64,000 nucleotides of DNA, taken from positions 372,001-436,000 of the forward strand of contig NZ_JAFV01000001.1 in the NCBI RefSeq assembly GCF_000526315.1, written 5' to 3'. Below are positions 1 to 64,000 of this stretch, in pieces. The first letter of the stretch is position 1; each line of letters begins with the position of its first letter. Under the pieces are notes generated by a model. That model worked only from the letters and a program-made list of their open reading frames with translations. It was not told the origin of the DNA and ran no database searches. This DNA is from Methylopila sp. 73B. Its GTDB lineage: Bacteria > Pseudomonadota > Alphaproteobacteria > Rhizobiales > Methylopilaceae. The position numbers were made by a program, and so were the translations under genes.

Positions 1-261
1 GATCCCTTCGCCGGCGCCTCGGTCACAGGCCGGGTCGCGACAGTGTTCTTCGCGGTGGCGGACCCCGTCGCCGCGGTCGGCCTGTGGCTGGGCGCGGCCT
101 GGGGCGTCGTCATCTGGCTGCTGGCCGCTTCGGCCCAACTGCTGGTCGAAGGGCTGGAGCCCCACGGGGGCGGGCTGCGTTGGCTCGTCACGCTGTTGAT
201 CGTGGCGGCGATGGGCGGCTACCTCGCGCTGTCGCTCAAGGCCAAGGCCGAAGAAGACTGA
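1..261 (+). CDS. Small membrane protein, 5' end outside the window
   Basis: The frame is open from base 1, so the true start probably lies upstream; an internal GTG at 43 is the first start-like codon visible. The visible part has two hydrophobic segments (about residues 2-30 and 45-66 counted from the GTG), a Gly/Pro-rich turn between them, and a charged tail ending KAKAEED. No family is recognised. A two-helix inner-membrane protein is the most that can be said. Confidence 0.55.
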   Translation, partial: DPFAGASVTGRVATVFFAVADPVAAVGLWLGAAWGVVIWLLAASAQLLVEGLEPHGGGLRWLVTLLIVAAMGGYLALSLKAKAEED

Positions 262-521
262 GCCGTTCTGCGACCGCCGCGTGCGCAGCATCGACGATGC
301 GCGTCTTCAGGTTTCGACAGGACAAATGAATCTTAATTCACATCCGTATGCGTAACGTCTCGTTGACGTAGCTGCGCAACCATTTGTTCAGTCTAAGAAA
401 TAAAGAGAAATTTCAGCAAGCCATTTAAACGCATTTTCACTTCCCGGACCTATCTTCGAGATCAACGAGGCGCGGGACAGGACGACGCCTTGAGCAGTCA
501 AGACTACGGGAAGGCCTCACC

Positions 522-1034
522 ATGAAGAACCTCGCGCGCAGCACGGAGAAGCCGGCCACCGATCAGGGTCAGGTCGAAGTCCGCCCGCTCTACCTCGAAG
601 CTCTCACCCTGGTGGAGCGGCTGCACCGCCGCCTGCTGGACGTCATCAAGGACGAGTTCGACCGCCGCGGGCGTTCGGACATCAACAGCGTCCAGGCGCT
701 GCTGCTCTACAACATCGGCGACGCCGAACTGACCGCCGGCGAGCTCCGCACCCGGGGCTACTATCTCGGCTCGAACGTCTCCTACAATCTGAAGAAGCTC
801 GTCGAAATGGGCTTCCTCCACCACCAGCGCTCGCGCATGGACCGGCGCTCGGTGCGCATCAGCCTGACCCCGCAGGGCCAGGAGATCCACAACATCGTGG
901 AAGAGCTCTACTCGAAGCACATCCGCACGATCGAGCAGGTCGGCGGCGTCAACGCCGACGACTTCAAGACGCTCAACGTCGCGCTTGGCCGGCTCGAGCG
1001 CTTCTGGACCGACCAAATCAGGTTCCGCCTCTGA
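522..1034 (+). CDS. ldtR: MarR-family transcriptional regulator LdtR, 3' end supplied by prophage
   Basis: 170-aa winged-helix regulator. An N-terminal dimerisation helix (about 20-50) is followed by a helix-turn-helix (about 71-98, core GSNVSYNLKKLVEMGF) and a basic wing (about 100-116). In 'Candidatus Liberibacter' and rhizobia this family member controls an L,D-transpeptidase gene and osmotic or cell-wall stress tolerance. The identification rests on the sequence type plus the L,D-transpeptidase gene that would lie next to it without the prophage. The AT-rich leader at 300-470 probably holds its promoter. The last residues (TDQIRFRL) are encoded at 1008-1034 with codons that differ from the copy at 43112-43138, so the present gene is a chromosome/phage chimera with an unchanged protein end. 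Confidence 0.85.
   Translation: MKNLARSTEKPATDQGQVEVRPLYLEALTLVERLHRRLLDVIKDEFDRRGRSDINSVQALLLYNIGDAELTAGELRTRGYYLGSNVSYNLKKLVEMGFLHHQRSRMDRRSVRISLTPQGQEIHNIVEELYSKHIRTIEQVGGVNADDFKTLNVALGRLERFWTDQIRFRL
1006..1034. other. attL, within the ldtR 3' end
   Basis: 29-bp copy of the attachment sequence. It shares an exact 10-bp core (GGACCGACCA) with attR, then differs at 4 of 19 positions. All differences are synonymous in the ldtR frame (CAA/CAG, AGG/CGT, CGC/CGT). Strand exchange within or near the 10-bp core would leave a phage-derived gene tail here. Confidence 0.8.
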
Positions 1035-1062
1035 CCAAGAGGCTCTAGGATTTCAAGGCTCG

Positions 1063-1097
1063 ACCCGGTGGCGCGAGAGTGCCGCCGGGTGCTTTTT
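1063..1097 (+). terminator. Rho-independent terminator after ldtR, phage side
   Basis: A 10-bp stem (1063-1072 with 1081-1090, one G-T pair) and 8-nt loop are followed by GC and a run of five T. It ends ldtR transcription just inside the prophage and replaces the native terminator now at 43172-43195. Confidence 0.75.
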
Positions 1098-1119
1098 GTT
1101 CTCTCTGGTGGCACGTCCT

Positions 1120-1137
1120 TCGCGCCAGTTCGCGCCA
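1120..1137 (+). repeat. Tandem TCGCGCCA pair, candidate integrase arm site (left)
   Basis: TCGCGCCA occurs at 1120-1127 and 1130-1137. The same octamer occurs twice, in the same orientation and at similar spacing, just inside the right end (43049-43056 and 43060-43067). Paired short direct repeats flanking the core are typical of integrase arm-type sites. The assignment is inference. Confidence 0.4.
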
Positions 1138-1257
1138 CCTTCGGGGCAGTGCAGAATCTGCCCCGTTCCATGACGCCCTGTGGCTAGGTCAGCGGTCGAT
1201 GGTGAGGCTCACGGCCGGGCATGAGCGCTGTCCTAGGTCGCCTCAGGCGACGGGCGG

Positions 1258-1422
1258 CTATTCGTCTTCGACCAGGCCAAACGCTCGTGCACAAAGGCCA
1301 AGCCAGACGGTGCCCGGTCCCATTGCGATTGCCAGCAGCCAAGCCTCATCGGTCGGCTTACAGAGCTTCCCGCCCATGAAGCCAGCCAAAAGCCAATAGG
1401 CCGCGAAGTAGGCTTGCTCCAT
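1258..1422 (-). CDS. Small phage membrane protein (54 aa)
   Basis: Begins MEQAYFAAYWLLAGFMGGKL and carries two hydrophobic segments (about 4-18 and 27-47) with a short charged turn (KLCKPTDEA) between. It ends LVEDE. It is last in the leftward early cluster and overlaps the end of the gene at 1358-1576 in another frame. No family is recognised; hydrophobic organisation and position are the support. Confidence 0.5.
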   Translation of the reverse strand: MEQAYFAAYWLLAGFMGGKLCKPTDEAWLLAIAMGPGTVWLGLCARAFGLVEDE

Positions 1423-1576
1423 CCCACTCAGCCCCTTTGGGTTTCCGCGACGCGGGAAACGGAAAGATTTGCGCGGTTTTCCCGCCCACGTTCTTCACCT
1501 GCTCCGCAACCGCAGCCTCAATGGCGCGGAGTAGCTTGGGAGGGATTGGGCCGGTGTAGGAAACCCATTTGGTCAT
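1358..1576 (-). CDS. Small phage protein of unknown function
   Basis: 72 aa beginning MTKWVSYTGPIPPKLL. The start is preceded by GGAG at good spacing. The first 50 residues form a plausible amphipathic helix (LLRAIEAAVAEQVKNVGGK) and a Pro/Lys-rich stretch. The last 20 residues overlap the 54-aa membrane gene, so the real C-terminus is less certain. It belongs to the leftward early cluster. No family is recognised. Confidence 0.5.
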   Translation of the reverse strand: MTKWVSYTGPIPPKLLRAIEAAVAEQVKNVGGKTAQIFPFPASRKPKGAEWDGASLLRGLLAFGWLHGREAL

Positions 1577-1626
1577 GTGGTGGCTCCTGTTGTGGCTTCC
1601 GCAGCGCGGGCTCGCTCGCTCGAAGA

Positions 1627-1833
1627 CTATTCCCCCGCCACGCGTTGCGAAGTGCATACATCCGCCGTTCCGTTTCCCGCATATTTCCCCTTCCACGCCG
1701 AAGTCCCCCAGCGCGTGACGACACTTTCGACGGCTGTTCGAAGTGCATCAGGTACAGGCTTTTGCACGGCCAGCTCCTGCGCCCTTTGAAGAGCGCTGAC
1801 GTACATATCGTACTGGGTCCGGCGAGTCGTCAT
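1627..1833 (-). CDS. Small phage protein of unknown function
   Basis: 68 aa, MTTRRTQYDMYVSALQRAQEL then a helical region and a Gly/Thr-rich tail. It overlaps the end of the gene starting at 1912 by 86 nt. Codon use and a sensible helical N-terminus favour a real gene. It lies in the leftward early cluster and has no recognised family. Confidence 0.5.
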   Translation of the reverse strand: MTTRRTQYDMYVSALQRAQELAVQKPVPDALRTAVESVVTRWGTSAWKGKYAGNGTADVCTSQRVAGE

Positions 1834-1912
1834 GCGGGGTTTGCTGAAGCCACTGCGCGACCTGCTCGATGGTGTGACAGTCGCATGTGAGGTGCATGGG
1901 TTTACGAGACAT
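1748..1912 (-). CDS. Possible small phage protein with CDC motif
   Basis: 54 aa, MSRKPMHLTCDCHTIEQVAQ followed by a basic Ser/Gly-rich tail. The start overlaps the stop of the gene at 1902-2333, which suggests translational coupling. The last third overlaps the 68-aa gene in another frame and looks less protein-like, so the functional part may be only the N-terminus. No family is recognised. Confidence 0.35.
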   Translation of the reverse strand: MSRKPMHLTCDCHTIEQVAQWLQQTPHDDSPDPVRYVRQRSSKGAGAGRAKACT

Positions 1913-2333
1913 TGGCCACCCCCTCTGCATCCTTACCAAGGGCGGCGCGGGCAATCTCACCTCGGTCGATAACGTCGGCCTCGAATTGCATGAAAACGTC
2001 GCTGTAGCCCGTGAACTTCGGGCCAATCACCATTGTGCAGCGGTCAGGTTCCTCGGCAGCATAGAAACGAAGCGCCTCTCTCAGCCTTGCATTTTCAGCG
2101 GCAAGGGAGGGAGCGTCGGCCATAAGCCGGGCGTTGATGCGCCGCACTTTATCATCGGGTTCGTATTCATTCTCTTCGTCACTGTCGACAACTGTGGCTA
2201 GGTAAAGCTCGCGGCCGTCGCCCTGACGCGCCAAAATCCAACGCTCGTCAAAGCACTCATCCTCGAACCATTCACCCGGCGTGCATCCCTGATATTTCTC
2301 CGGCAGCAAAGCGCCTTCAGTCTTATTGCTCAC
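1902..2333 (-). CDS. Phage protein of unknown function (143 aa)
   Basis: Acidic soluble protein. The N-terminal half carries a W-rich stretch (GEWFEDECFDERWILARQ) and a central acidic segment (DSDEENEYEPDD). A helix at about 85-105 (NARLMADAPSLAAENARLRE) is of a kind common in uncharacterised phage early proteins. It is third in the leftward cluster, just downstream of the 145-aa gene. Its function is unknown. Confidence 0.65.
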   Translation of the reverse strand: MSNKTEGALLPEKYQGCTPGEWFEDECFDERWILARQGDGRELYLATVVDSDEENEYEPDDKVRRINARLMADAPSLAAENARLREALRFYAAEEPDRCTMVIGPKFTGYSDVFMQFEADVIDRGEIARAALGKDAEGVANVS

Positions 2334-2350
2334 TCATTTCGCTTCCTAGA

Positions 2351-2788
2351 TTAATCGGTATATGCGGTAATAATTGTCAGCTGATAGCTGTTATCCCCTA
2401 TATTGGCGATTTTATAATATGGTCGGAAGTGATTTCCGAAGTCATACTCAGGATCATCGCTCTTGAGCCGATCAAGCCGACGATACTCCGCTTCTGAAAT
2501 AGCAATTCGTGACCATTTTTCTCTCACCTCGAAAAGTGCTTTTGCTAGTGTTTCGTTGGCACCAAGGTCGCTTTTGATTTCGTACTCGTAATACGAGTCG
2601 CCGTAAGCGCGCTTTTGGCCACCGTGTGCTTGTTTCATTTCAAACATCGTCGTCTTCCCTTTATTGAAACAAAGCAGCCTTTCCCGGATAGCCGATCTGT
2701 CCAGGTTGTCCTCCTTCAGCCGTTCGAACGGGCTAACCGGAGGTGGGCCGGGCGGCTCCAACAATGTGAGGAAGCTGCCCTGTTCCAT
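2351..2788 (-). CDS. Phage protein of unknown function (145 aa)
   Basis: Starts MEQGSFLTLLEPPGPPPVSP with GGGGA eight bases upstream. An extended Pro-rich N-terminus leads to a mixed region rich in Tyr and charged residues (GDSYYEYEIKSD, SDDPEYDFGNHFRPYYKI). Its DNA is clearly more AT-rich than the structural genes. It overlaps nothing and is separated by one base from the next gene upstream. No family is recognised. Confidence 0.6.
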   Translation of the reverse strand: MEQGSFLTLLEPPGPPPVSPFERLKEDNLDRSAIRERLLCFNKGKTTMFEMKQAHGGQKRAYGDSYYEYEIKSDLGANETLAKALFEVREKWSRIAISEAEYRRLDRLKSDDPEYDFGNHFRPYYKIANIGDNSYQLTIITAYTD

Positions 2789-2789
2789 G

Positions 2790-3092
2790 TCAGTTCCCCA
2801 TCAGCTGCTTATAAGCAGCACCAATGACGTGCATGGCGCGCCGGTAGGCGGGGTCGTAAGGGGTATGCGGCCAGACGCCAGAGCCCCGGCGCATGGCCAG
2901 CACCACCGGGTGCTCGCAAAGCTTCCACACCCGCACGTCGGGAACATCATTGCAGTGAACCAAATGGCACTGCGAATGGCCAAGGCTCTCAAGCTGACCA
3001 GCGAGGAAACGGGCGTCTGCCTGTGCGTCGTTGTCAAAAACAGCAAGGACGGTTTCTGTCTGGTCCTGCTTCACATAAGTGTATTTATTCAT
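2790..3092 (-). CDS. Phage early protein of unknown function (100 aa)
   Basis: The start is placed at MNKYTYVKQDQTETV because GAAAGC lies six bases before that ATG, the same signal seen before many genes of this phage; an upstream in-frame ATG at 3137 lacks it. The product is soluble, with a conserved-looking core (VLAVFDNDAQADARFLAGQL) and a His/Cys-bearing middle (GHSQCHLVHCND). It is first in the leftward early operon and is driven from the 3093-3250 region. Confidence 0.65.
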   Translation of the reverse strand: MNKYTYVKQDQTETVLAVFDNDAQADARFLAGQLESLGHSQCHLVHCNDVPDVRVWKLCEHPVVLAMRRGSGVWPHTPYDPAYRRAMHVIGAAYKQLMGN

Positions 3093-3099
3093 GGCCGTG

Positions 3100-3170
3100 C
3101 TTTCGTTATACATAATTATTACCATGTATAAATACACGTGACAATCAAAAAGGTAATAAAGTTAAATCCT
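3100..3170. promoter_or_regulatory. Divergent early promoters with palindromic operator
   Basis: A 16-bp sequence ATGTATAAATACACGT (3124-3139) contains the palindrome TGTAT-AA-ATACA (3125-3136). Leftward: TTGTCA, a 17-bp spacer that includes the palindrome, then TAATAA. Rightward: GTGACA, 18 bp, TTAAAT. The same 16-mer recurs at 10695-10710 in the second divergent promoter region. A shared regulator binding both is the simple reading. Confidence 0.55.
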
Positions 3171-3262
3171 TCGGAATGCACCATAAACCCCTTGCTTTTC
3201 CGCACCTTAAAGCCATACTCCCCGCATAGGGAATAAGCCCCGTCACGTTTATGGAGCCAGCC

Positions 3263-3595
3263 ATGGCCGCGAAAACTGACTACAGCAGCATGTCGATCGC
3301 CGATCTTCAGGCGCTTTCCGATGAGGTGTCTGCCGCCCTTGAGGCGAAAAAGGATGAGCGGCGTCAGGAATTGCTGAAGGAGCTGGAAGCGCTGGGCGGT
3401 TCGCCGAAGTCCGCGACGCGGCGGACGGCTGACGAAGGGACCGGCACCACCAGGCCGAAGCCGGGCGCGAAGTACCGCAGCAAGAAAAGCCCCGACGTGA
3501 CGTGGACCGGGCGCGGGGCGCTCCCCAACTGGCTTAAGGCCGAAATGGAAGAGACTGGCGAGACGGACAAGGAAGCGTTCCGGATTGCTGCGTAA
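3263..3595 (+). CDS. H-NS-family nucleoid-associated protein, phage-borne
   Basis: 110 aa from ATG 3263, with GGAG six bases upstream; the longer in-frame start at 3251 would place that GGAG inside the gene. Residues about 8-45 form the coiled-coil oligomerisation region (SIADLQALSDEVSAALEAKK). A flexible linker follows, then the C-terminal DNA-binding domain with the family loop TWTGRGALPNW (80-90). H-NS proteins bind AT-rich DNA and silence it; a phage copy may control its own AT-rich accessory genes or interfere with host xenogeneic silencing. It is first in the rightward direction from the 3.1-kb promoter region and is followed by a terminator. Confidence 0.85.
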   Translation: MAAKTDYSSMSIADLQALSDEVSAALEAKKDERRQELLKELEALGGSPKSATRRTADEGTGTTRPKPGAKYRSKKSPDVTWTGRGALPNWLKAEMEETGETDKEAFRIAA

Positions 3596-3617
3596 TCATG
3601 TGCAAAAAGTGAGATCG

Positions 3618-3648
3618 AGCCCTCGTTCTTTGTGGATGGGGGCTTTTT
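3618..3648 (+). terminator. Rho-independent terminator after the H-NS gene
   Basis: A 7-bp stem AGCCCTC/GGGGGCT (one G-T pair) with a 13-nt loop is followed by five T. It isolates the H-NS gene from the DUF2971 gene. Confidence 0.55.
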
Positions 3649-3702
3649 CATTGCGTCTGCCGCGCATAGTTTGATTGATAGTAGCAGGTAGAGGCAGATC
3701 GC

Positions 3703-4641
3703 ATGTCAGGTGATAACGAGGAGGCGGTCGACAAGCTTATTGCGCATCTTAAAGAGCCGCCTGAAGCGCCGCCTTTGCTTTATAAGTATGTGATACCGGA
3801 GCGCATTGATGTTCTCCAGCATGCACGCATTCGTTATACCCACCTAGGCGGGACGAACGACGTTTTCGAGATCAGGCGGACAATAAAAACCATGTTTGGC
3901 CCCCGGATGGAGGCCGCTGTCAGGGCGTCTTTTACCAGTAAGAACATTGACGAGCGCATCGTCGAAGCGCTGGCTGAAAAAGCTGGATTAACCACCCAAG
4001 CTGCTCAAGAATTGTACGCTGTACTTCGCGAGACGCCGGAAATGAAGGCGATCATAAGCAAGGCAATGGAGGAACTGGACTACCAGCTCAATGCCGTATT
4101 TCCAGCCGCTTTCGGCGACCCCAACTTTGTCATGGGGCTATTGACCGACTTCGCCAGCAAGACAGCCGCATTATCAGTTTCAGACGATCCCCATAGCGGG
4201 ATCATGTGGGCCCATTATGCCGCTAATTGGACCGGCTTTGTGATTGCGTTTGATACGACCCACCCGAGTCTAGGTCCGTCGCCGACAACCGGGAGCGTGT
4301 TTTTCCCGATCAGCTATCGCGACGAAATGGTCGACGAGTTTTGGGATGATCCGTTTGGAGCATTGTTCTCGAAGCAGGCCGGCTGGGGATATGAGAGGGA
4401 ATGGCGAAAGATAATCGACCCGGACCTTGCCGAGACCCGGATTGCAGCTGATCCCGACGACATTCTCCTCAAGAACTTTGATCGCGCCGCGGTGCAACGG
4501 GTAGTCGTTGGTCATCGAGCCGCACCGGCCCTGGTCAATGACTTGCGGGTAGTCTTGCGCGATTACCCCGGCACCCGCTTACTTCAGGCCCATCCCGATC
4601 CAGTGCTAGGCACCGTGGCTGAGGTCGAGCTGCAGCAATAA
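3703..4641 (+). CDS. DUF2971-family protein
   Basis: 312 aa. The family pattern is recognisable: LYKY near residue 26, a long helical insert (60-130), the block GIMWAHYAANWTGFVIAF (about 166-183) and the pair GYEREWR (229-235). DUF2971 proteins have no established activity and often occur in prophages and defence-rich islands. This one stands alone between a terminator and a small convergent membrane gene, in DNA more AT-rich than the structural genes, as expected for cargo. A role in superinfection exclusion is a guess from context. Confidence 0.75.
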   Translation: MSGDNEEAVDKLIAHLKEPPEAPPLLYKYVIPERIDVLQHARIRYTHLGGTNDVFEIRRTIKTMFGPRMEAAVRASFTSKNIDERIVEALAEKAGLTTQAAQELYAVLRETPEMKAIISKAMEELDYQLNAVFPAAFGDPNFVMGLLTDFASKTAALSVSDDPHSGIMWAHYAANWTGFVIAFDTTHPSLGPSPTTGSVFFPISYRDEMVDEFWDDPFGALFSKQAGWGYEREWRKIIDPDLAETRIAADPDDILLKNFDRAAVQRVVVGHRAAPALVNDLRVVLRDYPGTRLLQAHPDPVLGTVAEVELQQ

Positions 4642-4665
4642 GCATGAGCGACCCGCACAAGCTGT

Positions 4666-4944
4666 TCACTTGCTGACCGCTAGCAGCGTTATAATCGAAC
4701 TGAGACCAGCTGTGAACGAGCTGGAAAACGTGTTTGCCAAGTTCTCGATCAACGGCGAGGGCACCTCACCTGCAAAAAGGCTAAGGCCGATTGATCCTGC
4801 AGCACTGAGGACGGTCAGCGCAAAAACGTATCGGAGGATAGTGTTCTGCTCAAAGCGCACCGCTGGCCTCCATCGGCCTAGTGAAGCGCTGAGCGGGGAT
4901 CTTCGATGGGAATCGAGGAACCTCGCCCAGACACTCTGGGACAT
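4666..4944 (-). CDS. Small two-helix membrane protein
   Basis: 92 aa from MSQSVWARFLDSHRRSPL. There are two hydrophobic segments near the C-terminus, one around TILRYVFALTVLSAAGSIGL and one around FTAGLSSIITLLAV, after a basic N-terminal 40 residues. It is convergent with the DUF2971 gene, 24 bp apart. A longer in-frame start at 5079 adds a Cys/Pro-rich segment that looks non-coding. No family is recognised. Confidence 0.45.
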   Translation of the reverse strand: MSQSVWARFLDSHRRSPLSASLGRWRPAVRFEQNTILRYVFALTVLSAAGSIGLSLFAGEVPSPLIENLANTFSSSFTAGLSSIITLLAVSK

Positions 4945-5196
4945 GGTTCCTCGCTGGTGCCCGCGACCGGACGAGGGAGTAGAGAGAAGGTCAGTGTAAC
5001 GCGGGACATTAAATGCAGCGCTCTGCCAACATGGCAGCGGCGACTCAACAAAATTAACGTCGATCCAGAAAAACAGCAAGCGGTGAATCGGAAATTAACG
5101 TTCTCCGTGGATTCTGAAGGCCAAACGTTAACAGCGCGCATATCGAAGGTTAACGGACGCCGATGGCGGTGTGAGGCTCCAGAGAGGCGCAAAACA

Positions 5197-5225
5197 AAAA
5201 GCCCCGGCTCAACACCGGGGCTTTT
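5197..5225. terminator. Strong bidirectional terminator
   Basis: Perfect 11-bp stem AAAAGCCCCGG/CCGGGGCTTTT with a 7-nt loop. A T-run follows on the + strand and an A-run precedes, so it can work in both directions. The 250 bp before it (4945-5196) hold no convincing gene. Confidence 0.8.
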
Positions 5226-5234
5226 CTTTTGAAC

Positions 5235-5259
5235 AAAAAGACCCCCGGTGAACCGGGGG
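5235..5259 (-). terminator. Terminator for the leftward gene at 5291
   Basis: On the minus strand a 7-bp stem CCCCCGG/CCGGGGG with a TTCA loop is followed by TCTTTTTG. It lies 31 bp past the stop of the gene at 5291-5488. Confidence 0.7.
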
Positions 5260-5290
5260 CGAGTGGGGAGGGAGGAAACGCGCTCAGGTG

Positions 5291-5488
5291 TCAGGACAGT
5301 GGCTTAACCTCGATAACGGCGTCAGGGTCGATGGACCGGACCCATTTGCCGAAAGCTTCAATGCCCGGCGGGATCGTTCCCGGCGGTATGCGTATGGTGA
5401 CGCCGATGGCTACGGATACTCGCGGCTGCGTCTCTGGCTCGCCAAAGCCTGGGACCGCCTGACCGTATCGGACGGGTCCTTCTGGCAT
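5291..5488 (-). CDS. Small phage protein of unknown function (65 aa)
   Basis: MPEGPVRYGQAVPGFGEPE and so on, with a Pro/Ile-rich middle (IRIPPGTIPPGIEAFGKWV) and a short C-terminus. AAGGAG sits five bases before the ATG, a strong start signal, and a clear terminator follows, making this a single-gene leftward unit. No family is recognised. The pattern of Gly/Pro turns suggests a small beta protein. Confidence 0.6.
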   Translation of the reverse strand: MPEGPVRYGQAVPGFGEPETQPRVSVAIGVTIRIPPGTIPPGIEAFGKWVRSIDPDAVIEVKPLS

Positions 5489-5578
5489 GGGGGCTCCTTA
5501 GCCTTGCCGCACAACCCGGCGCGGGGTGGAAGGGACACGATTACACGATGCGGGCCTGGGGCCAGCCCGGTTTTGAAA

Positions 5579-5611
5579 GCATGTCGGTGTTTCCTGATTA
5601 CAGGAACATGC
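5579..5611. promoter_or_regulatory. Inverted repeat in the gap 5489-5763
   Basis: GCATG and CATGC flank an inner imperfect repeat TGTTTCCTG/CAGGAACA around ATTA. It lies between the divergent units at 5488 (leftward) and 5764 (rightward replication genes), where an operator would be expected. No consensus promoter is clear in the rest of the gap. Confidence 0.35.
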
Positions 5612-5763
5612 TGAGCCGAGTTTAAGCAGGTGGCAAATACTTTAGAAAGATGTTGCCGGGTGCATCTGGTGGCATCATAGTGCTTTAAGTGGGATGCAGT
5701 TGCCGACGCGCTGCATCCCCGGCAATTACTGCGTCGGTGCCAAACAATGAGAAGCGTCGATGA

Positions 5764-6468
5764 GTGGCCGATACAATATCGCACGACCGGTTGGGTGAGT
5801 TATACGCTCAGCGGATTATCAAGAAAGGCGGCCTGGCCGTCGCAAATTACAGGCTTTCTGCCGTCTGGGAACAACCGGATGTCGTTCAATGGATGGGCGG
5901 CTGCGCCATCCATTTACTGGAAGTCAAGGTAAGTCGGTCTGATTTTCTGAGGGATAAAGATAAGCCATTTAGGCATACTGCTGACAGCTATCTAGCTCAC
6001 AGGCAGCGGAAGTTTTTGGAAGAATACAGGCGTTATCAGACGCACGTAGAAGATATGCGAAAAGACGCCGAGAAGCGCCATGCGTGGTTTAACCAGAGAC
6101 TTGAGGAGCGCGGGCAGCCTATCACGCCATTTTCGTGGAAGCCTCCATATTTCTTCGGCTTCTATGACGCGCCCCGCGAACTCGGTATGGGGAATTACAG
6201 GAGTTACCTCTGCCCCGCGGGGCTAATTGGAGTTGGTGACGTACCGGAGCGGTGGGGCCTGGTCTGGTACTTGGAGAAAGATGGCCTGCCAACCTTCAAG
6301 GTGAAGCGATCACCGACACGGTTTCCGGACAACGAGATCAATCATCAGGCAGGTATGACTTACCTCCTGACAATTATGAAGAGAATGGTCGGGAACGTCG
6401 AAAACTGGGCGCAGGCAGCCGCATGGGGCTCAAGAGGTAGATTTGTTCAGGTTGAGGTGCGGCAATGA
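5764..6468 (+). CDS. MmcB-like PD-(D/E)XK nuclease-fold protein
   Basis: 234 aa, GTG start. Residues about 45-65 carry GGCAIHLLEVKVSRSDFLRD, matching the E-x-K and S-R-x-D-F signature of MmcB and related restriction-endonuclease-fold proteins. The later part (YLCPAGLIGVGDVPERWGLVWY) resembles the region in that family where the strand after the active site runs into a helix. A charged helical insert (about 80-120) separates the two. It is first of a rightward unit and overlaps the replication gene by 4 bp (ATGA). A DNA-processing role in replication is likely; activity is inferred. Confidence 0.6.
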   Translation: MADTISHDRLGELYAQRIIKKGGLAVANYRLSAVWEQPDVVQWMGGCAIHLLEVKVSRSDFLRDKDKPFRHTADSYLAHRQRKFLEEYRRYQTHVEDMRKDAEKRHAWFNQRLEERGQPITPFSWKPPYFFGFYDAPRELGMGNYRSYLCPAGLIGVGDVPERWGLVWYLEKDGLPTFKVKRSPTRFPDNEINHQAGMTYLLTIMKRMVGNVENWAQAAAWGSRGRFVQVEVRQ

Positions 6469-7304
6469 GCGCCTTCTTCTCCTGGCAGCACGCCATTCTG
6501 AAAAGCTCACTCGAAGCGACCACAAAGCACGTCTGCCTGACGATCGGCTGTCACATGGCAGCGGACGGCTCTGGCTGCTGGCCTTCCTACTCGACCATCG
6601 AGACAGAGAGCGGCCTAAGCCGGTCCACGGTCATCCTGCACGTCAAGAAGGCTGCTGAAGCGGGTTATCTCGCGGTCGATCAGCGCAGCCGGGAAAACGG
6701 CTCTGCCAGCTCAAACCTCTACCAGCCCCGCATGCCCGAGGTGGTCCGGCAAACGGACGGGGGTAGTCCGGCAACCGGACTAGGGGTGGTCCGGCAAACG
6801 GACCCCCATAACAGACCATCTCTAACAGACCAGGGAACAGAAACCCCCTCTGTCCCCCAACCGGAGAAATCAACGAAAGCCAAAACCCGTGAAACCACTG
6901 TCCAGCGTCTTGACCAGTTCCTTGGAGGCACAGAGGCCATGCCCGTCGCTTGGGCAGACCGAACGGCCGCTAAGTACGGCTTCTCTCAGCCCTTCATCGC
7001 CGACCAGTGGCAGCGGTTCTGCAATCACCACATCGGCAAGCGGAACCGCTACGCCGAATGGGGCCGCGCTTGGGACAACTGGTGTCGTAGCTCTACCGAG
7101 CGGCGGCCAACCGCCAACGGCTACCGCAGCGCAGCTGAACGACGAACTGCTGAGATTCTCGGCGACGTTAGAGACATGCATCCCGAAATGTTTGAAGGCG
7201 ACCACAGAGACCCTGCCGGCGGTCCTGGCGGAGATCGAGAACGCCCGGCCGGCGGCGACGGCCTTGATCAGCTTCTGCCGGTCGGTTCTGGCCCCGCCCT
7301 CTGA
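6465..7304 (+). CDS. Phage replication protein with N-terminal winged helix
   Basis: 279 aa. An N-terminal helix-turn-helix at about 45-72 (STIETESGLSRSTVILHVKK) is of the type found in phage and plasmid replication initiators. A Ser/Pro/Thr-rich linker (90-145) precedes a C-terminal domain with PFIADQWQRFCNHHIGKRNRYAEWGRAW, typical of phage replication proteins of proteobacteria. After about residue 240 the sequence becomes Gly/Asp-rich and low in information while the +1 frame becomes protein-like. The true end of the domain may therefore be near 7200, with either a second gene or a frameshift continuing. It is translationally coupled to the nuclease-fold gene. Confidence 0.7.
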   Translation: MSAFFSWQHAILKSSLEATTKHVCLTIGCHMAADGSGCWPSYSTIETESGLSRSTVILHVKKAAEAGYLAVDQRSRENGSASSNLYQPRMPEVVRQTDGGSPATGLGVVRQTDPHNRPSLTDQGTETPSVPQPEKSTKAKTRETTVQRLDQFLGGTEAMPVAWADRTAAKYGFSQPFIADQWQRFCNHHIGKRNRYAEWGRAWDNWCRSSTERRPTANGYRSAAERRTAEILGDVRDMHPEMFEGDHRDPAGGPGGDRERPAGGDGLDQLLPVGSGPAL

Positions 7305-7671
7305 CGCCGCGGTGAACTTCGGCCACTGCTTCGCGCTGCTGAGCCAGTATCCGGCGGTCTACCAGACCGAAGGGCTCAAGGGCGGCGAGCTGGAGGTCAT
7401 GCAGCAGCTCAAGCGCCGGATGCGCGCCGACTGGATCGAGGATCTGGCCGACGTTCCGGAGTGGGCCGTGCGGCACGCCTGCCGCGAGTGGCGGCGCAGC
7501 TCCAAGGGTGAATGGCGGCCGAAGATCTCGGACATCCTGCACCTGGCCAACAGCGCACTGGCTCCGTTCCGGGCGCAGCTGCTGGACGGGGAGCGGAAGC
7601 TGGATCACGCCCGGCTGGAGGCACGCCGGCAGGCGCATTTCGCAGCTGAGCACGCTCGCGTGTATGGATAA
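7192..7671 (+). CDS. Phage replication-module protein, start uncertain
   Basis: The frame is open from 6889, but the first 230 nt look like shadow of the preceding gene. Convincing protein begins near 7120-7190 and runs to 7671: LPAVLAEIENARPAATALIS, a conserved-looking centre (WIEDLADVPEWAVRHACREW) and a charged helical end. There is no ATG in frame in that stretch; TTG 7192 is the first usable start, and a +1 frameshift from the replication protein is the alternative. The function is unknown; location suggests replication or its regulation. Confidence 0.5.
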   Translation: MKATTETLPAVLAEIENARPAATALISFCRSVLAPPSDAAVNFGHCFALLSQYPAVYQTEGLKGGELEVMQQLKRRMRADWIEDLADVPEWAVRHACREWRRSSKGEWRPKISDILHLANSALAPFRAQLLDGERKLDHARLEARRQAHFAAEHARVYG

Positions 7672-7707
7672 TCTGATGAAATCTCACGCACATTGGAAAA
7701 CGAGACA

Positions 7708-8682
7708 ATGGGTCCGCCTCGGCCGCAAGGTGCCTCCCACATCCATCATTTTATGCCGGTCTTTTACACATCTCGATGGGTCACCCCGCCGGGCGGCAAA
7801 CTGCTGGAATACAGCGAGCCGTACCCCGGCAAGATCGTGGCAAAGCCAGTCGGTCCCAAGGCTACGGGGTTCGTCGATAAGCTAAACATTCTGGAAGATT
7901 TGCCACCGGATGACGCTAGGCAGCTAGAAGAGGCCTTCTTTAGCCCACTCGATGACTCAGCTGCCAAGGTGCTGGAGCGGATAGAAAGCGGATGGGGTAA
8001 CGGCGGGAAAGCTCAATGGACCTCGAAAGATCGCAGTGAATGGTCGCGGTTCGTAATGTCCATGATGTTTCGCCATCCAGAGGAGCTGGAGTCCGCCAAA
8101 GCCGGTTTTGCTGAGGATTGGAAAACGGTCACGCCGGAAGTCCGGGCTGCCTTTGAAGCCGCTGGCGATTTTCCTGGAAAACCAGCGTCGGTGGAGGAGT
8201 TCCTTGCCAGCCAAGCGCCAGAGAGAATTCGGGCGGACGCACTTCGAATGGTGAGAAAGGTGATGCTCGACAGTCGGGCGATTGGAGAGAGGCTGAATAA
8301 CGCTCACTGGCGCTTTGTGGTGCTGCCGGAAGCATGCTTTGATCTCGTGACAGGCGATAGACCAGTTATGAATACAGATGGGCTAGGCGTCAAAAATGCT
8401 TACCTAACAATGCCAATCGGCCCGCGACGCCTTTTCGTGGCTTCTCAGTCTGCTGCGGTCGCGGATAAAGTCAGCCGTACAAGGTTGCCGGATCTTGCCA
8501 AAACAACAAACAAAGGCTGCGTCCGTCGTGCCTATAGGTATGTCTATGCCAAAGACAAAACGCATGACGAATTCATTCGAAAACATTTCGGTAAAGACCG
8601 CCCTCTGACCTGGATGGAGCAAATGAGGGCCGTGCGTGCCCGTGCGAAAGCAAGCGGTGACTATCCGTTTCCCGATCCTTGA
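7708..8682 (+). CDS. DUF4238-family protein
   Basis: 324 aa from ATG 7708 (a TTG at 7693 is possible). The family hallmark is near the N-terminus: HIHHFMPVFYTSRW, corresponding to the usual H-H-x-x-P-x-F-Y-L motif. A second block TGDRPVMNTDG about two-thirds along matches the 'SDNPV' region of DUF4238. The activity of the family is not established; members occur in prophages and defence islands. DNA here is more AT-rich than the phage structural genes, consistent with cargo. It lies between the replication genes and a convergent exported-protein gene. Confidence 0.75.
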   Translation: MGPPRPQGASHIHHFMPVFYTSRWVTPPGGKLLEYSEPYPGKIVAKPVGPKATGFVDKLNILEDLPPDDARQLEEAFFSPLDDSAAKVLERIESGWGNGGKAQWTSKDRSEWSRFVMSMMFRHPEELESAKAGFAEDWKTVTPEVRAAFEAAGDFPGKPASVEEFLASQAPERIRADALRMVRKVMLDSRAIGERLNNAHWRFVVLPEACFDLVTGDRPVMNTDGLGVKNAYLTMPIGPRRLFVASQSAAVADKVSRTRLPDLAKTTNKGCVRRAYRYVYAKDKTHDEFIRKHFGKDRPLTWMEQMRAVRARAKASGDYPFPDP

Positions 8683-8754
8683 CCATCGACGCGCAAGAGG
8701 AGGACGAAGCGGATGCCGCATGGGCCGCAGCGACATGGTGGATACGACGTTCGC

Positions 8755-9186
8755 TTAGTCGATTCCCAAGCGTTGTTTGGCTGCCCGCTGGTTCTTAACG
8801 CAGTGCTCGATCATCTCGTAATTCTGTCCCCACTTGTCTCGGCACATCTTCATGATCGGGTCAGCCTGTCTCACGCCTTTAGCGAGCTTCTTCATGGCGA
8901 GATAATGCTGCCGTGCCTTCTCTTTCGCAGATGAGTTCGCGAAATTGCAGTCGGCTTTCATAAAGGCGGGCATTACCGAGTCGGCATACTCAAGAATATC
9001 AAGCTGTTTCATAGCCTCAGCGAAATTACTTATGACGACTTCCGGTGTGTCCCACTCGCACTTTGCAGCAGATCCGCCAGTCAAAGCCATCTGAAAGGCC
9101 AAGCTACGCTTCTCGTCGGCAGAAAGCGCGTTAGCCGCATTTGATGTGAGAAATAGAGCGACTATCACTACGAAAGCGCGAACCAT
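8755..9186 (-). CDS. Exported Cys-containing small protein
   Basis: 143 aa with a clear signal peptide (hydrophobic residues 4-17, cleavage likely after ANA or ALS near 20-22). The mature part is helical and contains four Cys (43, 80, 115, 129), an even number that suits two disulphides in the periplasm. GGGGA precedes the ATG. No family is recognised. An exported protein in the early region is most easily read as a lysogenic-conversion ('moron') gene altering the envelope of the lysogen. Confidence 0.6.
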   Translation of the reverse strand: MVRAFVVIVALFLTSNAANALSADEKRSLAFQMALTGGSAAKCEWDTPEVVISNFAEAMKQLDILEYADSVMPAFMKADCNFANSSAKEKARQHYLAMKKLAKGVRQADPIMKMCRDKWGQNYEMIEHCVKNQRAAKQRLGID

Positions 9187-9254
9187 GATGTGTTCCCCGA
9201 AGCGTTCCTGTTATCGGAGCACGCGCCGGAATTCCCCGTCAACGGGTATCGCCG

Positions 9255-9479
9255 TCACCGCACCTTCAGAACGCTGAGCTGGTCGTTCTCGAACTGCTGC
9301 GTGAGGCCCTTCGCTAGTCCGGCCGCCTCAGCGCGCGCAATTGCCTGGCGGATGCGGTTGGAGAACTGCTGGCGGGTACCGTGTTCCTCCGGCCGGTAAG
9401 GCAGAACCAATGGCTTGCCGAAGCGGATGCCGGAAAAATCGTATTTGCGTGACCGTGCTGGCGTTTTCGTCCGTTTCAT
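9255..9479 (-). CDS. Small basic phage protein (74 aa)
   Basis: MKRTKTPARSRKYDFSGIRF: a strongly basic N-terminus is followed by a helical, Gln/Arg-rich segment (RQQFSNRIRQAIARAEAAGL). GGAG lies three bases before the ATG. It could bind nucleic acid on charge grounds, but no motif is decisive. It is in the leftward unit downstream of the SSB-like gene. Confidence 0.55.
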   Translation of the reverse strand: MKRTKTPARSRKYDFSGIRFGKPLVLPYRPEEHGTRQQFSNRIRQAIARAEAAGLAKGLTQQFENDQLSVLKVR

Positions 9480-9496
9480 AAACTCCGTTAAACTTC

Positions 9497-9868
9497 CTAC
9501 TTCGTGGTTTTCTCGCGCTCGAACACGAGGCTTTGGGTTGGTTCAAGGCCGTGATCGTGAATCACGCGCAGCCATTTATCTACCTGTCCCCAATCAATAA
9601 CTGCAGATACTTTTTCAGTAAAGCATTCTGGAGGTAAATCAGCTTCACTGTATCCCCATTGGCGCTTAAGCCATGCGGGCGTAAACGGCTCGCGCTTCAG
9701 CCGCGATACCCAGCCGTTATAGGATATGGAGATCTCGCCGGTGGCCGACTGGCGCTTCAGAAGCTCTGCGCGTAACGGGACGGCGATAGCTTTGGCCTCC
9801 TCCTCAATACGTTTATGCGCGGCAATTATGCCGATCAGCATTTCATCATCTAGCTCGCTCAAGTCCAC
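9497..9868 (-). CDS. Phage early protein of unknown function (123 aa)
   Basis: Starts with GTG seven bases after AGGAGG, the best canonical ribosome site in the early region. Helical N-terminus (LDDEMLIGIIAAHKRIEEEA), then a mixed C-terminal half with several Trp (NGWVSRLKREPFTPAWLKRQW). It lies directly downstream of the SSB-like gene in the same leftward unit, so a role in DNA metabolism is plausible. No family is recognised. Confidence 0.6.
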   Translation of the reverse strand: MDLSELDDEMLIGIIAAHKRIEEEAKAIAVPLRAELLKRQSATGEISISYNGWVSRLKREPFTPAWLKRQWGYSEADLPPECFTEKVSAVIDWGQVDKWLRVIHDHGLEPTQSLVFEREKTTK

Positions 9869-9935
9869 ATACGGGCCTCCTGTTGGTTTGAATCAAAAGG
9901 CCGCCGGTTCGCGACGGCCTGCGCCTTCCGCCTCG

Positions 9936-10586
9936 TTAGAAGGGAATATCGTCGTCCCCGACCGGCGGAGGATTGCGGTCGCCAAAGCTATCGACCGGCT
10001 GGCTCGGTGAGGAACCGAAGCGGTTCTGATATTCTTCGGACTTCGAGATGTAATCCTGAAGGCCTTTGCTCAGGCTCTCAAAAATTACCTGGTCCCAGGG
10101 ATCGATCTCGAACAGGGTCGCCTGGTTCGCCAGCCGCGGCGTCTCGATGGACTTCAGCTTCGGCGTGATGCCGGTGATGTTGGCGAACGTCTTCCCCTTC
10201 ACGCTGGTCACGTGCTGGATCGTCACCATGCAGGGGGCAGCGATCAGCTTGCTGATGTCGAAACCCTCCAGCTCGTCGTCGGTGAACGGACGGCCGCGCC
10301 AGCTCTGGAGGAACGGGCGCAGCTTGCTCTTCTCGCCGAGGCTGAGGGTGAATTTCTGCTGCACCACGTGCGGGCGGCCATCTTCCATGTAGCCGCTGCC
10401 GTCGCCGATCTGGTTCTCGCCGTGAAGCTCGAAGCCGATGATGACCTGCCGCTTTTGCTGGACGCCGTACTGGCCGTCTACCGTCTGCGTGCCGCAGTCG
10501 ATCACCTTATGGCAGATGGCCGCAAACTGGCCTTCCGGCGCTAGTTGAAAATCCCCGTTGCCGGACTGTTTGGCGATAATAGCCAT
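9936..10586 (-). CDS. Phage single-stranded DNA-binding-type protein
   Basis: 216 aa from MAIIAKQSGNGDFQLAPEGQ. The start is set at 10586 because GAAAGA lies seven bases upstream, the phage's own start signal; an upstream GTG at 10601 overlaps that signal. The central part looks like an OB-fold beta protein (QKRQVIIGFELHGEN, CMVTIQHVTSVKGKTFANIT). The C-terminus ends DDDIPF, the acidic tip by which SSB proteins recruit partner enzymes. It is first gene of a leftward unit from the 10.6-kb promoter region and is probably the replication SSB or a recombination accessory protein. Confidence 0.7.
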   Translation of the reverse strand: MAIIAKQSGNGDFQLAPEGQFAAICHKVIDCGTQTVDGQYGVQQKRQVIIGFELHGENQIGDGSGYMEDGRPHVVQQKFTLSLGEKSKLRPFLQSWRGRPFTDDELEGFDISKLIAAPCMVTIQHVTSVKGKTFANITGITPKLKSIETPRLANQATLFEIDPWDQVIFESLSKGLQDYISKSEEYQNRFGSSPSQPVDSFGDRNPPPVGDDDIPF

Positions 10587-10659
10587 TTCATTGTCTTTCA
10601 CTCGTTTCTAATAAGGCCGGTAGACCGCTTTCGTCGCTATTGAATGGCGACAGGGATTA

Positions 10660-10738
10660 TAAGGACATAACTATTATCATGGGGCAAGTACAAAATGTAT
10701 AAATACACGTTGACATAGTAATAATGGCGGCTCATAAT
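10660..10738. promoter_or_regulatory. Second divergent early promoter region with the same operator
   Basis: ATGTATAAATACACGT (10695-10710) is identical to 3124-3139. Rightward promoter: TTGACA (10710-10715), 17-bp spacer, CATAAT (10733-10738), close to consensus. Leftward, TTATAC, 17 bp, TGATAA is possible for the SSB gene. The palindrome lies against or within both -35 regions, so a bound protein would block both. Confidence 0.65.
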
Positions 10739-10772
10739 TCCTTTATCACCAATAACCAGAAAGGAATAAGAG

Positions 10773-10952
10773 ATGGCCGTTTACACCCCTAACAAGCAAA
10801 TGTGGGTCCGCACTGATCCGCATGAAGTGACGCTGATGGACATGCTGCGGATTGCCGTTCTGTCACCGGCTCCTCGCTTTGTGCAGGTCGCGCTGGCGGT
10901 GGTCGGTGGATTGGGATTCGCCGCTCTTATCCTGAACAGCATACCTGCCTAA
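10773..10952 (+). CDS. Small single-span phage membrane protein (59 aa)
   Basis: MAVYTPNKQMWVRTDPHEVT then one hydrophobic helix at about 38-55 (VALAVVGGLGFAALIL). The signal AGAAAGGA lies just before the ATG and a near-consensus promoter lies 35 bp further up. It is first gene of the short rightward unit 10773-11366. Family unknown; its early expression and membrane span would suit an envelope-modifying protein. Confidence 0.6.
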   Translation: MAVYTPNKQMWVRTDPHEVTLMDMLRIAVLSPAPRFVQVALAVVGGLGFAALILNSIPA

Positions 10953-10981
10953 ACAAGGTCATTCTCGGGCAGGCGATCATC

Positions 10982-11152
10982 ATGCCCCGCAGCACCACCA
11001 AGCTGGGCGTGGAGGAGATGACACGCTTCCTGGAGGCCATAGAGGCGCTGGCGATGGACCTGGAGGTCCGCCTGCCGCCCTCTGCCGATTACGCCCACGC
11101 CATGGGTTTAGATAAACGAACGAAAGCCGAAAGCCACGGAGATGCCGACTGA
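10982..11152 (+). CDS. Small phage protein (56 aa)
   Basis: MPRSTTKLGVEEMTRFLEAI and so on, largely helical and acidic (EEMTRFLEAIEALAMDLEVR), ending SHGDAD. It lies 29 bp after the membrane gene and overlaps the start of the DUF551-like gene by 11 nt. The ribosome site is weak. No family is recognised. Confidence 0.45.
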   Translation: MPRSTTKLGVEEMTRFLEAIEALAMDLEVRLPPSADYAHAMGLDKRTKAESHGDAD

Positions 11153-11366
11153 GTGGCAGCCTTTTGAGCTGGCTCCGAAGGACGGCAGGCGGTTCCTGGC
11201 AGCGAGGAAGTGCGAGGGACCGAACCACGTCGGCCAGTGGATCGTCCGGGTTTGCAGCTATGCTTATTCCCGCCGGAGAGATGCCGTCGTACTGAAGGGC
11301 TGGGACCTCGGCAGCGCTACAGTAGTTGAGCCGACGCCGTGCGCGTCGTTCGACATGCCCACCTAA
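11142..11366 (+). CDS. DUF551-like phage protein
   Basis: 74 aa. MPTEWQPFELAPKDGRRFLA matches the W-x-P-I/F-x-x-A-P-x-D-G opening of DUF551, a small family of unknown function widespread in phages and prophages. GGAG precedes the ATG. It is last gene of the rightward early unit and is convergent with the pentapeptide gene, 8 bp apart. Confidence 0.65.
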   Translation: MPTEWQPFELAPKDGRRFLAARKCEGPNHVGQWIVRVCSYAYSRRRDAVVLKGWDLGSATVVEPTPCASFDMPT

Positions 11367-11374
11367 GGGGGCGC

Positions 11375-12523
11375 TTACCTTTCGCTATCGCTATCTGAGC
11401 CGAATATACGATTGATAACAAGTTCTCGCAGAAAACTGACCGATTTGCCACGGCAGTCATCGATTGCTTCGATCAGTGAGGGGTGCATAACGACACCGCC
11501 TCCCTCGTACTTGCGCAATCGCTTTATAAAATTGTCGATATCATGTGCATCGAGAATATTACGCGGGAATATGAACGAAAACGGCGCTATTCCGTCGATC
11601 GTAGGCCTACGCCTCGGTGCTAAACGTTCTGGCAAAAACTGGCGCAGAAGCTGCGAAGGGCTCAGGATGACGAACCGAATGGGGCGCGGGTACTCTCTTA
11701 GTCGAGCCCAAGTTTCTCTTGAAAATGGGGGAAACCCAGAGAACATGCATATGATGTAGCCATCCGCTTTCGTAACCTGCTCAACACTCGATATAATATC
11801 ATCAGCCAAGTCCTGCCGTAGCGAGCTGCGTTGGCCTCGAAAATGCGCTCGCGCAGGCCGATTTAGTAATTCCTCTCCTCGGTCAGTAAGGCCATCCTGT
11901 GAGAAGTTATGCGTTCCAACGATGACATCTCCCTCAAGCAGATTTGCAAAAATCTTATCGCAATCAATTCCTGAAAGCTGCCTCTGGGCGAAGCTAATCT
12001 GTTGAGTCCGGTATACAATAAGACGTGTAGGACCAGACCGGCGAGTGCCAATTTCAATCCGATCCGTAATGATCTCACAGAGCAATGATTCAGTGTTGCG
12101 CGTGGCAATGTCCTGCTCAAGAATTGAGTCATAGCCGGCGGCTATAAGCCGCTCATCGAAAACGCGCGATACAATATTCTCCGGTACCTCGGTAGCTATG
12201 TGGAACCGCTCTATCATCTGGCGCAGTGCAACCTTCTGCCCAGCTACAAGCATTCCATCGCGATCGAAGTCGGGAAGTCTTGTCTGAACGTCGATATCCG
12301 CGCCTGTCGTTATGACAGCTGCGGTCACTCGCGAGAGGTTTGCACCGCGCAGATCACATCGGGTTAGATCGAGTATCGGTGTTTGGAGTTCACCGAAATC
12401 GACGCCGCGGAAATCACAGCCGCGAAGGTCCTGAGAAGGGTCTAATTTCGCTAAAGCTAGCAGGTCCTGAAAGCTTGCGTCTTTCGCTTCTAAAATGCGG
12501 TCAATCTGCTCTATGGGGTTCAT
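11375..12523 (-). CDS. Pentapeptide-repeat protein with unrecognised C-terminal domain
   Basis: 382 aa from MNPIEQIDRI; an upstream in-frame start at 12622 runs deep into the partner gene and is less likely. Residues about 32-65 are a short block of pentapeptide repeats (DLRGCDFRGVDFGEL, CDLRGANLSRV), the A(D/N)LxX motif that builds a quadrilateral beta helix. The remaining 300 residues match nothing recognised: a middle section with EIITDRIEIGTRRSGPTRLI and a later alpha/beta section (KADGYIICMFSGFPPF, PIRFVILSPSQLLRQF). The start overlaps the end of the upstream 274-aa gene by 23 nt, so the two are co-translated. DNA is distinctly AT-rich. Function unknown. Confidence 0.7.
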   Translation of the reverse strand: MNPIEQIDRILEAKDASFQDLLALAKLDPSQDLRGCDFRGVDFGELQTPILDLTRCDLRGANLSRVTAAVITTGADIDVQTRLPDFDRDGMLVAGQKVALRQMIERFHIATEVPENIVSRVFDERLIAAGYDSILEQDIATRNTESLLCEIITDRIEIGTRRSGPTRLIVYRTQQISFAQRQLSGIDCDKIFANLLEGDVIVGTHNFSQDGLTDRGEELLNRPARAHFRGQRSSLRQDLADDIISSVEQVTKADGYIICMFSGFPPFSRETWARLREYPRPIRFVILSPSQLLRQFLPERLAPRRRPTIDGIAPFSFIFPRNILDAHDIDNFIKRLRKYEGGGVVMHPSLIEAIDDCRGKSVSFLRELVINRIFGSDSDSER

Positions 12524-13325
12524 CTTCGAGCTTCTCATAAGAGATGGAGCAGGTTGCCAGAACGATCTCGCCCGACCCACGATTCGCTGTTGTTGGATTA
12601 AGCTCCCGTAGATGCTTGGCAATCAGGGCCCGGATGACGCTCGAATGATTTGCCGAAAGGCGGAACAGTCTTAGATTGCTACTCCCATCGTCAGCCGGAA
12701 CGACTTCCATGTCCTTGGGAAAGCACTTAAGAACGCCGGACACGCTGCCTTTTTGCTCAAGGTAATTAATTTTGCAAAAATGATCTTTGCTTTTATATGA
12801 ACCCTCTAAACGACGATCTCTGTAGTCGCAAACACGCCACTTAGATCCGGGCAGGCGGAGAAAAACATTATCGACTTCAGGCGCTGTTTCCTTGAAGCCG
12901 GAGTTATTGGATCTCTTATGCTCGCTTCCCGTAGACCCCTTTAATTCACCCGCGGGCGTAGGACCGAGCATCGTGCTACGGACCCCGGCTGATCCCCCGA
13001 GTTCCTTCTTGGAGCTGCCTTCCGACGAAGATCCGAAGCTACGCTCGGTGGAGCGTTCGCGGGTTTCAGGTACTGCCTGACTGCCCACATGATCGTCCCG
13101 ATCGATCTCGCAGCCCGACGTTTCCAAATGAATGTAAGCGGTACGAACGCTGACCTCGTATTCCTTGCTCCAGTCATGAGCGAGGATGCGATGCTGGCCA
13201 AAGCGCGCGGCGAGGCCGAGTAAGAAATCCGAAGAGGTTTTCGACTGCGTGGCGAAGATGTCCAGCTCGCCTATCTCGCTAGGCTGCATGAACGCCTCGT
13301 CGCGACTGAACTTACGATTCGGCAT
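12501..13325 (-). CDS. Unknown protein, HTH-like N-terminus, partner of the pentapeptide protein
   Basis: 274 aa. The N-terminal 75 residues include a segment that could be a helix-turn-helix (WSKEYEVSVRTAYIHLETSG, 52-71). Residues 80-145 are a Ser/Gly/Glu-rich, probably disordered linker. The C-terminal 125 residues form a compact mixed domain (FLRLPGSKWRVCDYRDRRLE, RLFRLSANHSSVIRALIAKH). It is first gene of the two-gene leftward unit. No family is recognised. Position beside an AbiC-type gene and absence of any housekeeping link make a defence or exclusion role the leading guess. Confidence 0.6.
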   Translation of the reverse strand: MPNRKFSRDEAFMQPSEIGELDIFATQSKTSSDFLLGLAARFGQHRILAHDWSKEYEVSVRTAYIHLETSGCEIDRDDHVGSQAVPETRERSTERSFGSSSEGSSKKELGGSAGVRSTMLGPTPAGELKGSTGSEHKRSNNSGFKETAPEVDNVFLRLPGSKWRVCDYRDRRLEGSYKSKDHFCKINYLEQKGSVSGVLKCFPKDMEVVPADDGSSNLRLFRLSANHSSVIRALIAKHLRELNPTTANRGSGEIVLATCSISYEKLEDEPHRAD

Positions 13326-13539
13326 GCGGCGACACCCAAGGTTGAGCGGGGCAATGCTACCACCCTAATGCCAGCTAGTGGTAGGCGTCCTGTGATTGTT
13401 ATCCTCCCTCGGCGCTGCGCGCGTACTTGAGCGAGTTACGATTCGCCCGGTACCCACGTACAAGCTGAGGGAGCGGGGTGTGAGCGTGTGGCCGAACTGG
13501 TTACAGGAACTGCGTCATAGGTGTTTTCAAAGGAAGCAA

Positions 13540-14430
13540 ATGGCTGCGGCCCAGAGTGTCGACGAGCAGGATGAGGCTGTTGAGACAACCTTCACTCGCA
13601 CGGAAGCCCGGATCATATGGCTGACGAAAGCCGCGTGGGTCGCCATCGGCGCGATGTCGGTTTTCATGGTGTTGGGAACGCAGGTCGACCTCAACTGGGC
13701 TGACTGGGGACCAGCTGGGGATTTTGCGGGCGGCATTCTGAATCCGATCTTGACGTTTTGCACCTTCTTGATCGTCGTTTCGACTATAACAGTGCAGATG
13801 CGTGAGCTGCAGCTTTCGCGGGAAGAGCTGCGCCTCTCAAGGGAGGAGATCAAACTCACTCGCGCTGAGGCGGCTCGCTCCGCTGAGGCCTTGGAGCAGC
13901 AGGTTAAAGCTGTCAAAAGACAGAGCTTCGAGGCAACGTTCTTTCAGATGCTGACGCTGTTTGCGAATATCGTAAAGGACATAGAGGTTCCCGATGGCAA
14001 TGGCAAAACGGCAAGAGGACAGCAGGCCATACAAGCGTGCGCGCACAAGCTAGGTAGAATAACCGATAATTACACACGAAACGTGCCTGAACGAGTTAGG
14101 GTTGCTACTCTTCAAGCGTCCTATGAGGATTTCTGGTCGGACCGGCGTCAGCAACTAGGCCATTATTTTCGGTATCTTGAGACTTTTATCCGTTTCGTGG
14201 ATGAGGCAGATAAGATCGACAGCCAAAAGTACGTCGACATCCTAAAGGCGCACTTTTCAGACTACGAGATGGTCCTTATTTTCTACAATGCGCTGGCCCA
14301 TGATCCGAAGGCCTACCGGATGTATATAAAAAAGTATGGTTTAATCGAGCGCGTCCCCCGGGCGCTCCTTTTTGACAGGGAGGACATGACACTAATGGAC
14401 ATTATCCTGAGCACCACCAGCGTTCGATGA
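13540..14430 (+). CDS. AbiC-type (putAbiC) abortive infection membrane protein
   Basis: 296 aa from ATG 13540, with AAGGAAG just upstream; the longer frame from 13396 has no such site. Two transmembrane helices (about 25-48 and 65-85) flank the family motif WGPAGDFAGGILNPILTF. A coiled coil (86-127, LREE-type heptads) leads to SFEATFFQMLTL and, later, LGHYFRYLETFIRF and a C-terminal SDYEMVLIFYNAL block. These match the 'putative phage abortive infection protein' family (PF16872). Such proteins are thought to stop competing phages by killing or arresting the infected cell. It is divergent from the two-gene unknown unit, forming an accessory island. Confidence 0.8.
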   Translation: MAAAQSVDEQDEAVETTFTRTEARIIWLTKAAWVAIGAMSVFMVLGTQVDLNWADWGPAGDFAGGILNPILTFCTFLIVVSTITVQMRELQLSREELRLSREEIKLTRAEAARSAEALEQQVKAVKRQSFEATFFQMLTLFANIVKDIEVPDGNGKTARGQQAIQACAHKLGRITDNYTRNVPERVRVATLQASYEDFWSDRRQQLGHYFRYLETFIRFVDEADKIDSQKYVDILKAHFSDYEMVLIFYNALAHDPKAYRMYIKKYGLIERVPRALLFDREDMTLMDIILSTTSVR

Positions 14431-14471
14431 CGGACCTTTTAACGTCTTGCCAGACATGATGTATAGAGGCA

Positions 14472-14502
14472 CAATCCCCGCATAAAGAAAGCGCGGGGAT
14501 TG
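14472..14502 (+). promoter_or_regulatory. Hairpin enclosing the TTG start of the first tail-fibre gene
   Basis: Perfect 10-bp inverted repeat CAATCCCCGC/GCGGGGATTG (14472-14481 and 14493-14502) with an 11-nt loop ATAAAGAAAGC. The second arm ends in the TTG start codon and the loop presents the GAAAGC start signal, so the structure could regulate initiation. Confidence 0.55.
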
Positions 14503-14841
14503 CCGGCCGGTATCTATCCACTGAAAGTCGAACAGGGTGCGGACTTCACGCGCTCCCCGGTTTTCAAAACTGCTGATGAAACCCCCCGCGACTTCACCGG
14601 CTGCACCGTCCGGATGCAGGTACGCGCGCTCAAAGCCTCCTCCAGCGTTCTTCTGACCCCCGATGTCGAGATTACGGCACCGGGAACCGTCTTCATCGGC
14701 ATTAGCGCCGCGCAAACCGCGCTCCTGCCCGGCGACGGCAGCGCGGTCTATGACCTCGAACTCGTCCGCCCCGATGGCACGGTGGAGCGGTTGCTGCAGG
14801 GCAGCGTCACCATCGACGGGAACGTCACTCGCGATGAGTAG
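14500..14841 (+). CDS. Tail-fibre-region protein with beta-sandwich look
   Basis: 113 aa, TTG start seven bases after GAAAGC. The sequence is beta-rich: PLKVEQGADFTRSPVFKTAD, TGCTVRMQVRALKA, DGSAVYDLELVRPDGTVERL. This resembles the small N-terminal beta domains of phage baseplate or fibre-attachment proteins. Its stop overlaps the start of the large fibre gene (14834), so the products are probably made together and assembled together. The exact role is inferred. Confidence 0.6.
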   Translation: MPAGIYPLKVEQGADFTRSPVFKTADETPRDFTGCTVRMQVRALKASSSVLLTPDVEITAPGTVFIGISAAQTALLPGDGSAVYDLELVRPDGTVERLLQGSVTIDGNVTRDE

Positions 14842-16582
14842 CGTATACATCACCGAGGAACCGCGGCCGCTCGTTGAGGTAGTCGAGGAAGTGGTGACCG
14901 TCACCGTTCTCGCTGGCGGACCTCCGGGTCCTCGTGGAGCCAAGGGCGATCCGGGAGAGCCCGGACACGACGGGCCGAGCGACCACGGCCTATTGGACGG
15001 CCTGGGTGACGACGATCACCCGCAATACCTGACGGCGGGGCGCGGGGATGCGCGATATGCGCCGACCGTCCACACACATGTCTCGACCGACATCGCCGAC
15101 TTCAACGCGGCAGTCGATGTGCGGGCCGCCTTGAAGGTCGATGCGCTAGTCGGTTCAGCGCCGGGAAGCCTCGATACGCTGCAGGAGATCGCGGACGCCC
15201 TGGGCGACGATCCCAACTTCGCCGGCACCATCATTGGCCAATTGGGCGGAAAGGTCGGCAAGGCCGACGTAACCGGCGTCCTGAAAGGCGACGGAACGAC
15301 TGTTTCAGCCGCTCCTGTGACGGGCACCGGCGCGGTGGTTCAGGACAACAGTCCGACGCTGGTCACGCCCAACATCGGGGTCGCTACGGCGGACTTTCTG
15401 AACGTCGTCGCAGCGGTCGGCGTCATAGGAGCGATCAACCGGCTCAACCTGCACGCCACAACATACGGCTTCGGAATTTCCTCAAACCGAATGAGCGCCG
15501 TGGTTCCTTCGACTGCGGTCACGGCATTTTACAGCGGGACGACGCTCGCGGGGCAGTTCGGCAGCACTGGGCTCAACAACAGTCCGATCGGGGCCACAAC
15601 GCCAGCCACGGGTCGGTTCACCAATCTGACGGCTACCGGCACAACGACGCTCGCTACATCCCTGTACGGGGCACTCACGGCCACAGCCGGGGTGGTTTCA
15701 GCCAACCCGACGTTTGAGGCCGTCGTCTTCACGGCCAGCGGCACCTTCACCAAGTCGAATTACCCCTGGGCGAAGCGTGCCTATGTCGTCGTCTCAGGCG
15801 GCGGCGGTGGTGGGGGAAGTGGCTCAATCGGCGATGCAACGGCCGCCCGTGTTGCAGGGGCAGGTGGTGCTCCTGGTGTCGTGAGCGATAGGTGGTTCAG
15901 CATGGATCAGCTGCCCAGCACCGTGCCTGTGACTGTCGGGGCAGGGGGTAGCGGTGGCCCGTCAGTGACCTCGACGGGAGCGGCGGTCGCTGGCGTAGCC
16001 GGTTCGGCCGGTAATTCCTCGTCATTCGGCGACCTGCTGAACGCCATTGGTGGCGATCCTGGCAATGGCGGACCTGTGCCAGCTGCCACCGCCGCGGCCG
16101 GCGCTTTACGAAACCCAGGAATCTCGACTGCCTACTACACAGCCGCCGGTGGGGCCGCTGCATCGTCAGGTACGAACGGGGCAGCTGGTGGCCGGTCCGC
16201 CATGGGCGGTGGCGGCGGTGGTGCTGGTGGTGGGACGGTGAGCGGCTCTGGTGCCTCGCGTGCGGGAGGGCAGGGCGGTGGCATCCATGCGCTGGCGAGC
16301 GGTATCACCGCCGTTGGCGGGGGTGGTGCCGCGGGTGCGGTTGGCAGTTCCTACATGGGCGGCGACGGCGCGAGCCATACGGGCGCAAACGATCCTTATT
16401 TCGGAGAGGGCGGCGGCGGGGGAACGTCGAACTCCGCGGGTTTGCCAGGTCACGGCGGCAATGGTGGCGCTCCAAGCGGCGGTGGAGGCGGCGGTGCAGC
16501 TACCGTCTATCCCGGCGGAACATCGACAGGAGCTGGCGGAAGCGGCGCGCGTGGGGAAGTGGTGGTGTTTCTCTATGCCTGA
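14834..16582 (+). CDS. Tail fibre with collagen-like stretch and glycine-rich head
   Basis: 582 aa from ATG 14834 (coupled to the preceding gene). Order of parts: N-terminal beta segment (1-28); collagen-like G-x-y repeats (about 29-44, PPGPRGAKGDPGEPG); the common fibre motif DHPQYL plus GDARY; a shaft with Thr/Ala-rich repeats; then a C-terminal half dominated by Gly clusters (GGGGGGGSG, GGGGGAGGG, GEGGGGGTSN). Long Gly motifs recall the polyglycine receptor-binding heads of some phage adhesins. It is the likely host-range determinant, unusually placed upstream of the terminase genes. Confidence 0.8.
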   Translation: MSSVYITEEPRPLVEVVEEVVTVTVLAGGPPGPRGAKGDPGEPGHDGPSDHGLLDGLGDDDHPQYLTAGRGDARYAPTVHTHVSTDIADFNAAVDVRAALKVDALVGSAPGSLDTLQEIADALGDDPNFAGTIIGQLGGKVGKADVTGVLKGDGTTVSAAPVTGTGAVVQDNSPTLVTPNIGVATADFLNVVAAVGVIGAINRLNLHATTYGFGISSNRMSAVVPSTAVTAFYSGTTLAGQFGSTGLNNSPIGATTPATGRFTNLTATGTTTLATSLYGALTATAGVVSANPTFEAVVFTASGTFTKSNYPWAKRAYVVVSGGGGGGGSGSIGDATAARVAGAGGAPGVVSDRWFSMDQLPSTVPVTVGAGGSGGPSVTSTGAAVAGVAGSAGNSSSFGDLLNAIGGDPGNGGPVPAATAAAGALRNPGISTAYYTAAGGAAASSGTNGAAGGRSAMGGGGGGAGGGTVSGSGASRAGGQGGGIHALASGITAVGGGGAAGAVGSSYMGGDGASHTGANDPYFGEGGGGGTSNSAGLPGHGGNGGAPSGGGGGGAATVYPGGTSTGAGGSGARGEVVVFLYA

Positions 16583-17063
16583 CGCCCAGCGCTTTGCAGT
16601 CGTGGTAGATGGCCTCGTGGACAACGTGGTCATGTGGGACGGGGAATCCGAGTGGACCCCGCAGCACGGCAAGGCCTGGCGCTGCCCTCAGCGTGTCGCC
16701 GCCGGATGGCTGTGCAGCGGCGAGGGGCAGTTTACTCAGCCGCCCGGTGTACCCGCCGGAGCGACCAAGGACGACTCCCGGCATTGGGTGAAGGTCTGTG
16801 AAGCCGCGCTGACCATACAGACGGGCATTTCGATTCTTGCCGGCACCCAAACGCGAATCCTGACGCTCGCGCCGGAGGACGGTAAGGACGACTTCTCCGT
16901 GGGAGACATTGTTTTTCTCGCCGCCAAAGGTCTGCCGACCGGCTGGATCATGAGCGACGGCTACACTGTGAAGGCCAAAAACCAGATCGAGGTGCGCTTT
17001 CAAACCCCTCTTATTCTGGCTGGAACCTATACCGTGCCTTTCACAGCCCTCCGCTGGCAGTAA
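16575..17063 (+). CDS. Tail-fibre-associated protein
   Basis: 162 aa; ATG 16575 overlaps the fibre stop by 8 nt. The N-terminal part (RFAVVVDGLVDNVVMWDGES) contains the V-x-x-G-x-V-x-N-V pattern of small fibre-associated phage proteins. The rest is beta-rich (GISILAGTQTRILTL, IVFLAAKGLPTGWIM). Adjacency and coupling to the adhesin suggest a fibre chaperone or a cap. No precise family is assigned. Confidence 0.55.
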   Translation: MPDAQRFAVVVDGLVDNVVMWDGESEWTPQHGKAWRCPQRVAAGWLCSGEGQFTQPPGVPAGATKDDSRHWVKVCEAALTIQTGISILAGTQTRILTLAPEDGKDDFSVGDIVFLAAKGLPTGWIMSDGYTVKAKNQIEVRFQTPLILAGTYTVPFTALRWQ

Positions 17064-17107
17064 GCAATGGGCTTGCACGAAACACCTTTGCGCCCCATGC
17101 TGGGTAT

Positions 17108-17275
17108 ATGAAAACCCTCGGCTCTATTCTATTCTACGGTCCGCTTTATGCTTTGGCGGGCTTTATCATGCTGGTTCTGGCAATCCTCGCCTACCGCGGC
17201 CATTGGGACGCATTCGTCGTCGTGGGGATTATCCCGGCCATGGTCCTCGGCCGGCGGATGATGCGCACCGCCTGA
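17108..17275 (+). CDS. Small two-helix phage membrane protein (55 aa)
   Basis: MKTLGSILFYGPLYALAGFI continues into LVLAILAYR, then GHWDAF, then a second hydrophobic segment VVVGIIPAMVLG and a basic end RRMMRT. It lies between the fibre genes and the pre-terminase genes. The size and double span would fit a holin-like or envelope protein, but the lysis genes are 17 kb away. Confidence 0.5.
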   Translation: MKTLGSILFYGPLYALAGFIMLVLAILAYRGHWDAFVVVGIIPAMVLGRRMMRTA

Positions 17276-17279
17276 TGCC

Positions 17280-17621
17280 ATGCACTTCACGTGGCACGCC
17301 AAACAGCGTTTCAAGGAGCGCTTCGGGCGTGAACTGCCGCGTGATGAAGAGCGGGCGATCTGCGCCAGCCTCGCGCTAGATGCCTGCGGCCTCCCTGCCG
17401 GCGGAACTGCGGAATACGCAATCCGCGTTACCCAGCCATCCGGGGAAGTGCTCCGCGCCTGGCTGAAGGTGAGTACCGGCCCTTCTGGCTGCGTCATCAC
17501 GATATTCCGGCCGGGCCACAGCAAGAAGCGGGCACGGGACAAGAAGGTAAAGCCGCCAAGCTTCTCAGATGCGCTGCTCGCAAACCGAAAGCAGAAGTAT
17601 ATCAGGCTTGCCAAATGCTAA
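17280..17621 (+). CDS. Phage protein of unknown function (113 aa)
   Basis: Basic protein beginning MHFTWHAKQRFKERFGRELP. The H-x-x-x-R-x-x-E/K-R opening is found in several uncharacterised phage and toxin-like proteins that bind RNA or DNA, but no family call is safe. A beta segment (EYAIRVTQPSGEVLRAWLKV) is followed by a Lys/Arg-rich C-terminus. It precedes the terminase genes. Confidence 0.55.
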   Translation: MHFTWHAKQRFKERFGRELPRDEERAICASLALDACGLPAGGTAEYAIRVTQPSGEVLRAWLKVSTGPSGCVITIFRPGHSKKRARDKKVKPPSFSDALLANRKQKYIRLAKC

Positions 17622-17642
17622 TACCGGCAGCATCCTATCCTT

Positions 17643-17879
17643 ATGCCTCTCAAAGTCGTCCCTATTACGTGCCAGCAATGCGAAGATGTGCAGGAAATCG
17701 CACAACAGGTTTGGGACAAGGCGCAGTCGGGGGAACTCCGCGGGCTGGCGGTTATAGGTCTGACAGCTGACGGTTGCATATCGACCCGCTTCACCATGGG
17801 GGATGCCAGTCACGCCTTTGGCGGACTCTTAGCGGGAACACAGGTGCTCGCACACCGGATTCTGACCGAGACAGATTGA
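17643..17879 (+). CDS. Small phage protein of unknown function (78 aa)
   Basis: MPLKVVPITCQQCEDVQEIA with a CQQC motif near residue 10, then LRGLAVIGLTADGCISTRFT and a helical end. One C-x-x-C pair is not enough to claim zinc binding. Similar small proteins often sit just before terminase in phages of proteobacteria. Function unknown. Confidence 0.55.
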   Translation: MPLKVVPITCQQCEDVQEIAQQVWDKAQSGELRGLAVIGLTADGCISTRFTMGDASHAFGGLLAGTQVLAHRILTETD

Positions 17880-17883
17880 ACGA

Positions 17884-18438
17884 ATGAAAGCGAAGGTTAT
17901 GCCTGGGGGGCGACCGACCAAGTATTCACCGAAACTGGCTGCGGCCCTGTGTGCGGACATAGCCTACTGCCCTGAGGCTGAAAAGGGGCTGAAGGTGCAT
18001 GAGGCCTGCGCGAAACACGGCTGCTCTGTGTCATCGTTCTTTTTGTGGCTGGTGGAATATCAAGAGTTTTCGGAAGCCTACGCGCACGCACGCGAAGCCC
18101 GTTTTGAGCAGCTGGCTGAAGAAACCCTCGTTATACCTGACGCAATTCCGGACACGGCCTATTGGGAGCTGGCGGATGGCCGCAAGGTGCCAAGCCTGCA
18201 GGGGCTGGAAGATGACGAGACGAAAGGTGCCAAGCTCAAGTTTCTGAGCAAGGAAGTGGTGATGAAGGCGCAGCTGCAGGTGCTGTCGCGCCAATGGTAT
18301 TTGGAAAAGCTGGCTCCGCACCGCTTCGGCAAGAAAGTTGCCCTGGAGCATGCCGGGAAAGACGGCGGGCCGATCAAGTCCGAATCCACCGTCCAGTTCT
18401 ACATGCCCGACAATCAGCGGGATGCTCCGTCTGAGTGA
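17884..18438 (+). CDS. terS: Terminase small subunit
   Basis: 184 aa. It starts with PGGRPTKYSPKLAAALCADI, the G-R-P-x-x-Y opening typical of TerS-like proteins, followed by a helix-turn-helix (HEACAKHGCSVSSFFLWLVE) for recognising the packaging site. A central oligomerisation helix region and a charged C-terminus follow. It overlaps terL by 4 nt. It selects phage DNA and delivers it to TerL. Confidence 0.85.
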   Translation: MKAKVMPGGRPTKYSPKLAAALCADIAYCPEAEKGLKVHEACAKHGCSVSSFFLWLVEYQEFSEAYAHAREARFEQLAEETLVIPDAIPDTAYWELADGRKVPSLQGLEDDETKGAKLKFLSKEVVMKAQLQVLSRQWYLEKLAPHRFGKKVALEHAGKDGGPIKSESTVQFYMPDNQRDAPSE

Positions 18439-19796
18439 TTATCCGGCCGCACCCGGGTCCGCAGGAAGCGTTCCTCTCCACCGCGGCTGACATCGCAATC
18501 TACGGGGGGGCAGCTGGCGGGGGTAAGACCTGGGCTCTCCTGATGGAGCCGGTCCGGCACATCGGCAATCCCAACTTCGGCGCTGTGTTCTTCCGGCGCG
18601 AGACACCGCAGATCACGAACCAAGGCGGTCTGTGGGACGAAAGCCAGAAGATCTACCCGCACCTCAAAGCGCGTTCGATTGAACAGCCGTATCAGTGGAA
18701 GTTCCCATCTGGTGCCAAGGTGACGATGACGCACCTGCAGCACGAGAACGACGTGCTGAACTGGCAGGGCTCGCAGATCCCGCTCATTCTTTTCGATGAG
18801 CTGACGCACTTCACCCGCAAGCAATTCTTCTACATGCTCAGCCGGAACCGCTCGACGTGCGGCGTCCGGCCGTACATCCGCGCCACCACCAACCCTGATC
18901 CCGACAGCTTCCTCTATGACAGCACGGGCAAGGGGCTTGGGCTGATTGACTGGTGGATTGGACCTGACGGCCTGCCCATCCCGGAGCGGTCCGGCGTCAT
19001 CCGCTGGTTCGTGGTCATAAACGACACGCTGCGGTGGGCGGACAGCCGGCGGGCTCTGGTGGAGGAATACGGGGAAGACGCAGAGCCCAAGAGCCTGACG
19101 TTCATTTCCTCGAAGCTGACCGACAACAAGATCCTGATGGAGGCCGACCCCGGCTACCTGGCGAACCTGAAGGCGCAGACAGAGGAACAGCAGCAGCGCC
19201 TCCTGCACGGCAACTGGAAGTTCAAGGCCGAAGGCGGCCTGGTGAAGCGTAAGCACCTGCGGCACCTGAAGCCTGGCGAGCCGCGGCCGGACATGGTGCG
19301 CATCGTCGTGGCCATCGACCCGTCCGTAACCGCCAACAGCGCGAGTGCGGAGTGCGGTATCACCGTCCAGGGCAAGGGTGTGGATGGCCTGGGCTACCTC
19401 ATCGACGACCTGAGCGGTGTCCTGAGCCCTGCCGAGTGGGCAAACCGTGCCGTCAACGCCTACCGGCATTATCAGGCCGACGCCATCGTGGCTGAGGTGA
19501 ACAACGGCGGGGATCTGGTCGAGCGGAACATCAAGGCCGTCGATCATGGCGTGAACTACAAGGCGGTGCGCGCCACACGGGGCAAAATCATCCGTCTGGA
19601 ACCGATTGCCGCCTTTTACGAGCGCGGACAGATCGTCCACTGCCAGCACTTCGATAAGCTGGAGGGGCAGCTGTGCAGCTACAACCCCGAAATAATGGAT
19701 AAAAGCCCCGACCGCATGGATGCGGCTGTTTGGGGCTTTACGGAACTGCTACTATCAGGGAATAATGCGCAACAGATTAAACTGAGAGGTTTATAG
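18435..19796 (+). CDS. terL: Terminase large subunit (packaging ATPase/nuclease)
   Basis: 453 aa, GTG start overlapping the terS stop. Walker A YGGAAGGGKTWALL (about 23-36), Walker B IPLILFDELTHF (about 115-126), and the RNase-H-like nuclease domain opening with VAIDPSVTA (about 289-297) and a later Asp in SPDRMDAAVWG. It hydrolyses ATP to drive DNA into the prohead and cuts concatemers. All motor and nuclease landmarks are present, so the protein looks functional. The next gene is the portal. Confidence 0.95.
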   Translation: MIIRPHPGPQEAFLSTAADIAIYGGAAGGGKTWALLMEPVRHIGNPNFGAVFFRRETPQITNQGGLWDESQKIYPHLKARSIEQPYQWKFPSGAKVTMTHLQHENDVLNWQGSQIPLILFDELTHFTRKQFFYMLSRNRSTCGVRPYIRATTNPDPDSFLYDSTGKGLGLIDWWIGPDGLPIPERSGVIRWFVVINDTLRWADSRRALVEEYGEDAEPKSLTFISSKLTDNKILMEADPGYLANLKAQTEEQQQRLLHGNWKFKAEGGLVKRKHLRHLKPGEPRPDMVRIVVAIDPSVTANSASAECGITVQGKGVDGLGYLIDDLSGVLSPAEWANRAVNAYRHYQADAIVAEVNNGGDLVERNIKAVDHGVNYKAVRATRGKIIRLEPIAAFYERGQIVHCQHFDKLEGQLCSYNPEIMDKSPDRMDAAVWGFTELLLSGNNAQQIKLRGL

Positions 19797-19807
19797 AAAG
19801 CAGCTTT

Positions 19808-21256
19808 ATGCCGGTTGATACCACGCATGCCCTCTACGACAAGTACGGTCCGACATGGGCAAAAATGCGTGATGTGGTTGCCGGGCATGACGCCATCCAA
19901 AAGGGTGGCGAGAAATACCTGCCAAAGCTGAGCGACCAGGAAGAGGACGAGTATAAGATATACCGTGAGCGGGCCACATTCTTCGGCGCGACCGGCCGGG
20001 TGGTCGATGCGTTGAGCGGTATGGTGTTCCGCAAGAAGCCCGACATCGAAGACGCCAAATCGATCAAGCCCATGCTGGACGACATGACCCTTTCAGGGGT
20101 GCCGTTCGATCAATTCGCAGAGCAGCTGATTGAGGAGGTGCTGACGGTCACGCGCACCGGCGTTCTGGTCGACCACCCTCAGGTGCAGCGGCAGGATGGG
20201 GAGGTCATCACCCTGCAGCGTGCCGAGAAGATGGGCTATCGGGCCTACGCGACCATTTACAAGACAGAGGACATCATCAACTGGCGCATGACGCGCCGTG
20301 GTGGCCGCTCCATCCTCGGTCTCGTGGTTCTGCGGGAGGTCGCCGAGACGGTGAAGGCTGGCGACCTCTTCGCCCTGGAGTGCAGCGTGCAGTACCGTGT
20401 CCTGCAGCTGGACGAGAGCGGCTTATACACCCAAAGCCTCTACACGGCCGGTGCGAACAACCAGCTGGTCGAGGAAGTCATCGGCTATCCGCTGGTCAAC
20501 GGTAAGCCGCTGGACGAAATCCCCTTCACGTTCTTCGGTGCGCAGGGGAATGAGCCGGACCCGGAACAGCCGGCGCTGTACGACCTGGCTGTGGTCAACA
20601 TCAGCCACTATCGCAAGACGGCCGACTACGAGCACGGCCTGCACTTCACCGGCTTGCCCACTGCCGTCATCAGCGGCGTGAGCGCCACGGACACCACGTA
20701 TTCCATCGGGTCGGCCAAGGCGTGGGTCTTCAGCGATGCGAACGCCAAGGCGGTGTATCTGGAGTTCACGGGGCAAGGCCTCGAAACCATGCGCAAGGCC
20801 ATTCAGGACGATGAGCTGAAGATGGCCGCGCTGGGTGCCCGCATGCTTTCGCCGGACAAGAAGGCGGTCGAGACAGACGAGGCCATGAGCAACAAGCGCT
20901 CGGGTGAAACCGGGTCACTTGCCTCGATGGCCAACGCGGTGAGCCGGGGCCTGACCCGCGTGCTCGGTCAGATGGCGCTGTGGGCGGGCTCGTCTGAAAA
21001 GCCGAAAGTTCGGCTGAACACCGACTTCAACCCCGGCGATATCAGCCCGCAAGCGATCACCGCCCTGCTGAGCGCGGTTGTGGCCGGCAAGCTGAGCGCC
21101 GAAAGCTTCTACGAGGCGCTGGTGAAGGGGGAAGTCATCAGCGGCAACCGCACCTTCAGCGAGGAACAGGCACAGATTGACGACGATCCCGACCTGGCTG
21201 GGCAGCCGGTGAAGGCGGCGAACGACGACGGGGCTGCCGTGAGTGCCGCGGCCTAA
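19808..21256 (+). CDS. Portal protein (DUF4055 type)
   Basis: 482 aa, ATG six bases after AGAAAGC. N-terminal YRERATFFGATGRVVDALSG followed by MVFRKKP and a long alpha/beta body (VTRTGVLVDHPQVQRQDGEV) match DUF4055 portals. The C-terminal region is helical and Ala-rich. The protein forms the dodecameric gate at the capsid vertex where TerL docks and the tail joins. The position directly after terL fits. Confidence 0.85.
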   Translation: MPVDTTHALYDKYGPTWAKMRDVVAGHDAIQKGGEKYLPKLSDQEEDEYKIYRERATFFGATGRVVDALSGMVFRKKPDIEDAKSIKPMLDDMTLSGVPFDQFAEQLIEEVLTVTRTGVLVDHPQVQRQDGEVITLQRAEKMGYRAYATIYKTEDIINWRMTRRGGRSILGLVVLREVAETVKAGDLFALECSVQYRVLQLDESGLYTQSLYTAGANNQLVEEVIGYPLVNGKPLDEIPFTFFGAQGNEPDPEQPALYDLAVVNISHYRKTADYEHGLHFTGLPTAVISGVSATDTTYSIGSAKAWVFSDANAKAVYLEFTGQGLETMRKAIQDDELKMAALGARMLSPDKKAVETDEAMSNKRSGETGSLASMANAVSRGLTRVLGQMALWAGSSEKPKVRLNTDFNPGDISPQAITALLSAVVAGKLSAESFYEALVKGEVISGNRTFSEEQAQIDDDPDLAGQPVKAANDDGAAVSAAA

Positions 21257-22268
21257 TGAGGATCTAGCCGAAGCGCTGCGCATCCGCCTGCTGGCGCTGC
21301 TGCGGCATCAGGTGACGGTCCACACCGAGATCGAGCGCTACCTCACCGCTCTGGACAAGGCCATAGCGGCACAAATCATTGAGTTCGCCCCAACGTCGGT
21401 CACCCATGAGGTTTACCGGCAGGAGAGGCTGGCAAAGCTGCTGGCGGCCGTTGCTGCGCAGGTTTCGGCTTCGTACCGGGACATCCGGCGCTACCACGTC
21501 AACGAAATGGCCGATCTGGCGCAGGTGGAAGCCCTGTACCTGACACGGCAGGTCAACGAGGTTGTCGGCCGGGATCTGCTCGCCTTCGCGCTCCCTGCCG
21601 CCGAAGCTGTGGGCCTCGTCCGGTCCACGCTCGTCTCCGGCGCGCCCATGGCGGACTGGTGGGAGGGGCAGTCGGTCGCCGCTCGGGATGCCTTCAACCA
21701 GATGATGCGCATTGGCGTGCTGGGCGGGGAATCCGACGCGGATCTCATCAAGCGCGTTCGCGGAACCCGCGAGATGGCTTTCAAGGACGGCCTGGTGGAA
21801 GTCTCCCGTCGCCGGGCCAAGCTGCTCGTGCGCGGTGCCAGCAGCGCCATCACCGGGGCAGTCCGCAAGAAGGCGGTGGAGGACAACCCGCGCGTCTTCC
21901 GGGGAATTCAGCAGATCAGCGTGCTCGATGGCCGTACCTCTCACACCTGCATCTCGTATGCCGGGAAGGTCTGGACCGTTCCTGATTACAAGCCGGTGGG
22001 TCACAAGCTGCCGTACAACGGCGGAACCCCGCGCCACCCTGGCTGTCGGTCAACCGAAATCGCCGTGCTGCAGGAGAAGTGGGGCGGTGCGCCGGCGGAT
22101 GATATGGACTTCGACACGTTCCTGTCCGGCAAGTCTCCGGAGTTCACAGACCAGCTTTTAGGGAAAGGCCGGGCGGAGCTGTACCGCGCCGGTAAGATAA
22201 CCCTGGCCGATCTGGTGGACCAACGCGGCCGACCTTTAACGCTCGAACAGCTTAAAGCCAGTCATTGA
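21243..22268 (+). CDS. Minor head protein (phage Mu F / SPP1 gp7 type)
   Basis: 341 aa, GTG start overlapping the portal stop. A helical N-terminal two-thirds is followed by the conserved C-terminal block LDGRTSHTCISYAGKVW, then GTPRHPGCRS. The paired Cys and His/Pro signature is that of the Mu F-like/SPP1 gp7 minor head family. It is packaged in the head in small number and is thought to aid DNA ejection or portal incorporation. Confidence 0.85.
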   Translation: MPRPNEDLAEALRIRLLALLRHQVTVHTEIERYLTALDKAIAAQIIEFAPTSVTHEVYRQERLAKLLAAVAAQVSASYRDIRRYHVNEMADLAQVEALYLTRQVNEVVGRDLLAFALPAAEAVGLVRSTLVSGAPMADWWEGQSVAARDAFNQMMRIGVLGGESDADLIKRVRGTREMAFKDGLVEVSRRRAKLLVRGASSAITGAVRKKAVEDNPRVFRGIQQISVLDGRTSHTCISYAGKVWTVPDYKPVGHKLPYNGGTPRHPGCRSTEIAVLQEKWGGAPADDMDFDTFLSGKSPEFTDQLLGKGRAELYRAGKITLADLVDQRGRPLTLEQLKASH

Positions 22269-22360
22269 CAGGCGCTAAACCTTAACCCCATGATGGTGTC
22301 AGGTAAGTTTTCCTTATTGGGAGGATGCTGGGCCGGTTAATCGAGATGGGGTCTTGATGA

Positions 22361-23032
22361 GTGAATATCGACGTAAATGCACCAGAGTTTCAGGAAGCGG
22401 TGAAAACCGCGACACAAGCCCAAGTGGCGGAGCTGCTTGAAAAGGAAACGAAGGGTCTCAAGGAAAGCCGCGATGCGGTGCTCCGCGAGAAGAAGCAGCT
22501 TGAAGATCGCTTCAAGGATGTCGATCCTGACGAATACCGGACGCTGAAGACCAGTAAGCGGAACGCCGAAGACAAAGATAGCGACCCGATCAAGCTGCGC
22601 GAGCGGATTGAAGCCGAGTTTGCGCCCAAGCTGACTGCCGCTGAAAAGCGTGCGGAGGAGCTGGAAGCCAAGCTGAACGCGAACATTGTTGACGGCAGCC
22701 TGACCACGGCACTGACCGAGGCGGGCGTTGCCCCTGAGTTTATTCGTGCGGTGAAGGCGGACTTCCGCGGTAGCCGCAAGATCGAAGTCACCGAAGGCGG
22801 GGCCTTGGTGGATGGCAAACCTGTGACCGACTACGTCAAGGCGTGGGCGGCTTCAGATGAGGCAAAACCCTTTATCGCTGCAGCCAACAATCAAGGTGGT
22901 GGCAGTAAAGGTGGCGCAGGTGGCGGGGCTACCGGCAAAAAAGCGGCAGATATGACTGCCAAGGAGAAAGCCGCTTACATCGGTCAACACGGTGCAGAGG
23001 CATTTAAAAACAAGGTTGATAATGAAAGATAA
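22361..23032 (+). CDS. Capsid scaffolding protein
   Basis: 223 aa, GTG start. Highly charged helical N-terminal 100 residues (LLEKETKGLKESRDAVLREK), a middle domain (LTTALTEAGVAPEFIRAVKA), a Gly-rich linker (GGGSKGGAGGGATG) and a short basic helix at the C-terminus. This layout, just before the capsid gene, is that of phage scaffold proteins whose C-terminal helix contacts the coat protein. The 92 bp before it hold no gene. Confidence 0.8.
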   Translation: MNIDVNAPEFQEAVKTATQAQVAELLEKETKGLKESRDAVLREKKQLEDRFKDVDPDEYRTLKTSKRNAEDKDSDPIKLRERIEAEFAPKLTAAEKRAEELEAKLNANIVDGSLTTALTEAGVAPEFIRAVKADFRGSRKIEVTEGGALVDGKPVTDYVKAWAASDEAKPFIAAANNQGGGSKGGAGGGATGKKAADMTAKEKAAYIGQHGAEAFKNKVDNER

Positions 23033-23036
23033 ATAG

Positions 23037-24035
23037 TTGGCAACGACTGTTATTACCGATACCCGCCCATATGACGTGCTCATGGCGACCGCGTTCTATG
23101 AGCGCATCACCCAAAACACGAACGCGTTCAATGCCGCCTCAAACGGCGCGCTGCGCCTTCTGAACCAGGGCCTGACCGGCGACTACGAGAAGCAGGCGTT
23201 CTTCAAGAACGTGTCCGGCATGACCCGCCGCGATGACACCAGCGTCGCCTCCGTCACTGCGATCAAGCTGACGATGGATGAAAACATCAGCGTCAAGGTC
23301 AAGCGCAAGTTCGGCCCGATTGACGCGACCCGCGACAGCTTCCGCAGTATGGGTATGGACCCTGACGAAGCTGCCGTGCTGGCCGGTCAGCAAATGGCCG
23401 ACGAAACCCGGCAGGAAATGCTGAACACCACTGTAGCTGCTCTGACGGCTGCGATGGCTGGCCAGTCCGACATCGTTTACGACGCTGCCGCGATCGCCTC
23501 CGGGGTGACTGCAAATATTCTAAACCACGCCAACATGAACAAGGCCCTCGCCAAGCTCGGTGATGCCTCGTCCAACGTGAAGCTGTGGGTCATGAACGGC
23601 GCGTCCTATCACGCCCTGATCGGCAACTCGCTGAGCGACATGACGTTCAACGACAGTGGGATCTCCATCTACAACGGTGGTGCCCCGACCCTGGGTCGCC
23701 CGGTTCTCGTGACCGACATCCCGGCGCTGAACATCTCCACCACCGGCTACAACATCCTGGGCCTCCAAGATGCTGCCGCAATGATGAAGGTGTCGGAAGA
23801 TCCCGAGGCTGTCGTTGAGACCGTTACCGGCCTCGAAAACCTTGTGACCCGGTTCCAAGGTGAGAGCGCCTACAACATCCAGCTCAAGGGCTTCAAGTGG
23901 GACATCACCAACGGTGCCCGCAACCCGTCTGCTGCTGCTGTTGCGACCGGCACCAACTGGGATAGCAACGTCACCAGCTTCAAGAGCCTGCCCGGCGTCT
24001 TGCTGAAGGTGGACATCACCGCTAACGCCTCCTAA
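23037..24035 (+). CDS. Major capsid protein
   Basis: 332 aa, TTG start seven bases after GAAAGA. The gene follows the scaffold by 4 bp. The body contains beta and helical segments in the order expected of an HK97-fold coat (FFKNVSGMTRRDDTSVASVT, ARDSFRSMG-like helix, LNTTVAALTAAMAGQ, VKLWVMNGASYHALIG, VLVTDIPALNISTTGYNILG). The family is that of coat proteins found with DUF4055 portals. It is the most abundant virion protein. Confidence 0.85.
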   Translation: MATTVITDTRPYDVLMATAFYERITQNTNAFNAASNGALRLLNQGLTGDYEKQAFFKNVSGMTRRDDTSVASVTAIKLTMDENISVKVKRKFGPIDATRDSFRSMGMDPDEAAVLAGQQMADETRQEMLNTTVAALTAAMAGQSDIVYDAAAIASGVTANILNHANMNKALAKLGDASSNVKLWVMNGASYHALIGNSLSDMTFNDSGISIYNGGAPTLGRPVLVTDIPALNISTTGYNILGLQDAAAMMKVSEDPEAVVETVTGLENLVTRFQGESAYNIQLKGFKWDITNGARNPSAAAVATGTNWDSNVTSFKSLPGVLLKVDITANAS

Positions 24036-24049
24036 GGAAAGCTATATTC

Positions 24050-24412
24050 GTGAGTAAAGTTGTTTTCTATCACCACGGCAGCCACCCCAATAAGGTTGAT
24101 GCCGAGCTGCTGAAGGACGCGGGAGTACGCGTCCCCGGCCGCAACGCCGAAGCCTTCAAGGCGAACGAGATCGAGGACGTTGAAATCGTCCTCGTGGATG
24201 GCGGCGACCGCGATGCCGAGATCCGCCAAGCGTATCAGGGCAAGGCCGACGTAATCCCTGTGGCCGACTATGTGGCCAAGATGCGCGAGAAGTCCGGCCA
24301 GAAGGTCCCGGATGGCAGCGATAAGGGAAAGTTCGACCCTGACGCCCCTGCCAAGCCGGTTGAATCCACCACTCAGCCGCCGGCCGAAAAGACCGACAAG
24401 AAAGCCAAGTAA
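24050..24412 (+). CDS. Head-tail region protein of unknown function (120 aa)
   Basis: GTG start seven bases after GAAAGC. The N-terminal 80 residues look like a small alpha/beta domain (VEIVLVDGGDRDAEIRQAYQ). The C-terminal 40 are Lys/Pro/Asp-rich and probably disordered. It lies between capsid and connector genes, where head decoration or completion proteins usually are. The exact role is unknown. Confidence 0.6.
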   Translation: MSKVVFYHHGSHPNKVDAELLKDAGVRVPGRNAEAFKANEIEDVEIVLVDGGDRDAEIRQAYQGKADVIPVADYVAKMREKSGQKVPDGSDKGKFDPDAPAKPVESTTQPPAEKTDKKAK

Positions 24413-24901
24413 TTGGCCCTTCTGGTCGGCACCGACACCTACGCCACCTTGGCTGAGGCGGACGCCTACCTGTCCTCCCGCGGAGTGTCTGCGTGGGATG
24501 GTGCTTACCCACCCGCCAAGGAGGCGGCATTGATTGAGGCTACGGCCTTTCTCGATGCCGCTTTCGCATGGGCGGGCAAGATTGAAGATACCGCGCAGGC
24601 GCTGTCATGGCCCCGCATCTGTGTGAAGGACCGGGAGGGCCGCACGCTCTCAGGCATCCCGGTGGCGGTGAAGAACGCGGCGATTGAGCTGGCGGCGCTG
24701 GCCGTGGGCGGCCGGCTGAGCGCGATGGCTTTGCAGGACAACGGCGGGGCGATCAAGAGCGAGGAAATCGGCGACGTGCGGGTGCAGTACGACACCGCCA
24801 CGATCCGCCCGGCCAACTTCGATTATGTCGAGATGCTGCTGCGCGGGCTCGGCACCTTGCGCTCCAAGACAAACGCGACGGTGAAGCTGCAGCGGGTATG
24901 A
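24413..24901 (+). CDS. Head-tail connector, DnaT-like domain
   Basis: 162 aa, TTG start directly after the previous stop and seven bases after GAAAGC. The opening (DTYATLAEADAYLSSRGVSA) and the helix AALIEATAFLDAAFAWAG belong to the 'DnaT-like ssDNA-binding' phage family (PF20557). In structural operons this corresponds to the first head-tail connector ring below the portal. It overlaps the next gene by 4 nt. Confidence 0.8.
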   Translation: MALLVGTDTYATLAEADAYLSSRGVSAWDGAYPPAKEAALIEATAFLDAAFAWAGKIEDTAQALSWPRICVKDREGRTLSGIPVAVKNAAIELAALAVGGRLSAMALQDNGGAIKSEEIGDVRVQYDTATIRPANFDYVEMLLRGLGTLRSKTNATVKLQRV

Positions 24902-25284
24902 GCGGCGTGAACGCCCGCCTTGCTGAGCGCCTGCCGGAAATGCTCGAGCGCCACGGCTTCTCGGTCGATCTCCAGAAGCGCACTGCGCCTGCCGGCGGTG
25001 ATTTCGCGGTGGGTTCCGGCACCTGGCGCAATCATGCCTGCGTAAAAGCCGTCTGGGACACGCCTGCCCGTGACCGCGAAGGGCTGGTGAGCGGCGGTCC
25101 TGCGGCGTCCACCACCCGCGCCATGACGATCGCCTATCGCGCCGACATGGACGTGCCTGGCGCGGCCCTGTCCTTCCGCGTGCTCAAGGGAGAGATGGTC
25201 TACGGGGTCGATTCCGTGGCCGTCATTGGCGACTGCGTGGGCCTGCGCCTCTACGTCTCGGAAGATACCGGGGTGGACGCCTGA
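24898..25284 (+). CDS. Head-tail joining / head completion protein
   Basis: 128 aa, ATGA overlap with the previous gene and start/stop overlap with the next. Helical N-terminus, then beta-rich (RAMTIAYRADMDVPGAALSF, VYGVDSVAVIGDCVGLRLYV). Its place between connector and gp10-like genes is where the stopper or joining protein is expected. The family is not firmly identified. Confidence 0.6.
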   Translation: MSGVNARLAERLPEMLERHGFSVDLQKRTAPAGGDFAVGSGTWRNHACVKAVWDTPARDREGLVSGGPAASTTRAMTIAYRADMDVPGAALSFRVLKGEMVYGVDSVAVIGDCVGLRLYVSEDTGVDA

Positions 25285-25733
25285 TGGCCGTCCGCGGTGC
25301 CTCCAGCCTCATTAGGAAGCTGTCGCAGCTGCCGGCCTCTTTGCAGGTGGGCATTCAGGACGCTTTGGAAGCCTCTGCCGCAGAGATGCACGGGTATGCC
25401 GTGCAGAAGATCCAGCGGAACAGTGGCGGGGGCCGAACCTACAAGCGCGGCGGCCGGACGCACACGGCATCGGCTCCGGGCGAGTTTCCCAACAGCGACT
25501 ATGGCGAGCTGGTCAGTAAAATGCGGGCGAGCAAGGCAAGTCGGGATGGACAAGGCATAATCGCGACGTTCGGGGCTTATGACGTTAAGGCCAAATACCT
25601 GGAGTACGGCACCAGCCGGATGGCTGCGCGCCCCTTCATGCGGCCGACCTTCCGGCTCCTGAAGGCAAAGGCACAGGCACGGATCAAGCTGGCGGTAAAC
25701 ACGGCCCTGCGGAGGTACGCCAGTGGCCGATAG
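25284..25733 (+). CDS. HK97 gp10-like tail component
   Basis: 149 aa. GASSLIRKLSQLPASLQVGI at the N-terminus, KRGGRTHTASAPGEFPNSD in the middle and KYLEYGTSRMAARPFMRP near the C-terminus are the recognised landmarks of the HK97-gp10 family (A-x-G-x-P-P, E-x-G-T/S-x-x-x-A-x-P-F-x-R-P). These proteins help finish the tail and attach it to the head. It overlaps the tail completion gene. Confidence 0.85.
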   Translation: MAVRGASSLIRKLSQLPASLQVGIQDALEASAAEMHGYAVQKIQRNSGGGRTYKRGGRTHTASAPGEFPNSDYGELVSKMRASKASRDGQGIIATFGAYDVKAKYLEYGTSRMAARPFMRPTFRLLKAKAQARIKLAVNTALRRYASGR

Positions 25734-26130
25734 CGCCGTCGATCTCCTGCAGGCGGTGGTGGCCCGGCTCAAGGCCGAAGCCGGGATGTCGGCCTTCGTG
25801 AGTGACCGCGTGCATGGCGCAACGCCGCCTTCTCCGAAGTACCCCTTTGTGCTCGTCACGTCGGAAGCCCAGCCATTCGCGGCCGGTGACTTCAGCGGGA
25901 TGCAGCATACGGTCCGCGTGCAGGCGTTCGCCCGAGAGAACAAGCCGGGCATGGTTCTGGCCATCCGCAAGCTGGCTTTCGCCGCACTGGACCGGCGGGA
26001 GGCGGACATAGCCATCGGTGGAGGTTTCGAGCTGGTGAGCCTGCAGTACGACGGCGTAGCTGATGACTTCCCTGAGGATGACGGGAATACCTGGCAATCC
26101 GTGATCGAATTTTCCGCCATTGTCACATAG
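25723..26130 (+). CDS. Tail completion protein (DUF3168)
   Basis: 135 aa, GTG start. VDLLQAVVARLKAEAGMSAF then VSDRVHGATPPSPKYPFVLV matches the L-x-x-D/V-x-x-x-x-V-y-D-x-v-P-x-x-x-x-y-P-Y opening of DUF3168, and HTVRVQAFARENKPGMVLAI matches its later block. The family is the tail terminator ring (like lambda gpU). Confidence 0.85.
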   Translation: MADSAVDLLQAVVARLKAEAGMSAFVSDRVHGATPPSPKYPFVLVTSEAQPFAAGDFSGMQHTVRVQAFARENKPGMVLAIRKLAFAALDRREADIAIGGGFELVSLQYDGVADDFPEDDGNTWQSVIEFSAIVT

Positions 26131-26186
26131 CCATTGTCGGACCCTTTAACCTGTTAGAGGATTAAGGGGTAAAGAAAGCGATGAGC

Positions 26187-26369
26187 ATGGCGAATGTCCG
26201 TATTAAAATGATCCGCAACCAAGTTGTCTCACCCGATGGCGTGAGTGTTTGCCACTATGAGGCCGATAAGGAATACACCGTTCCGGCTGAATTGGCCGAT
26301 GTGCTGAAGCTACATGGCAATGCAGTGGATGCCACGACGAAATCCAAAGAGCCGGAAAAAGCGGTTTAG
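26187..26369 (+). CDS. Small phage protein (60 aa)
   Basis: The start is set at ATG 26187 because GAAAGC lies exactly seven bases upstream; the ATG at 26181 is only one base from the signal. The sequence MANVRIKMIRNQVVSPDGVS, then YEADKEYTVPAELADVLKLHG, is a small beta-plus-helix protein often seen before tail tube genes. It ends in a Lys/Glu-rich tail. Role unknown. Confidence 0.6.
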   Translation: MANVRIKMIRNQVVSPDGVSVCHYEADKEYTVPAELADVLKLHGNAVDATTKSKEPEKAV

Positions 26370-26396
26370 TTATTGCAGGCCATAGGCTTTTGCGCT

Positions 26397-26421
26397 TACC
26401 CTTTCAGCTAAGGAAAGGGTA
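26397..26421 (+). promoter_or_regulatory. Hairpin covering the ribosome site of the tail tube gene
   Basis: Perfect 9-bp repeat TACCCTTTC/GAAAGGGTA (26397-26405 and 26413-26421) with a 7-nt loop. The second arm contains the GAAAG start signal of the gene at 26427. No T-run follows, so it is not a simple terminator. Confidence 0.5.
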
Positions 26422-26426
26422 TTTAC

Positions 26427-26837
26427 TTGGCACCAATGAAGGGGCGGGATGTCCTGCTCAAACTCAATACGGTAAGCACGACCTTTGTCACGGTCGGCGG
26501 TGCGCGTGAAGCCACCATTACCATCAATAACGAAGCGGTGGACGTTACCAGCTCGGACGATGCGGGTATTCGCAAGCTGCTGGAAGGCGCTGGCGTCAAC
26601 TCCATCAGCGTCAAGATGTCGGGCGTCTACATTGACGACGCGCCTTCGACCGCCATCCGCTCGGCGGCGATGACGAACGCCCACAAGAAATTCCAGATCG
26701 TCATGCCGAAAACCTCCGGCACATACGTCTATGAAGGCCTCTTTATGATCGCCTCGCTGGAAGAGGCAGGCACCTACAATGGAATGATCACGTACAGCCT
26801 GACGCTCGAAAGCGCCGGGGCCGTAACGCTGACCTAA
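26427..26837 (+). CDS. Major tail tube protein
   Basis: 136 aa, TTG start. The pattern GRDVLLKLNTVSTTFVTVGG, ATITINNEAVDVTSSDDAGI, then KLLEGAGVNSISVKMSGVYI is that of TP901-1-like tail tube proteins (R-T/A-T-x-L-x-x-x-x-E-x-V-D-V-T). Hexamers stack to form the non-contractile tube. Neighbours (terminator protein upstream, chaperones and tape measure downstream) agree. Confidence 0.9.
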   Translation: MAPMKGRDVLLKLNTVSTTFVTVGGAREATITINNEAVDVTSSDDAGIRKLLEGAGVNSISVKMSGVYIDDAPSTAIRSAAMTNAHKKFQIVMPKTSGTYVYEGLFMIASLEEAGTYNGMITYSLTLESAGAVTLT

Positions 26838-26844
26838 GGGGGTT

Positions 26845-27186
26845 ATGATGGATAATCCCCGCAATGAGGTAAGTATCGAGCTAGCCGGAGAAACCCGCAC
26901 AATGCGGGCGTCCTTCGCGGCAATCCGGAACATCGAGCGCGACCTTGGCAACATCCTGCCGCTGATCGACAAAATTGGTCAGGGGAACGTGGGTGTGGAC
27001 CAGTGTGCCACCATCATCTTCTACGGGCTCAAGGGCTTTGATGACCACCGCTTGACCAAGGATGCGGTGGGTGAAGCCGTCATGGATAGAGGTCTGAGCG
27101 CGGTGATGCCGGCGGTCGTTGAGTTCGTCACCGGAACCCTGAAAGGGGTGGCCGTGGGAAAGCCTCAGCCGGAGGACAAGGCCTAA
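26845..27186 (+). CDS. Tail assembly chaperone, short form (GTA-like TAC)
   Basis: 113 aa. NEVSIELAGETRTMRASFAA, then IRNIERDLGNILPLIDKIGQ and TIIFYGLKG match the tail assembly chaperone of gene-transfer-agent-like tails. This is the 'G-like' product that coats the tape measure protein during tail assembly. A slippery heptamer seven codons before its stop is predicted to send some ribosomes into the -1 frame to make a longer 182-aa form with the segment ending at 27392. Confidence 0.8.
   Translation: MMDNPRNEVSIELAGETRTMRASFAAIRNIERDLGNILPLIDKIGQGNVGVDQCATIIFYGLKGFDDHRLTKDAVGEAVMDRGLSAVMPAVVEFVTGTLKGVAVGKPQPEDKA
27156..27162 (+). promoter_or_regulatory. Programmed -1 frameshift site GGGAAAG
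   Basis: The heptamer is read as G GGA AAG in the frame of the 26845 gene, the X XXY YYZ register required for tandem slippage. It is the same heptamer used at lambda G/GT. After slippage the -1 frame is open to 27392 and encodes the conserved distal chaperone segment. Confidence 0.8.
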
Positions 27187-27392
27187 AGGCATTCCCGTGG
27201 GAGGACGTGATGATGTCCGCCCTCGGGGTTCTGCGCTGGCCACCCTCCGAGTTCTGGGCCAGCACCATGTTCGAATACAGCGTGGCTGTTAAAGGCTACC
27301 TGGCGGCCAAGGGGGTGAAGACTGAGGGCGGCATGACAAGGGAGGAATTCCTTGACCTGAAAGCCGCCGACGAGAAACGAAGGAAAGCTTGA
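27162..27392 (+). CDS. Tail assembly chaperone distal segment, made by -1 frameshift
   Basis: Read in the -1 frame after the slippery site, the segment is 76 codons and includes GLKAFPWEDVMMSALGVLRW and PPSEFWASTMFEY, the conserved block of GTA-like second chaperone domains. The first part (KAFPWEDV) lies before the only ATG (27207), so independent translation from that ATG would lose conserved residues; this argues for the frameshift. In the family this extension tethers the chaperone to tail tube subunits. The tape measure follows by 3 bp. Confidence 0.75.
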   Translation, partial: ASAGGQGLKAFPWEDVMMSALGVLRWPPSEFWASTMFEYSVAVKGYLAAKGVKTEGGMTREEFLDLKAADEKRRKA

Positions 27393-27395
27393 TAT

Positions 27396-29513
27396 GTGGC
27401 GCAATCGCTTGACGCTCTGATTGTTGAGCTACGCGCAGACATAAAGGGCTTCCAAGCCTCGCTTGCTACCGCTACCGGCGACATTCAACGCTTCAGCGGT
27501 TCCTCCACAAAGCACATCGGCGGCATTCAGGCTGCAATCGAACGCGCCCGCATGGCGGTGGTGGCGTTCGGAGGTGCCTGGGCAGCCTTCAGCATCGGCA
27601 AGGGCATTATCGACGCGGGTGTGCAGGTGGAAGCCCTGCGCAACAAGATGATCGCCGCCACCGGCAGCACGACTGTCGCCGCAGACGCCCTGGCCTTTAT
27701 CCGTGCGGAAGCTGACCGGCTCGGCCTTTCTATTCAGGTGGCCTCTGACGGCTTTGCCGGGTTTGCGGCGTCCTCCCTCCGCGCGGGCCTGACGCTGGAC
27801 GAAACCAAGCAGATCTTCACCGGCGTCAGCGAGGCGGCAGTGTCCATGCGCCTCTCCGCGGAACAGACCGGGCTGGTGTTCAAGGCGCTCGAACAGATCG
27901 CGGGCAAGGGCACCGTGAGCATGGAAGAGCTGCGCGGCCAGCTTGGAGATTCCGGTCTCTCGGGCGCGTTTGAGATCGCTGCTAAGTCCATGGGAAAAAC
28001 CACGGCCGAGTTTACCAAGATGGTTAGCAACGGAGAGGTGATGTCGGCGGACTTCCTTCCGAAGTTCGCGGCACAGATCCGCAAAGATCTTGGCGGCAGT
28101 GTCGAGGAAGCCAGCCAAGGCGCTCAGGCGGCGTTTAACCGGCTCGGCAACGCGTTCTTCGATCTTCAGACAAAGCTTGCTGCCAGCGGCTTGCTGGATG
28201 TGGTGGTCCGCTCCATCAAGGATCTCACCGACGCCTTGAATGACCCTGGCCTGATCTCGGGCCTGTCGTCGTTCGTCCAGTTGCTGAGCAACGTGCTGAA
28301 TATCGCGCTGCGGGTGGCCGGCGCAATCGGCACCGCGGTCTCCGCCATCAACTCCGCTACCGAGGCGGTGGGCAATTCGATCTTCGGGGGCCTGTTCGGG
28401 AAGGAAGGCACTGACGCCATCAACAAGGCGCGTGGGGCACGCAATCAGGCGGCGGCGACGGTCGGGGCTACTCCTACTGCCGCACCTGTGGCGAGTTCCT
28501 ACACGCTCGGGACCAAGGCGGTGGCCCTGCCTAACGCGGGAGCGGCACGGAAAGCAAAAACGGCTGCGGACCGGGCCGCGCGGGAGCGTGAAAGCCTCTC
28601 CGGCCGGGTCGATAGCGTCTATGCGGCCAACTCGAACGACACCGACCGCATGCGCCTGGCTTACGCGGAAGACCAGAAGATTCTGGAGGAGGCGCTAGAG
28701 AAGAAGGCCATCACGCAGCAGCGCTACAACGAGGTGATGTCGAGGATCGAGATCGAGTTCGACAAGAGCATGAACGACTACCGTGTGGACAAGTTCGGCA
28801 CGGACATCGAGCAGGAGCAGGAGCGCTTTGAGGAGCGCAAGGAGCTGCTGCTACAGGGCCTCGATGACCGTCTCATCACCGTGCAGGAACACCATGAGCT
28901 GCTGGAGGAAGCGGAGCGCGAGCACAACGAGCGCATGCTTGAGCTGCAGAACCAGGCGAATGAAGACCGGCTGACAGAGGCGCAGCGGGGTCTGCAGGGC
29001 TTCCTCGGCGTACAGCTGGCATATCAGCAGAAATCCGCCGCACAGGAAGGCGCGAGCTTCCGGAATTCGCTGCAGCAGCTCGCGCAGCACAACAAGACAG
29101 CGTTCATGGTCGAGAAGGCTGCTGCCCTGGCACAGGCGCTGATCTCGGCGCGCCAGAGCGTGGTGGACGCCTACAAGTTCGGAAATAAGATCGGCGGGCC
29201 GGCGCTCGGGGCGACGTTCGCCGCGGTCGCTGCGGCTGCCCAGGCGGCGAACATCGCGGCTATTGCCTCAACGTCGTACGGCGGCGGAGGCGGCAGCGTG
29301 GGCGCGTCTGGTGGCGGCGGGGGTGGGTCGGGCGGAATGCCTTCACCGGCCGAAGCGGAGACCCCCAGCAAGGATGCCGTGCAGCGCTCGGTCTACATCA
29401 CCGTGAACGGCGACGAAGATACGCTTTTGAGCAAGCGCACAGTGCGCAAGCTCATTGATCAGCTGAACGACGCCTTTGGCGATGGCTCCCAATTAAAGGT
29501 GGCTTTCGCATGA
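27396..29513 (+). CDS. Tail tape measure protein
   Basis: 705 aa, GTG start seven bases after GAAAGC. The N-terminal domain (LRADIKGFQASLATATGDIQ, LRNKMIAATGSTTVAADALA, LAFIRAEADRLGLSI) is the tape-measure N-terminal family, including the MEELRGQLGDSGLSGAFEIA segment. Hydrophobic stretches lie around 280-350. A long charged coiled coil (about 420-560, EERKELLLQGLDDRLI) is followed by a Gly-rich C-terminus. Its length sets tail length; at about 1.5 A per residue a tail near 100 nm would be expected. Confidence 0.9.
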   Translation: MAQSLDALIVELRADIKGFQASLATATGDIQRFSGSSTKHIGGIQAAIERARMAVVAFGGAWAAFSIGKGIIDAGVQVEALRNKMIAATGSTTVAADALAFIRAEADRLGLSIQVASDGFAGFAASSLRAGLTLDETKQIFTGVSEAAVSMRLSAEQTGLVFKALEQIAGKGTVSMEELRGQLGDSGLSGAFEIAAKSMGKTTAEFTKMVSNGEVMSADFLPKFAAQIRKDLGGSVEEASQGAQAAFNRLGNAFFDLQTKLAASGLLDVVVRSIKDLTDALNDPGLISGLSSFVQLLSNVLNIALRVAGAIGTAVSAINSATEAVGNSIFGGLFGKEGTDAINKARGARNQAAATVGATPTAAPVASSYTLGTKAVALPNAGAARKAKTAADRAARERESLSGRVDSVYAANSNDTDRMRLAYAEDQKILEEALEKKAITQQRYNEVMSRIEIEFDKSMNDYRVDKFGTDIEQEQERFEERKELLLQGLDDRLITVQEHHELLEEAEREHNERMLELQNQANEDRLTEAQRGLQGFLGVQLAYQQKSAAQEGASFRNSLQQLAQHNKTAFMVEKAAALAQALISARQSVVDAYKFGNKIGGPALGATFAAVAAAAQAANIAAIASTSYGGGGGSVGASGGGGGGSGGMPSPAEAETPSKDAVQRSVYITVNGDEDTLLSKRTVRKLIDQLNDAFGDGSQLKVAFA

Positions 29514-30298
29514 ACATCGTAGCGGTCGGAAAACAGCTTTATAATGAGGGGCGGTCACGTATCGGGTATGATAACCTGCTGGAACAGGGAACCGTCGTAG
29601 CCTCCAGCGCGGAAGTTCAATACCCCGTAGAAAATGCCTTTGACTGGCGGACTGATGACTTCTTCAGACCCGCTTCGGCGGGGACCGTCACCATTACCCT
29701 GACGCTGCCGAAGGCCCGGCACGCCAGCTATTTCGCGTACTTCCAGCAGGATCTGTTCAAGAAGGGCGGCAGCCTGCGCCTGCAGCGCCTGGACGGCGCG
29801 AGCTGGGTCAACGTGGGTGACGGTATCGCCCCGGCCGACAACGCTCCCCGCATGCTGTTCTTCGACCCGGTGCCGGCCAAGCAGTGGCGCGTGGTGCTGA
29901 CGTGCGACGAGGCTTTCAGCATCGGCGTGCTGGCCTTCGGGGAAGCCCTGCTGTTGCCTTACGGCATGTACCTGAACTGGACCCCGCCGGTGCTGGCGCG
30001 GGCCACGCGCACGCTGTCCAGCGTGTCAGAATCCGGCGCGTTTCTCGGCCGCAGCGTCATTGGGCAAGGCGTCAAAACCGACCTGATCCTGCAGGGCACG
30101 ACGGACCAGTGGGTGCGGGATCACTGGCAGCCGTTTGTGGAGCACGCCGAGCGCAAGCCGTTCTTCTTCACGCCGGACGCACTGCAGCGGCCGGATGACT
30201 GCATGTTCGCCTGGGTGGAGGATGATCTGACGCCGCCCCGGCATTCCAACTACGGCTATATGGGAACCGCCCTGCGCCTGCGGGGGATGGTGGAGTGA
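29510..30298 (+). CDS. Tail tip / distal tail protein
   Basis: 262 aa, ATGA overlap with the tape measure gene and a four-base overlap with the hub gene. Beta-rich throughout (GTVTITLTLPKARHASYFAY, QWRVVLTCDEAFSIGVLAFG), including a discoidin-like pattern (SSAEVQYPVENAFDWRTDDF). Its position matches the distal-tail ring protein joining tube and hub. The assignment is by synteny; the family is not recognised with confidence. Confidence 0.6.
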   Translation: MNIVAVGKQLYNEGRSRIGYDNLLEQGTVVASSAEVQYPVENAFDWRTDDFFRPASAGTVTITLTLPKARHASYFAYFQQDLFKKGGSLRLQRLDGASWVNVGDGIAPADNAPRMLFFDPVPAKQWRVVLTCDEAFSIGVLAFGEALLLPYGMYLNWTPPVLARATRTLSSVSESGAFLGRSVIGQGVKTDLILQGTTDQWVRDHWQPFVEHAERKPFFFTPDALQRPDDCMFAWVEDDLTPPRHSNYGYMGTALRLRGMVE

Positions 30299-32043
30299 GT
30301 GAAGGGGAGCTGCGCATCAGCGTCGGCCGCCGGCCGATAACCGTTGTCGAGCTGGATCTGGACACCTGCGCCAATGAATACGGCGTCGCGCCGTGCGCCG
30401 CGGTGCTGGGCCTGACCGGCACGCAAAAGTGCTTCAAGACGTTCAAGACGTGTCAGGACCCGCAGCACTTCTCCCGCACCACCAAAACCTACCGCTTTTG
30501 CTCGGCGGGCTCGCTGCTGCCGATCGGCGGCGACGTGATCTATCCCTGCATCACGGACGTGGACATTGCGGCGACCCAGCTCAATCCAAACGGGCTGTCC
30601 GTCTCCGCCTCTGTCACGATCTCCATGGCGGACTTCCCGCACCACGACCGGGGTGTAGACCCCTATGTGACCGAACGGCCTTACCAGCCAGAGGCGGTGG
30701 GTACGTTCTTCGGGAAGCTGCGCGCCCGCAACCCCTTCGTCATCAACCGGCCGATGCGGGTCAACACCGGCTACATTGACGACGACCGGGTAATCTACAC
30801 CAGCACGCGCCTCTATTTCATCGACCGTTTCGAGGGGCCGGACGCAAACGGCCGCTTCAAGATCATCGGGAAGGACATCCTGCGGTTTGCCGATCAGGAA
30901 AAGGCCGAAGCCCCGAAAACCAGCCAAGGCGCTCTGTCGGCCGACATCACCAACGTGGCCACAAGCCTGACGCTCGTGCCCGCCGGCATCGGGGTGGAAT
31001 ACGGCGCGTCTGGCACCATTCGCATCGGGGACGAGCTGCTGACCTTCAGCGGCCGAAGTGGCGACACGCTGACCAGTCTGGTGCGCGGGGCACAGGGGAC
31101 AGCCGCAGAGGCGCACAAGCTCAATGACAAGGTGCAGCTGGCCAAGGTCTACACCAACCGGCTGACCGTTTCGCAGATCCTCTACGAACTCCTGACCACC
31201 TATGCCGAGATTGACCCCGCTTACATTCCCCTGACCGACTGGCAGGCGGAGGAGGGGAATTGGCTTTCAAGCCTGACCAGCACGGTGACCCTGAGCGAGC
31301 CCACCGGCGTCAAAAAGCTGATCGAAGAAATCCTGGTCAGCACGGGATCGGCGCTCTGGTGGGATGAGAAAACCGCCAAGCTTCGGTTCAAGGTGCTGGT
31401 GCCGGTCCTTCCTGCCGGGCAGGTGCCGCAGCTCAATGAGGCCGACAACATTCTTGAGGGCTCGCTGCGGGTCAAAGATCTGGAGAAAGAGCGGATCAGC
31501 CGGGTAATTGTCTATTTCGGACAGATCAGCGCGGTGAAGGAGGTGCAGAAGGCCAACCTGCGATCCGTGGCCGCCGTGCTCGATGCGGTGGCGGAGGGCG
31601 AAGTCTCTTACGGCGTTGTGTCGAGCAAGGAGATTGCGACCCGGTGGCTGTCCACGGCCGCGCAGGGGACGGCTCTAGGAATGCGCATCCTGTCCCGGTA
31701 CGGCGAGACACCGCGCGAGGTGACGTTCCGGCTCGATGCAAAGGACGAGCGCAGCACCGGCGACCTGATCGACCTGACCTCACGGCAGATTCAGAACGCC
31801 ATGGGCGACCCGGCCACCACACGCTTCATCATCACTGAGGTGCGCGATGTCGAAGTCGGCACGCATCAGGAATATACCGCTTTGCAGATTAGCCAGACCG
31901 GCGGCGGTAAAGCCTTTCTGATTGCGCCGAACGATCTGCCGGACTGGTCCGCGGCTACGTCTACTCAGAAAGCCAAATACCTATTCGTAAGCAATAACGC
32001 CGGAGCAATGAGCGCCTTGCAAGCCGGTCCCGTTATCGCATAG
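30295..32043 (+). CDS. Tail hub/tip protein with N-terminal Cys cluster
   Basis: 582 aa, GTG start. The N-terminus has six Cys within about 85 residues: 25, 34, 46, 53 and 69, plus one near 84 in GGDVIYPCITDV. This resembles the L-type tail tip domain that binds an iron-sulphur cluster in lambda and gene transfer agents. Central beta domains (VINRPMRVNTGYIDDDRVIY, FIDRFEGPDANGRFKIIGKD) and a hub-like C-terminal region (TALGMRILSRYGETPREVTF) follow. It probably combines adaptor and baseplate hub functions. Confidence 0.7.
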   Translation: MSEGELRISVGRRPITVVELDLDTCANEYGVAPCAAVLGLTGTQKCFKTFKTCQDPQHFSRTTKTYRFCSAGSLLPIGGDVIYPCITDVDIAATQLNPNGLSVSASVTISMADFPHHDRGVDPYVTERPYQPEAVGTFFGKLRARNPFVINRPMRVNTGYIDDDRVIYTSTRLYFIDRFEGPDANGRFKIIGKDILRFADQEKAEAPKTSQGALSADITNVATSLTLVPAGIGVEYGASGTIRIGDELLTFSGRSGDTLTSLVRGAQGTAAEAHKLNDKVQLAKVYTNRLTVSQILYELLTTYAEIDPAYIPLTDWQAEEGNWLSSLTSTVTLSEPTGVKKLIEEILVSTGSALWWDEKTAKLRFKVLVPVLPAGQVPQLNEADNILEGSLRVKDLEKERISRVIVYFGQISAVKEVQKANLRSVAAVLDAVAEGEVSYGVVSSKEIATRWLSTAAQGTALGMRILSRYGETPREVTFRLDAKDERSTGDLIDLTSRQIQNAMGDPATTRFIITEVRDVEVGTHQEYTALQISQTGGGKAFLIAPNDLPDWSAATSTQKAKYLFVSNNAGAMSALQAGPVIA

Positions 32044-32068
32044 GATGCCTTAAACGAAAGCGGGGTAA

Positions 32069-32587
32069 TTGGCGGACTATTTTGAGATTGATGATGCTGA
32101 GGTTTCTCAGGACAAGCCTGCTAAACAAAGCATTTTTCAGCGCCTGCGGGATAACCTCGTAGCTGTCACAGAAGGGGCGGTAAACGCGCCTCGCATTGCG
32201 CTTAAGGCGGTGAGTATCGGAGCCTTCTCCGCCGCCAAGGATGCAAACCAGACAATCCCATCTTTAAACTCGGCAATCGTCACTTTCCAAACTGAGCAAT
32301 TCGACACCAAGGGAAGTTATAGCCCCGGCGATGCGCAGAACGTCCCGACAAAGGCGGGTTATTACGAGTTCAAGCTGAACGCGACCTATACCGCTTCCGG
32401 CTCTCTCTCCATCCGAAAGAACGGCACGCCGCTGGTGACAGTCACCGGTGGCCAGGCGTCCGTCTCCGTTCTCGCCCAAGCGAACGGTAGCACTGACTAC
32501 TTTGACGTGCTGGCAACCGCGGCCGGCGCGATCATGACGGTGAACGCAGGTGCTCTGTTCCAGGGCCACATGGTGGCGGGCTCCTGA
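32069..32587 (+). CDS. Virion surface protein, C1q/TNF-like beta domain
   Basis: 172 aa, TTG start seven bases after GAAAGC. The N-terminal 70 residues are helical. The C-terminal 100 are beta-rich with VPTKAGYYEFKLNATYTASG and ATAAGAIMTVNAGALFQGHM, the look of a C1q-like jelly roll used in fibres and decoration proteins. Its stop overlaps the fibre gene start by one base. The role in fibre assembly is inferred. Confidence 0.55.
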   Translation: MADYFEIDDAEVSQDKPAKQSIFQRLRDNLVAVTEGAVNAPRIALKAVSIGAFSAAKDANQTIPSLNSAIVTFQTEQFDTKGSYSPGDAQNVPTKAGYYEFKLNATYTASGSLSIRKNGTPLVTVTGGQASVSVLAQANGSTDYFDVLATAAGAIMTVNAGALFQGHMVAGS

Positions 32588-33573
32588 TGCAGAAGTTCTA
32601 TCTCACCATCACCAGCAGCGCCTCAGGCGTTCTGGCCCCTTCACCGGGCGGCAAGCTCAGCATCTATGAGACAGGCACCACGACGCTGGCGGCCCTGTTC
32701 GAAGACGACGGCACCACTGCCAAGGCAAACCCGCTGACGGCCGACACCAACGGGCTGGTCCAATGCACGCTGGCCAACGGGAAGTATGACCTCAAAATCA
32801 CCGTATCTGGCGTGGATCGCTGGATCTACGGCCTCTACGTCTATGACGGCACGGCGATCCAGCTCGACCTGGAAATGCCGACGCAGTTCACCGTCAATGG
32901 TCAGGCGGTGGAGTGGAAGACCGTCAACGCGAACCGCGGGCTATTCGGCCCAACGACGGGCACGCCGGATGTCCCGACCTTCCGCAGCATGGTGCCGGCG
33001 GACATGCCGAGCGCCACGACGAGCGCTCAAGGGGCTGTCCAGCTTGCAGACTTAGCCGCCATCGCATCGAAGACACCCGGCCGTGCAATCCCGGCGAACC
33101 TTTATGCCTCCGCTGTGCCGGACCTGATTATTGAGGATCAAAAGCCTCAAAATACGGGAGGCGGAGGAGCGGGTGGAACAAACACGACCCGTGTTCTGAA
33201 TACCATTGTCCGGAATATCATCGGTGCGACCCTAGGGGGCAATCAATTCACGCTGCCAGCGGGCACTTACTACGCCGAAGCGTGGGGCATTGCCCAACTG
33301 CCTGGGACCTCTGGGGTCCCCTTTGCTCACCGCATTCAAAATCTCACTGACGGCATTACCGTTGGCGGCATCGGAGCGAGCGGTGGGGGTATGTCCGGTC
33401 AAGCACAATACGCCAGCAACCTGCCCGGTTTGGTAAATACGCCGACGCCGTTCGCTATCGTGTCGCCTAAAGCTTTCGCGCTTCAAATGAGTTCGGCCGG
33501 CGGGACCTATGGTAATGCCGCGGGGTATGGAACAGAAACCTATGCACAAGTCAAAGTATGGAAGCTGGCGTAA
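32587..33573 (+). CDS. Second tail fibre / receptor-binding protein
   Basis: 328 aa. The N-terminal domain (GVLAPSPGGKLSIYETGTTT, LAALFEDDGTTAKANPLTAD) is a widespread phage fibre module, followed by NGLVQCTLANGKYDLKITVS. A shaft with SATTSAQGAVQLADLAAIAS, a common fibre motif, follows. Then comes a Gly-rich hinge (TGGGGAGGTN) and a C-terminal beta head. It is a fibre distinct from the 14.8-kb one, so the virion may carry two receptor-binding devices. Confidence 0.75.
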   Translation: MQKFYLTITSSASGVLAPSPGGKLSIYETGTTTLAALFEDDGTTAKANPLTADTNGLVQCTLANGKYDLKITVSGVDRWIYGLYVYDGTAIQLDLEMPTQFTVNGQAVEWKTVNANRGLFGPTTGTPDVPTFRSMVPADMPSATTSAQGAVQLADLAAIASKTPGRAIPANLYASAVPDLIIEDQKPQNTGGGGAGGTNTTRVLNTIVRNIIGATLGGNQFTLPAGTYYAEAWGIAQLPGTSGVPFAHRIQNLTDGITVGGIGASGGGMSGQAQYASNLPGLVNTPTPFAIVSPKAFALQMSSAGGTYGNAAGYGTETYAQVKVWKLA

Positions 33574-33893
33574 TGGAGCATGCTGTTGGGTGCCATCACT
33601 TCGTGGACCCGCAAGGAAACTATATCGGCAGCTGGGTTGGATGCCCGCCGCCCGAGGGGAGCATTGAGGTTCCTTCGGAGCCGCTGCACCCGTCTCAGGT
33701 GTGGGACGGAAATAATTGGACTGGTGGTGAGGAGGAAATCGAACGGGAGCGCATGTTGCAGGAATTATGGGCGTTAGACGGCAAGCTTCCCAGATACGCG
33801 GAGCCCGCAATCACTGCGGAGAACGACGAATTTCTGTTCGCCATCAAGGAGCGTAAACGCCAACTCAGATCACAGCTGTATGGCGCGAGTTAG
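33573..33893 (+). CDS. Tail fibre assembly-type protein
   Basis: 106 aa from ATG 33573, overlapping the fibre stop (TAATG). Short N-terminal beta part with CHHFVDPQGNYIGSWVGCPP, then an acidic/helical C-terminus (EEEIERERMLQELWALDGKL, ENDEFLFAIKERKRQLRSQL). A Trp-containing beta start plus an acidic helix directly after a fibre gene is typical of fibre chaperones. The call is from position and layout. Confidence 0.6.
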   Translation: MEHAVGCHHFVDPQGNYIGSWVGCPPPEGSIEVPSEPLHPSQVWDGNNWTGGEEEIERERMLQELWALDGKLPRYAEPAITAENDEFLFAIKERKRQLRSQLYGAS

Positions 33894-33908
33894 TGTCTGC
33901 GAGACGGT

Positions 33909-34265
33909 ATGAGCAACGCCAACGACACCGCCCGTCTCACTCGCATAGAGAGCCTGCTTGATGAACTGGTCGGCACCGTTTCCTCCGGCTTCGGAGAGTT
34001 GAAGGGCGTCCCCCAGCGCCTGCAGGTGCTCGAAGCGGCCACAACGCGCATCGACACGACCATGGCGGCGCTAATCGGCACGACGACACGTCAGGAACTC
34101 AGAGCGGACGGCCTCGAAAAGCGGATCACCGACGTGGAGCGCATTCAGGCCACCAACCTGGCCCGCGTTGAGGGTGCCTGGTGGCTTAGCAGCAAGTTTG
34201 TGGCCGCGATCGGCGGAGCTGGTGGCGTGGGTGCCTTCGTGTCGTGGCTACTGAGCCGTCAATGA
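33909..34265 (+). CDS. Coiled-coil protein with C-terminal membrane anchor, lysis region
   Basis: 118 aa. A long coiled coil (about 8-85, LTRIESLLDELVGTVSSGFG, ADGLEKRITDVERIQATNLA) is followed by a C-terminal hydrophobic helix (FVAAIGGAGGVGAFVSWLL). This is the layout of XhlA-like proteins that work with holin and endolysin. The stop overlaps the endolysin start. It could be an accessory holin. Confidence 0.6.
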   Translation: MSNANDTARLTRIESLLDELVGTVSSGFGELKGVPQRLQVLEAATTRIDTTMAALIGTTTRQELRADGLEKRITDVERIQATNLARVEGAWWLSSKFVAAIGGAGGVGAFVSWLLSRQ

Positions 34266-34849
34266 CAACCGCCCGTGCCCGCGCCTACGCCCTGCAGCAC
34301 ATCATCATCCGCGAGCGCGGCTATTCCGACCGCGCAACCGACCGGGGCGGCAAGACGAAGGACGGGATCACTGAGCGCGTCGCCCGTGGGAAGCCCTGGT
34401 TCTACAAGGGCGACATGCGTGAGCTGCCGGACGAGCTGCGGGATCGCATCTACCTTACCGATTACTGGCACAGCCTGAACCTCGATGCGGTCGCCGCGGT
34501 CATGCCCGTGCTGGCGGTTGAGATCTGCGATGCCGGGGTGAATTGCGGAGTGTCCTCAGTCGGGCCGTGGCTCCAGCGGAGCCTGAACGCGTTGAACACT
34601 TACAACAAGAAGGCCGGGAAGTTCCTGTACGGCATGGATCTGAAGGTAGACGGCAAGATCGGTCCAGCCACCATTCGCCGTCTCGAACAGGTAAAGTCAC
34701 ACCGGGGCGCGGATGGGCAGCGCGTGCTGGTGGCCATGGTCGAAACCCTGCAGGGCAACCGCTACATGAACCTGGCCGACGACGTGACCCAGCGCGACTA
34801 TACCTATGGCTGGTTCGTTAATCGGATTCTTGACGAGGTTCCGGCTTAG
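34262..34849 (+). CDS. Endolysin, GH108 N-acetylmuramidase with peptidoglycan-binding domain
   Basis: 195 aa from ATG 34262. The N-terminal GH108 domain has IIIRERGYSDRATDRGGKTK with the catalytic Glu at 18 and the conserved D-x-G-G-x-T-x-x-G-I-T run. The C-terminal part (LKVDGKIGPATIRRLEQVKS, then NRYMNLADDV) matches the PG_binding_3 domain normally fused to it. There is no signal peptide, so export needs a holin. It cleaves cell-wall glycan at lysis. Its sequence looks intact. Confidence 0.9.
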   Translation: MTTARARAYALQHIIIRERGYSDRATDRGGKTKDGITERVARGKPWFYKGDMRELPDELRDRIYLTDYWHSLNLDAVAAVMPVLAVEICDAGVNCGVSSVGPWLQRSLNALNTYNKKAGKFLYGMDLKVDGKIGPATIRRLEQVKSHRGADGQRVLVAMVETLQGNRYMNLADDVTQRDYTYGWFVNRILDEVPA

Positions 34850-34881
34850 GAACATTCTGCTTTCATAAAGAAAGCTATTCC

Positions 34882-35127
34882 ATGCCGACGTTCGCGCTCA
34901 AAGCAATTGCCGAGATTGCCTCGAAAACCATTTACATGCTCTTGGCCCTGTTCATCATAGGCGGTTCAAGCCGGGTGGCCGAGTATTTCGAGATCAAGCC
35001 GGTGCAGGACGCCCTGAAGGTCGTCGACGGCGTGCTGATTCAAGAGCGCGCCACGGTGATTGCCCAGGGTCCAACCTTCGTCACCAGCGACACCACCGTA
35101 ACCACGTCGGCCACCGCCGCCGAGTAA
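34882..35127 (+). CDS. Small membrane protein in the lysis cassette
   Basis: 81 aa, ATG six bases after GAAAGC. One hydrophobic helix at about 14-32 (ASKTIYMLLALFIIGGSS) and a Thr/Val-rich C-terminal half likely outside the membrane. Between endolysin and spanin genes it is a holin or holin-regulator candidate. The single span makes a pinholin-like or antiholin role possible. Confidence 0.5.
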   Translation: MPTFALKAIAEIASKTIYMLLALFIIGGSSRVAEYFEIKPVQDALKVVDGVLIQERATVIAQGPTFVTSDTTVTTSATAAE

Positions 35128-35555
35128 TGGCGCTGCTGCTCCGCTACTGGTCGCAGATCCTCGCCGCCGTCATCGGCGGCCTGCTGGTGTGGTTCGTCCA
35201 CACCATGCTGCGGGACGTAGCGGAGATCCGGCACGCGCAAGCCATGGAGGCGCAGCAAAAGTCGCTGGTGGCCGAGTGCGCCGCGTCTAAACAGAAATCA
35301 CAGGAAGCCTTCAATGATTTTCAGAAACGCCTTGATACTCGGGATGGCGAGCTTGCTGCTGCTCGCCGGCTGCTCGCGGACCGTCCAACAGTCCTTATCC
35401 GCCGACCTGCCGGGCAATCTGGCCAAACGGCCCCAGCCGGTGAGCATGGTGCAGCGGATGGTGTGGATACTGGAACCTTCCTCGACTTTGCCGGTGAGTG
35501 CGAAGGCTACCGGCTTCAGGTGAGCGGCCTGCTCGACTTCGTGGGGGCGCGGTGA
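35127..35555 (+). CDS. Inner-membrane spanin (Rz-like)
   Basis: 142 aa; its start overlaps the previous stop. N-terminal membrane anchor (about 8-25, WSQILAAVIGGLLVWFVHTM) and a periplasmic helical domain (EAQQKSLVAECAASKQKSQE, DFQKRLDTRDGELAAARRLL). The layout is that of Rz-type i-spanins. A lipoprotein gene lies wholly inside it in the +1 frame (35314-35523), as with lambda Rz/Rz1. Together they fuse inner and outer membranes in the last step of lysis. Confidence 0.8.
   Translation: MALLLRYWSQILAAVIGGLLVWFVHTMLRDVAEIRHAQAMEAQQKSLVAECAASKQKSQEAFNDFQKRLDTRDGELAAARRLLADRPTVLIRRPAGQSGQTAPAGEHGAADGVDTGTFLDFAGECEGYRLQVSGLLDFVGAR
35314..35523 (+). CDS. Outer-membrane spanin lipoprotein (Rz1-like), embedded in Rz
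   Basis: 69 aa. Signal peptide MIFRNALILGMASLLLLAGC ends in the lipobox LLAGC with the lipidated Cys at 20; the mature part is about 50 aa with Pro and Val. AGGAAG lies six bases before its ATG. The frame is +1 relative to the Rz gene and is completely nested in it. Lipobox, nesting and neighbours make the call firm. Confidence 0.85.
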   Translation: MIFRNALILGMASLLLLAGCSRTVQQSLSADLPGNLAKRPQPVSMVQRMVWILEPSSTLPVSAKATGFR

Positions 35556-35794
35556 TGCCGATCCATGGTGGCGGCATCCACGAGCCTCAGGCCACAGTCC
35601 GGGCGAAACCGAACCGCCTGTTCTATCTCGGCACCCTCGCGGCGGTTGTCTCAATCGCCTTCATGTTCCTGATCAACTGGCGCGGCCTGGTGCTGCTCGG
35701 ACTCGTATTGGCGATCGTCGCCACGCTCGGCCTCACGGGCAAGCTGGATCTGCTTGAGCCTCTATGGATCGCCATAGGCCGACTGCTCAGCTGA
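35555..35794 (+). CDS. Holin candidate, two membrane spans
   Basis: 79 aa from ATG 35555, overlapping the Rz stop (TGATG). Two hydrophobic helices (about 25-43 FYLGTLAAVVSIAFMFLIN and 48-64 VLLGLVLAIVATLGL) are joined by a short WRG loop, with a charged N-terminus. Size, topology and place in the lysis cassette suit a class II holin. No family is named. Confidence 0.55.
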   Translation: MPIHGGGIHEPQATVRAKPNRLFYLGTLAAVVSIAFMFLINWRGLVLLGLVLAIVATLGLTGKLDLLEPLWIAIGRLLS

Positions 35795-35908
35795 TCATCC
35801 TCTGGGCCGCCGCCAATGACGGATCATGAGCACAGTGATGATCAACGAAGTCACAGCTTTGACGTGGGGCGAAAGTGCGTTCAGCAGTTCGATAATCAGG
35901 GGGTCCAT
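35795..35908 (-). CDS. Possible 37-aa membrane peptide
   Basis: MDPLIIELLNALSPHVKAVT then a hydrophobic stretch (SLIITVLMI) and a basic tail RHWRRPRG. GGGAG precedes its ATG. It is antisense-adjacent to the lysis genes and convergent with the holin candidate. The gene is short and support is limited to the ribosome site and amphipathic composition. Confidence 0.3.
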   Translation of the reverse strand: MDPLIIELLNALSPHVKAVTSLIITVLMIRHWRRPRG

Positions 35909-36012
35909 GTCCCGCTCCCTTTCGTGGGCTTACGGGACTCCCAAAATATTAGCTGATTAACAGAAACAGGCTCCACAACGGCGGAAGCCGGGGGATCTCT
36001 CCCCCGGCTCTG

Positions 36013-36951
36013 TCATTCCGCCGCTTCCAGCCGGTCCAGCTCCTCCTCCAGCTCGTCAACGTCGCTCTGCTCTGTCGAGCGGATGAACGTGACGGCCTGG
36101 CTGGCGTAGCTGGCGGCCGTAAAGATCGCCCGGCTGTCGTTTTCCAGCACCTTGATCCAGCTTGCGATGTACTGAGCTGAACGGAAGGTGGCCGGGACGC
36201 CATGAGTTGCACATAGATAGGCTGCGCCAAGCTCGGCGACCAGCTCCTCCGCTGCGTACTTCTCGTCTCCGAACCGCTTGCCGAACTCCCGTGACAGACG
36301 CTCCTTAGCGCCGGTCCAGTGGACTGTTTCGTGAGACAGGGTGCCGAAGAAGCCTTCAGCGTCCTTGAACGTCTCATAGGGCGGCATGACGATGATGTCG
36401 CGGTTGGGCAGATAGGCGGCCTTGTTGCCCCGGTACTCGATCTTGGCTCCGGTGGCGACGATGCAGCGCATGAGCTGGTCCTGCGCCACGCTCTCGGGAA
36501 TGGTCCCGGAAGGCCCGGCGAGGGTTTCCGGCAAGCCGTCGCACTGGTCCACGTTGAAGACGGAATAAGCGCGGGTCTGGGGGATCTTCCGCACCGTGCC
36601 GTCTTCCTCAGTCTTCTCCTTAAACCGGACAAAGGTGATGCCGGTGGCCTTTTCACCTTTGCGGACGCGTCCCCCTGCCTTCTAGCACTGCTGGTAGGTG
36701 AGCCAGCCGTTTGACGGATACCCACACAATTCGCGCGCAATCCAGAGAATGAGGATGTTGGCCCCGCTGTAAGGTCTGGCGGAAATGGCGTTCGCAGGTA
36801 CGATACCGATGCCGTTCCTTTTTGAAACGACCCAGGGACGTGTCCAAGTCGGGACCCCTTCTTTGAGGTGGTTGATGATCTGCTGGGTGACGCTCTCATA
36901 AAGGGCGTCGATCTTTCGCGGACGTGAGTCTGCATTCGTTGTGTGGCTCAT
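36013..36951 (-). pseudogene. ardC: ArdC-type antirestriction protein, interrupted by an in-frame TAG
   Basis: One continuous frame encodes both ArdC domains. The N-terminal ssDNA-binding domain runs from ALYESVTQQIINHLKEGVPT to WLTYQQC. The C-terminal zincin metallopeptidase carries HETVH (in TLSHETVHWTGAKERL) and ELVAELGAAYL. A TAG (minus strand, 36682-36684) follows QQC, where homologues read straight through into K-A-G-G-R-V-R-K-G-E-K. No frameshift is needed, only the stop. ArdC-type proteins protect incoming plasmid DNA during conjugation. The gene is either dead, suppressed, or split into two products (restart at MRKIPQTRAY, 36594). It sits beside the coupling protein, divergent from it. 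Confidence 0.8.
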
Positions 36952-37010
36952 CGCCAAGCACTCCGCTAAAAGGTTAAGATATTTAAGGATTAACGGAGGA
37001 ATACTAACCG

Positions 37011-38525
37011 ATGTGGGGCGTAATCAAAATAGCGACGCTACCCTTTTGGGGTCCGCCGTACCTCGTCGGTAAAACCGTTCTTGAATCGTCGCGCTTTATT
37101 CAGGGTAAGATCGGGCGGGGAAAGGTGGAAAACACCTATTCTCATGGAGACGCGCGCATCGCAACACCCGCGGATATTAAGCGGGAGGGTCACCTGCCGT
37201 ATCACAACGGCGGCGTGTTCATCGGGCAGACCGACGTTCCGAGACTGTTTGGCAAGACCAAAATGAGCATCTACTCACACGAGGATGACGGCGTTTGCAT
37301 CTTCGGCGGACGTGGTGCCGGAAAGTCGCGGTTCATTTCGAGCGATATTTTTCAGATGGAGTTTTGGCCCAAAAGTAAACCGCGTACTGACATCATTGTC
37401 CTAGATGCCGCCGGGGAATTTGAGGGATTACACCGGGCCGAGCTGGAGCGTCTGGGGTACAATGTTATCTTGATAACCCTCGAAGATCCCAAGATGGGGA
37501 TGAAGATCGATCCGCTGGCATCTCTGGATAAGGACAGTGCGACTTTTGAGATCGACACCGAGGCGTTTTGCCTGAGCGTCATCCCAAAAACAGGCGACCC
37601 GCGGAATGAGCACTTTTCCGACGTGCCGCGCGGCCTACTTGCGGGTGCGATCAGCTATTACCTTCACAAAAAGCCCGATACGCCGCTGATCGACATTCTG
37701 CAGTCCATCTTCAAGTCGCGCGATGGGCTCAAGGCCGAGACCGAGAAGTGGCAAGAGCTGAAAGGGGATTACAGCGTCCTGAATGCCCTGACGCTCGCGG
37801 AGACTATCGGCAAGAATGAGTATGGCAGTTTTATTTCCACAATGAAGGTTGCTTTGCGGCCGTTCCAAACCCGCCATTGGTGCAAGCTGACGGAGCGAAA
37901 TCCCGACAGCTGGAACTTCACCAAAATGTATAGGGGTGACCAGCCGACAGCGGTATTCATCCGAACAATGGGCGATCAAAGCACGGTCGGCCCCCAGGTG
38001 CGCATGCTTATCAATAATGCCGTGCGTGAGAGGATTAACCTCGGCCGATACATCAAGGACCGCCCCCGGGGCAAGATTGCCTTCAAGCGACCGCTGCGCA
38101 TCTACATTGACGAGGCCGTAAACCTCGGAAACTCCGAAGGCGTGAAGCGTGGGCAGAATGAGCTGCGCAAGGCCGGCGTCACACTGGTAATGGCTTGGCT
38201 CGACCATAATGAAATGTCCCATACCTACCGGGACAGCCCGTCATTCATGAGCGGGTGGACGCAGATATTCTCAAGTGGAATTACCCATTACGGAACCCTG
38301 CAATACATATCGCAGATGTTTGGTCAGGGGACCTATATCGGGGAGACGACTAGCCAGAATGACTACGGTCAAAGCCGAAGCTATCACGAATATGGTGGAA
38401 AGGTGCTCCAGCCGGACGCCGTGCGCCGGGTGACGGAAGATGAATGGCTGGTACTAACCCGAAGACTTTCCATCCGGTGCTGGAAAACGTCCGTGGAGCG
38501 GAACGGGCATATTCTCTACGGATAG
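37011..38525 (+). CDS. VirD4/TraG-like type IV coupling protein
   Basis: 504 aa. The N-terminal part has one weak hydrophobic stretch (IKIATLPFWGPPYLVGKTV), then HGDARIATPADIKREGHLPY and GGVFIGQ, matching the G-S/D-A-R-W/I-A opening of TraG/VirD4 proteins. Walker A is GGRGAGKS (99-106); Walker B is RIYIDEAVN (about 362-370). These hexameric ATPases bring relaxase-DNA complexes to a type IV secretion channel. No mating-pair genes are present in the window, so a helper channel would be needed. The gene is convergent with the relaxase gene, 3 bp apart. A phage role in DNA injection cannot be excluded, but none is known. Confidence 0.85.
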   Translation: MWGVIKIATLPFWGPPYLVGKTVLESSRFIQGKIGRGKVENTYSHGDARIATPADIKREGHLPYHNGGVFIGQTDVPRLFGKTKMSIYSHEDDGVCIFGGRGAGKSRFISSDIFQMEFWPKSKPRTDIIVLDAAGEFEGLHRAELERLGYNVILITLEDPKMGMKIDPLASLDKDSATFEIDTEAFCLSVIPKTGDPRNEHFSDVPRGLLAGAISYYLHKKPDTPLIDILQSIFKSRDGLKAETEKWQELKGDYSVLNALTLAETIGKNEYGSFISTMKVALRPFQTRHWCKLTERNPDSWNFTKMYRGDQPTAVFIRTMGDQSTVGPQVRMLINNAVRERINLGRYIKDRPRGKIAFKRPLRIYIDEAVNLGNSEGVKRGQNELRKAGVTLVMAWLDHNEMSHTYRDSPSFMSGWTQIFSSGITHYGTLQYISQMFGQGTYIGETTSQNDYGQSRSYHEYGGKVLQPDAVRRVTEDEWLVLTRRLSIRCWKTSVERNGHILYG

Positions 38526-38528
38526 GTG

Positions 38529-40154
38529 CTATCGACTCCGATCGTATTTGTCGTCGCGCTCCTCAAGCAATTCGTCAAAAAGCTCTGCCTTGGCACGCTC
38601 GCCCAGACAGTGAAGGGCTCCGCGGAACTCGCCATCGGTGATCTGTCCCCGGCTGTGCATTTCCTCCAGCATGTCCACAGTTATCCCCTCAAGGCTGTCG
38701 TGGACACCGGCACCAAGCATCTGCTCGGCCCGCGCCATTTCCTCCTCGCTGCCCATCAGCTCGAACTTCGACTGGAGTTTCTGGGTGACCTCCTCCTCGC
38801 GGGCAGCGCGCCGCTCCTCGGCCTTGCGGAGGGCTTCAACCTCATCCGAGCGCTTAGTCAGGCGTTCCTCGGCCTTCTGAAGCGCATAATCGGTCTCACC
38901 TTTGGCTTTAATGGCGCGTTCCGCCCTCCTTCGCGTGGGGGACCGAAAGCCGAGAACAGTGAAGCCGCGCGGCTCGCCGTTGCGGGTGTACCGGGCGTGC
39001 GCGTCCACGGCTTCCAAATAAGCCTGGTCCGCCGCATTGCGATCCGCCATGGCGGCGAAGTAGTTGGCCGACGCCAGCTTGGCCTCCCTCTCAAGGCTTT
39101 CTTTCTGGTCCTTAAGACGCTGGATCTCCGCCCGTGTTTCGCGCAGAAACTCGTGGTCCCGAGCGAACCAGAGGGCGTCCCGCACTCGCTGATCATTAGG
39201 GCGCTCCGGCCCGTCGTATTTCGTGCCCGCCACTGGGTCCTCCGCGGCTGAAGGGGGTGCCAATTCCTCCACCTCCTCGTCAGGTGCGGCAAGGTGCTCT
39301 GCGGGTGCATGCGGGTGCAGCTCCGGCTCGTCCTCGACGATTTCGGGCGCTTCGATAGCCTCGTCCTGCGCCAGTGCAGGGGCCTCCTCGCGCTCAACCT
39401 CCTCCGGCATCACGATAGGCTCCGGCGTTTCGATGCCGAATTCCTCGGGCGTTGGTGGCTCCTGAACGTCTCCCTTGCGCAGCTCGGCAAAGATGGACTC
39501 GGCCTCAAGCTTCAGCCGAGCCTGGCGCTCCTGAAGCTTCTCGTATTCCTCCTTGGCGAGCCTCTGACGGCCTTTCTCCAAACCCTGCTCAAGGTTGCTG
39601 CGCCGGTCTATCCGGACCTCCAGACCCTGTTCCGCGAGGACACCGTTGCACTCCAACTCCCACAGTTGTCGGAGCCATTCGGTGGAGTTCGGCTCTAGCC
39701 CCTTCGCGGCCCGTTCCTTGGCTTTGGCGGAGAGCATGGCAACTGATTTGCCGGTGTCCTTATCCCGATCGATGAACAGGATGTGGGCGTGCGGATTCGC
39801 AGTCTCCAAGTCATGGAAAAACGCGGCCACCCGACCGCGCCCCTGCATGGAGAGGGACCAAATAAATCGGCGTGTGGCTTCAACTTGGGCTTCCCGAGGC
39901 GCCTGCACCGGCAGCGCCACCATGACCTTGTACGCGAGCCGTGCATCCTTCCGGCTGGTCGCGGTGATGTGCCGCTCGTAATCCCGCAAAGCCCTTTGCA
40001 GGGCGTGTCTATTCTGCGGCAGGTTAACCGAGATGATGAGGTCGCAGGCGGATTGTCGCGCGCAGTATTTGGCGTGCGCGTTAATCGTGCCGGGCGAGTG
40101 GTCCCGGCGGTTAATGTTGCTCAGATCGAGCCAGTAATAGCCCTTCTCTGGCAT
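38529..40154 (-). CDS. mobA: MobA/MobL-family relaxase
   Basis: 541 aa. The N-terminal 150 residues form the relaxase domain: INAHAKYCARQSA with the candidate catalytic Tyr 30, DARLAYKVMVALPV, and the metal-binding block FFHDLETANPHAHILFIDRD with His 114, 122 and 124 (the H-x-H motif III). Residues 190-300 are acidic and Pro-rich. The C-terminal half is a long charged coiled coil (RAEIQRLKDQKESLEREAKL), with no helicase or primase motif. The enzyme would nick one strand at oriT and lead it to the coupling protein. An inverted repeat lies 25 bp upstream of its start. Confidence 0.8.
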   Translation of the reverse strand: MPEKGYYWLDLSNINRRDHSPGTINAHAKYCARQSACDLIISVNLPQNRHALQRALRDYERHITATSRKDARLAYKVMVALPVQAPREAQVEATRRFIWSLSMQGRGRVAAFFHDLETANPHAHILFIDRDKDTGKSVAMLSAKAKERAAKGLEPNSTEWLRQLWELECNGVLAEQGLEVRIDRRSNLEQGLEKGRQRLAKEEYEKLQERQARLKLEAESIFAELRKGDVQEPPTPEEFGIETPEPIVMPEEVEREEAPALAQDEAIEAPEIVEDEPELHPHAPAEHLAAPDEEVEELAPPSAAEDPVAGTKYDGPERPNDQRVRDALWFARDHEFLRETRAEIQRLKDQKESLEREAKLASANYFAAMADRNAADQAYLEAVDAHARYTRNGEPRGFTVLGFRSPTRRRAERAIKAKGETDYALQKAEERLTKRSDEVEALRKAEERRAAREEEVTQKLQSKFELMGSEEEMARAEQMLGAGVHDSLEGITVDMLEEMHSRGQITDGEFRGALHCLGERAKAELFDELLEERDDKYDRSR

Positions 40155-40178
40155 GTTAACAGATATACCCTTGCCCTG

Positions 40179-40210
40179 GGGTTGTTGGAAACAACCCGTA
40201 GATGGGCACT
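40179..40210. other. Candidate origin of transfer (oriT) next to the relaxase
   Basis: Perfect 8-bp inverted repeat GGGTTGTT/AACAACCC (40179-40186 and 40190-40197) with a 3-nt loop is followed by GTAGATGGGCACT (40198-40210). Hairpin plus adjacent short nick region just upstream of the relaxase gene is the MOBQ arrangement. The 13-mer resembles the RSF1010/R1162 nick region as remembered (about 9 of 13 positions). An operator for the relaxase gene is an alternative. Confidence 0.45.
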
Positions 40211-40272
40211 ATACATGCTTTTGCCTTCTTCGCGCCTGTTGCGAGGGTGCATCTCGGTGCCAAGCACCGCTG

Positions 40273-40563
40273 TCACATCTGTCGGGTGGTTGGGCCAAAT
40301 CCTACCGGGGTCAGCTTTCCATGGGCATCAATCGACCACGAACGGCCATCGGGCGCAGGCAATTCCACGGACGGCGGTCCCTGCGGAACCTCTAGCGGCC
40401 CCTCGGCCGGAAGTGAGCTGTCCAGAAGCTTCTGGTTGTATTCGTGTTCGGCTATGACAGAGTGAGCACGAAGGATGTGAGAGTCCTCGATGGGGTAAAT
40501 CCCGTCCGCGTCGGCGATGTAGAACTCACGGTCGGGGTCTGGAATTGTGAGCGATCTTTTCAC
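40273..40563 (-). CDS. Phage protein of unknown function (96 aa)
   Basis: MKRSLTIPDPDREFYIADAD then GIYPIEDSHILRAHSVIAEH and a Pro/Glu-rich C-terminus. It looks protein-like through its first 60 residues. Its 5' end overlaps the 5' end of the rightward gene at 40547 by 17 bp, a head-to-head overlap leaving no room for ordinary separate promoters. It is upstream of, and co-directional with, the relaxase gene. Not a recognised MobC. Confidence 0.45.
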   Translation of the reverse strand: MKRSLTIPDPDREFYIADADGIYPIEDSHILRAHSVIAEHEYNQKLLDSSLPAEGPLEVPQGPPSVELPAPDGRSWSIDAHGKLTPVGFGPTTRQM

Positions 40564-41014
40564 TGACTATGCCCGTGTGGTGGTCAAAGAAGCAGAAGCG
40601 GCGTGGCAGAGTTACCCGGCGCAGGCGATAAACCATTTCTTGATGAACATGGCACCCGGTCCCGCGCTGCTCATGGGGAACGGGGTTGGATACGAAGGCC
40701 TGCCGGTTTTGGATAAGGCTTTAGATGAGCATATGAAGGCTCATTATTTTAGCCGGATCGGAGGGGGCAAATTCCCCTTCCACATGGGCTTTCTTGTATC
40801 CAAAGCGAGGTTGGAATCCATTCGGGAATGGCCGGAATGGCAAATGTTACACCTTTTCCTGTTCAATAACGGGCTGTTCCCGGTCATCGTGTTCAAGAAC
40901 AGCCCGCTTGAGAAGGATGGTGTGTCCTTTTACCCGGGCGACATCCGGATAGGATTTGACCGTGACATAGAGATCAGCGGCGAAACGCCGAGAACCCTAT
41001 CCGCAGGATCGTGA
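40547..41014 (+). CDS. Protein of unknown function (155 aa)
   Basis: GTG start. MSDLFTDYARVVVKEAEAAW opens a helical region. PGPALLMGNGVGYEGLPVLD, then FHMGFLVSKARLESIREWPE, then HLFLFNNGLFPVIVFKNSPL suggest a folded alpha/beta domain. No family is recognised. It lies between the mobilisation genes and the integrase block and overlaps its neighbours at both ends. Confidence 0.5.
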   Translation: MSDLFTDYARVVVKEAEAAWQSYPAQAINHFLMNMAPGPALLMGNGVGYEGLPVLDKALDEHMKAHYFSRIGGGKFPFHMGFLVSKARLESIREWPEWQMLHLFLFNNGLFPVIVFKNSPLEKDGVSFYPGDIRIGFDRDIEISGETPRTLSAGS

Positions 41015-41168
41015 CGACAAACTTCAGCGTGAGCGGCACGATGTTGATAGCCACCGCGCGTCCTGCGCCGATGGCAAACCTGGCGGGGCGGGAAACGCCC
41101 TGATCCGCTAAAATCTGCCCTTCTGCTTTAGAACGATCATATGTTTCCCGGAGCGTTTCTCTGCGCAT
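40974..41168 (-). CDS. Small protein with C-terminal hydrophobic helix (64 aa)
   Basis: MRRETLRETYDRSKAEGQIL then a hydrophobic stretch VAINIVPLTLKFVVTILRIG near the C-terminus. AAGGGG sits before the ATG, supporting this start over the long upstream frame. It is convergent with the 155-aa gene (41-bp overlap) and divergent from the membrane protein at 41200. Probably a small tail-anchored membrane protein. Confidence 0.5.
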   Translation of the reverse strand: MRRETLRETYDRSKAEGQILADQGVSRPARFAIGAGRAVAINIVPLTLKFVVTILRIGFSAFRR

Positions 41169-41199
41169 GTGGTGTCCCCTTGGGTTTTGCAGGCGTCGC

Positions 41200-41676
41200 A
41201 TGAAAGGTTTCCATCCCCAGCGAGCGCCGCGCCATTCAATCAGTGTGAAGCGTATCGGGATTTCAGTCGGCTCCGTCCTCGGTGTGGCGGTGGCCGTGGG
41301 GGTAGTAAACTGGGTTTGGAACCACTGGTTCAACTACCCATTCGCGTACTGCGCGGGACGCTGGCTATTTTACAACCTGGGTGTGGCCGCGCTGCTAGAC
41401 CTGAGCCTCGCGTACCTGTTCATTGCCGTGATCGTCGTGGGGCTCTGGCGCTGGCAGAGGGGTCTGCAACTGGCGCTCGTCTATGCCGTGGTCGCCTTCC
41501 TGCTGCCGATGTGGGCGGACACGCTATTCCGGCTGGGAGGGTTCTGTTCCGAGGCTGAGCGGAAAGCCTGGGGACGGGCTCACCAGCCACCGCCGCCCAT
41601 GCAGATCACTCCAGCCCCTCCCAAGCGCCCAAAGACGCCTCAGGGGCCGCAGGGAGGCACCGGGGGGCTCTACTGA
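41200..41676 (+). CDS. Membrane protein with three predicted helices
   Basis: 158 aa from ATG 41200 (an earlier ATG at 41167 is possible). Hydrophobic segments at about 18-40 (VGSVLGVAVAVGVVNWVW), 57-85 (LLDLSLAYLFIAVIVVGLW) and 92-110 (LALVYAVVAFLLPMWA). A Pro/Gln/Gly-rich tail (PPPPMQITPAPPKRPKTPQ) ends it. Accessory membrane protein of the prophage right end; no family is recognised. Confidence 0.6.
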   Translation: MKGFHPQRAPRHSISVKRIGISVGSVLGVAVAVGVVNWVWNHWFNYPFAYCAGRWLFYNLGVAALLDLSLAYLFIAVIVVGLWRWQRGLQLALVYAVVAFLLPMWADTLFRLGGFCSEAERKAWGRAHQPPPPMQITPAPPKRPKTPQGPQGGTGGLY

Positions 41677-41761
41677 CGCCCCCGGATGCACCCGCGTTCA
41701 GAGTGCCCCAAACCCAAGAGCCGTGGTTGGTAGCAGGTGTTCGGTAGGATAGGGTGCAAAG

Positions 41762-42133
41762 GTGGAATATTCCGAGCGCCAAGCCATGCGGGAAGCGGTT
41801 GCCATAGAGCACGGCATCGTCCTGTTCCGTTCTTACGGTGAGCAGGAAGCGGCCGCCATTCTCGACTGTGACTATACGACCCTGAAGCGTTGGCGCAGGG
41901 CAGGGAAGATACCGTTTGTCTCGCGCGGAGACGGTGGGGTTAAGTACCTCGGCATCCACCTCTGCGATTACCTGATTTTCGGGACAGAGGCGGTCAAGCT
42001 ATGGCTGAGTTCACAATCGGAGAATACGCCCTCGGACAGCGAAGCGGCTCCGACGCCTGGTATCGCGTCTGGTACGACAAAGCCTCAAAGTCCAGCAAGC
42101 GCGTCAGCTTGGGCACGTCAGACTTTGAAATAG
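41762..42133 (+). CDS. xis: Excisionase-like MerR/HTH protein
   Basis: 123 aa, GTG start. A helix-turn-helix at about 27-52 (EQEAAAILDCDYTTLKRWRR) followed by AGKIPFVSRGDGGVKYLG is the excisionase/MerR-type winged HTH that reads 'A-x-x-L-x-v-s-x-x-T-l-x-r-w-x-x-x-G-x-i-P'. The last 45 residues overlap the integrase start and are Ser/Pro-rich, so probably unstructured. It would bend attachment-site DNA and favour excision over integration. Co-transcription with int is implied by the overlap. Confidence 0.7.
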   Translation: MEYSERQAMREAVAIEHGIVLFRSYGEQEAAAILDCDYTTLKRWRRAGKIPFVSRGDGGVKYLGIHLCDYLIFGTEAVKLWLSSQSENTPSDSEAAPTPGIASGTTKPQSPASASAWARQTLK

Positions 42134-43089
42134 CGCGCACGCGCCTGCTGGAATGGTATTACGCCAACCATAAAATGCCTGCGGGGTTTTCAAAGCCCGG
42201 CGACGTGGCGCTGGCGGAGGTCATTCTAGACTACTGGAACCACCACGGCTCCAAGCTAGTGTCCGGTCCAACTGTGAAAATCCTGCTCCGCCAGTGGAAT
42301 GAGTTCTGGGGCGATGCGACCATTCAGGACGTGCGGGACGTAAACCGCCAGGAGGAGTTCCACGAATTCCTCCGGCTTCACGGCTACTCCGCAAACAGCA
42401 TCAACAGGGTGGTGGAGATTGGCCGGGCGGCAATCCGCCGGGCATGGAAACGCGGTGTTATCGACACCTGTCCGTATATTCAGACGGTGAAGGGGGAATA
42501 CGACAAGCCGCTTGGTCGACCACTGACGCTTGATGAGCTGCGGGCCTACTACCGGGGCAGCGAAGAACGCCACTGGCAGGACTTCTTCCTGCTGGTGCTC
42601 GGAACCGGCTCACGGCCCAAGGCGATCATCACGCTTGAGAAGCGGCAAATCGACTTCGGGGAGGGGCTGGTGTTCCTCAACCCGCAGGGAAGGCGTCAGA
42701 CGTCCAAATTTCGTCCCACGGTCAAACTCCCGCCGACGCTCGCGGAACGCTTCACAGGCCGTCCTGAGGGCCGCCTGATCTGGTTCCATGGCCGGGAGGT
42801 GGGGAAGATGGACAACATCATCCGGCTGGCCCGGCGCAGGGCAGGGCTGGATGACCAGGTGAACGCCTACAGCCTTCGCCACACCGTTGCCCGGTATCTG
42901 AGGCAGCAGGGCGTGGACACGGCGGAAATAGCCTGCCAGCTCGGGCATCTCCGCTTTGGCCACGACATGACGCTGCGGTATGCTCCGCACGCGCCGGACT
43001 ACCTGGCCAAGAGTTGCGCCGCGTTGGAACAGCTGCTGCAGGACGTTCTCGCGCCAACGTCGCGCCACAAGCTCCGAAAAGCGGCGTAA
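42001..43089 (+). CDS. int: Tyrosine-family site-specific integrase
   Basis: 362 aa. The N-terminal arm-binding and SAM-like core-binding domains (to about 165) are followed by the catalytic domain. Catalytic residues seen: Arg 205 (GTGSRPKAI), Lys 236 region (QTSKFRPTVKLP), Arg 293 (YSLRHTVARYL, with Tyr replacing the usual first His), His 316 (LGHL) and Tyr 327 (MTLRYAPHAP). The gene ends 20 bp before attR, the usual place. It recombines attP with the 3' end of ldtR. The protein looks active. Confidence 0.92.
   Translation: MAEFTIGEYALGQRSGSDAWYRVWYDKASKSSKRVSLGTSDFEIARTRLLEWYYANHKMPAGFSKPGDVALAEVILDYWNHHGSKLVSGPTVKILLRQWNEFWGDATIQDVRDVNRQEEFHEFLRLHGYSANSINRVVEIGRAAIRRAWKRGVIDTCPYIQTVKGEYDKPLGRPLTLDELRAYYRGSEERHWQDFFLLVLGTGSRPKAIITLEKRQIDFGEGLVFLNPQGRRQTSKFRPTVKLPPTLAERFTGRPEGRLIWFHGREVGKMDNIIRLARRRAGLDDQVNAYSLRHTVARYLRQQGVDTAEIACQLGHLRFGHDMTLRYAPHAPDYLAKSCAALEQLLQDVLAPTSRHKLRKAA
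43049..43067 (+). repeat. Tandem TCGCGCCA pair, candidate integrase arm site (right)
   Basis: TCGCGCCA at 43049-43056 and 43060-43067, inside the 3' coding end of int and 43-61 bp from the attR core. It mirrors the pair at 1120-1137, so in the circular phage the core would be flanked on both sides. The function is inferred. Confidence 0.4.
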
Positions 43090-43109
43090 TTACAGTCTCG
43101 CGGCTTTGA

Positions 43110-43138
43110 GGACCGACCAGATCCGTTTCCGTCTCTGA
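43110..43138. other. attR, carrying the displaced original ldtR 3' end
   Basis: 29 bp, 25/29 identical to 1006-1034 with the exact 10-bp core GGACCGACCA. Read in frame it encodes TDQIRFRL and stop, as does attL, but with the host-like codons CAG, CGT and CGT. It is therefore most likely the chromosome's original gene end. Confidence 0.8.
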
Positions 43139-43171
43139 TCGATTTTCTGTTTTCGCCTTCGCTCTGCGCGC

Positions 43172-43195
43172 GGCCGTCGGACCCCTCCGGCGGCC
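43172..43195 (+). terminator. Displaced native ldtR terminator (probable)
   Basis: 10-bp stem GGCCGTCGGA/TCCGGCGGCC (one mismatch) with a CCCC loop, 34 bp after the ldtR-like stop in attR. The T-run after it is weak. The remainder of 43196-43489 holds the presumed ldtP promoter and no gene is seen. Confidence 0.4.
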
Positions 43196-43489
43196 GTTCT
43201 GCGTTTCGGGCTGCGGCCTCGGCGCATCACGTCGGGTTGAGCGCGCGTCGGACCCTCGCTCCTGACATCGTTCCGCCTCAAACCGGTGGCTGATCAAGCG
43301 AAACGGAGGCGCGGGCTCTCGGGTCTAAGGCGGCGCAGGACGATCGGATCGGTCCGACTCGCACGCGTTCTCCACTCGTTGCAGGATGGGTCGGTCGGGG
43401 TTCGTTAACCAAGACCCGCGCACTCTGCGTGTCGGCGCCGGGGCGGTCATCCGCCCGCGCCGCATGTCTTCAGTGGGGAGCACTCGGTC

Positions 43490-44755
43490 GTGACGGAACG
43501 GTCCTCGATGTTTGGCGGCGTCTCGCGCCGTGACGCCCTCAGGCTCGGCGTCGGCGCGGCGGCGGGCGCTTTCGCGACGGCGGCTTCGGCGCAGGAGATG
43601 TCGCTCTCCTTCGACAGCCAGGCCGAGTGGAAGGACAGGTTCGACGCCTCCGCGCGCGTCAGCCGCACGTCCGGCTCGCGCACTCCGCTGCTGTCGCCCG
43701 CGACCGTCCAGCAGACGGAGCAGGCGATCCAGGACTACACCAGCATCGTCTCCCGCGGCGGCTGGAGCCGCGTGCCGGCCGGCGAGCGCATGAAGCTCGG
43801 CTCGCGCGGCGAACGCGTGGTCGCGCTCCGCCAGCGTCTCGCGGCCACGAATGATCTCGATCCCAATCTCGGCATGTCGCCGGTGTTCGACAGCTACGTC
43901 GAGGGCGCGGTGAAGCGCTTCCAGGCTCGCCACGGCCTGATCCCGGTCGGCGTCGTGGGCGACGACACCATGCAGTCGCTCAACATTCCGGCCGAGACCC
44001 GTCTGCGCCAGCTCGAGACCAACGTGGTGCGCATCCGCACCATGGCGGGCGGCAACATCGGCGCGCGCTACGTGCTCTGCAACATCCCGGCGGCGGAGAT
44101 CGAGGCGGTCGAGGACGGCCAGGTCGCGGCGCGCTACACCGCGGTCGTCGGCAAGGCGGACCGCGCCTCGCCGGTGCTCGACGCCAAGATCCAGCAGGTG
44201 AACTTCAACCCCTTCTGGACCGTGCCCGCCTCCATCATCCGGAAAGACCTCATTCCGATGATGCAGAAGGACCCGCAGTACCTGACGAAGAAGCGCATCC
44301 GCATCTACTCCCAGCAGGGCGTCGAGACGCAGCCCGACCAGATCAACTGGAACACGATGGAGGCGACGCAGTACATGTATCGCCAGGATCCGGGCGACGA
44401 CAATTCGATGGGCGTGGTCCGCATCAACATGCCGAACAAGGACGGCGTCTACATGCACGACACGCCGTCGAAGAACCTGTTCGGCGAGAACGCCCGCTTC
44501 CACTCCTCGGGCTGCGTGCGCATTCAGAACGTCAAGGAACTGGTCGGCTGGCTGGCGAAGAACCAGGCCGGCTGGGACCGGCGCGCGATCGACGCCGCCG
44601 TCAAGTCCGGCGAGCGCATCGACATCAACCTCACGCCCTACGTGCCGGTCTACTGGCGCTACATCTCGGGCTGGGGCGCGCAGGACGGCGCCGTGCAGTT
44701 CCGCGAGGACATCTACGGCATGGACGGCACCGGCGAACTCGCGATGGCGCGCTGA
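43490..44755 (+). CDS. ldtP: L,D-transpeptidase, Tat-exported (LdtR target gene)
   Basis: 421 aa, GTG start after GGGGAG. Twin-arginine signal SRRDALRLGVGAAAGAFATA (about 12-31). A peptidoglycan-binding domain (about 104-170, LGSRGERVVALRQRLAATND, EGAVKRFQARHGLIPVG) is followed by a YkuD catalytic domain with His near 323 (MHDTPSKNLF) and catalytic Cys near 342 (HSSGCVRIQN). It forms 3-3 peptidoglycan cross-links or anchors proteins. In relatives it lies next to ldtR and is controlled by it; here the prophage intervenes. Confidence 0.9.
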   Translation: MTERSSMFGGVSRRDALRLGVGAAAGAFATAASAQEMSLSFDSQAEWKDRFDASARVSRTSGSRTPLLSPATVQQTEQAIQDYTSIVSRGGWSRVPAGERMKLGSRGERVVALRQRLAATNDLDPNLGMSPVFDSYVEGAVKRFQARHGLIPVGVVGDDTMQSLNIPAETRLRQLETNVVRIRTMAGGNIGARYVLCNIPAAEIEAVEDGQVAARYTAVVGKADRASPVLDAKIQQVNFNPFWTVPASIIRKDLIPMMQKDPQYLTKKRIRIYSQQGVETQPDQINWNTMEATQYMYRQDPGDDNSMGVVRINMPNKDGVYMHDTPSKNLFGENARFHSSGCVRIQNVKELVGWLAKNQAGWDRRAIDAAVKSGERIDINLTPYVPVYWRYISGWGAQDGAVQFREDIYGMDGTGELAMAR

Positions 44756-44780
44756 GCGCCGCCCCGCAGGACCCGCGACG

Positions 44781-45008
44781 ATGACCGACGGCCGGCCGCG
44801 CACGCCTCCCAAAGGCGGCGCGCCGGCCGTCGGCGTTTCCGGAGAGGTGCTGTTCGAGTTCATCACCCGCGGCGGCTTCGTCCGCTGCGCGGCGATCGAC
44901 GGCGCGACCGGGATCGAGGTGGTCGTCGTCGGCCCGACCAACGCCAGCCAGGAGCACCTCAAGCTGATCGCGTTGCGCAAGCTTCGGTTGCGGCTGGCCC
45001 GGGAATAG
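44781..45008 (+). CDS. DUF6898 family protein
   Basis: 75 aa. GEVLFEFITRGGFVRCAAID, ATGIEVVVVGPTNASQEHLK and ALRKLRLRLA match DUF6898, a small protein found next to L,D-transpeptidase or glyA in Hyphomicrobiales. Its function is unknown. It lies 25 bp after ldtP, so probably shares its transcript. Confidence 0.75.
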   Translation: MTDGRPRTPPKGGAPAVGVSGEVLFEFITRGGFVRCAAIDGATGIEVVVVGPTNASQEHLKLIALRKLRLRLARE

Positions 45009-45422
45009 CGCGCTGAGCCAGGCCCTGACGGGGCGGGCTTAGGGTGGTCCGGCATGTTCAACACACGGTGACGCGGTCGTTGAGCGACGGCGAACGCTGG
45101 ATTCGCGACGCTTTGGGGTCGCCCGCCAGTCACTGGCGCGACGTCGGGGTTGGCTCAGAATGCCTGAAGGCGACCCCGCTGAATCGCTAAAGCCCGAGCG
45201 AATCTCGCAGGTATCTGGCATGCCAGCCCTTCGAAAGTCTGATGCGACCAAGTCGCGGGACCGGCTTGCGCGGCTTGGCTGCGCTTTCCGACATGTGGTA
45301 GCCGTTGGTCGAGAACACGCAGCCGCCCGCGTCGCACGCGCGGGTTTCGCTGGGTTGATGTCCGCGACGGTTCGCGTACGGCGCGCCGGCGGACGCTCGC
45401 TCAATTCGAGGAGGAGCCGTCC
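45009..45422 (+). other. Gap upstream of glyA
   Basis: 414 bp without a convincing gene; the frames open here are compositionally like shadows and show no family. The glyA ribosome site (GAGGAGCC, just before 45423) is clear. The promoter should lie here but no consensus is obvious, and no riboswitch structure was recognised. Confidence 0.4.
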
Positions 45423-46730
<1,308 letters not shown>

Positions 46731-46752
46731 GGAGCAACCGCGGGAGTACTGA

Positions 46753-47241
46753 ATGCGTTGTCCGCACTGCGGCGCGCCTGACACGCAGGTCAAGGACTCC
46801 CGTCCGACCGAAGATGACGCCGCAATCCGTCGCCGACGGGTCTGCGGCGTCTGCGGCCAGCGCTTCACCACCTTCGAACGCGTGCAGCTGCGCGAGCTCG
46901 TGGTGGCGAAGCGCTCCGGCCGCCGCGTGCCGTTCGACCGCGACAAGCTGCACCGGTCTCTCGCCGTGGCCCTGCGCAAGCGCCCGGTCGATCCGGAGCG
47001 CATCGAGCAGATGGTCTCCGCGATCGTGCGCCAGCTCGAGGCGAGCGGCGAGACCGAGGTCACGACCGAGACCATCGGCCGCTTCGTGATGGAGGGGCTG
47101 AAGACCGTCGACGACGTCGCCTATGTGCGCTTCGCCTCGGTCTACAAGAATTTCCGGGAAGCCAAGGACTTCGAAACCCTGCTCGACGAGCTCGCGGGCG
47201 ACGAGGCGGCGTCCGCCGCCGCGGCGGGCGAGCCGCGATGA
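46753..47241 (+). CDS. nrdR: Transcriptional repressor NrdR
   Basis: 162 aa. N-terminal zinc ribbon ([37 protein letters not shown]) and a C-terminal ATP-cone ([20 protein letters not shown]). It senses dNTP/ATP levels and represses ribonucleotide reductase genes. It overlaps ribD by 4 nt, so it is made together with the riboflavin enzymes. Motifs are complete. Confidence 0.96.
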
Positions 47242-48386
47242 TGGACGTCCTCGCGCTCCCCCGCCTCGATGGCCCGGACGGCTGCGCGGAAAGCGACGCG
47301 CGCTGGATGGCGGTCGCGCTGGCGCTGGCCCGGCGCGGCCTGGGCCGCACCGCTCCGAACCCGTCCGTCGGCGCCGTCCTGGTGTCGCCCGCAGGCCGCG
47401 TCGTGGGCCGCGGCTGGACCCAGCCCGGGGGACGTCCGCACGCCGAGACCATGGCGCTCGCGCAGGCCGGCGAGGCCGCGGCGGGGGCGACGCTCTACGT
47501 CACGCTCGAGCCCTGCAGCCACCATGGCCGCACCCCGCCCTGCGTCGACGCCCTGGTCGCGGCGGGGGTCGCGCGCGTCGCGGCCGCCCTGCGCGATCCC
47601 GATCCCAGGGTCGACGGCCGCGGCGTCGATCGCCTGCGCGCCGCTGGCGTTGCGGTGGCGATCGGCGGCTGCGGACGGGAGGCGCTGCGGATCGCGGCGG
47701 GCCACGTCTGCCGCGTCACCCTGGGACGACCGCATGTCACGCTGAAGCTCGCGGTGTCGGCTGACGACAAGGTCGCCTTGGCGGGCCGCCGTCCGGTCGC
47801 CATCACCGGCGAGGCGTCGCGCGGCCGCGTCCACATGATGCGCGCCGAGGCCGACGCCATCCTCGTGGGCGTCGGGACCGCGCTCGCCGACGATCCGTCC
47901 CTGACCTGCCGGCTGCCGGGCATGGCGGACCGCTCGCCGTCGCGCGTGGTGCTCGATTCCGACCTGCGCTTGCCGCTGACCTCGCGCCTGGTCACGACCT
48001 GTCACGCGGTCCCGACGTGGATCGTGGCGGCGGTGGACGCGCCCGTCGCGGCCGAGCTCGCGCTGCGCGCCGCGGGCTGCGACGTCATGCGCGTGGAGCG
48101 CGGGCCGGACGGGCGGCTCTCGCTGCCGCGGGCGCTGAAGCTGCTTGCGCTGCGCGGCGTCACCCGGCTGATGGTGGAGGGCGGCCCCACGATCGCCGCC
48201 GGCCTGCTGGACGCCGACCTCGTGGACGCCGCTGTGGTGGCGCGGGGGCCCGCGACGCTGGGGCCCGACGCCATCGGCGCGCTCGAGGGCCGACCGCTCG
48301 GCGCGTTGACCGAGTCGGCGCGTTTCGCCGAAATCGACCGCGAAAGCGTTGGCGAGGACTGCTGGACGTTTTTCGAGCGCGCTTAA
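47238..48386 (+). CDS. ribD: Bifunctional riboflavin deaminase/reductase
   Basis: 382 aa. The N-terminal deaminase has the zinc motif RPHAETMAL and [14 protein letters not shown]. The C-terminal reductase has [20 protein letters not shown], then [20 protein letters not shown], and the [16 protein letters not shown] block. It carries out the second and third steps of the pyrimidine branch of riboflavin synthesis. It overlaps nrdR and leads into ribE. Confidence 0.95.
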
Positions 48387-48413
48387 GCCGCGCCGTCACC
48401 CTGAGGCGCCTCA

Positions 48414-49028
48414 ATGTTCACCGGCATCATCTCCGACATCGGCGAAGTCGTCGCCCGCGACGACGGCGACGAGATCACAAGCTTCATGATCGCGTCGCGC
48501 TACGACCCGCGCTCGATCGACCTCGGGGCCTCGATCGCCTGCGACGGCGTCTGCCTCACGGTCGTCTCCGTCGAGCCCGAAGGCCTCGGCGCGGCCTTCG
48601 CCGTGGAGGCGGGGCCGGAGACCCAGCGTCTGACCACGGTCGGCGAATGGGGCGTGGGACGGCGGCTCAATCTGGAGCGCGCCCTGAAGATCGGGGACGA
48701 GCTCGGCGGTCATCTCGTGCTCGGCCATATCGATGGCGCGGCCGAGATCGTCGAGCGCGACGACGGCCCCGACACCTCGCGTTTCGTGCTCGCCGCGCCG
48801 ATCGATTTCGCGAAGTTCATCGCCGTAAAGGGCTCGGTCTGCCTTGATGGAATCTCGCTCACCGTCAATCAGGTGGACCGCGAGCTGTTCTCGGTGCATC
48901 TCATCCCCCACACCCTCGGGGCGACGACCTGGGCCGACCGTCAGGTCGGCGACCGCGTCAACCTCGAAGTGGACATGATGGCGCGCTACGCCGGGCGGCT
49001 TGCCGAGGCGCGCAGCCTCGGCTACTGA
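48414..49028 (+). CDS. ribE: Riboflavin synthase, alpha subunit
   Basis: 204 aa with the duplicated lumazine-binding barrel: first copy from MFTGIISDIGEVVARDDGDE with SIACDGVCLTVV, second from GHLVLGHIDGAAEIVERDDG with SVCLDGISLTVNQVD. It dismutates two lumazine molecules into riboflavin plus the pyrimidine. It is 27 bp after ribD and 36 bp before ribH. Confidence 0.95.
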   Translation: MFTGIISDIGEVVARDDGDEITSFMIASRYDPRSIDLGASIACDGVCLTVVSVEPEGLGAAFAVEAGPETQRLTTVGEWGVGRRLNLERALKIGDELGGHLVLGHIDGAAEIVERDDGPDTSRFVLAAPIDFAKFIAVKGSVCLDGISLTVNQVDRELFSVHLIPHTLGATTWADRQVGDRVNLEVDMMARYAGRLAEARSLGY

Positions 49029-49064
49029 GCCGTTCCGCTTGATCTTGAAGGCATTTGTCACCCC

Positions 49065-49550
49065 ATGGCCGAACCGCAACGCCGCGTCGGCGGCGTCGAG
49101 AAGACGCCCGCCCGCGTGCTCGTCGTCGAGGCGCGCTTCTACGACGCCATCGCAGACGAACTGCTGAAGGGAGCGAAGGCCCGCCTTGAGGCGGCCGGCG
49201 CGGCCTTCGACGTCGTCAGCGTGCCCGGCGCGCTGGAAATCCCGCCGACGATCGCGATCCTCGCCGACGCCGCCTCGGCCTGCCACCAGCCCTATGACGC
49301 GGTCGTCGCGCTCGGCTGCGTGATCCGTGGCGAGACCACCCACTACGAGATCGTCACTGAGCAGAGCGCCCGCGCGCTGATGGACCTGTCCATCGCCCGG
49401 AAGCTCCCGCTCGGCAACGGCATCCTGACGGTCGAGAACGAGGCGCAGGCGCTCGCCCGCGCCAGCGTCGCCGAGATGGACAAGGGCGGGGACGCCGCCG
49501 CCGCGGCCCTCGCCGTGCTTCGCCTCAAGCGCTGGGCGGGGTGCGTCTGA
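49065..49550 (+). CDS. ribH: 6,7-dimethyl-8-ribityllumazine synthase
   Basis: 161 aa. [60 protein letters not shown] and [19 protein letters not shown] are the conserved active-site blocks. It makes lumazine from the pyrimidine and a four-carbon phosphate and assembles as pentamers or icosahedra. nusB starts one base after its stop. Confidence 0.95.
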
Positions 49551-49551
49551 C

Positions 49552-50013
49552 ATGGCCAAGGGCGAACAGCGCTCCGCGGCGCGGCTCGCAGCCGTGCAGG
49601 CGCTCTATCAGATGGACATCGCCGGCACGTCGCTGCCGGACACGCTGGCCGAGTTCGAATCCCACTGGATGGGCAAGGTGGTCGACGGCGACGAGTACAA
49701 GCCCGCCGAGGCCGCGTTCTTCCGCGACCTCGTCGGCGGCGTGCTGAAGCAGCAGCGCACGCTCGACCCGCTGATCGACCAGACCCTGCAGGCCGGCTGG
49801 CCGCTGAAGCGCGTCGAAGCGATCATGCGGGCGATCCTGCGCTCAGGCGCTTTCGAGCTCGGCAAGCGCAAGGACGTCCCGGTGAAGGTGGTGATCAGCG
49901 AGTACGTCGACATCGCCCACGCCTTCTTCGACCGCGACGAGGCCGGCATGGTCAACGCCGTTCTCGACGCCATCGCCCGCAACGTCCGCGCCGAGGATCT
50001 GGCGAAGGGCTGA
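49552..50013 (+). CDS. nusB: Transcription antitermination factor NusB
   Basis: 153 aa, all-helical family with SAARLAAVQALYQMDIAGTS, WPLKRVEAIMRAILRSGAFE and VISEYVDIAHAFFDRDEAGM then VNAVLDAIARNVR. It joins NusE (S10) at boxA RNA during rRNA transcription. The ribH-nusB order is widely conserved. It is last gene of the cluster, followed by a stem-loop. Confidence 0.95.
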   Translation: MAKGEQRSAARLAAVQALYQMDIAGTSLPDTLAEFESHWMGKVVDGDEYKPAEAAFFRDLVGGVLKQQRTLDPLIDQTLQAGWPLKRVEAIMRAILRSGAFELGKRKDVPVKVVISEYVDIAHAFFDRDEAGMVNAVLDAIARNVRAEDLAKG

Positions 50014-50090
50014 CGTCGGGGGTCGAGGCGGCGCACGGGTCTCGCGCGCCGGCTGTTTCCTGCTCAGAACATGACGGGCCTGAAAAGGAA

Positions 50091-50123
50091 GAGGCCGGCT
50101 CTCCTTTCGGAGAACCGGCCTCT
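50091..50123. terminator. Stem-loop between nusB and the peptidase gene
   Basis: AGAGGCCGG and CCGGCCTCT arms with an inner CTCC/GGAG pairing form a long, GC-rich stem, without a T-run. It sits between two convergent units and probably ends both. Confidence 0.55.
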
Positions 50124-50195
50124 GACGCGCGTCCGGCCTGGACGGGAGGGATGGGGACAGGCGGCCGGCCGCGCGGATCTCTGGATCTCGGGATC

Positions 50196-50831
50196 TTACG
50201 GAGCCGCGGCGACGCCGACCGGGTTCACGCCGTCGCCGAGCAGGACCCACTGGTTGGGATCGGTCTGGGACTGGCGCTTCACGAAGGTGTAGCCGGTCTC
50301 GAACCACGGCTTGACGTCGTCCGCTTGGTTGTCGAGGGCGTAGTCGCCGCGGTCGGTCGAGACGGTCAGCACAGCGTGGCCGTCGCCCTTCAGGTCGCGC
50401 ACCACGGTGATCAGCAGCGCCTGCCGGGGCCAGCCGGCCTCGATCAGCAGCTTGCGCTTCAGCAGGACGTAGTCTTCGCAGTCGCCCTTGTTGTCCGTCG
50501 GGTAGGTCCAGAACTCCTCGAGGCCGTAGAGCTCCTGATCGGTGACCGGAGACACCTGAGCGTTGACCTTGCGGTTGAGCTTGTCGAGTTCGGCGAGCTT
50601 CGTCGCCGTCAGCTTAGCCTTCGCCGCGCGCATCGGCTTGACGTCGCATTCGACCGGCTTGTCGGCGCAAAACTGCGTCCAGCCCATCGGCGCCTTGGCG
50701 CCGCCGATCACCTGCATCGGGCTCGCCGCCGCGACCTTGACGGTCTGCGCTTCGACCGGACCCATGGTGAATCCGGTGGCAACAAGTCCAAACAAGATAT
50801 AAACCGTCTTCTTCTTGATCTCAGTAAACAC
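50196..50831 (-). CDS. Bacterial transglutaminase-like cysteine peptidase (BTLCP)
   Basis: 211 aa from GTG 50831, with GGGAG seven bases upstream. Signal peptide (KKKTVYILFGLVATGFTMGP, cleavage near VEAQ). The catalytic triad is visible: Cys in TDNKGDCEDYVLLKRKLL, His in DLKGDGHAVLTVST, Asp in YALDNQ. The family (PF06035) includes LapG-type periplasmic proteases. No lapD-type partner is adjacent; the substrate is unknown. Confidence 0.88.
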   Translation of the reverse strand: MFTEIKKKTVYILFGLVATGFTMGPVEAQTVKVAAASPMQVIGGAKAPMGWTQFCADKPVECDVKPMRAAKAKLTATKLAELDKLNRKVNAQVSPVTDQELYGLEEFWTYPTDNKGDCEDYVLLKRKLLIEAGWPRQALLITVVRDLKGDGHAVLTVSTDRGDYALDNQADDVKPWFETGYTFVKRQSQTDPNQWVLLGDGVNPVGVAAAP

Positions 50832-51141
50832 TGTCGTCTCCCGTCCTGTCCCGGGAAGCAACGTCTCACATTCCTTTTGCAGTCCGTCTAAATCAAGACG
50901 TGGAGTTTTAGCGAGATGATTTGGAATTCAGAAAGAAGTTTAATACGAATTGTTCAGAGATGCGGTGGGTGTTTCGTTTACCAACTACGGTCGCCTTTAG
51001 AGAATGAACGAACGTCTTGGTCATCCAAACCTTAACGGCGCCGGCTTTTCGAGGGGGGTGATTTACAAAGTCTTCACCATGCGGCGAAGAGGCTGCGCGT
51101 CATCGGCGCGGGCAGACGCGGGCGCGGCGGCGAGACGACAC
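50832..51141. other. Gap upstream of the peptidase gene
   Basis: About 310 bp. 50880-50960 is AT-rich and probably carries the leftward promoter of the peptidase gene. The rest shows no gene that looks coding. Confidence 0.4.
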
Positions 51142-51168
51142 AAAAAAGCCGCCTCGAAGGGCGGCTTC
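51142..51168 (-). terminator. Terminator of the PilZ gene
   Basis: On the minus strand, stem AAGCCGCC/GGCGGCTT followed by TTTTTTG, 25 bp past the PilZ gene stop. Confidence 0.75.
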
Positions 51169-51192
51169 GTCTTCAGGCGTTGGTCGGCGAGG

Positions 51193-51789
51193 TCAGCCGA
51201 ACTGTTCCGCCAGCGTCTCGAGGTTCTGCGGACGACTGAATTCGACGGCCAGTCCGTTCTCGAGGTAGCGGACGACGCGGGCCGAGGTCCGGCCGAGCAT
51301 CACCGGCGTGCCGATCGGGAGATCGAGCCCGATCTGGATCGCGGCGCCGGAGAGCGACACGTCGATGATGCGGCAATCGTGCAAGGCGCCGTCCTCGGTC
51401 TGAAGCACCGCGCGCGGGTTGCGCGGGATCACGCGCTCGTGGCGCCGGTCTTCTGGAAGGCCGAGGATGTTGCGGTTCGCGAGCCAGGTTAGCTGCGCGG
51501 CGAGCTTATCGCGTTTGCGGATGGTCGCGGTCACGGTCATGGCGAAGCCGTTCGCGATCGGGCGCACCATCACGCCCTCCACCCGACCGATGTGGTCGAG
51601 ATAGACGATCACGCGCTCGCCGGGCTGCGCCGGCACGGGCGCGATCAACGCAACGCCGCCGGGAGACATGTCGAGGGTCTGGCAGGGATACTCTCGGCGC
51701 GACGTCAGCATGTAACGTCCGAGAAGCGCGACCTTGACCCGCTGATGGCGACGTTGCTCGTCCGAGAGCGGCTTTTTCATCGCGAACAT
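51193..51789 (-). CDS. Tandem PilZ-domain protein
   Basis: 198 aa from MFAMKKPLSDEQRRHQRVKV. Two PilZ units: RRHQRVKVALLGRYML with CQTLDMSPGGVALIAP, then RRHERVIPRNPRAVLQ with CRIIDVSLSGAAIQIG. The first has the R-x-x-x-R and D-x-S-x-x-G elements that bind cyclic di-GMP; the second has R-R-H-E-R and D-x-S-x-x-G. It likely links c-di-GMP to motility or envelope control. It is a single-gene leftward unit with its own terminator. Confidence 0.85.
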   Translation of the reverse strand: MFAMKKPLSDEQRRHQRVKVALLGRYMLTSRREYPCQTLDMSPGGVALIAPVPAQPGERVIVYLDHIGRVEGVMVRPIANGFAMTVTATIRKRDKLAAQLTWLANRNILGLPEDRRHERVIPRNPRAVLQTEDGALHDCRIIDVSLSGAAIQIGLDLPIGTPVMLGRTSARVVRYLENGLAVEFSRPQNLETLAEQFG

Positions 51790-51897
51790 CAAGGCGTCCG
51801 TCCCCGAGACCGTGGAACGCGTCGGATTGCGCGCCGCGTGTCTCAAACCTAAACGAACGGTGTTAACGCCCCGTAACCTCGCCGCCTCGAACACGGC

Positions 51898-52515
51898 TCA
51901 TCGGCCCCCGTCGAAGACCAGAAAGCGCCCGATGCGGCGGGCCGCGCCGGCGAGGGCGTGGGGCGGCGGCGTGAGGGACGCCGGTTGCGCCGCCGAGGCC
52001 TCGCCGATGGCGCGCCGCCGGCCGCTCGGCCAGATCATCCGCAGCGAGGCGAGTTCGAACCTCGTCACCGGGCAGGCGCCGAGCCAATAGGGCGTTTCGA
52101 CCGGCGCGAGCGCGCCAAGGATGCGCGCATGGGTGCGGCCGCGATGGCGAAGGGGCAGGAGAACGAGCTCGAGGTCGACCTTGCGGCCGAGTTCGGTCCC
52201 GCCCGTTACGCCGAGCACCGCGACGGCGGCGTCGTCGGAGATCGTGGACAGCGCGCCGAGCACCGTCGCCCGGTCGGCGGCCGACCAGAGCTCCAGGAAG
52301 CGTTCGCCTTTCATCTCGTGGCCTGCGATGTCGCAGAGGCGCGACCCCGCAAGTCGAAACGGGAACTGCGCCTCTTCGGACGCTTCCAGGATGAACGTGT
52401 CGCCGAGGATGCCGCGGATCTGGCCGGGATCGACGTCGGCGCGCTCCGGCGCCGCGCGTGCGCCGCGCAGGCGGTTCCAGTAAGCAAAGAGCTCGCGGGT
52501 GGCGGCGGCCTTCAT
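51898..52515 (-). CDS. PAS_5 (DUF1457) domain protein
   Basis: 205 aa. TRELFAYWNRLRGARAAPER, then PGQIRGILGDTFILEASEEA, FRLAGSRLCDIAGHEMKGER and FLELWSAADR is the standard PAS_5 opening of rhizobial proteins. The C-terminal 45 residues are Ala/Pro-rich and end in IGRFLVFDGGR. The ligand and role are unknown. It is divergent from the rhomboid gene. Confidence 0.85.
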   Translation of the reverse strand: MKAAATRELFAYWNRLRGARAAPERADVDPGQIRGILGDTFILEASEEAQFPFRLAGSRLCDIAGHEMKGERFLELWSAADRATVLGALSTISDDAAVAVLGVTGGTELGRKVDLELVLLPLRHRGRTHARILGALAPVETPYWLGACPVTRFELASLRMIWPSGRRRAIGEASAAQPASLTPPPHALAGAARRIGRFLVFDGGR

Positions 52516-52686
52516 AGAGGGCGGACCTTCCGTTTCGTTTTGGGGCGCCCATGTGTCGTCGCGGGACGCTTTCCGGCCGACGAGGGCGCTTCGCCCCTAG
52601 CGCAGCAGGCGGCGTGCCAGCCTCGCGCGCCTTGTCGCGTCGTGTCGGCCGATCGAACGAGCAATGGCGGTAGCGGGGACAGTGGC

Positions 52687-53487
52687 GTGAGAGAGCATCA
52701 AAGCCGTCCGGCCGATCGCCGGGAGCGGGCGTTCAACGCCCCCGCCGTCGTGATCGCGACCATCGCGCTGTTCGCGGCGATCCATCTCTGGCGCGTCTTT
52801 CTCTCCGAAGACGCGGACATCGCCGTTCTCCTGCGCTTCGCGTTCATCCCGGCCCGCTACGACCCGGCGTCGCCCTATCTCCCGGACATGCTCGGCGGGG
52901 AGGGCGCCAAGCTCTGGACGTTCCTCACCTACGCCTTCCTGCACGGCGACTGGACGCACCTCCTGGTCAACAGCGTCGCCATGCTGGCCTTCGGGAGCGC
53001 CGTCGCCTGGCGGTTCGGATCAATGCGGTTCCTGAGCTTCTCGGCGCTTTGCGCGGTCGGAGGAGCCGCGGCTCACCTAGCGCTTCATCTCGACGAGCCG
53101 CAGCCGGTGATTGGCGCGTCCGCGGCGATCTCGGGCCAGATGGCGGCGGCGATGCGTTTCATGTTCGAGGCCGGCGGCCCGCTCGGCGCGTTCCGCCGGC
53201 GCGGACGGCTGGCGTTCTCGGCGCCCGCGGTCCCTCTCGCGACGGCGCTACGCAACCCTCAGGTGCTGATCTTCCTTCTGGCCTGGTTCGGAACCAACAT
53301 CGCCTTCGGCCTCGGCGGAATGGCGATCAGCGGAGAAACCGCGTCGATCGCCTGGGAGGCGCACATCGGCGGATTTCTCGGGGGACTCGTCCTGTTTCCG
53401 CTGTTTGATCCGAAAGTCGCACGGTTCCGTGACCGGGCTGATGCCTCCGTAGCATTGCCTCGGCGTCCTCCCGCCCCCCATGATTGA
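52687..53487 (+). CDS. Rhomboid-family intramembrane serine protease
   Basis: 266 aa from GTG 52687; the frame extends far upstream antisense to the PAS gene but that part is shadow. Six or more hydrophobic helices. Catalytic Ser 145 in VIGASAAISGQMAA, His 226 in WEAHIGGFLGG, and the oxyanion-side block HGDWTHLLVNSVAML (His 91, Asn 95). It cleaves membrane proteins within the bilayer; the substrate is unknown. Confidence 0.9.
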   Translation: MREHQSRPADRRERAFNAPAVVIATIALFAAIHLWRVFLSEDADIAVLLRFAFIPARYDPASPYLPDMLGGEGAKLWTFLTYAFLHGDWTHLLVNSVAMLAFGSAVAWRFGSMRFLSFSALCAVGGAAAHLALHLDEPQPVIGASAAISGQMAAAMRFMFEAGGPLGAFRRRGRLAFSAPAVPLATALRNPQVLIFLLAWFGTNIAFGLGGMAISGETASIAWEAHIGGFLGGLVLFPLFDPKVARFRDRADASVALPRRPPAPHD

Positions 53488-53594
53488 GGGAGCAGGCCGC
53501 GGGACGGCCTCGACCCAAGGACCGACGAGCCTCCCGCCGGCCCCTCGCGAACGAGGCCGCATCTGCTTGGCCTCAAACATAAAAGGAGGCTCGC

Positions 53595-54026
53595 ATGACG
53601 GTCGCACGCATTCTGGCGTTCAAAGGGCCTGAGGTCTTCACCGCCTCGCCGCACCGCACGATGGGCGAAATCGTCGCCCTGTTGGCCGAGAAGCGCATCG
53701 GCACGGTGGTGATCGCCGGCGCCGACGGAGGCATCTCCGGCATCATCTCCGAGCGCGACGTGGTCCGGTCGCTTGCGGCGCGCGGGGCGGACGTCCTGTC
53801 CGACCCGGTGTCCATGCACATGACCCGCAAGGTCTTCACAGCCACGGCGGACGAGTCGATCGAGGAGATCATGGACCGCATGACCGAGGGGAAGTTTCGC
53901 CACGTGCCTGTCGTGGAGGGCAAGCGACTTGTCGGCATCGTCTCGATCGGCGACGTGGTGAAGCACCGCATGGCGACGGCCGAGGCCGAGGCGTCGGCGA
54001 TGCGCGACTACATCGCGACCGCCTGA
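53595..54026 (+). CDS. CBS-pair domain protein
   Basis: 143 aa consisting of two CBS motifs: HRTMGEIVALLAEKRIGTVV with GISGIISERDVVRSLA, then DESIEEIMDRMTEGKFRHVP with LVGIVSIGDVVKHRM. Such proteins bind adenosyl nucleotides and regulate partners. AAGGAGG precedes the ATG. It is a stand-alone gene. Confidence 0.9.
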   Translation: MTVARILAFKGPEVFTASPHRTMGEIVALLAEKRIGTVVIAGADGGISGIISERDVVRSLAARGADVLSDPVSMHMTRKVFTATADESIEEIMDRMTEGKFRHVPVVEGKRLVGIVSIGDVVKHRMATAEAEASAMRDYIATA

Positions 54027-54049
54027 GGGTTCGAGCGATCCAGGATTAT

Positions 54050-54079
54050 CGGCGGTCGCGCTCGATCGGGCGCGACCGC
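54050..54079. terminator. Stem-loop after the CBS gene
   Basis: 11-bp perfect arms GGCGGTCGCGC/GCGCGACCGCC with an 8-nt loop, between convergent genes; no T-run. The remaining bases to 54214 hold no gene. Confidence 0.5.
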
Positions 54080-54214
54080 CGCCGCGTCTCCGCCGGCAGG
54101 CTGCGCAAACGCCCGGCGTAGAGCGCGCCGAGCCGGCTGTCGCCGAGGCGGAGGGCGGAGGCGGGCGTCGGCGCCGCTCGCGATCGACGGGTCGCCGCCG
54201 CCTCCTCCGTCTCG

Positions 54215-56227
54215 TCAGAGGTCGAGCAACTGTCCGGCCGCGTCCGACAGCTTGCCGATCGCGGGCGCGGACGCGTCCGCCATGCCGGCGCGCTTCAGGT
54301 CCGGAGGCGTCGCCTCCTCGGCGAGCAACGCGACGGCCTCGCTGAGCGACATGCCCGTCTGGCCCTGGCTGCCGAGGCGACGGATCGAGACCGACCGGGT
54401 CTCCGCCTCCTTCTTGCCGACGACGACGAGCGCCGGCGTCTTGGTCAGGGAGTGCTCGCGGACCTTGTAGTTGATCTTCTCGTTGCGCAGGTCGAGCTCG
54501 ACCCGCAGCCCCGCCCGGCGCAGCTCCGCCGCGACCTCGGCCGCGTAGGGATCCGCCTCGGAGGTGATGGTCGCGACCACCGCCTGCGTCGGCGCCAGCC
54601 AGAGCGGGAAGTGCCCGGCGTAGTGCTCGATCAGGATCCCGGTGAAACGCTCCAGCGAGCCGAAGATCGCGCGGTGGATCATGACGGGGTGGTGCTTCTC
54701 GCCGTCCGCGCCGATGAAGAACGCGCCGAACCGCTCCGGCAGGTTGAAGTCGACTTGGATGGTGCCGCACTGCCAGTCGCGGCCGATGGCGTCGCGCAGG
54801 ACGTACTCGAACTTCGGCCCGTAAAACGCGCCCTCGCCAGGGTTAATCGCAGTCGTCACGCGGTCGCCGTAACGCTGCGAGATCGTCTCCAGCGCGTCGC
54901 TCATCACCTGCTCCGCGCGGTCCCAGAGCGCGTCGGAGCCGACCCGCTTTTCGGGCCGCGTCGAGAGCTTCAGCACGATCCTGTCGAAGCCGAAGTCGGC
55001 GTACATGTCGAGGATCAGCTCGTTGAGCATGAGCGTCTCGGCCATGAACTGCTCGTCGGTGCAGAACGTGTGGCTGTCGTCTTGCGTGAAGGCGCGGACC
55101 CGCATCATGCCATGCAGCGCGCCGGACGGCTCGTAGCGATGGACCATGCCGAATTCGCCCATGCGGATCGGCAGTTCGCGGTAGCTCCTCAGTCCGTGCT
55201 TGAAGATCTGCACATGGCCGGGGCAGTTCATCGGCTTGATCGCGAAGACGCGGTCGTCTTCGGTCTGCGTGACGAACATGTTCTCCCGGTACCAGTCCCA
55301 ATGGCCGGAGGTCTGCCAGAGCGAGTGGTCGAGGATCTGGGGCGTGTTGACCTCGACGAAGCCCTTCGCCTTCTGCTGGCGGCGGGAGTAGTCGATCAGC
55401 GCCTGGAACAGCGTCCAGCCCTTGGGGTGCCAGAACACCGTGCCTGGGCCTTCTTCCTGGAAGTGGAAAAGGTCCATCTCGCGGCCCAGGCGCCGGTGGT
55501 CGCGCTTCTCCGCCTCCTCCAGCATGTGGAGGTAGGCGTCGAGCGCCGCCCGGTCGGGGAAGGCCGTGCCGTAGATGCGCTGGAGCATCGGGTTGTTCGA
55601 GTCGCCGCGCCAATAGGCGCCCGCCACCTTCATCAGCTTGAAGGCGTCGCCAACCTTGCCCGTGGAGGTCATGTGCGGCCCGCGGCAAAGGTCCTTCCAC
55701 TCGCCCTGGGCGTACATCTTGAGCGACTGGTCCTCGGGGATCGCGTCGACCAGCTCGACCTTGAACGCCTCGCCCTTCTCCCGGAAGAAATCCTTCGCCT
55801 GGTCGCGCGACCAGATCTCCTTCGTGAACGGCCGGTCGCGCGCGATGATCTTGCGCATCTCGGCTTCGATCGCCGAGAGGTCCTCGGTGGAGAACGGCTC
55901 GGCTCGGGCGAAGTCGTAGTAGAAGCCGTTCTCGATCACCGGTCCGATCGTCACCTGGGTCTGCGGCCACAGCGTCTGCACCGCTTCGGCCAGCACGTGC
56001 GCGCAATCGTGGCGGATGAGCTCGAGCGCGCGCGGGTCCTCGCGGCTCAGGAACTCGATCTTCGCGTCGCGCTCGATCGGGTCGGCGAGGTCCACGACCA
56101 CGCCGTCGAGAGCCATGGCGACGGTGCGCTTCAGCAGCGACTTCGAGATCTGGCCGGCGATGTCGGCGCCGGTGACGCCGGCGTCATAGGACTTCTGGGC
56201 GCCGTCGGGGAAGGTGACGAGAGGCAT
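54215..56227 (-). CDS. thrS: Threonyl-tRNA synthetase
   Basis: 670 aa. N-terminal TGS domain ([20 protein letters not shown]), editing-domain block ([20 protein letters not shown]), class II core with [40 protein letters not shown] and [18 protein letters not shown], and the C-terminal anticodon domain. It charges tRNA-Thr. The C-terminal 30 residues after [11 protein letters not shown] are an Ala/Asp-rich extension. yidD and the IscU-like gene lie upstream in the same direction. Confidence 0.97.
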
Positions 56228-56296
56228 GTCGGTCTCCGCTCAGTTCTGCCTACGAGTGCAGGTAAGCGTGTTGGGAAGGTCGCCCGCGCGCCGCGG

Positions 56297-56770
56297 TCAG
56301 GCAGCGTCGCCGGCGTCGGGCGCGTGCTCGCAGCGGATCTCCGCCCGGCGCGCGTAGCGCCACGGCCTAGACCACGCCGCGTCCGAAGGCAACGCGCGCG
56401 GCACGGGATCGAAGCCGTCGCCGCCCCAAGGGTGGCAGCGGCAGATGCGCCCCGCCGCCATCCAGCCGCCCGCCCAGGCGCCGTGCCGCGCGAAGGCCTC
56501 GTCGGCGAACTCCGAGCAGGTCGGCAGGTAGCGGCACTGCCGGCCGATCAGCAGGGACAGCGAGTAGCGATAGGCGAGGATCGGCAGGCGGAGCGCGGAG
56601 GCGAGGGGGGAGCGAAGGGAGAGGCCGGGGACACGGGCGTCATCCCGGCCGGAGCGAAGCGAAGAGCCTGGATCGTCGTTGGCGCCAGGCGCGCTAGAGT
56701 GCGGCGTCCCGGCGAAATGACGATCCCGGCTCGGCCTTTGGCCGTCCGGGATGACGCCATGCCCGCTCAC
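56297..56770 (-). CDS. yidD: Membrane protein insertion efficiency factor YidD, with repeat-derived N-terminal extension
   Basis: 157 aa. The YidD core is complete in the C-terminal 100 residues: LRLPILAYRYSLSLLIGRQC, RYLPTCSEFADEAFARHGAW and RICRCHPWGGDGFDPVP. The N-terminal 50 residues are not YidD-like and are encoded by a palindromic repeat (56638-56756). No in-frame ATG, GTG or TTG was seen between repeat and core, and the start ATG overlaps the stop of the upstream IscU-like gene, so the repeat appears to be translated. YidD helps insert proteins with YidC. Confidence 0.85.
   Translation of the reverse strand: MSGHGVIPDGQRPSRDRHFAGTPHSSAPGANDDPGSSLRSGRDDARVPGLSLRSPLASALRLPILAYRYSLSLLIGRQCRYLPTCSEFADEAFARHGAWAGGWMAAGRICRCHPWGGDGFDPVPRALPSDAAWSRPWRYARRAEIRCEHAPDAGDAA
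56638..56756. repeat. Nested palindromic repeat element inside yidD
   Basis: Outer arms CGTCATCCCGG/CCGGGATGACG (56638-56648, 56746-56756) and inner arms GGATCGTC/GACGATCC (56670-56677, 56719-56726). Length 119 bp. Its composition (CATCCCGGCCGGAGCG) is that of dispersed intergenic palindromes of high-GC alphaproteobacteria. Confidence 0.7.
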
Positions 56771-57204
56771 GCCGCCCGCTTCGACTCGATCTGGTCCAGC
56801 GCGTCCACCACGGCGTCGAAGGTCAGCAGCGTCGAGGCGTGCCGGGCCTTGTACTCGCGGACGGGCTCAAGAACCTTGAGGTCCTCCCAGACGCCCTCGG
56901 GCGCCGGAGCGCCTTCCTTCAGCATCCGGCGCATGGCTTCGCGCACCGCGCGGAGCTCCTCGGCGGTGCGGCCGACGACGGTGCGCGCCATGATCGAGGA
57001 CGAGGCCTGGCCGAGCGCGCAGGCGCGCACCTCGTGGGCGAAGTCGGTGACGCGCTCGCCGTCGTAGGCGAGGTCGATGGTCACGGTGGAGCCGCAGAGC
57101 TTCGAGTGCGCGGTTGCGGTCGCGTCGGGCGCGGGCAGGCGGCCGATGCGCGGGATTTCAGCCGCGAGTTCGAGGATGCGGCGGTTGTAGATGTCGTCCA
57201 ACAT
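56767..57204 (-). CDS. IscU/NifU-like iron-sulphur scaffold protein, third Cys absent
   Basis: 145 aa. DDIYNRRILELAAEIPRIGR opens the fold. Cys 37 (SKLCGSTVTIDL) and Cys 62 (EVRACALGQASSSIMA) match the first two scaffold cysteines. Where the third is expected the sequence reads REYKARHASTLLTFDAV, without Cys. It is divergent from folE by 200 bp and overlaps yidD by 4 nt. A variant scaffold or a related SUF accessory protein. Confidence 0.8.
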   Translation of the reverse strand: MLDDIYNRRILELAAEIPRIGRLPAPDATATAHSKLCGSTVTIDLAYDGERVTDFAHEVRACALGQASSSIMARTVVGRTAEELRAVREAMRRMLKEGAPAPEGVWEDLKVLEPVREYKARHASTLLTFDAVVDALDQIESKRAA

Positions 57205-57407
57205 GGCTGACCAGCCCTTACGTCGACCAGGATGCGCGGATTGGCTCGATTGTCCCCGCGCGCCGATCGACTATATAGCGATCGAGGGAGACGCTCGCCA
57301 TGCGAGCCGGCGAAAGAGGCAGGAAGCTGTCGTTTCGTCGTGCTATGGTCTACGCATCTCCGCGCTGCGTAGCGGGGCCGTCGTGTGGCCCCGGCAAGAG
57401 GAAGCTC

Positions 57408-58058
57408 ATGGACGCTGTCGTTCAGCACCCGTTTGCCCGCGTTCCGATCCCCGCCCCCAAAGGCCACCAGACCACCCGCAAGCCGACGCGGGAGGAGGCC
57501 GAGGCTGCGGTGCGCACGCTCATCGCCTGGGCGGGCGACGATCCGGCGCGCGAGGGCCTCATCGACACCCCGAAGCGCGTGGTGAAGGCTTACGCCGAAC
57601 TGTTCGGCGGCTACGCCGAGAAGGCGGCCGACAGTCTCGAGCGCGTGTTCGAGGACGTGCAGGGCTACGACGACATGGTCGTGCTGCGCGACATCCCGTA
57701 TTTCTCGCACTGCGAGCACCACATGGTGCCGTTCTACGGCAAGGCGCATGTCGCCTATTACCCGTCGAACGGGGTCGTCGGCCTGTCGAAGATCGCGCGG
57801 GTGATCGACACCTACGCCCGTCGCCTTCAGACCCAGGAAGCGCTCACCGCGCAGATCACCGAGGCGATCGACGAGCACCTGAAGCCCCGCGGCGTCGCCG
57901 TGATGATCGAGGGCGAGCACATGTGCATGGCGATGCGCGGGATCCAGAAGCAGGGCGTGTCCACGGTGACCACGCAGTTCACCGGCGTGTTCCGCGACGA
58001 TCCGGCGGAGCAGGTGCGCTTCATCACGCTGGTGCGCGCCGCTCACACGCCGCGCTGA
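57408..58058 (+). CDS. folE: GTP cyclohydrolase I
   Basis: 216 aa from [20 protein letters not shown]; the in-frame region upstream to 57300 lacks a ribosome site, while AGAGGAAGC lies before 57408. Type I enzyme blocks: [40 protein letters not shown] (Zn Cys and His), [20 protein letters not shown] and [20 protein letters not shown]. It makes dihydroneopterin triphosphate for folate. hisI follows. Confidence 0.96.
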
Positions 58059-58146
58059 CGACGGCCGCCCGCCGGCGGCTCTTTCCTGCAGCCTCGTCGT
58101 TCCGCCCGGGCCCTCGTCGCCCGGAGCGGCGTTTGGATCTTCACCC

Positions 58147-58611
58147 GTGACCGACGCACCCGCTGCTTTCGCCGCCCGCGGCTCACATCACGAGGTCGAG
58201 GAAGGTCTCGGGTTCGCGCCGAAGTTCGACCGCGACGGGCTGATCGCCGCGATCGTGACGGACGCGGACGCCGGCGGCGTGCTGATGTTCGCCTACATGA
58301 ACGCCGAGGCGCTCAAGGCGACGATTGAGACCGGCGTCGCGCATTTCTGGTCACGGTCGCGCGGGGCGTTGTGGCGCAAGGGCGAGACCTCGGGCCACGA
58401 GATGGCGATCGTCGAACTCAGGGTCGACTGCGACCAGGACGCGCTCTGGCTCCGCGTCCGCGTCGCCGGGACCGGCGCGGCCTGCCACACCGGCCGCAAA
58501 TCGTGCTTCTACCGGGCGGCGCCGACGGGCCCCGACGCGCTCGGGGCGGCTTTGACGCCCGTGGACGACGCACGCCTGTTCGACCCGGCGGAGACGTACA
58601 AGACGGGCTGA
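58147..58611 (+). CDS. hisI: Phosphoribosyl-AMP cyclohydrolase
   Basis: 154 aa, GTG start. [60 protein letters not shown] then [20 protein letters not shown] and [11 protein letters not shown] carry the metal-binding Cys and His of the family. Third step of histidine synthesis. The monofunctional form (no HisE fusion) is usual in alphaproteobacteria. Confidence 0.95.
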
Positions 58612-58684
58612 CCGGGCGACGCGAAGCCGTCGCACGGATGTCCTATGGAGCGCCCGCCGGCGGCGTCCGGCCGTTCGCGACGGA

Positions 58685-59704
58685 GTGCCCGGCCTGGTGT
58701 TTCCCAATCTTCCCTTCCGCCGCCACCCGTCGATCGCCGCGACGGAGCACGCCGACGCGCGCGAGCCGGACTCTCCGCGTCCGCCGTTGCTGGCGCTCGC
58801 TCTCGGCGGCGGCGCGGCGCGCGGCTGGTCGCACATCGGCGTTCTGCGCACGCTGGAGGCCGCCGGCATCCGGCCGGACATCATCGCCGGCACGTCCATC
58901 GGCGCCGTCGTCGGCGGGTGCTGGGCCGCGGGCCGGCTGGACGATCTCGAGGCCTGGGCCCGCTCGCTCACGCGGCGGCGGATGTTCGGCGTGCTGGACG
59001 TCAGCCTCGCCGGCGCCGGCCTCATCGGCGGCGGCAAGCTCCGCGCGCAGCTCGAATCCCAGCTCGGCGAAACCCGGATCGAAGACCTCGCCGCCCGCTT
59101 CGTGGCGATCTCGACCGAGTACGGCACTGGCCACGAGGTCTGGCTCGGCCGCGGCGACCTCGCGCTGGCGCTGCGGGCGTCCTACGCGTTGCCCGGCGTG
59201 TTCGAGCCCGTGCGGGTCGGGGGGCGCTGGCTGATGGACGGCGCGCTGGTGAACCCCGTTCCTGTCTCCGCCGCCCGCGCGCTCGGGGGGCGGGTCGTGG
59301 TCGCGGTCGGGCTGCAGTCGGAGATCTCGCCCCACGGGGCCGTGATCCAGACCTATGAGGCGACCGAGGGCGACGACGCCGTGGCGGCCGGGGTGACGCG
59401 GGCGCGCCGGCGTCTGCGTCTGCGCCGCAACCGTTCGAAGGAAGGGACGCCGCCGCCGGCCGCGGACCGCACGCCGGGCGCTCCCGGCATCGCGCGGGTG
59501 ATGGTTCAGGCCTACAACATCACACAGGATCGCATCTCGCGGTCGCGGCTCGCGGGCGACCCGCCCGACGTGATGATCGGCCCGCGGCTGAGCGGCATCG
59601 GCCTGTTCGAATTCCACCGCGCGGAAGAAGCGATCCGGCTCGGCGCCGAAGCCGCGGAACGCTCGCTTGACGCCATCCGCGACGCGCTGCGCGCCTTCGC
59701 CTGA
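58685..59704 (+). CDS. Patatin-like phospholipase (RssA type)
   Basis: 339 aa, GTG start. Oxyanion loop LALGGGAARGWSHIGVL (41-47 GGGAARG), nucleophile Ser 71 in IAGTSIGAVVGGCW, catalytic Asp in RWLMDGALVNPVPV. The C-terminal 110 residues are Arg-rich then helical. A Ser/Asp lipid acyl hydrolase; the physiological substrate is unknown. Convergent with the exported-protein gene, 9 bp apart. Confidence 0.9.
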   Translation: MPGLVFPNLPFRRHPSIAATEHADAREPDSPRPPLLALALGGGAARGWSHIGVLRTLEAAGIRPDIIAGTSIGAVVGGCWAAGRLDDLEAWARSLTRRRMFGVLDVSLAGAGLIGGGKLRAQLESQLGETRIEDLAARFVAISTEYGTGHEVWLGRGDLALALRASYALPGVFEPVRVGGRWLMDGALVNPVPVSAARALGGRVVVAVGLQSEISPHGAVIQTYEATEGDDAVAAGVTRARRRLRLRRNRSKEGTPPPAADRTPGAPGIARVMVQAYNITQDRISRSRLAGDPPDVMIGPRLSGIGLFEFHRAEEAIRLGAEAAERSLDAIRDALRAFA

Positions 59705-59713
59705 GCGGAGACG

Positions 59714-60907
59714 TCAGTTCAGCGTGAGTTCGACCGTCGCGTCGAACCCTGCGCGCACCGAGAAGTTCTGCTGGAACATCTTGCCGTCGTGCCGGGCGAT
59801 CGCGGTGTAGTCGCCCTCCGACAGCACGATCGGCGGCAACTGGCCGATTGACTCGCGGATGACGTCGCCCCCGGGGGTCAGCACCGTCCAAGACGTGTTC
59901 TTCACCTCGGCCCCGCCCGCGGCGCGGACCAGCCGCAGCGTCATCCGCGCGGCTTTGTGGTGCACCTGCGCCTCGACGAGCTTGCCTGCGGCCACGTCGA
60001 GGTCGACCTCGACGATGGCGTTGGCGTCGCCATAGGCGGAGACCACGTGGTATTGGCCTGCGGGCACGCGCAGCAGCGCGCCCGGACGGACGTTCTCCGC
60101 GACCGTTCGGGTGACGCCGGCGTCGTTGCGGGTGAGCGTGAAGCCGACCCGGTCGGGCGGCACGCGCGCGTCGCCGACGAAGGCCGCGAGCCGGATCGCG
60201 CCAGCGGGCAGCGACATGGTCGTGTCGGTGGGATGGTCGGGCGCGACGGAGACGTAGCGCGCCGTGCTGACGAGGCCGTAGACCGCGTGCACCACGTAGC
60301 CGCCGGGATCGAGATCGAACCGCGGGGCGGCGTCGCTGGATTCGGCCACCAGCAGATGCTCGCCGTTCATGTCGGGCTGGTCGGTGAACACCCGCCACTT
60401 CACCCCGTTCGGGACCTTCGCGCCCTTGTCGCCGAAGGTCGCCGCAAGGTGCAGCGGCTGCTTGACGATCGGCGCTGCGATTGCCGGCGTTGGCGCGTCC
60501 TCCAGCGTGGGCGTGACGGGCGTCGGCTGCGCGCCCGGCCGCGGCGCCGGGGTGAGATGCGGAAGTTTCAGGCCCTTGAGAACGTCGTGCTCCGGCAGGC
60601 CGCGGGAGCCGATGTCCGGCCCGCCGAAGCCGGGCGGCGGCGAGGGCATGGGGGGAGGGCCGATCTCGCCGAGTTTCGGGGGCGCGAGGAGGTTCATGCG
60701 CCCCGTGATCTCGCCGCCGTAGCTGAATCCGCCCTTGCCGCGCTCGGCTGGCCCGCGATCGCCGCCGGCCGCGGCCTTGCCATCCTCAGCGAGGGCCGGC
60801 GCGACTGCTCCCGCGAGGCCGAGCGCCAGCACGAGACGCGCGACGACGGTGCAGGCGGAGGAGCGACGATCACCCATCCCATGGCGATGCCATCGCCGGC
60901 CCGCCAT
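59714..60907 (-). CDS. Exported protein of unknown function with repeated beta domains
   Basis: 397 aa from MAGRRWHRHGMGDRRSSACT, or shorter from the second Met (60877). Signal peptide VVARLVLALGLAGAVAPALA. A Pro/Gly-rich linker (PPPMPSPPPGFGGPD) precedes three or four beta-sandwich-like repeats, each ending in a 'G-x-Y-x-v-x-a' strand (DPGGYVVHAVYGL, PAGQYHVVSAYGD, SEGDYTAIARHDG). Repeats of this type are seen in carboxypeptidase-regulatory or Ig-like folds. It is probably periplasmic; function unknown. Confidence 0.65.
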   Translation of the reverse strand: MAGRRWHRHGMGDRRSSACTVVARLVLALGLAGAVAPALAEDGKAAAGGDRGPAERGKGGFSYGGEITGRMNLLAPPKLGEIGPPPMPSPPPGFGGPDIGSRGLPEHDVLKGLKLPHLTPAPRPGAQPTPVTPTLEDAPTPAIAAPIVKQPLHLAATFGDKGAKVPNGVKWRVFTDQPDMNGEHLLVAESSDAAPRFDLDPGGYVVHAVYGLVSTARYVSVAPDHPTDTTMSLPAGAIRLAAFVGDARVPPDRVGFTLTRNDAGVTRTVAENVRPGALLRVPAGQYHVVSAYGDANAIVEVDLDVAAGKLVEAQVHHKAARMTLRLVRAAGGAEVKNTSWTVLTPGGDVIRESIGQLPPIVLSEGDYTAIARHDGKMFQQNFSVRAGFDATVELTLN

Positions 60908-60999
60908 TGCAAGTCCGCTCCCCTGCTGCGCGCCATGCGTTGCGCGGCGGGGCCCGGCGTGCGATGGCCGCGCCATAGTCCAAAGGAGACAGCGATCCC

Positions 61000-61581
61000 A
61001 TGACTGGACCCGCCCCCGACGCCCTCGATCTCCTGAGCGCGCGCCGCTCCGTGCCCGCCAACGCGCTCGCCGAGCCCGGCCCTTCGGCCGCGGAGCTCGA
61101 GCGCATCCTGACCGTCGCCGCCCGCGTGCCGGACCACGGCAAGCTCGCGCCTTGGCGCTTCATCGTGATCGAGGGCGAGGCGCGCAAGGCGCTCGACCTG
61201 AAGCTCGCAGCCCTGCTCAAGGCGCAACAGCCGGAGCTGTCCCCCGCGCGCATCGCCGCGCAGGAGAACAATTTCTCGGCCTCGGCGGTCGTGGTGGCGG
61301 TGGTCAGCACGGCGGCCCCCCACGTGAAGATTCCGGAATGGGAGCAGGTGCTGTCCGCCGGCGCCGTCTGCATGAATCTGACGATCGCCGCCAACGCGCT
61401 CGGCTACGGCGCGCAGTGGCTGAGCGGCTGGGCCGCCTACGACGCGGAGGCTTGCGCGGCGATCGGCCTGACGCCCGCCGAGAAGGTCGCCGGCTTCCTG
61501 CACCTCGGCACGCCGAAGGAGCGGCTCCCCGACCGTCCGCGGCCCGATCTGGCCGAGATCGTCACGCGCTGGTCGGCCTGA
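61000..61581 (+). CDS. Nitroreductase-family flavoenzyme (YdjA type)
   Basis: 193 aa. DLLSARRSVPANALAEPGPS, RVPDHGKLAPWRFIVIEGEA, SAGAVCMNLTIAANALGYGA then QWLSGWAAYD match the small nitroreductases that bind FMN and use NAD(P)H. The R-R-S and W-R-F blocks are FMN contacts. The in vivo substrate is unknown. A flavin reductase gene follows 4 bp later, suggesting a two-gene unit. Confidence 0.88.
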   Translation: MTGPAPDALDLLSARRSVPANALAEPGPSAAELERILTVAARVPDHGKLAPWRFIVIEGEARKALDLKLAALLKAQQPELSPARIAAQENNFSASAVVVAVVSTAAPHVKIPEWEQVLSAGAVCMNLTIAANALGYGAQWLSGWAAYDAEACAAIGLTPAEKVAGFLHLGTPKERLPDRPRPDLAEIVTRWSA

Positions 61582-61584
61582 GCG

Positions 61585-62190
61585 ATGACCCATTTCTATG
61601 AGCCCTCGAAGGGCCACGGCCTGCCGCACGATCCGTTCAAGGCCATCGTCGCGCCGCGGCCGATCGGCTGGATCTCGACCGTGGACGCTGCCGGCGTCCC
61701 GAACCTCGCGCCCTACAGCTTCTTCAACGGCGTCTGCGACAGCCCGCCAATGGTGATGTTCTCATCCGGCGGGCGGAAGCACTCGGTGGCCAACGTGGAG
61801 GCGACCGGCGAGTTCGTGTGCAACTTCGCGAGCCATGCGCTGCGCGAGGCGATGAACCTCAGCTCGGCGCTGGTCGGGCCCGAGGTGAACGAGTTCGAGC
61901 TGGCGGGTCTGGAGGCCGCTCCGTCGCGGCTGGTCCGCGCGCCGCGGGTGAAGGCGAGCCCCGCTGCGCTCGAATGCAAGGCGCTCAGCGTGACGGAGCT
62001 CAAGGGCGTCGACGGCGCCGCGACCAACCGTTTCATGGTGATCGGGCAGGTGGTCGGCGTTCACATCGAAGAGGCGTTCCTCACGGAGGGGCTGTTCGAT
62101 CTCGCCAAGGCCGGAGCCTTGGCCCGCTGCGGCTACCTCGACTACGCCTCGGTGTTCGAGACCTTCGCGATGGAGCGGCCGAAGGGGTGA
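61585..62190 (+). CDS. Flavin reductase family protein
   Basis: 201 aa. VAPRPIGWISTVDAAGVPNL, APYSFFNGVCDSPPMVMFSS and EFVCNFASHALREAMNLSSA are the split-barrel FMN-binding blocks of the flavin-reductase-like family. Such proteins reduce or bind flavin, often for monooxygenases. It is paired with the nitroreductase. Confidence 0.88.
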   Translation: MTHFYEPSKGHGLPHDPFKAIVAPRPIGWISTVDAAGVPNLAPYSFFNGVCDSPPMVMFSSGGRKHSVANVEATGEFVCNFASHALREAMNLSSALVGPEVNEFELAGLEAAPSRLVRAPRVKASPAALECKALSVTELKGVDGAATNRFMVIGQVVGVHIEEAFLTEGLFDLAKAGALARCGYLDYASVFETFAMERPKG

Positions 62191-62200
62191 GGCCGAGCCG

Positions 62201-62893
62201 TCAGCCCGCGATCTCCCGCACGATCCGAAGCTGCTCCGTAGTCGTCACGAGCTTGGCCGTGAAGCCGTCCCGCAGCGCTTCGCGGCACTCCTGACGAAAG
62301 GCGTCGCCGTCCTCGGACGACGACGTATCGATCGCGGGGACGCCGGCGGCGGCCGCTGCGATCAGAACGAGGCTGCGGGCTTGGGCGAGCGGCGGGAGAA
62401 GCCTTCCCTCGGCGTTGCGCAGGACGGCCGCGCCGAGATCGGCCCGCAGCGCGTCGGCGTCCCAGGCGAGCCCGGCCAGCCGCGGCGTGGCGCCGACGAG
62501 GCTGCGAAGCTCCAGCAAGCCGTGCGCCGTCGTGACCTCCGCCACGACCCGCGTCGCGCCGTCCGCACGGCCCATGCGCGCCTCGGCGACCGCCAGCAGC
62601 GCTGCGAGATGGCCGAGGTCGGCTCCCGTGCGGACGCCGCTAAGCAGCGCCGCCTGGGCTCCTGCGGCGACGCAGCGCTCGACGTCCGCGAAGGCGATCT
62701 CGCCGGCGACCAGCGAGACAGGGACCAGCAGCGTTTCGACGCGAGTCTCTGCCGACGTCGCTGCGCCCGCCAGAACGCCGTCGGCATCCCGTGTCGGGAA
62801 GGTCGCTATCACGGCCAAACGAGGTCCTCCCGCGGCCCCGGACGGCCTCGGGCTCTTGGCCTCGTACGGGGCCGTTAAGGCGGGATTAACCAT
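62201..62893 (-). CDS. HpcH/HpaI aldolase or CitE-like protein (tentative)
   Basis: 230 aa if started at ATG 62893; an alternative ATG at 62962 would share its bases with the start of the divergent gene. It reads as an Ala-rich alpha/beta barrel: RLAVIATFPTRDADGVLAGA, LLVPVSLVAGEIAFADVERC, VVAEVTTAHGLLELRSLVGA, PRLAGLAWDADALRADLGAA then VLIAAAAAGVPAIDTSSSED. The last two blocks resemble CitE/HpcH proteins (substrate-binding D and 'P-x-I-D'). Catalytic residues are not certain. Confidence 0.55.
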   Translation of the reverse strand: MVNPALTAPYEAKSPRPSGAAGGPRLAVIATFPTRDADGVLAGAATSAETRVETLLVPVSLVAGEIAFADVERCVAAGAQAALLSGVRTGADLGHLAALLAVAEARMGRADGATRVVAEVTTAHGLLELRSLVGATPRLAGLAWDADALRADLGAAVLRNAEGRLLPPLAQARSLVLIAAAAAGVPAIDTSSSEDGDAFRQECREALRDGFTAKLVTTTEQLRIVREIAG

Positions 62894-62960
62894 ATCGGCG
62901 CGATCTTCGCCAAGACGCTCGGACAGGGCGCCGGTTGCGTCGAGGGGGCGTACGAACGAC

Positions 62961-64000
62961 ATGGAGCTGTTGTCTCCGTCCGAGGCTGCCGGCCGGGTGA
63001 AGGCCGCGCTGAAAGGCGCCGCCGACGCGACGGGGGCGGGTTTTGATTATCTGCTCCGGACGGCGCAACGCGAGTCCTCGCTCAATCCCTCCGCCAAGGC
63101 GCCGACCTCGTCGGCCCGCGGGCTGTTCCAGTTCATCGACCAGACCTGGCTTCAGGTCCTGAAGGAGGACGGGCCGAGCCTCGGCCTCGCCGCCGAGGCC
63201 GCCGACGTGTCGAAGAGCGCGTCGGGCCGCTATGTCGTGGCGGATCCCACCCGCAAGGCCGAACTGCTGGCGCTGCGCGACGATCCGAACGCCGCGGCTT
63301 TGCTCGCCGGCGCCTTCACCCGCCGCAACGCCCAGACGCTGACGTCCGAGCTCGGCCGCGCGCCGACCGAAGGCGAGCTCTACGTCGCGCATTTCCTCGG
63401 CGCGCGCGGGGCGGTCGATCTGGTGAAGCTCGCGACCGCGACCCCGAACGCCTCCGCGGCCGACGCCTTTCCCCTGCAGGCGGGCAGCAACCGGGCGATC
63501 TTCTACGACCGCGGACGGGAGCGCACGGCCTCGGAGGTCTACGCCCGCCTGACGACCGGCGGAAGCGCCGTCGCCACGACCGCCGCAGCGCCCGCGACCG
63601 CCACGGCGGCGCTCGCTTTGCAGCAGACGGCCGACCCGACCGACTACGGCCCGTTCCGCGCGGAGAACGACGGCAAGGCGTTCCATTCGCTGTTCCAGAC
63701 GGGCCGGCGCTCGCCGGTCGCGGCCTATGTGTCCCAGACATGGTCGTCGCTCGGGGCGGCGGGCCTCGCCTCCGACGCCGGAAGCCGGACGGCCGCGCCG
63801 TCCGCGACGACCCAGCAGTCGGTCGCGCGCGCTTACGCGGCTCCCGCGCCGACCGCTGCGACGACCGCATCCGCCGCCGTGACGACTGACGTCCGGCCGG
63901 CGGACGTCGTCGCCGCCCAGGCCGCCACGAAGTCGCGCCGTCGGGCGGTGCGGGCGGCGCTCGCCGCCTCGGCGGCTCCGCTCGATCTCGCCAGCTTCCG
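62961..64000 (+). CDS. Lytic transglycosylase-like protein, 3' end outside the window
   Basis: At least 346 aa with no stop before the window end. ATGAGFDYLLRTAQRESSLN followed by KAPTSSARGLFQFIDQTWLQ is the SLT catalytic opening: Glu in QRESSLN and the A-R-G-L-F-Q-F run. AHFLGARGAVDLVKLATATP matches the later active-site block. The C-terminal visible part is Ala/Thr-rich and low-complexity. No signal peptide is evident. It probably trims peptidoglycan, perhaps for flagellar or secretion assembly. Divergent from the aldolase-like gene. Confidence 0.75.
   Translation, partial: MELLSPSEAAGRVKAALKGAADATGAGFDYLLRTAQRESSLNPSAKAPTSSARGLFQFIDQTWLQVLKEDGPSLGLAAEAADVSKSASGRYVVADPTRKAELLALRDDPNAAALLAGAFTRRNAQTLTSELGRAPTEGELYVAHFLGARGAVDLVKLATATPNASAADAFPLQAGSNRAIFYDRGRERTASEVYARLTTGGSAVATTAAAPATATAALALQQTADPTDYGPFRAENDGKAFHSLFQTGRRSPVAAYVSQTWSSLGAAGLASDAGSRTAAPSATTQQSVARAYAAPAPTAATTASAAVTTDVRPADVVAAQAATKSRRRAVRAALAASAAPLDLASF

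Follow-up and report, generated by a model that had tools for sequence, protein, structure and literature searches.

Phages and conjugative elements are usually regarded as separate routes of gene transfer. The locus analyzed here lies in a 64,000-nucleotide stretch of the genome of Methylopila sp. 73B (NZ_JAFV01000001.1, positions 372,001 to 436,000), hereafter called the window, and it shares parts with several described systems. MOBQ (RSF1010/IncQ-type) plasmids, e.g. plasmid p.3 of Rhizobium sp. X9 (L145), carry a MobA/MobL relaxase and a nearby coupling protein (T4CP) gene, as the window does, and the hairpin and nic-like site of L145 lie 112 nt before the relaxase Tyr codon, compared with 111 nt in the window. 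Unlike the window, L145 has plasmid replication genes, the stretch shown has no annotated virion genes, and its relaxase similarity is limited to about residues 21–213. IMEs resemble the window element in having an integrase, an HTH/xis-like gene, a relaxase, an oriT-like site, and no VirB4 found, and the window element adds the virion, packaging, and lysis genes of a tailed phage. CloDF13, as described in the available text of PMC11389934, is helper-dependent with its own T4CP, as the window element would be, but it is a plasmid rather than a phage. P1-like phage-plasmids with mob or oriT combine phage and mobilization functions in one element, as in the window; they differ in being episomal, in that mobilization is found mainly in derivatives stripped of phage genes, and in that the available text describes no conserved cassette beside the integrase (PMC10879196). 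The movement of Phi1207.3, a Streptococcus pyogenes prophage, is reported to fit the definition of conjugation, but in the available parts of that report the mechanism is called unknown and the word "relaxase" is absent from the main text (PMC4260502). Among the papers listed when an open-access library was searched for relaxases, coupling proteins, ArdC, prophages, and phage-plasmids, none concerned a cassette such as that described below; subscription papers and preprints were outside the scope. The parts of the cassette are known; what is new, as far as we searched, is that several types of phage carry them as one conserved set.

An earlier note on this DNA had placed a conjugation-type mobilization module inside a complete tailed prophage. 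PHROGs matches identified genes for the terminase, the portal, the major head protein, the tail, and lysis (Table 1), and the prophage around the cassette is, judged by these families, a tailed phage and, we infer, a siphovirus. The ORF after the endolysin gene (35127–35555) had no family match in PHROGs; a putative holin and spanin are placed after the endolysin without a family match. Within the 64-kb window, exact copies of the att core were found at 1006 and 43110 only. In the congeners G235 and G142 the site is empty, with window base 1034 joined to 43110 and an overlap of approximately 29 bp. The element is inserted at the 3' end of a marR-like gene (522–1034; label judged by eye). An integrase, att sites, and an empty site in relatives, as in a temperate phage, were all found, and the module proved to be surrounded by the tailed prophage within one att-bounded element of 42.1 kb. 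The note had also held that a mating-pair channel is absent. The VirB4 family (PF03135), the sole helper-channel family looked for, indeed had no match in the host genome; in the control, PF03135 was matched in 1 of 14 genomes. The element thus has, as IMEs do, its own integrase and mobilization genes without a mating-pair channel (VirB4 family only), but it departs from the definition of an IME as something other than a phage, because the virion set lies inside the same att-bounded element.

Table 1 Features of the integrated element and its cassette in the window.
Feature	Position	Strand	Basis
Whole integrated element, ~42.1 kb	1006..43119	.	Two 10-bp core copies; empty sites in two congeners
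attL core GGACCGACCA	1006..1015	+	
Replication-initiation-like phage gene	6465..7304	+	phrog_270 3.3e-12
Terminase small subunit	17884..18438	+	phrog_1482 1.7e-27
Terminase large subunit	18435..19796	+	phrog_979 1.3e-131
Portal protein	19808..21256	+	phrog_145 2e-135
Head morphogenesis protein	21243..22268	+	phrog_241 2.5e-70
Major head protein	23037..24035	+	phrog_247 1.3e-45
Tail tape measure protein	27396..29513	+	phrog_2335 5.3e-57
Endolysin	34244..34849	+	phrog_315 1.6e-35
ardC C-terminal (zincin) piece, same frame as N-terminal piece, HExxH kept	36013..36594	-	MPTase-PolyVal 1.3e-45
ardC N-terminal piece, ends at in-frame stop	36682..36957	-	ArdcN 1.1e-20
VirD4/TraG/TrwB-type coupling ATPase (T4CP), 504 aa	37011..38525	+	T4SS-DNA_transf 4.6e-19; TraG-D_C 6.2e-9
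MobA/MobL (MOBQ-type) relaxase, 541 aa, Tyr30, H122/H124	38529..40154	-	MobA_MobL 1.7e-15
oriT-like site, comprising a hairpin (40179-40197) and the nic-like sequence GTAGATGGGCACTA (40198-40211)	40179..40211	+	9/13 matches to RSF1010
HTH protein, possible excisionase	41762..42133	+	HTH_17 4e-7; phrog_66 excisionase and regulator 1.4e-5
Tyrosine integrase, at one end of the element	42001..43089	+	Phage_integrase 1.7e-10; phrog_1 9.5e-34
attR core GGACCGACCA	43110..43119	+	

The cassette spans 35.9–43.1 kb and consists of ardC (−) and the genes for a VirD4/TraG-type ATPase (+), a MOBQ-type relaxase (−), an HTH protein (+), and a tyrosine integrase (+). The Pfam hmmscan matches of ArdC, the ATPase, the relaxase, and the integrase were above the curated cut-offs. 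As the note had read it, the ardC gene is interrupted: both domains were found in two pieces of a single frame of 315 codons (36013–36957, −), whose only internal stop is codon 92, and the window copy is probably non-functional judging from this stop. In the 14 other elements described below, ArdC is one uninterrupted frame of 294–354 codons from stop to stop. For the coupling ATPase claimed in the note, the family profile matched TrwB (2.6e-10), all six members matched PF02534 and PF12696, the protein carries the TraM-recognition domain of TraD/TraG (Pfam), and the Walker A and B motifs (GK[ST] and DE) are kept in all 15 elements. The window T4CP is short and its N-terminus weakly hydrophobic; the best 19-residue hydropathy, calculated with regard to the N-terminal membrane anchor of such coupling proteins, was 0.96, compared with 1.1–2.2 in ten relatives (G846, G847, G848, and G851 were excluded, as a wrong stretch was picked in them).

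The relaxase scored 57.9 bits against MobA_MobL, whose curated cut-off is 26.7, and its family profile matched MobA (2ns6, 9e-12) and NES (4ht4, 1.2e-9). PF03389 was matched by five of the six family members, and the catalytic Tyr and HxH, which the note had picked out as candidate motifs, are present in all 15 elements. The note had let its reading depend on HMM comparison, and both proteins were placed in the coupling-protein and relaxase families. A structure model of the relaxase built without an alignment reached a mean pLDDT of only 55 and was discarded. A full match to the window integrase was found only in the host among 13 genomes of the genus, with one other, weak match (29%). PF00589 gave one match per record in the four viral records tested of the 13 (G777, G827, G828, and G829); thus, no tyrosine recombinase other than that of the cassette was found in them.

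The hairpin that the note had likened to an oriT agrees in form with the oriT published for RSF1010 and lies just upstream of the relaxase gene. In the available text of PMC4814116, the RSF1010 substrate is given as hairpin-CGGTAAGTGCG/CCC. Agreement of the window nic-like sequence with that of RSF1010 (9/13) was equalled by 0.0045 of shuffles, and the order of hairpin and then nic sequence by which a MOBQ oriT is predicted was observed. When the 39 hairpins per strand of the window were scanned, two sites were followed by at least 9/13 matches to the RSF1010 nic sequence, namely 40179–40197 and 18738–18758 (−), the latter inside the terminase gene. An IUPAC pattern for oriT found no match in the window. 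By analogy, the nick would fall at 40206/40207 on the plus strand, in which case the integrase side would enter first.

A perfect hairpin of at least 7 bp within 240 nt before the Tyr codon was found in 12 of the 15 elements, whereas random windows drawn from these loci would give 1.9, and one hairpin per element ends 111–147 nt before this codon. Pair counts in the hairpin arms carry no weight as a test, since the arms were selected as perfect hairpins. Of 34 loci from plasmids or genomes whose relaxases are related to these, 22 were scorable and 16 had a hairpin (5.1 expected); in eight of the 22, a GGGTTT..AAACCC-type hairpin lies 97–129 nt before the Tyr codon, followed by ATAAGTGCGC in seven and by AAAAGTGCGC in one. 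The sequence after the hairpin is ATAAGTGCAC in G828, TAACTGCGC in six phage elements, and GTAGATGGGC in the window. For L140, L141, and L143, the closest plasmid relaxases by sequence, the region inspected contained no site resembling that of RSF1010. The nic match to RSF1010 summed over 13 elements exceeded all 2000 shuffles; this test omitted G846 and G848 and included Jiella, whose 6-bp hairpin was chosen by eye and is below the 7-bp cut-off of the hairpin count. Singly, G844 was at chance (0.46) and the other tested elements were at or below 0.024. A blind scan of all hairpins recovered the oriT-like site in 9 of the 15 loci, with two off-target, and missed it in G829, G844, G846, G848, Jiella, and A. 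rubi.

In 15 elements, local HMM scans identified the five genes with order and orientation unchanged. These are the window (present in IMG/VR as G777), 12 other IMG/VR records (G827, G828, G829, and G844 to G852), Jiella pelagia, and Agrobacterium rubi. The relatives were first reached by a profile that included plasmid relaxases, and more were reached via T4CP and integrase profiles. The plasmid-seeded profile found 32 loci in genome contigs, two of them with all five genes. The integrase profile found 15 viral loci, and all 12 with at least 37% identity have the five cassette genes; at 33% (L270 and L271) the HTH and integrase genes are present and those for relaxase, T4CP, and ArdC absent, and at 25% (L272) none of the sought gene pairs was found. 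Single-protein scans of IMG/VR with the T4CP and relaxase returned the same provirus only, and a single-protein T4CP scan of genome contigs returned nothing. T4CP matches were found in 27 of 397 genomes of the order (best other, 42 bits) and, with the profile, in 48 of 385 genomes of the class (best other, 121 bits, compared with 687 here), and relaxase matches in 17 of 385 genomes of the class. The cassette is therefore rare in the sequences sampled here. In INPHARED, three T4CP queries matched 2, 5, and 0 records, all at 20–26% identity; hence these queries turned up no close T4CP in an isolated phage.

Relatives of the terminase were too distant for testing the cassette: apart from the same provirus, terminase-related viral loci had matches to one or two of the window ORFs, and in the four best genomes the number was one to four. 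PF03389, searched in 50 of 58 terminase-bearing records (without L094, L095, L096, L097, L099, L104, L105, and L107; many records are fragments), was above the cut-off only in the window's own provirus. A sub-cut-off MobA match in the terminase relative L063 (11.3 bits, 1221–1424) lies within the terminase ORF (213–1583) and was rejected as chance. The note would have given up its proposal for a block private to this genome as a recent insertion. In fact, the cassette recurs in 14 other elements with its order unchanged.

The phages that carry the cassette differ. The terminase profile matched 10 of the 13 cassette-bearing viral records. Of the misses, G829 has a terminase and a portal of other families, G844 has a partial terminase and an amidase nearly identical to that of G829, and G846 is a 19.7-kb fragment in which a tape-measure relative is present. 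Portal proteins belong to phrog_145 in the window, phrog_156 in G827 and G828, and phrog_12082 in G829. G849 matched 25 of 50 window ORFs, from the terminase small subunit through the tail, and bears the cassette at the same end; its virion module is thus homologous, but the lysis ORFs of the window were unmatched in it. This comparison is the one with related prophages that the note had suggested. In G850, the terminase lies approximately 13 kb past the integrase on the same strand, an order that represents either a non-integrated phage genome or tandem prophages; since its integrase is followed by genes of the phage, the terminase among them, cassette and phage make up a single unit in this record. 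In G828, short ORFs that look phage-like by eye also stand after the integrase. The Jiella cassette adjoins a sheathed myovirus with a second integrase, and it may therefore be a neighbor of that phage. The A. rubi element, of approximately 27 kb between marR-like and YkuD genes, matched a terminase-small-like gene and early genes of the window but none of the window capsid or tail genes tested.

Here, we proposed that the block is the integration-plus-mobilization cassette of a temperate tailed phage, whose excised circle could be conjugated via a helper type IV system, and we consider this probable. It is unlikely that the cassette is instead an independent IME lying beside or inside phages and serving only itself. 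Integrase, HTH protein, relaxase, T4CP, and ArdC are indeed IME-type content, tandem IME–prophage arrays have been described (available text of PMC5704250), and the second integrase of the Jiella phage would fit such an arrangement. However, a second tyrosine recombinase was not found in the four viral records, the att core occurs in the window only twice, at the outer ends, and G850, with phage genes beyond the integrase as one unit, and G849, which shares the window layout, tie the cassette to the phage.

The proposal of a phage-borne mobilization cassette builds on what the sequences show, namely the protein families with their kept catalytic residues, a conserved set of genes in one order, purifying selection, a site resembling an oriT, the single integrase (four viral records), and virion modules that differ; the biochemical steps, the helper, and the transfer are all inferred. 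A 42-kb circle would be excised by the integrase, probably together with the HTH protein. The MOBQ relaxase would nick the RSF1010-like oriT upstream of its own gene and remain bound to the DNA end, and the phage T4CP would dock this relaxase–DNA complex on a mating channel supplied by a conjugative plasmid or ICE in the same cell. A single strand would pass to the recipient and be protected there by ArdC (unbroken in the relatives) before its re-integration by the integrase. Virions would be the second transfer route. With features for excision, nicking, an own coupling protein, protection, and re-integration, the element has what helper mobilization needs. The lack of a VirB4 match in the host genome would also fit relaxase and ATPase repurposed for phage replication, genome resolution, or intracellular DNA movement rather than conjugation, and conservation across phages suits such a core phage role equally. 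We regard this as quite improbable, as a replication-initiation-like gene and a terminase are already present in the phage, the T4CP carries the TraD/TraG TraM-recognition domain, an RSF1010-like oriT accompanies the relaxase, and replication requires neither ArdC nor a T4CP.

The conservation of the cassette was further investigated. The ArdC HExxH (in the window, from the C-terminal piece) and the integrase R, R, H, and Y are kept in all 15 elements. In close pairs, dN/dS was 0.14, 0.23, and 0.35 for the relaxase and 0.01, 0.09, and 0.17 for the T4CP; of seven pairs per gene, only those with dS below 1.6 were used, the remainder being saturated, and two of the three relaxase pairs involve the truncated copy of G829. 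These ratios argue that relaxase and T4CP are under purifying selection. Protein distances correlated at 0.82 for T4CP and ArdC, 0.69 for relaxase and T4CP, 0.69 for relaxase and ArdC, and 0.48–0.50 for the integrase and the others, each value being reached by 0 or 1 of 2000 Mantel permutations, uncorrected for shared ancestry. Between G829 and G845, identities were 83% for T4CP, 85% for ArdC, 41% for integrase, and 33% for relaxase, indicating that parts of the cassette are swapped while the set remains whole. Gene order is still kept at a T4CP identity of only 22–29% to that of the window. The relaxase gene of G829 is split by a transposase gene. This insertion, together with the broken ardC of the window, would suit plasmid-derived genes trapped in prophages and now functionless, but such decay is very improbable in view of dN/dS far below 1 in close pairs, catalytic residues kept in 15 of 15 elements, and a gene order that outlasts T4CP divergence to 22–29% identity. 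Interference, in which the short T4CP and the relaxase would block the mating channels of rival conjugative plasmids, fits a conserved set under purifying selection as well as the window T4CP, which is short and weakly hydrophobic at its N-terminus, but it hardly deserves credence, as it needs neither a catalytic relaxase nor an own oriT-like site beside the integrase in every member.

For the family as a whole, we lean slightly towards a hitherto undescribed class of dual-route elements, in which temperate tailed phages of several unrelated virion types share a selectively maintained cassette and leave the cell either in capsids or, via the channel of a helper, as relaxase-led single strands; a capsid-less derivative, such as the A. 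rubi element, may persist as an IME. The cassette offers a concrete candidate pair of oriT and relaxase for study with purified protein. If the proposal of phage-borne mobilization is true, some temperate phages could enter receptor-less cells via a mating channel, and the inference of host range and gene flow from virus genomes would change.

Between the cassettes in two IMG/VR viral records, G829 and G845 (loci L253 and L257), identity was 83% for the T4CP and 85% for ArdC, versus 41% for the integrase and 33% for the relaxase. These identities point to separate exchange of the cassette parts. In G829, the relaxase gene was found in two pieces, with a transposase gene (phrog_688) between them.

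Relaxases related to that of the window were also encoded on plasmids. Marinibacterium anthonyi plasmid pLA6_010 (L140) carries genes for MobA and for a TraG-like protein, with Cas9 also among its annotations, and was typed as non-mobilizable in PLSDB. Plasmids p17 (L141) and p.3 (L145) were likewise typed as non-mobilizable, despite an annotated MobA/MobL relaxase and T4SS DNA-transfer protein on each. Separately, the Methylopila sp. 73B genome held a second terminase-like match outside the window (40% over residues 267-443), which may belong to a gene transfer agent.

Coordinates of individual features
Feature	Coordinates	Location
H-NS-like gene	3251-3595	window, near attL (prophage left end)
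Second terminase-like match	G000:C1:1853761-1854297	host genome
Transposase gene between relaxase pieces	L192:4247-5884	G829

In Agrobacterium rubi TR3 (L210 with L247), an element of approximately 27 kb was flanked on one side by a marR-like gene and on the other by a YkuD gene, a site of the type that the window prophage also occupies. The H-NS-like gene of the window has relatives in this element and in the viral records G849 and G850. Because the element retains the cassette together with H-NS-like, replication-like, and terminase-small-like genes, and none of the window capsid and tail genes was matched in it, its gene content suggests a deletion derivative or a satellite-like derivative.
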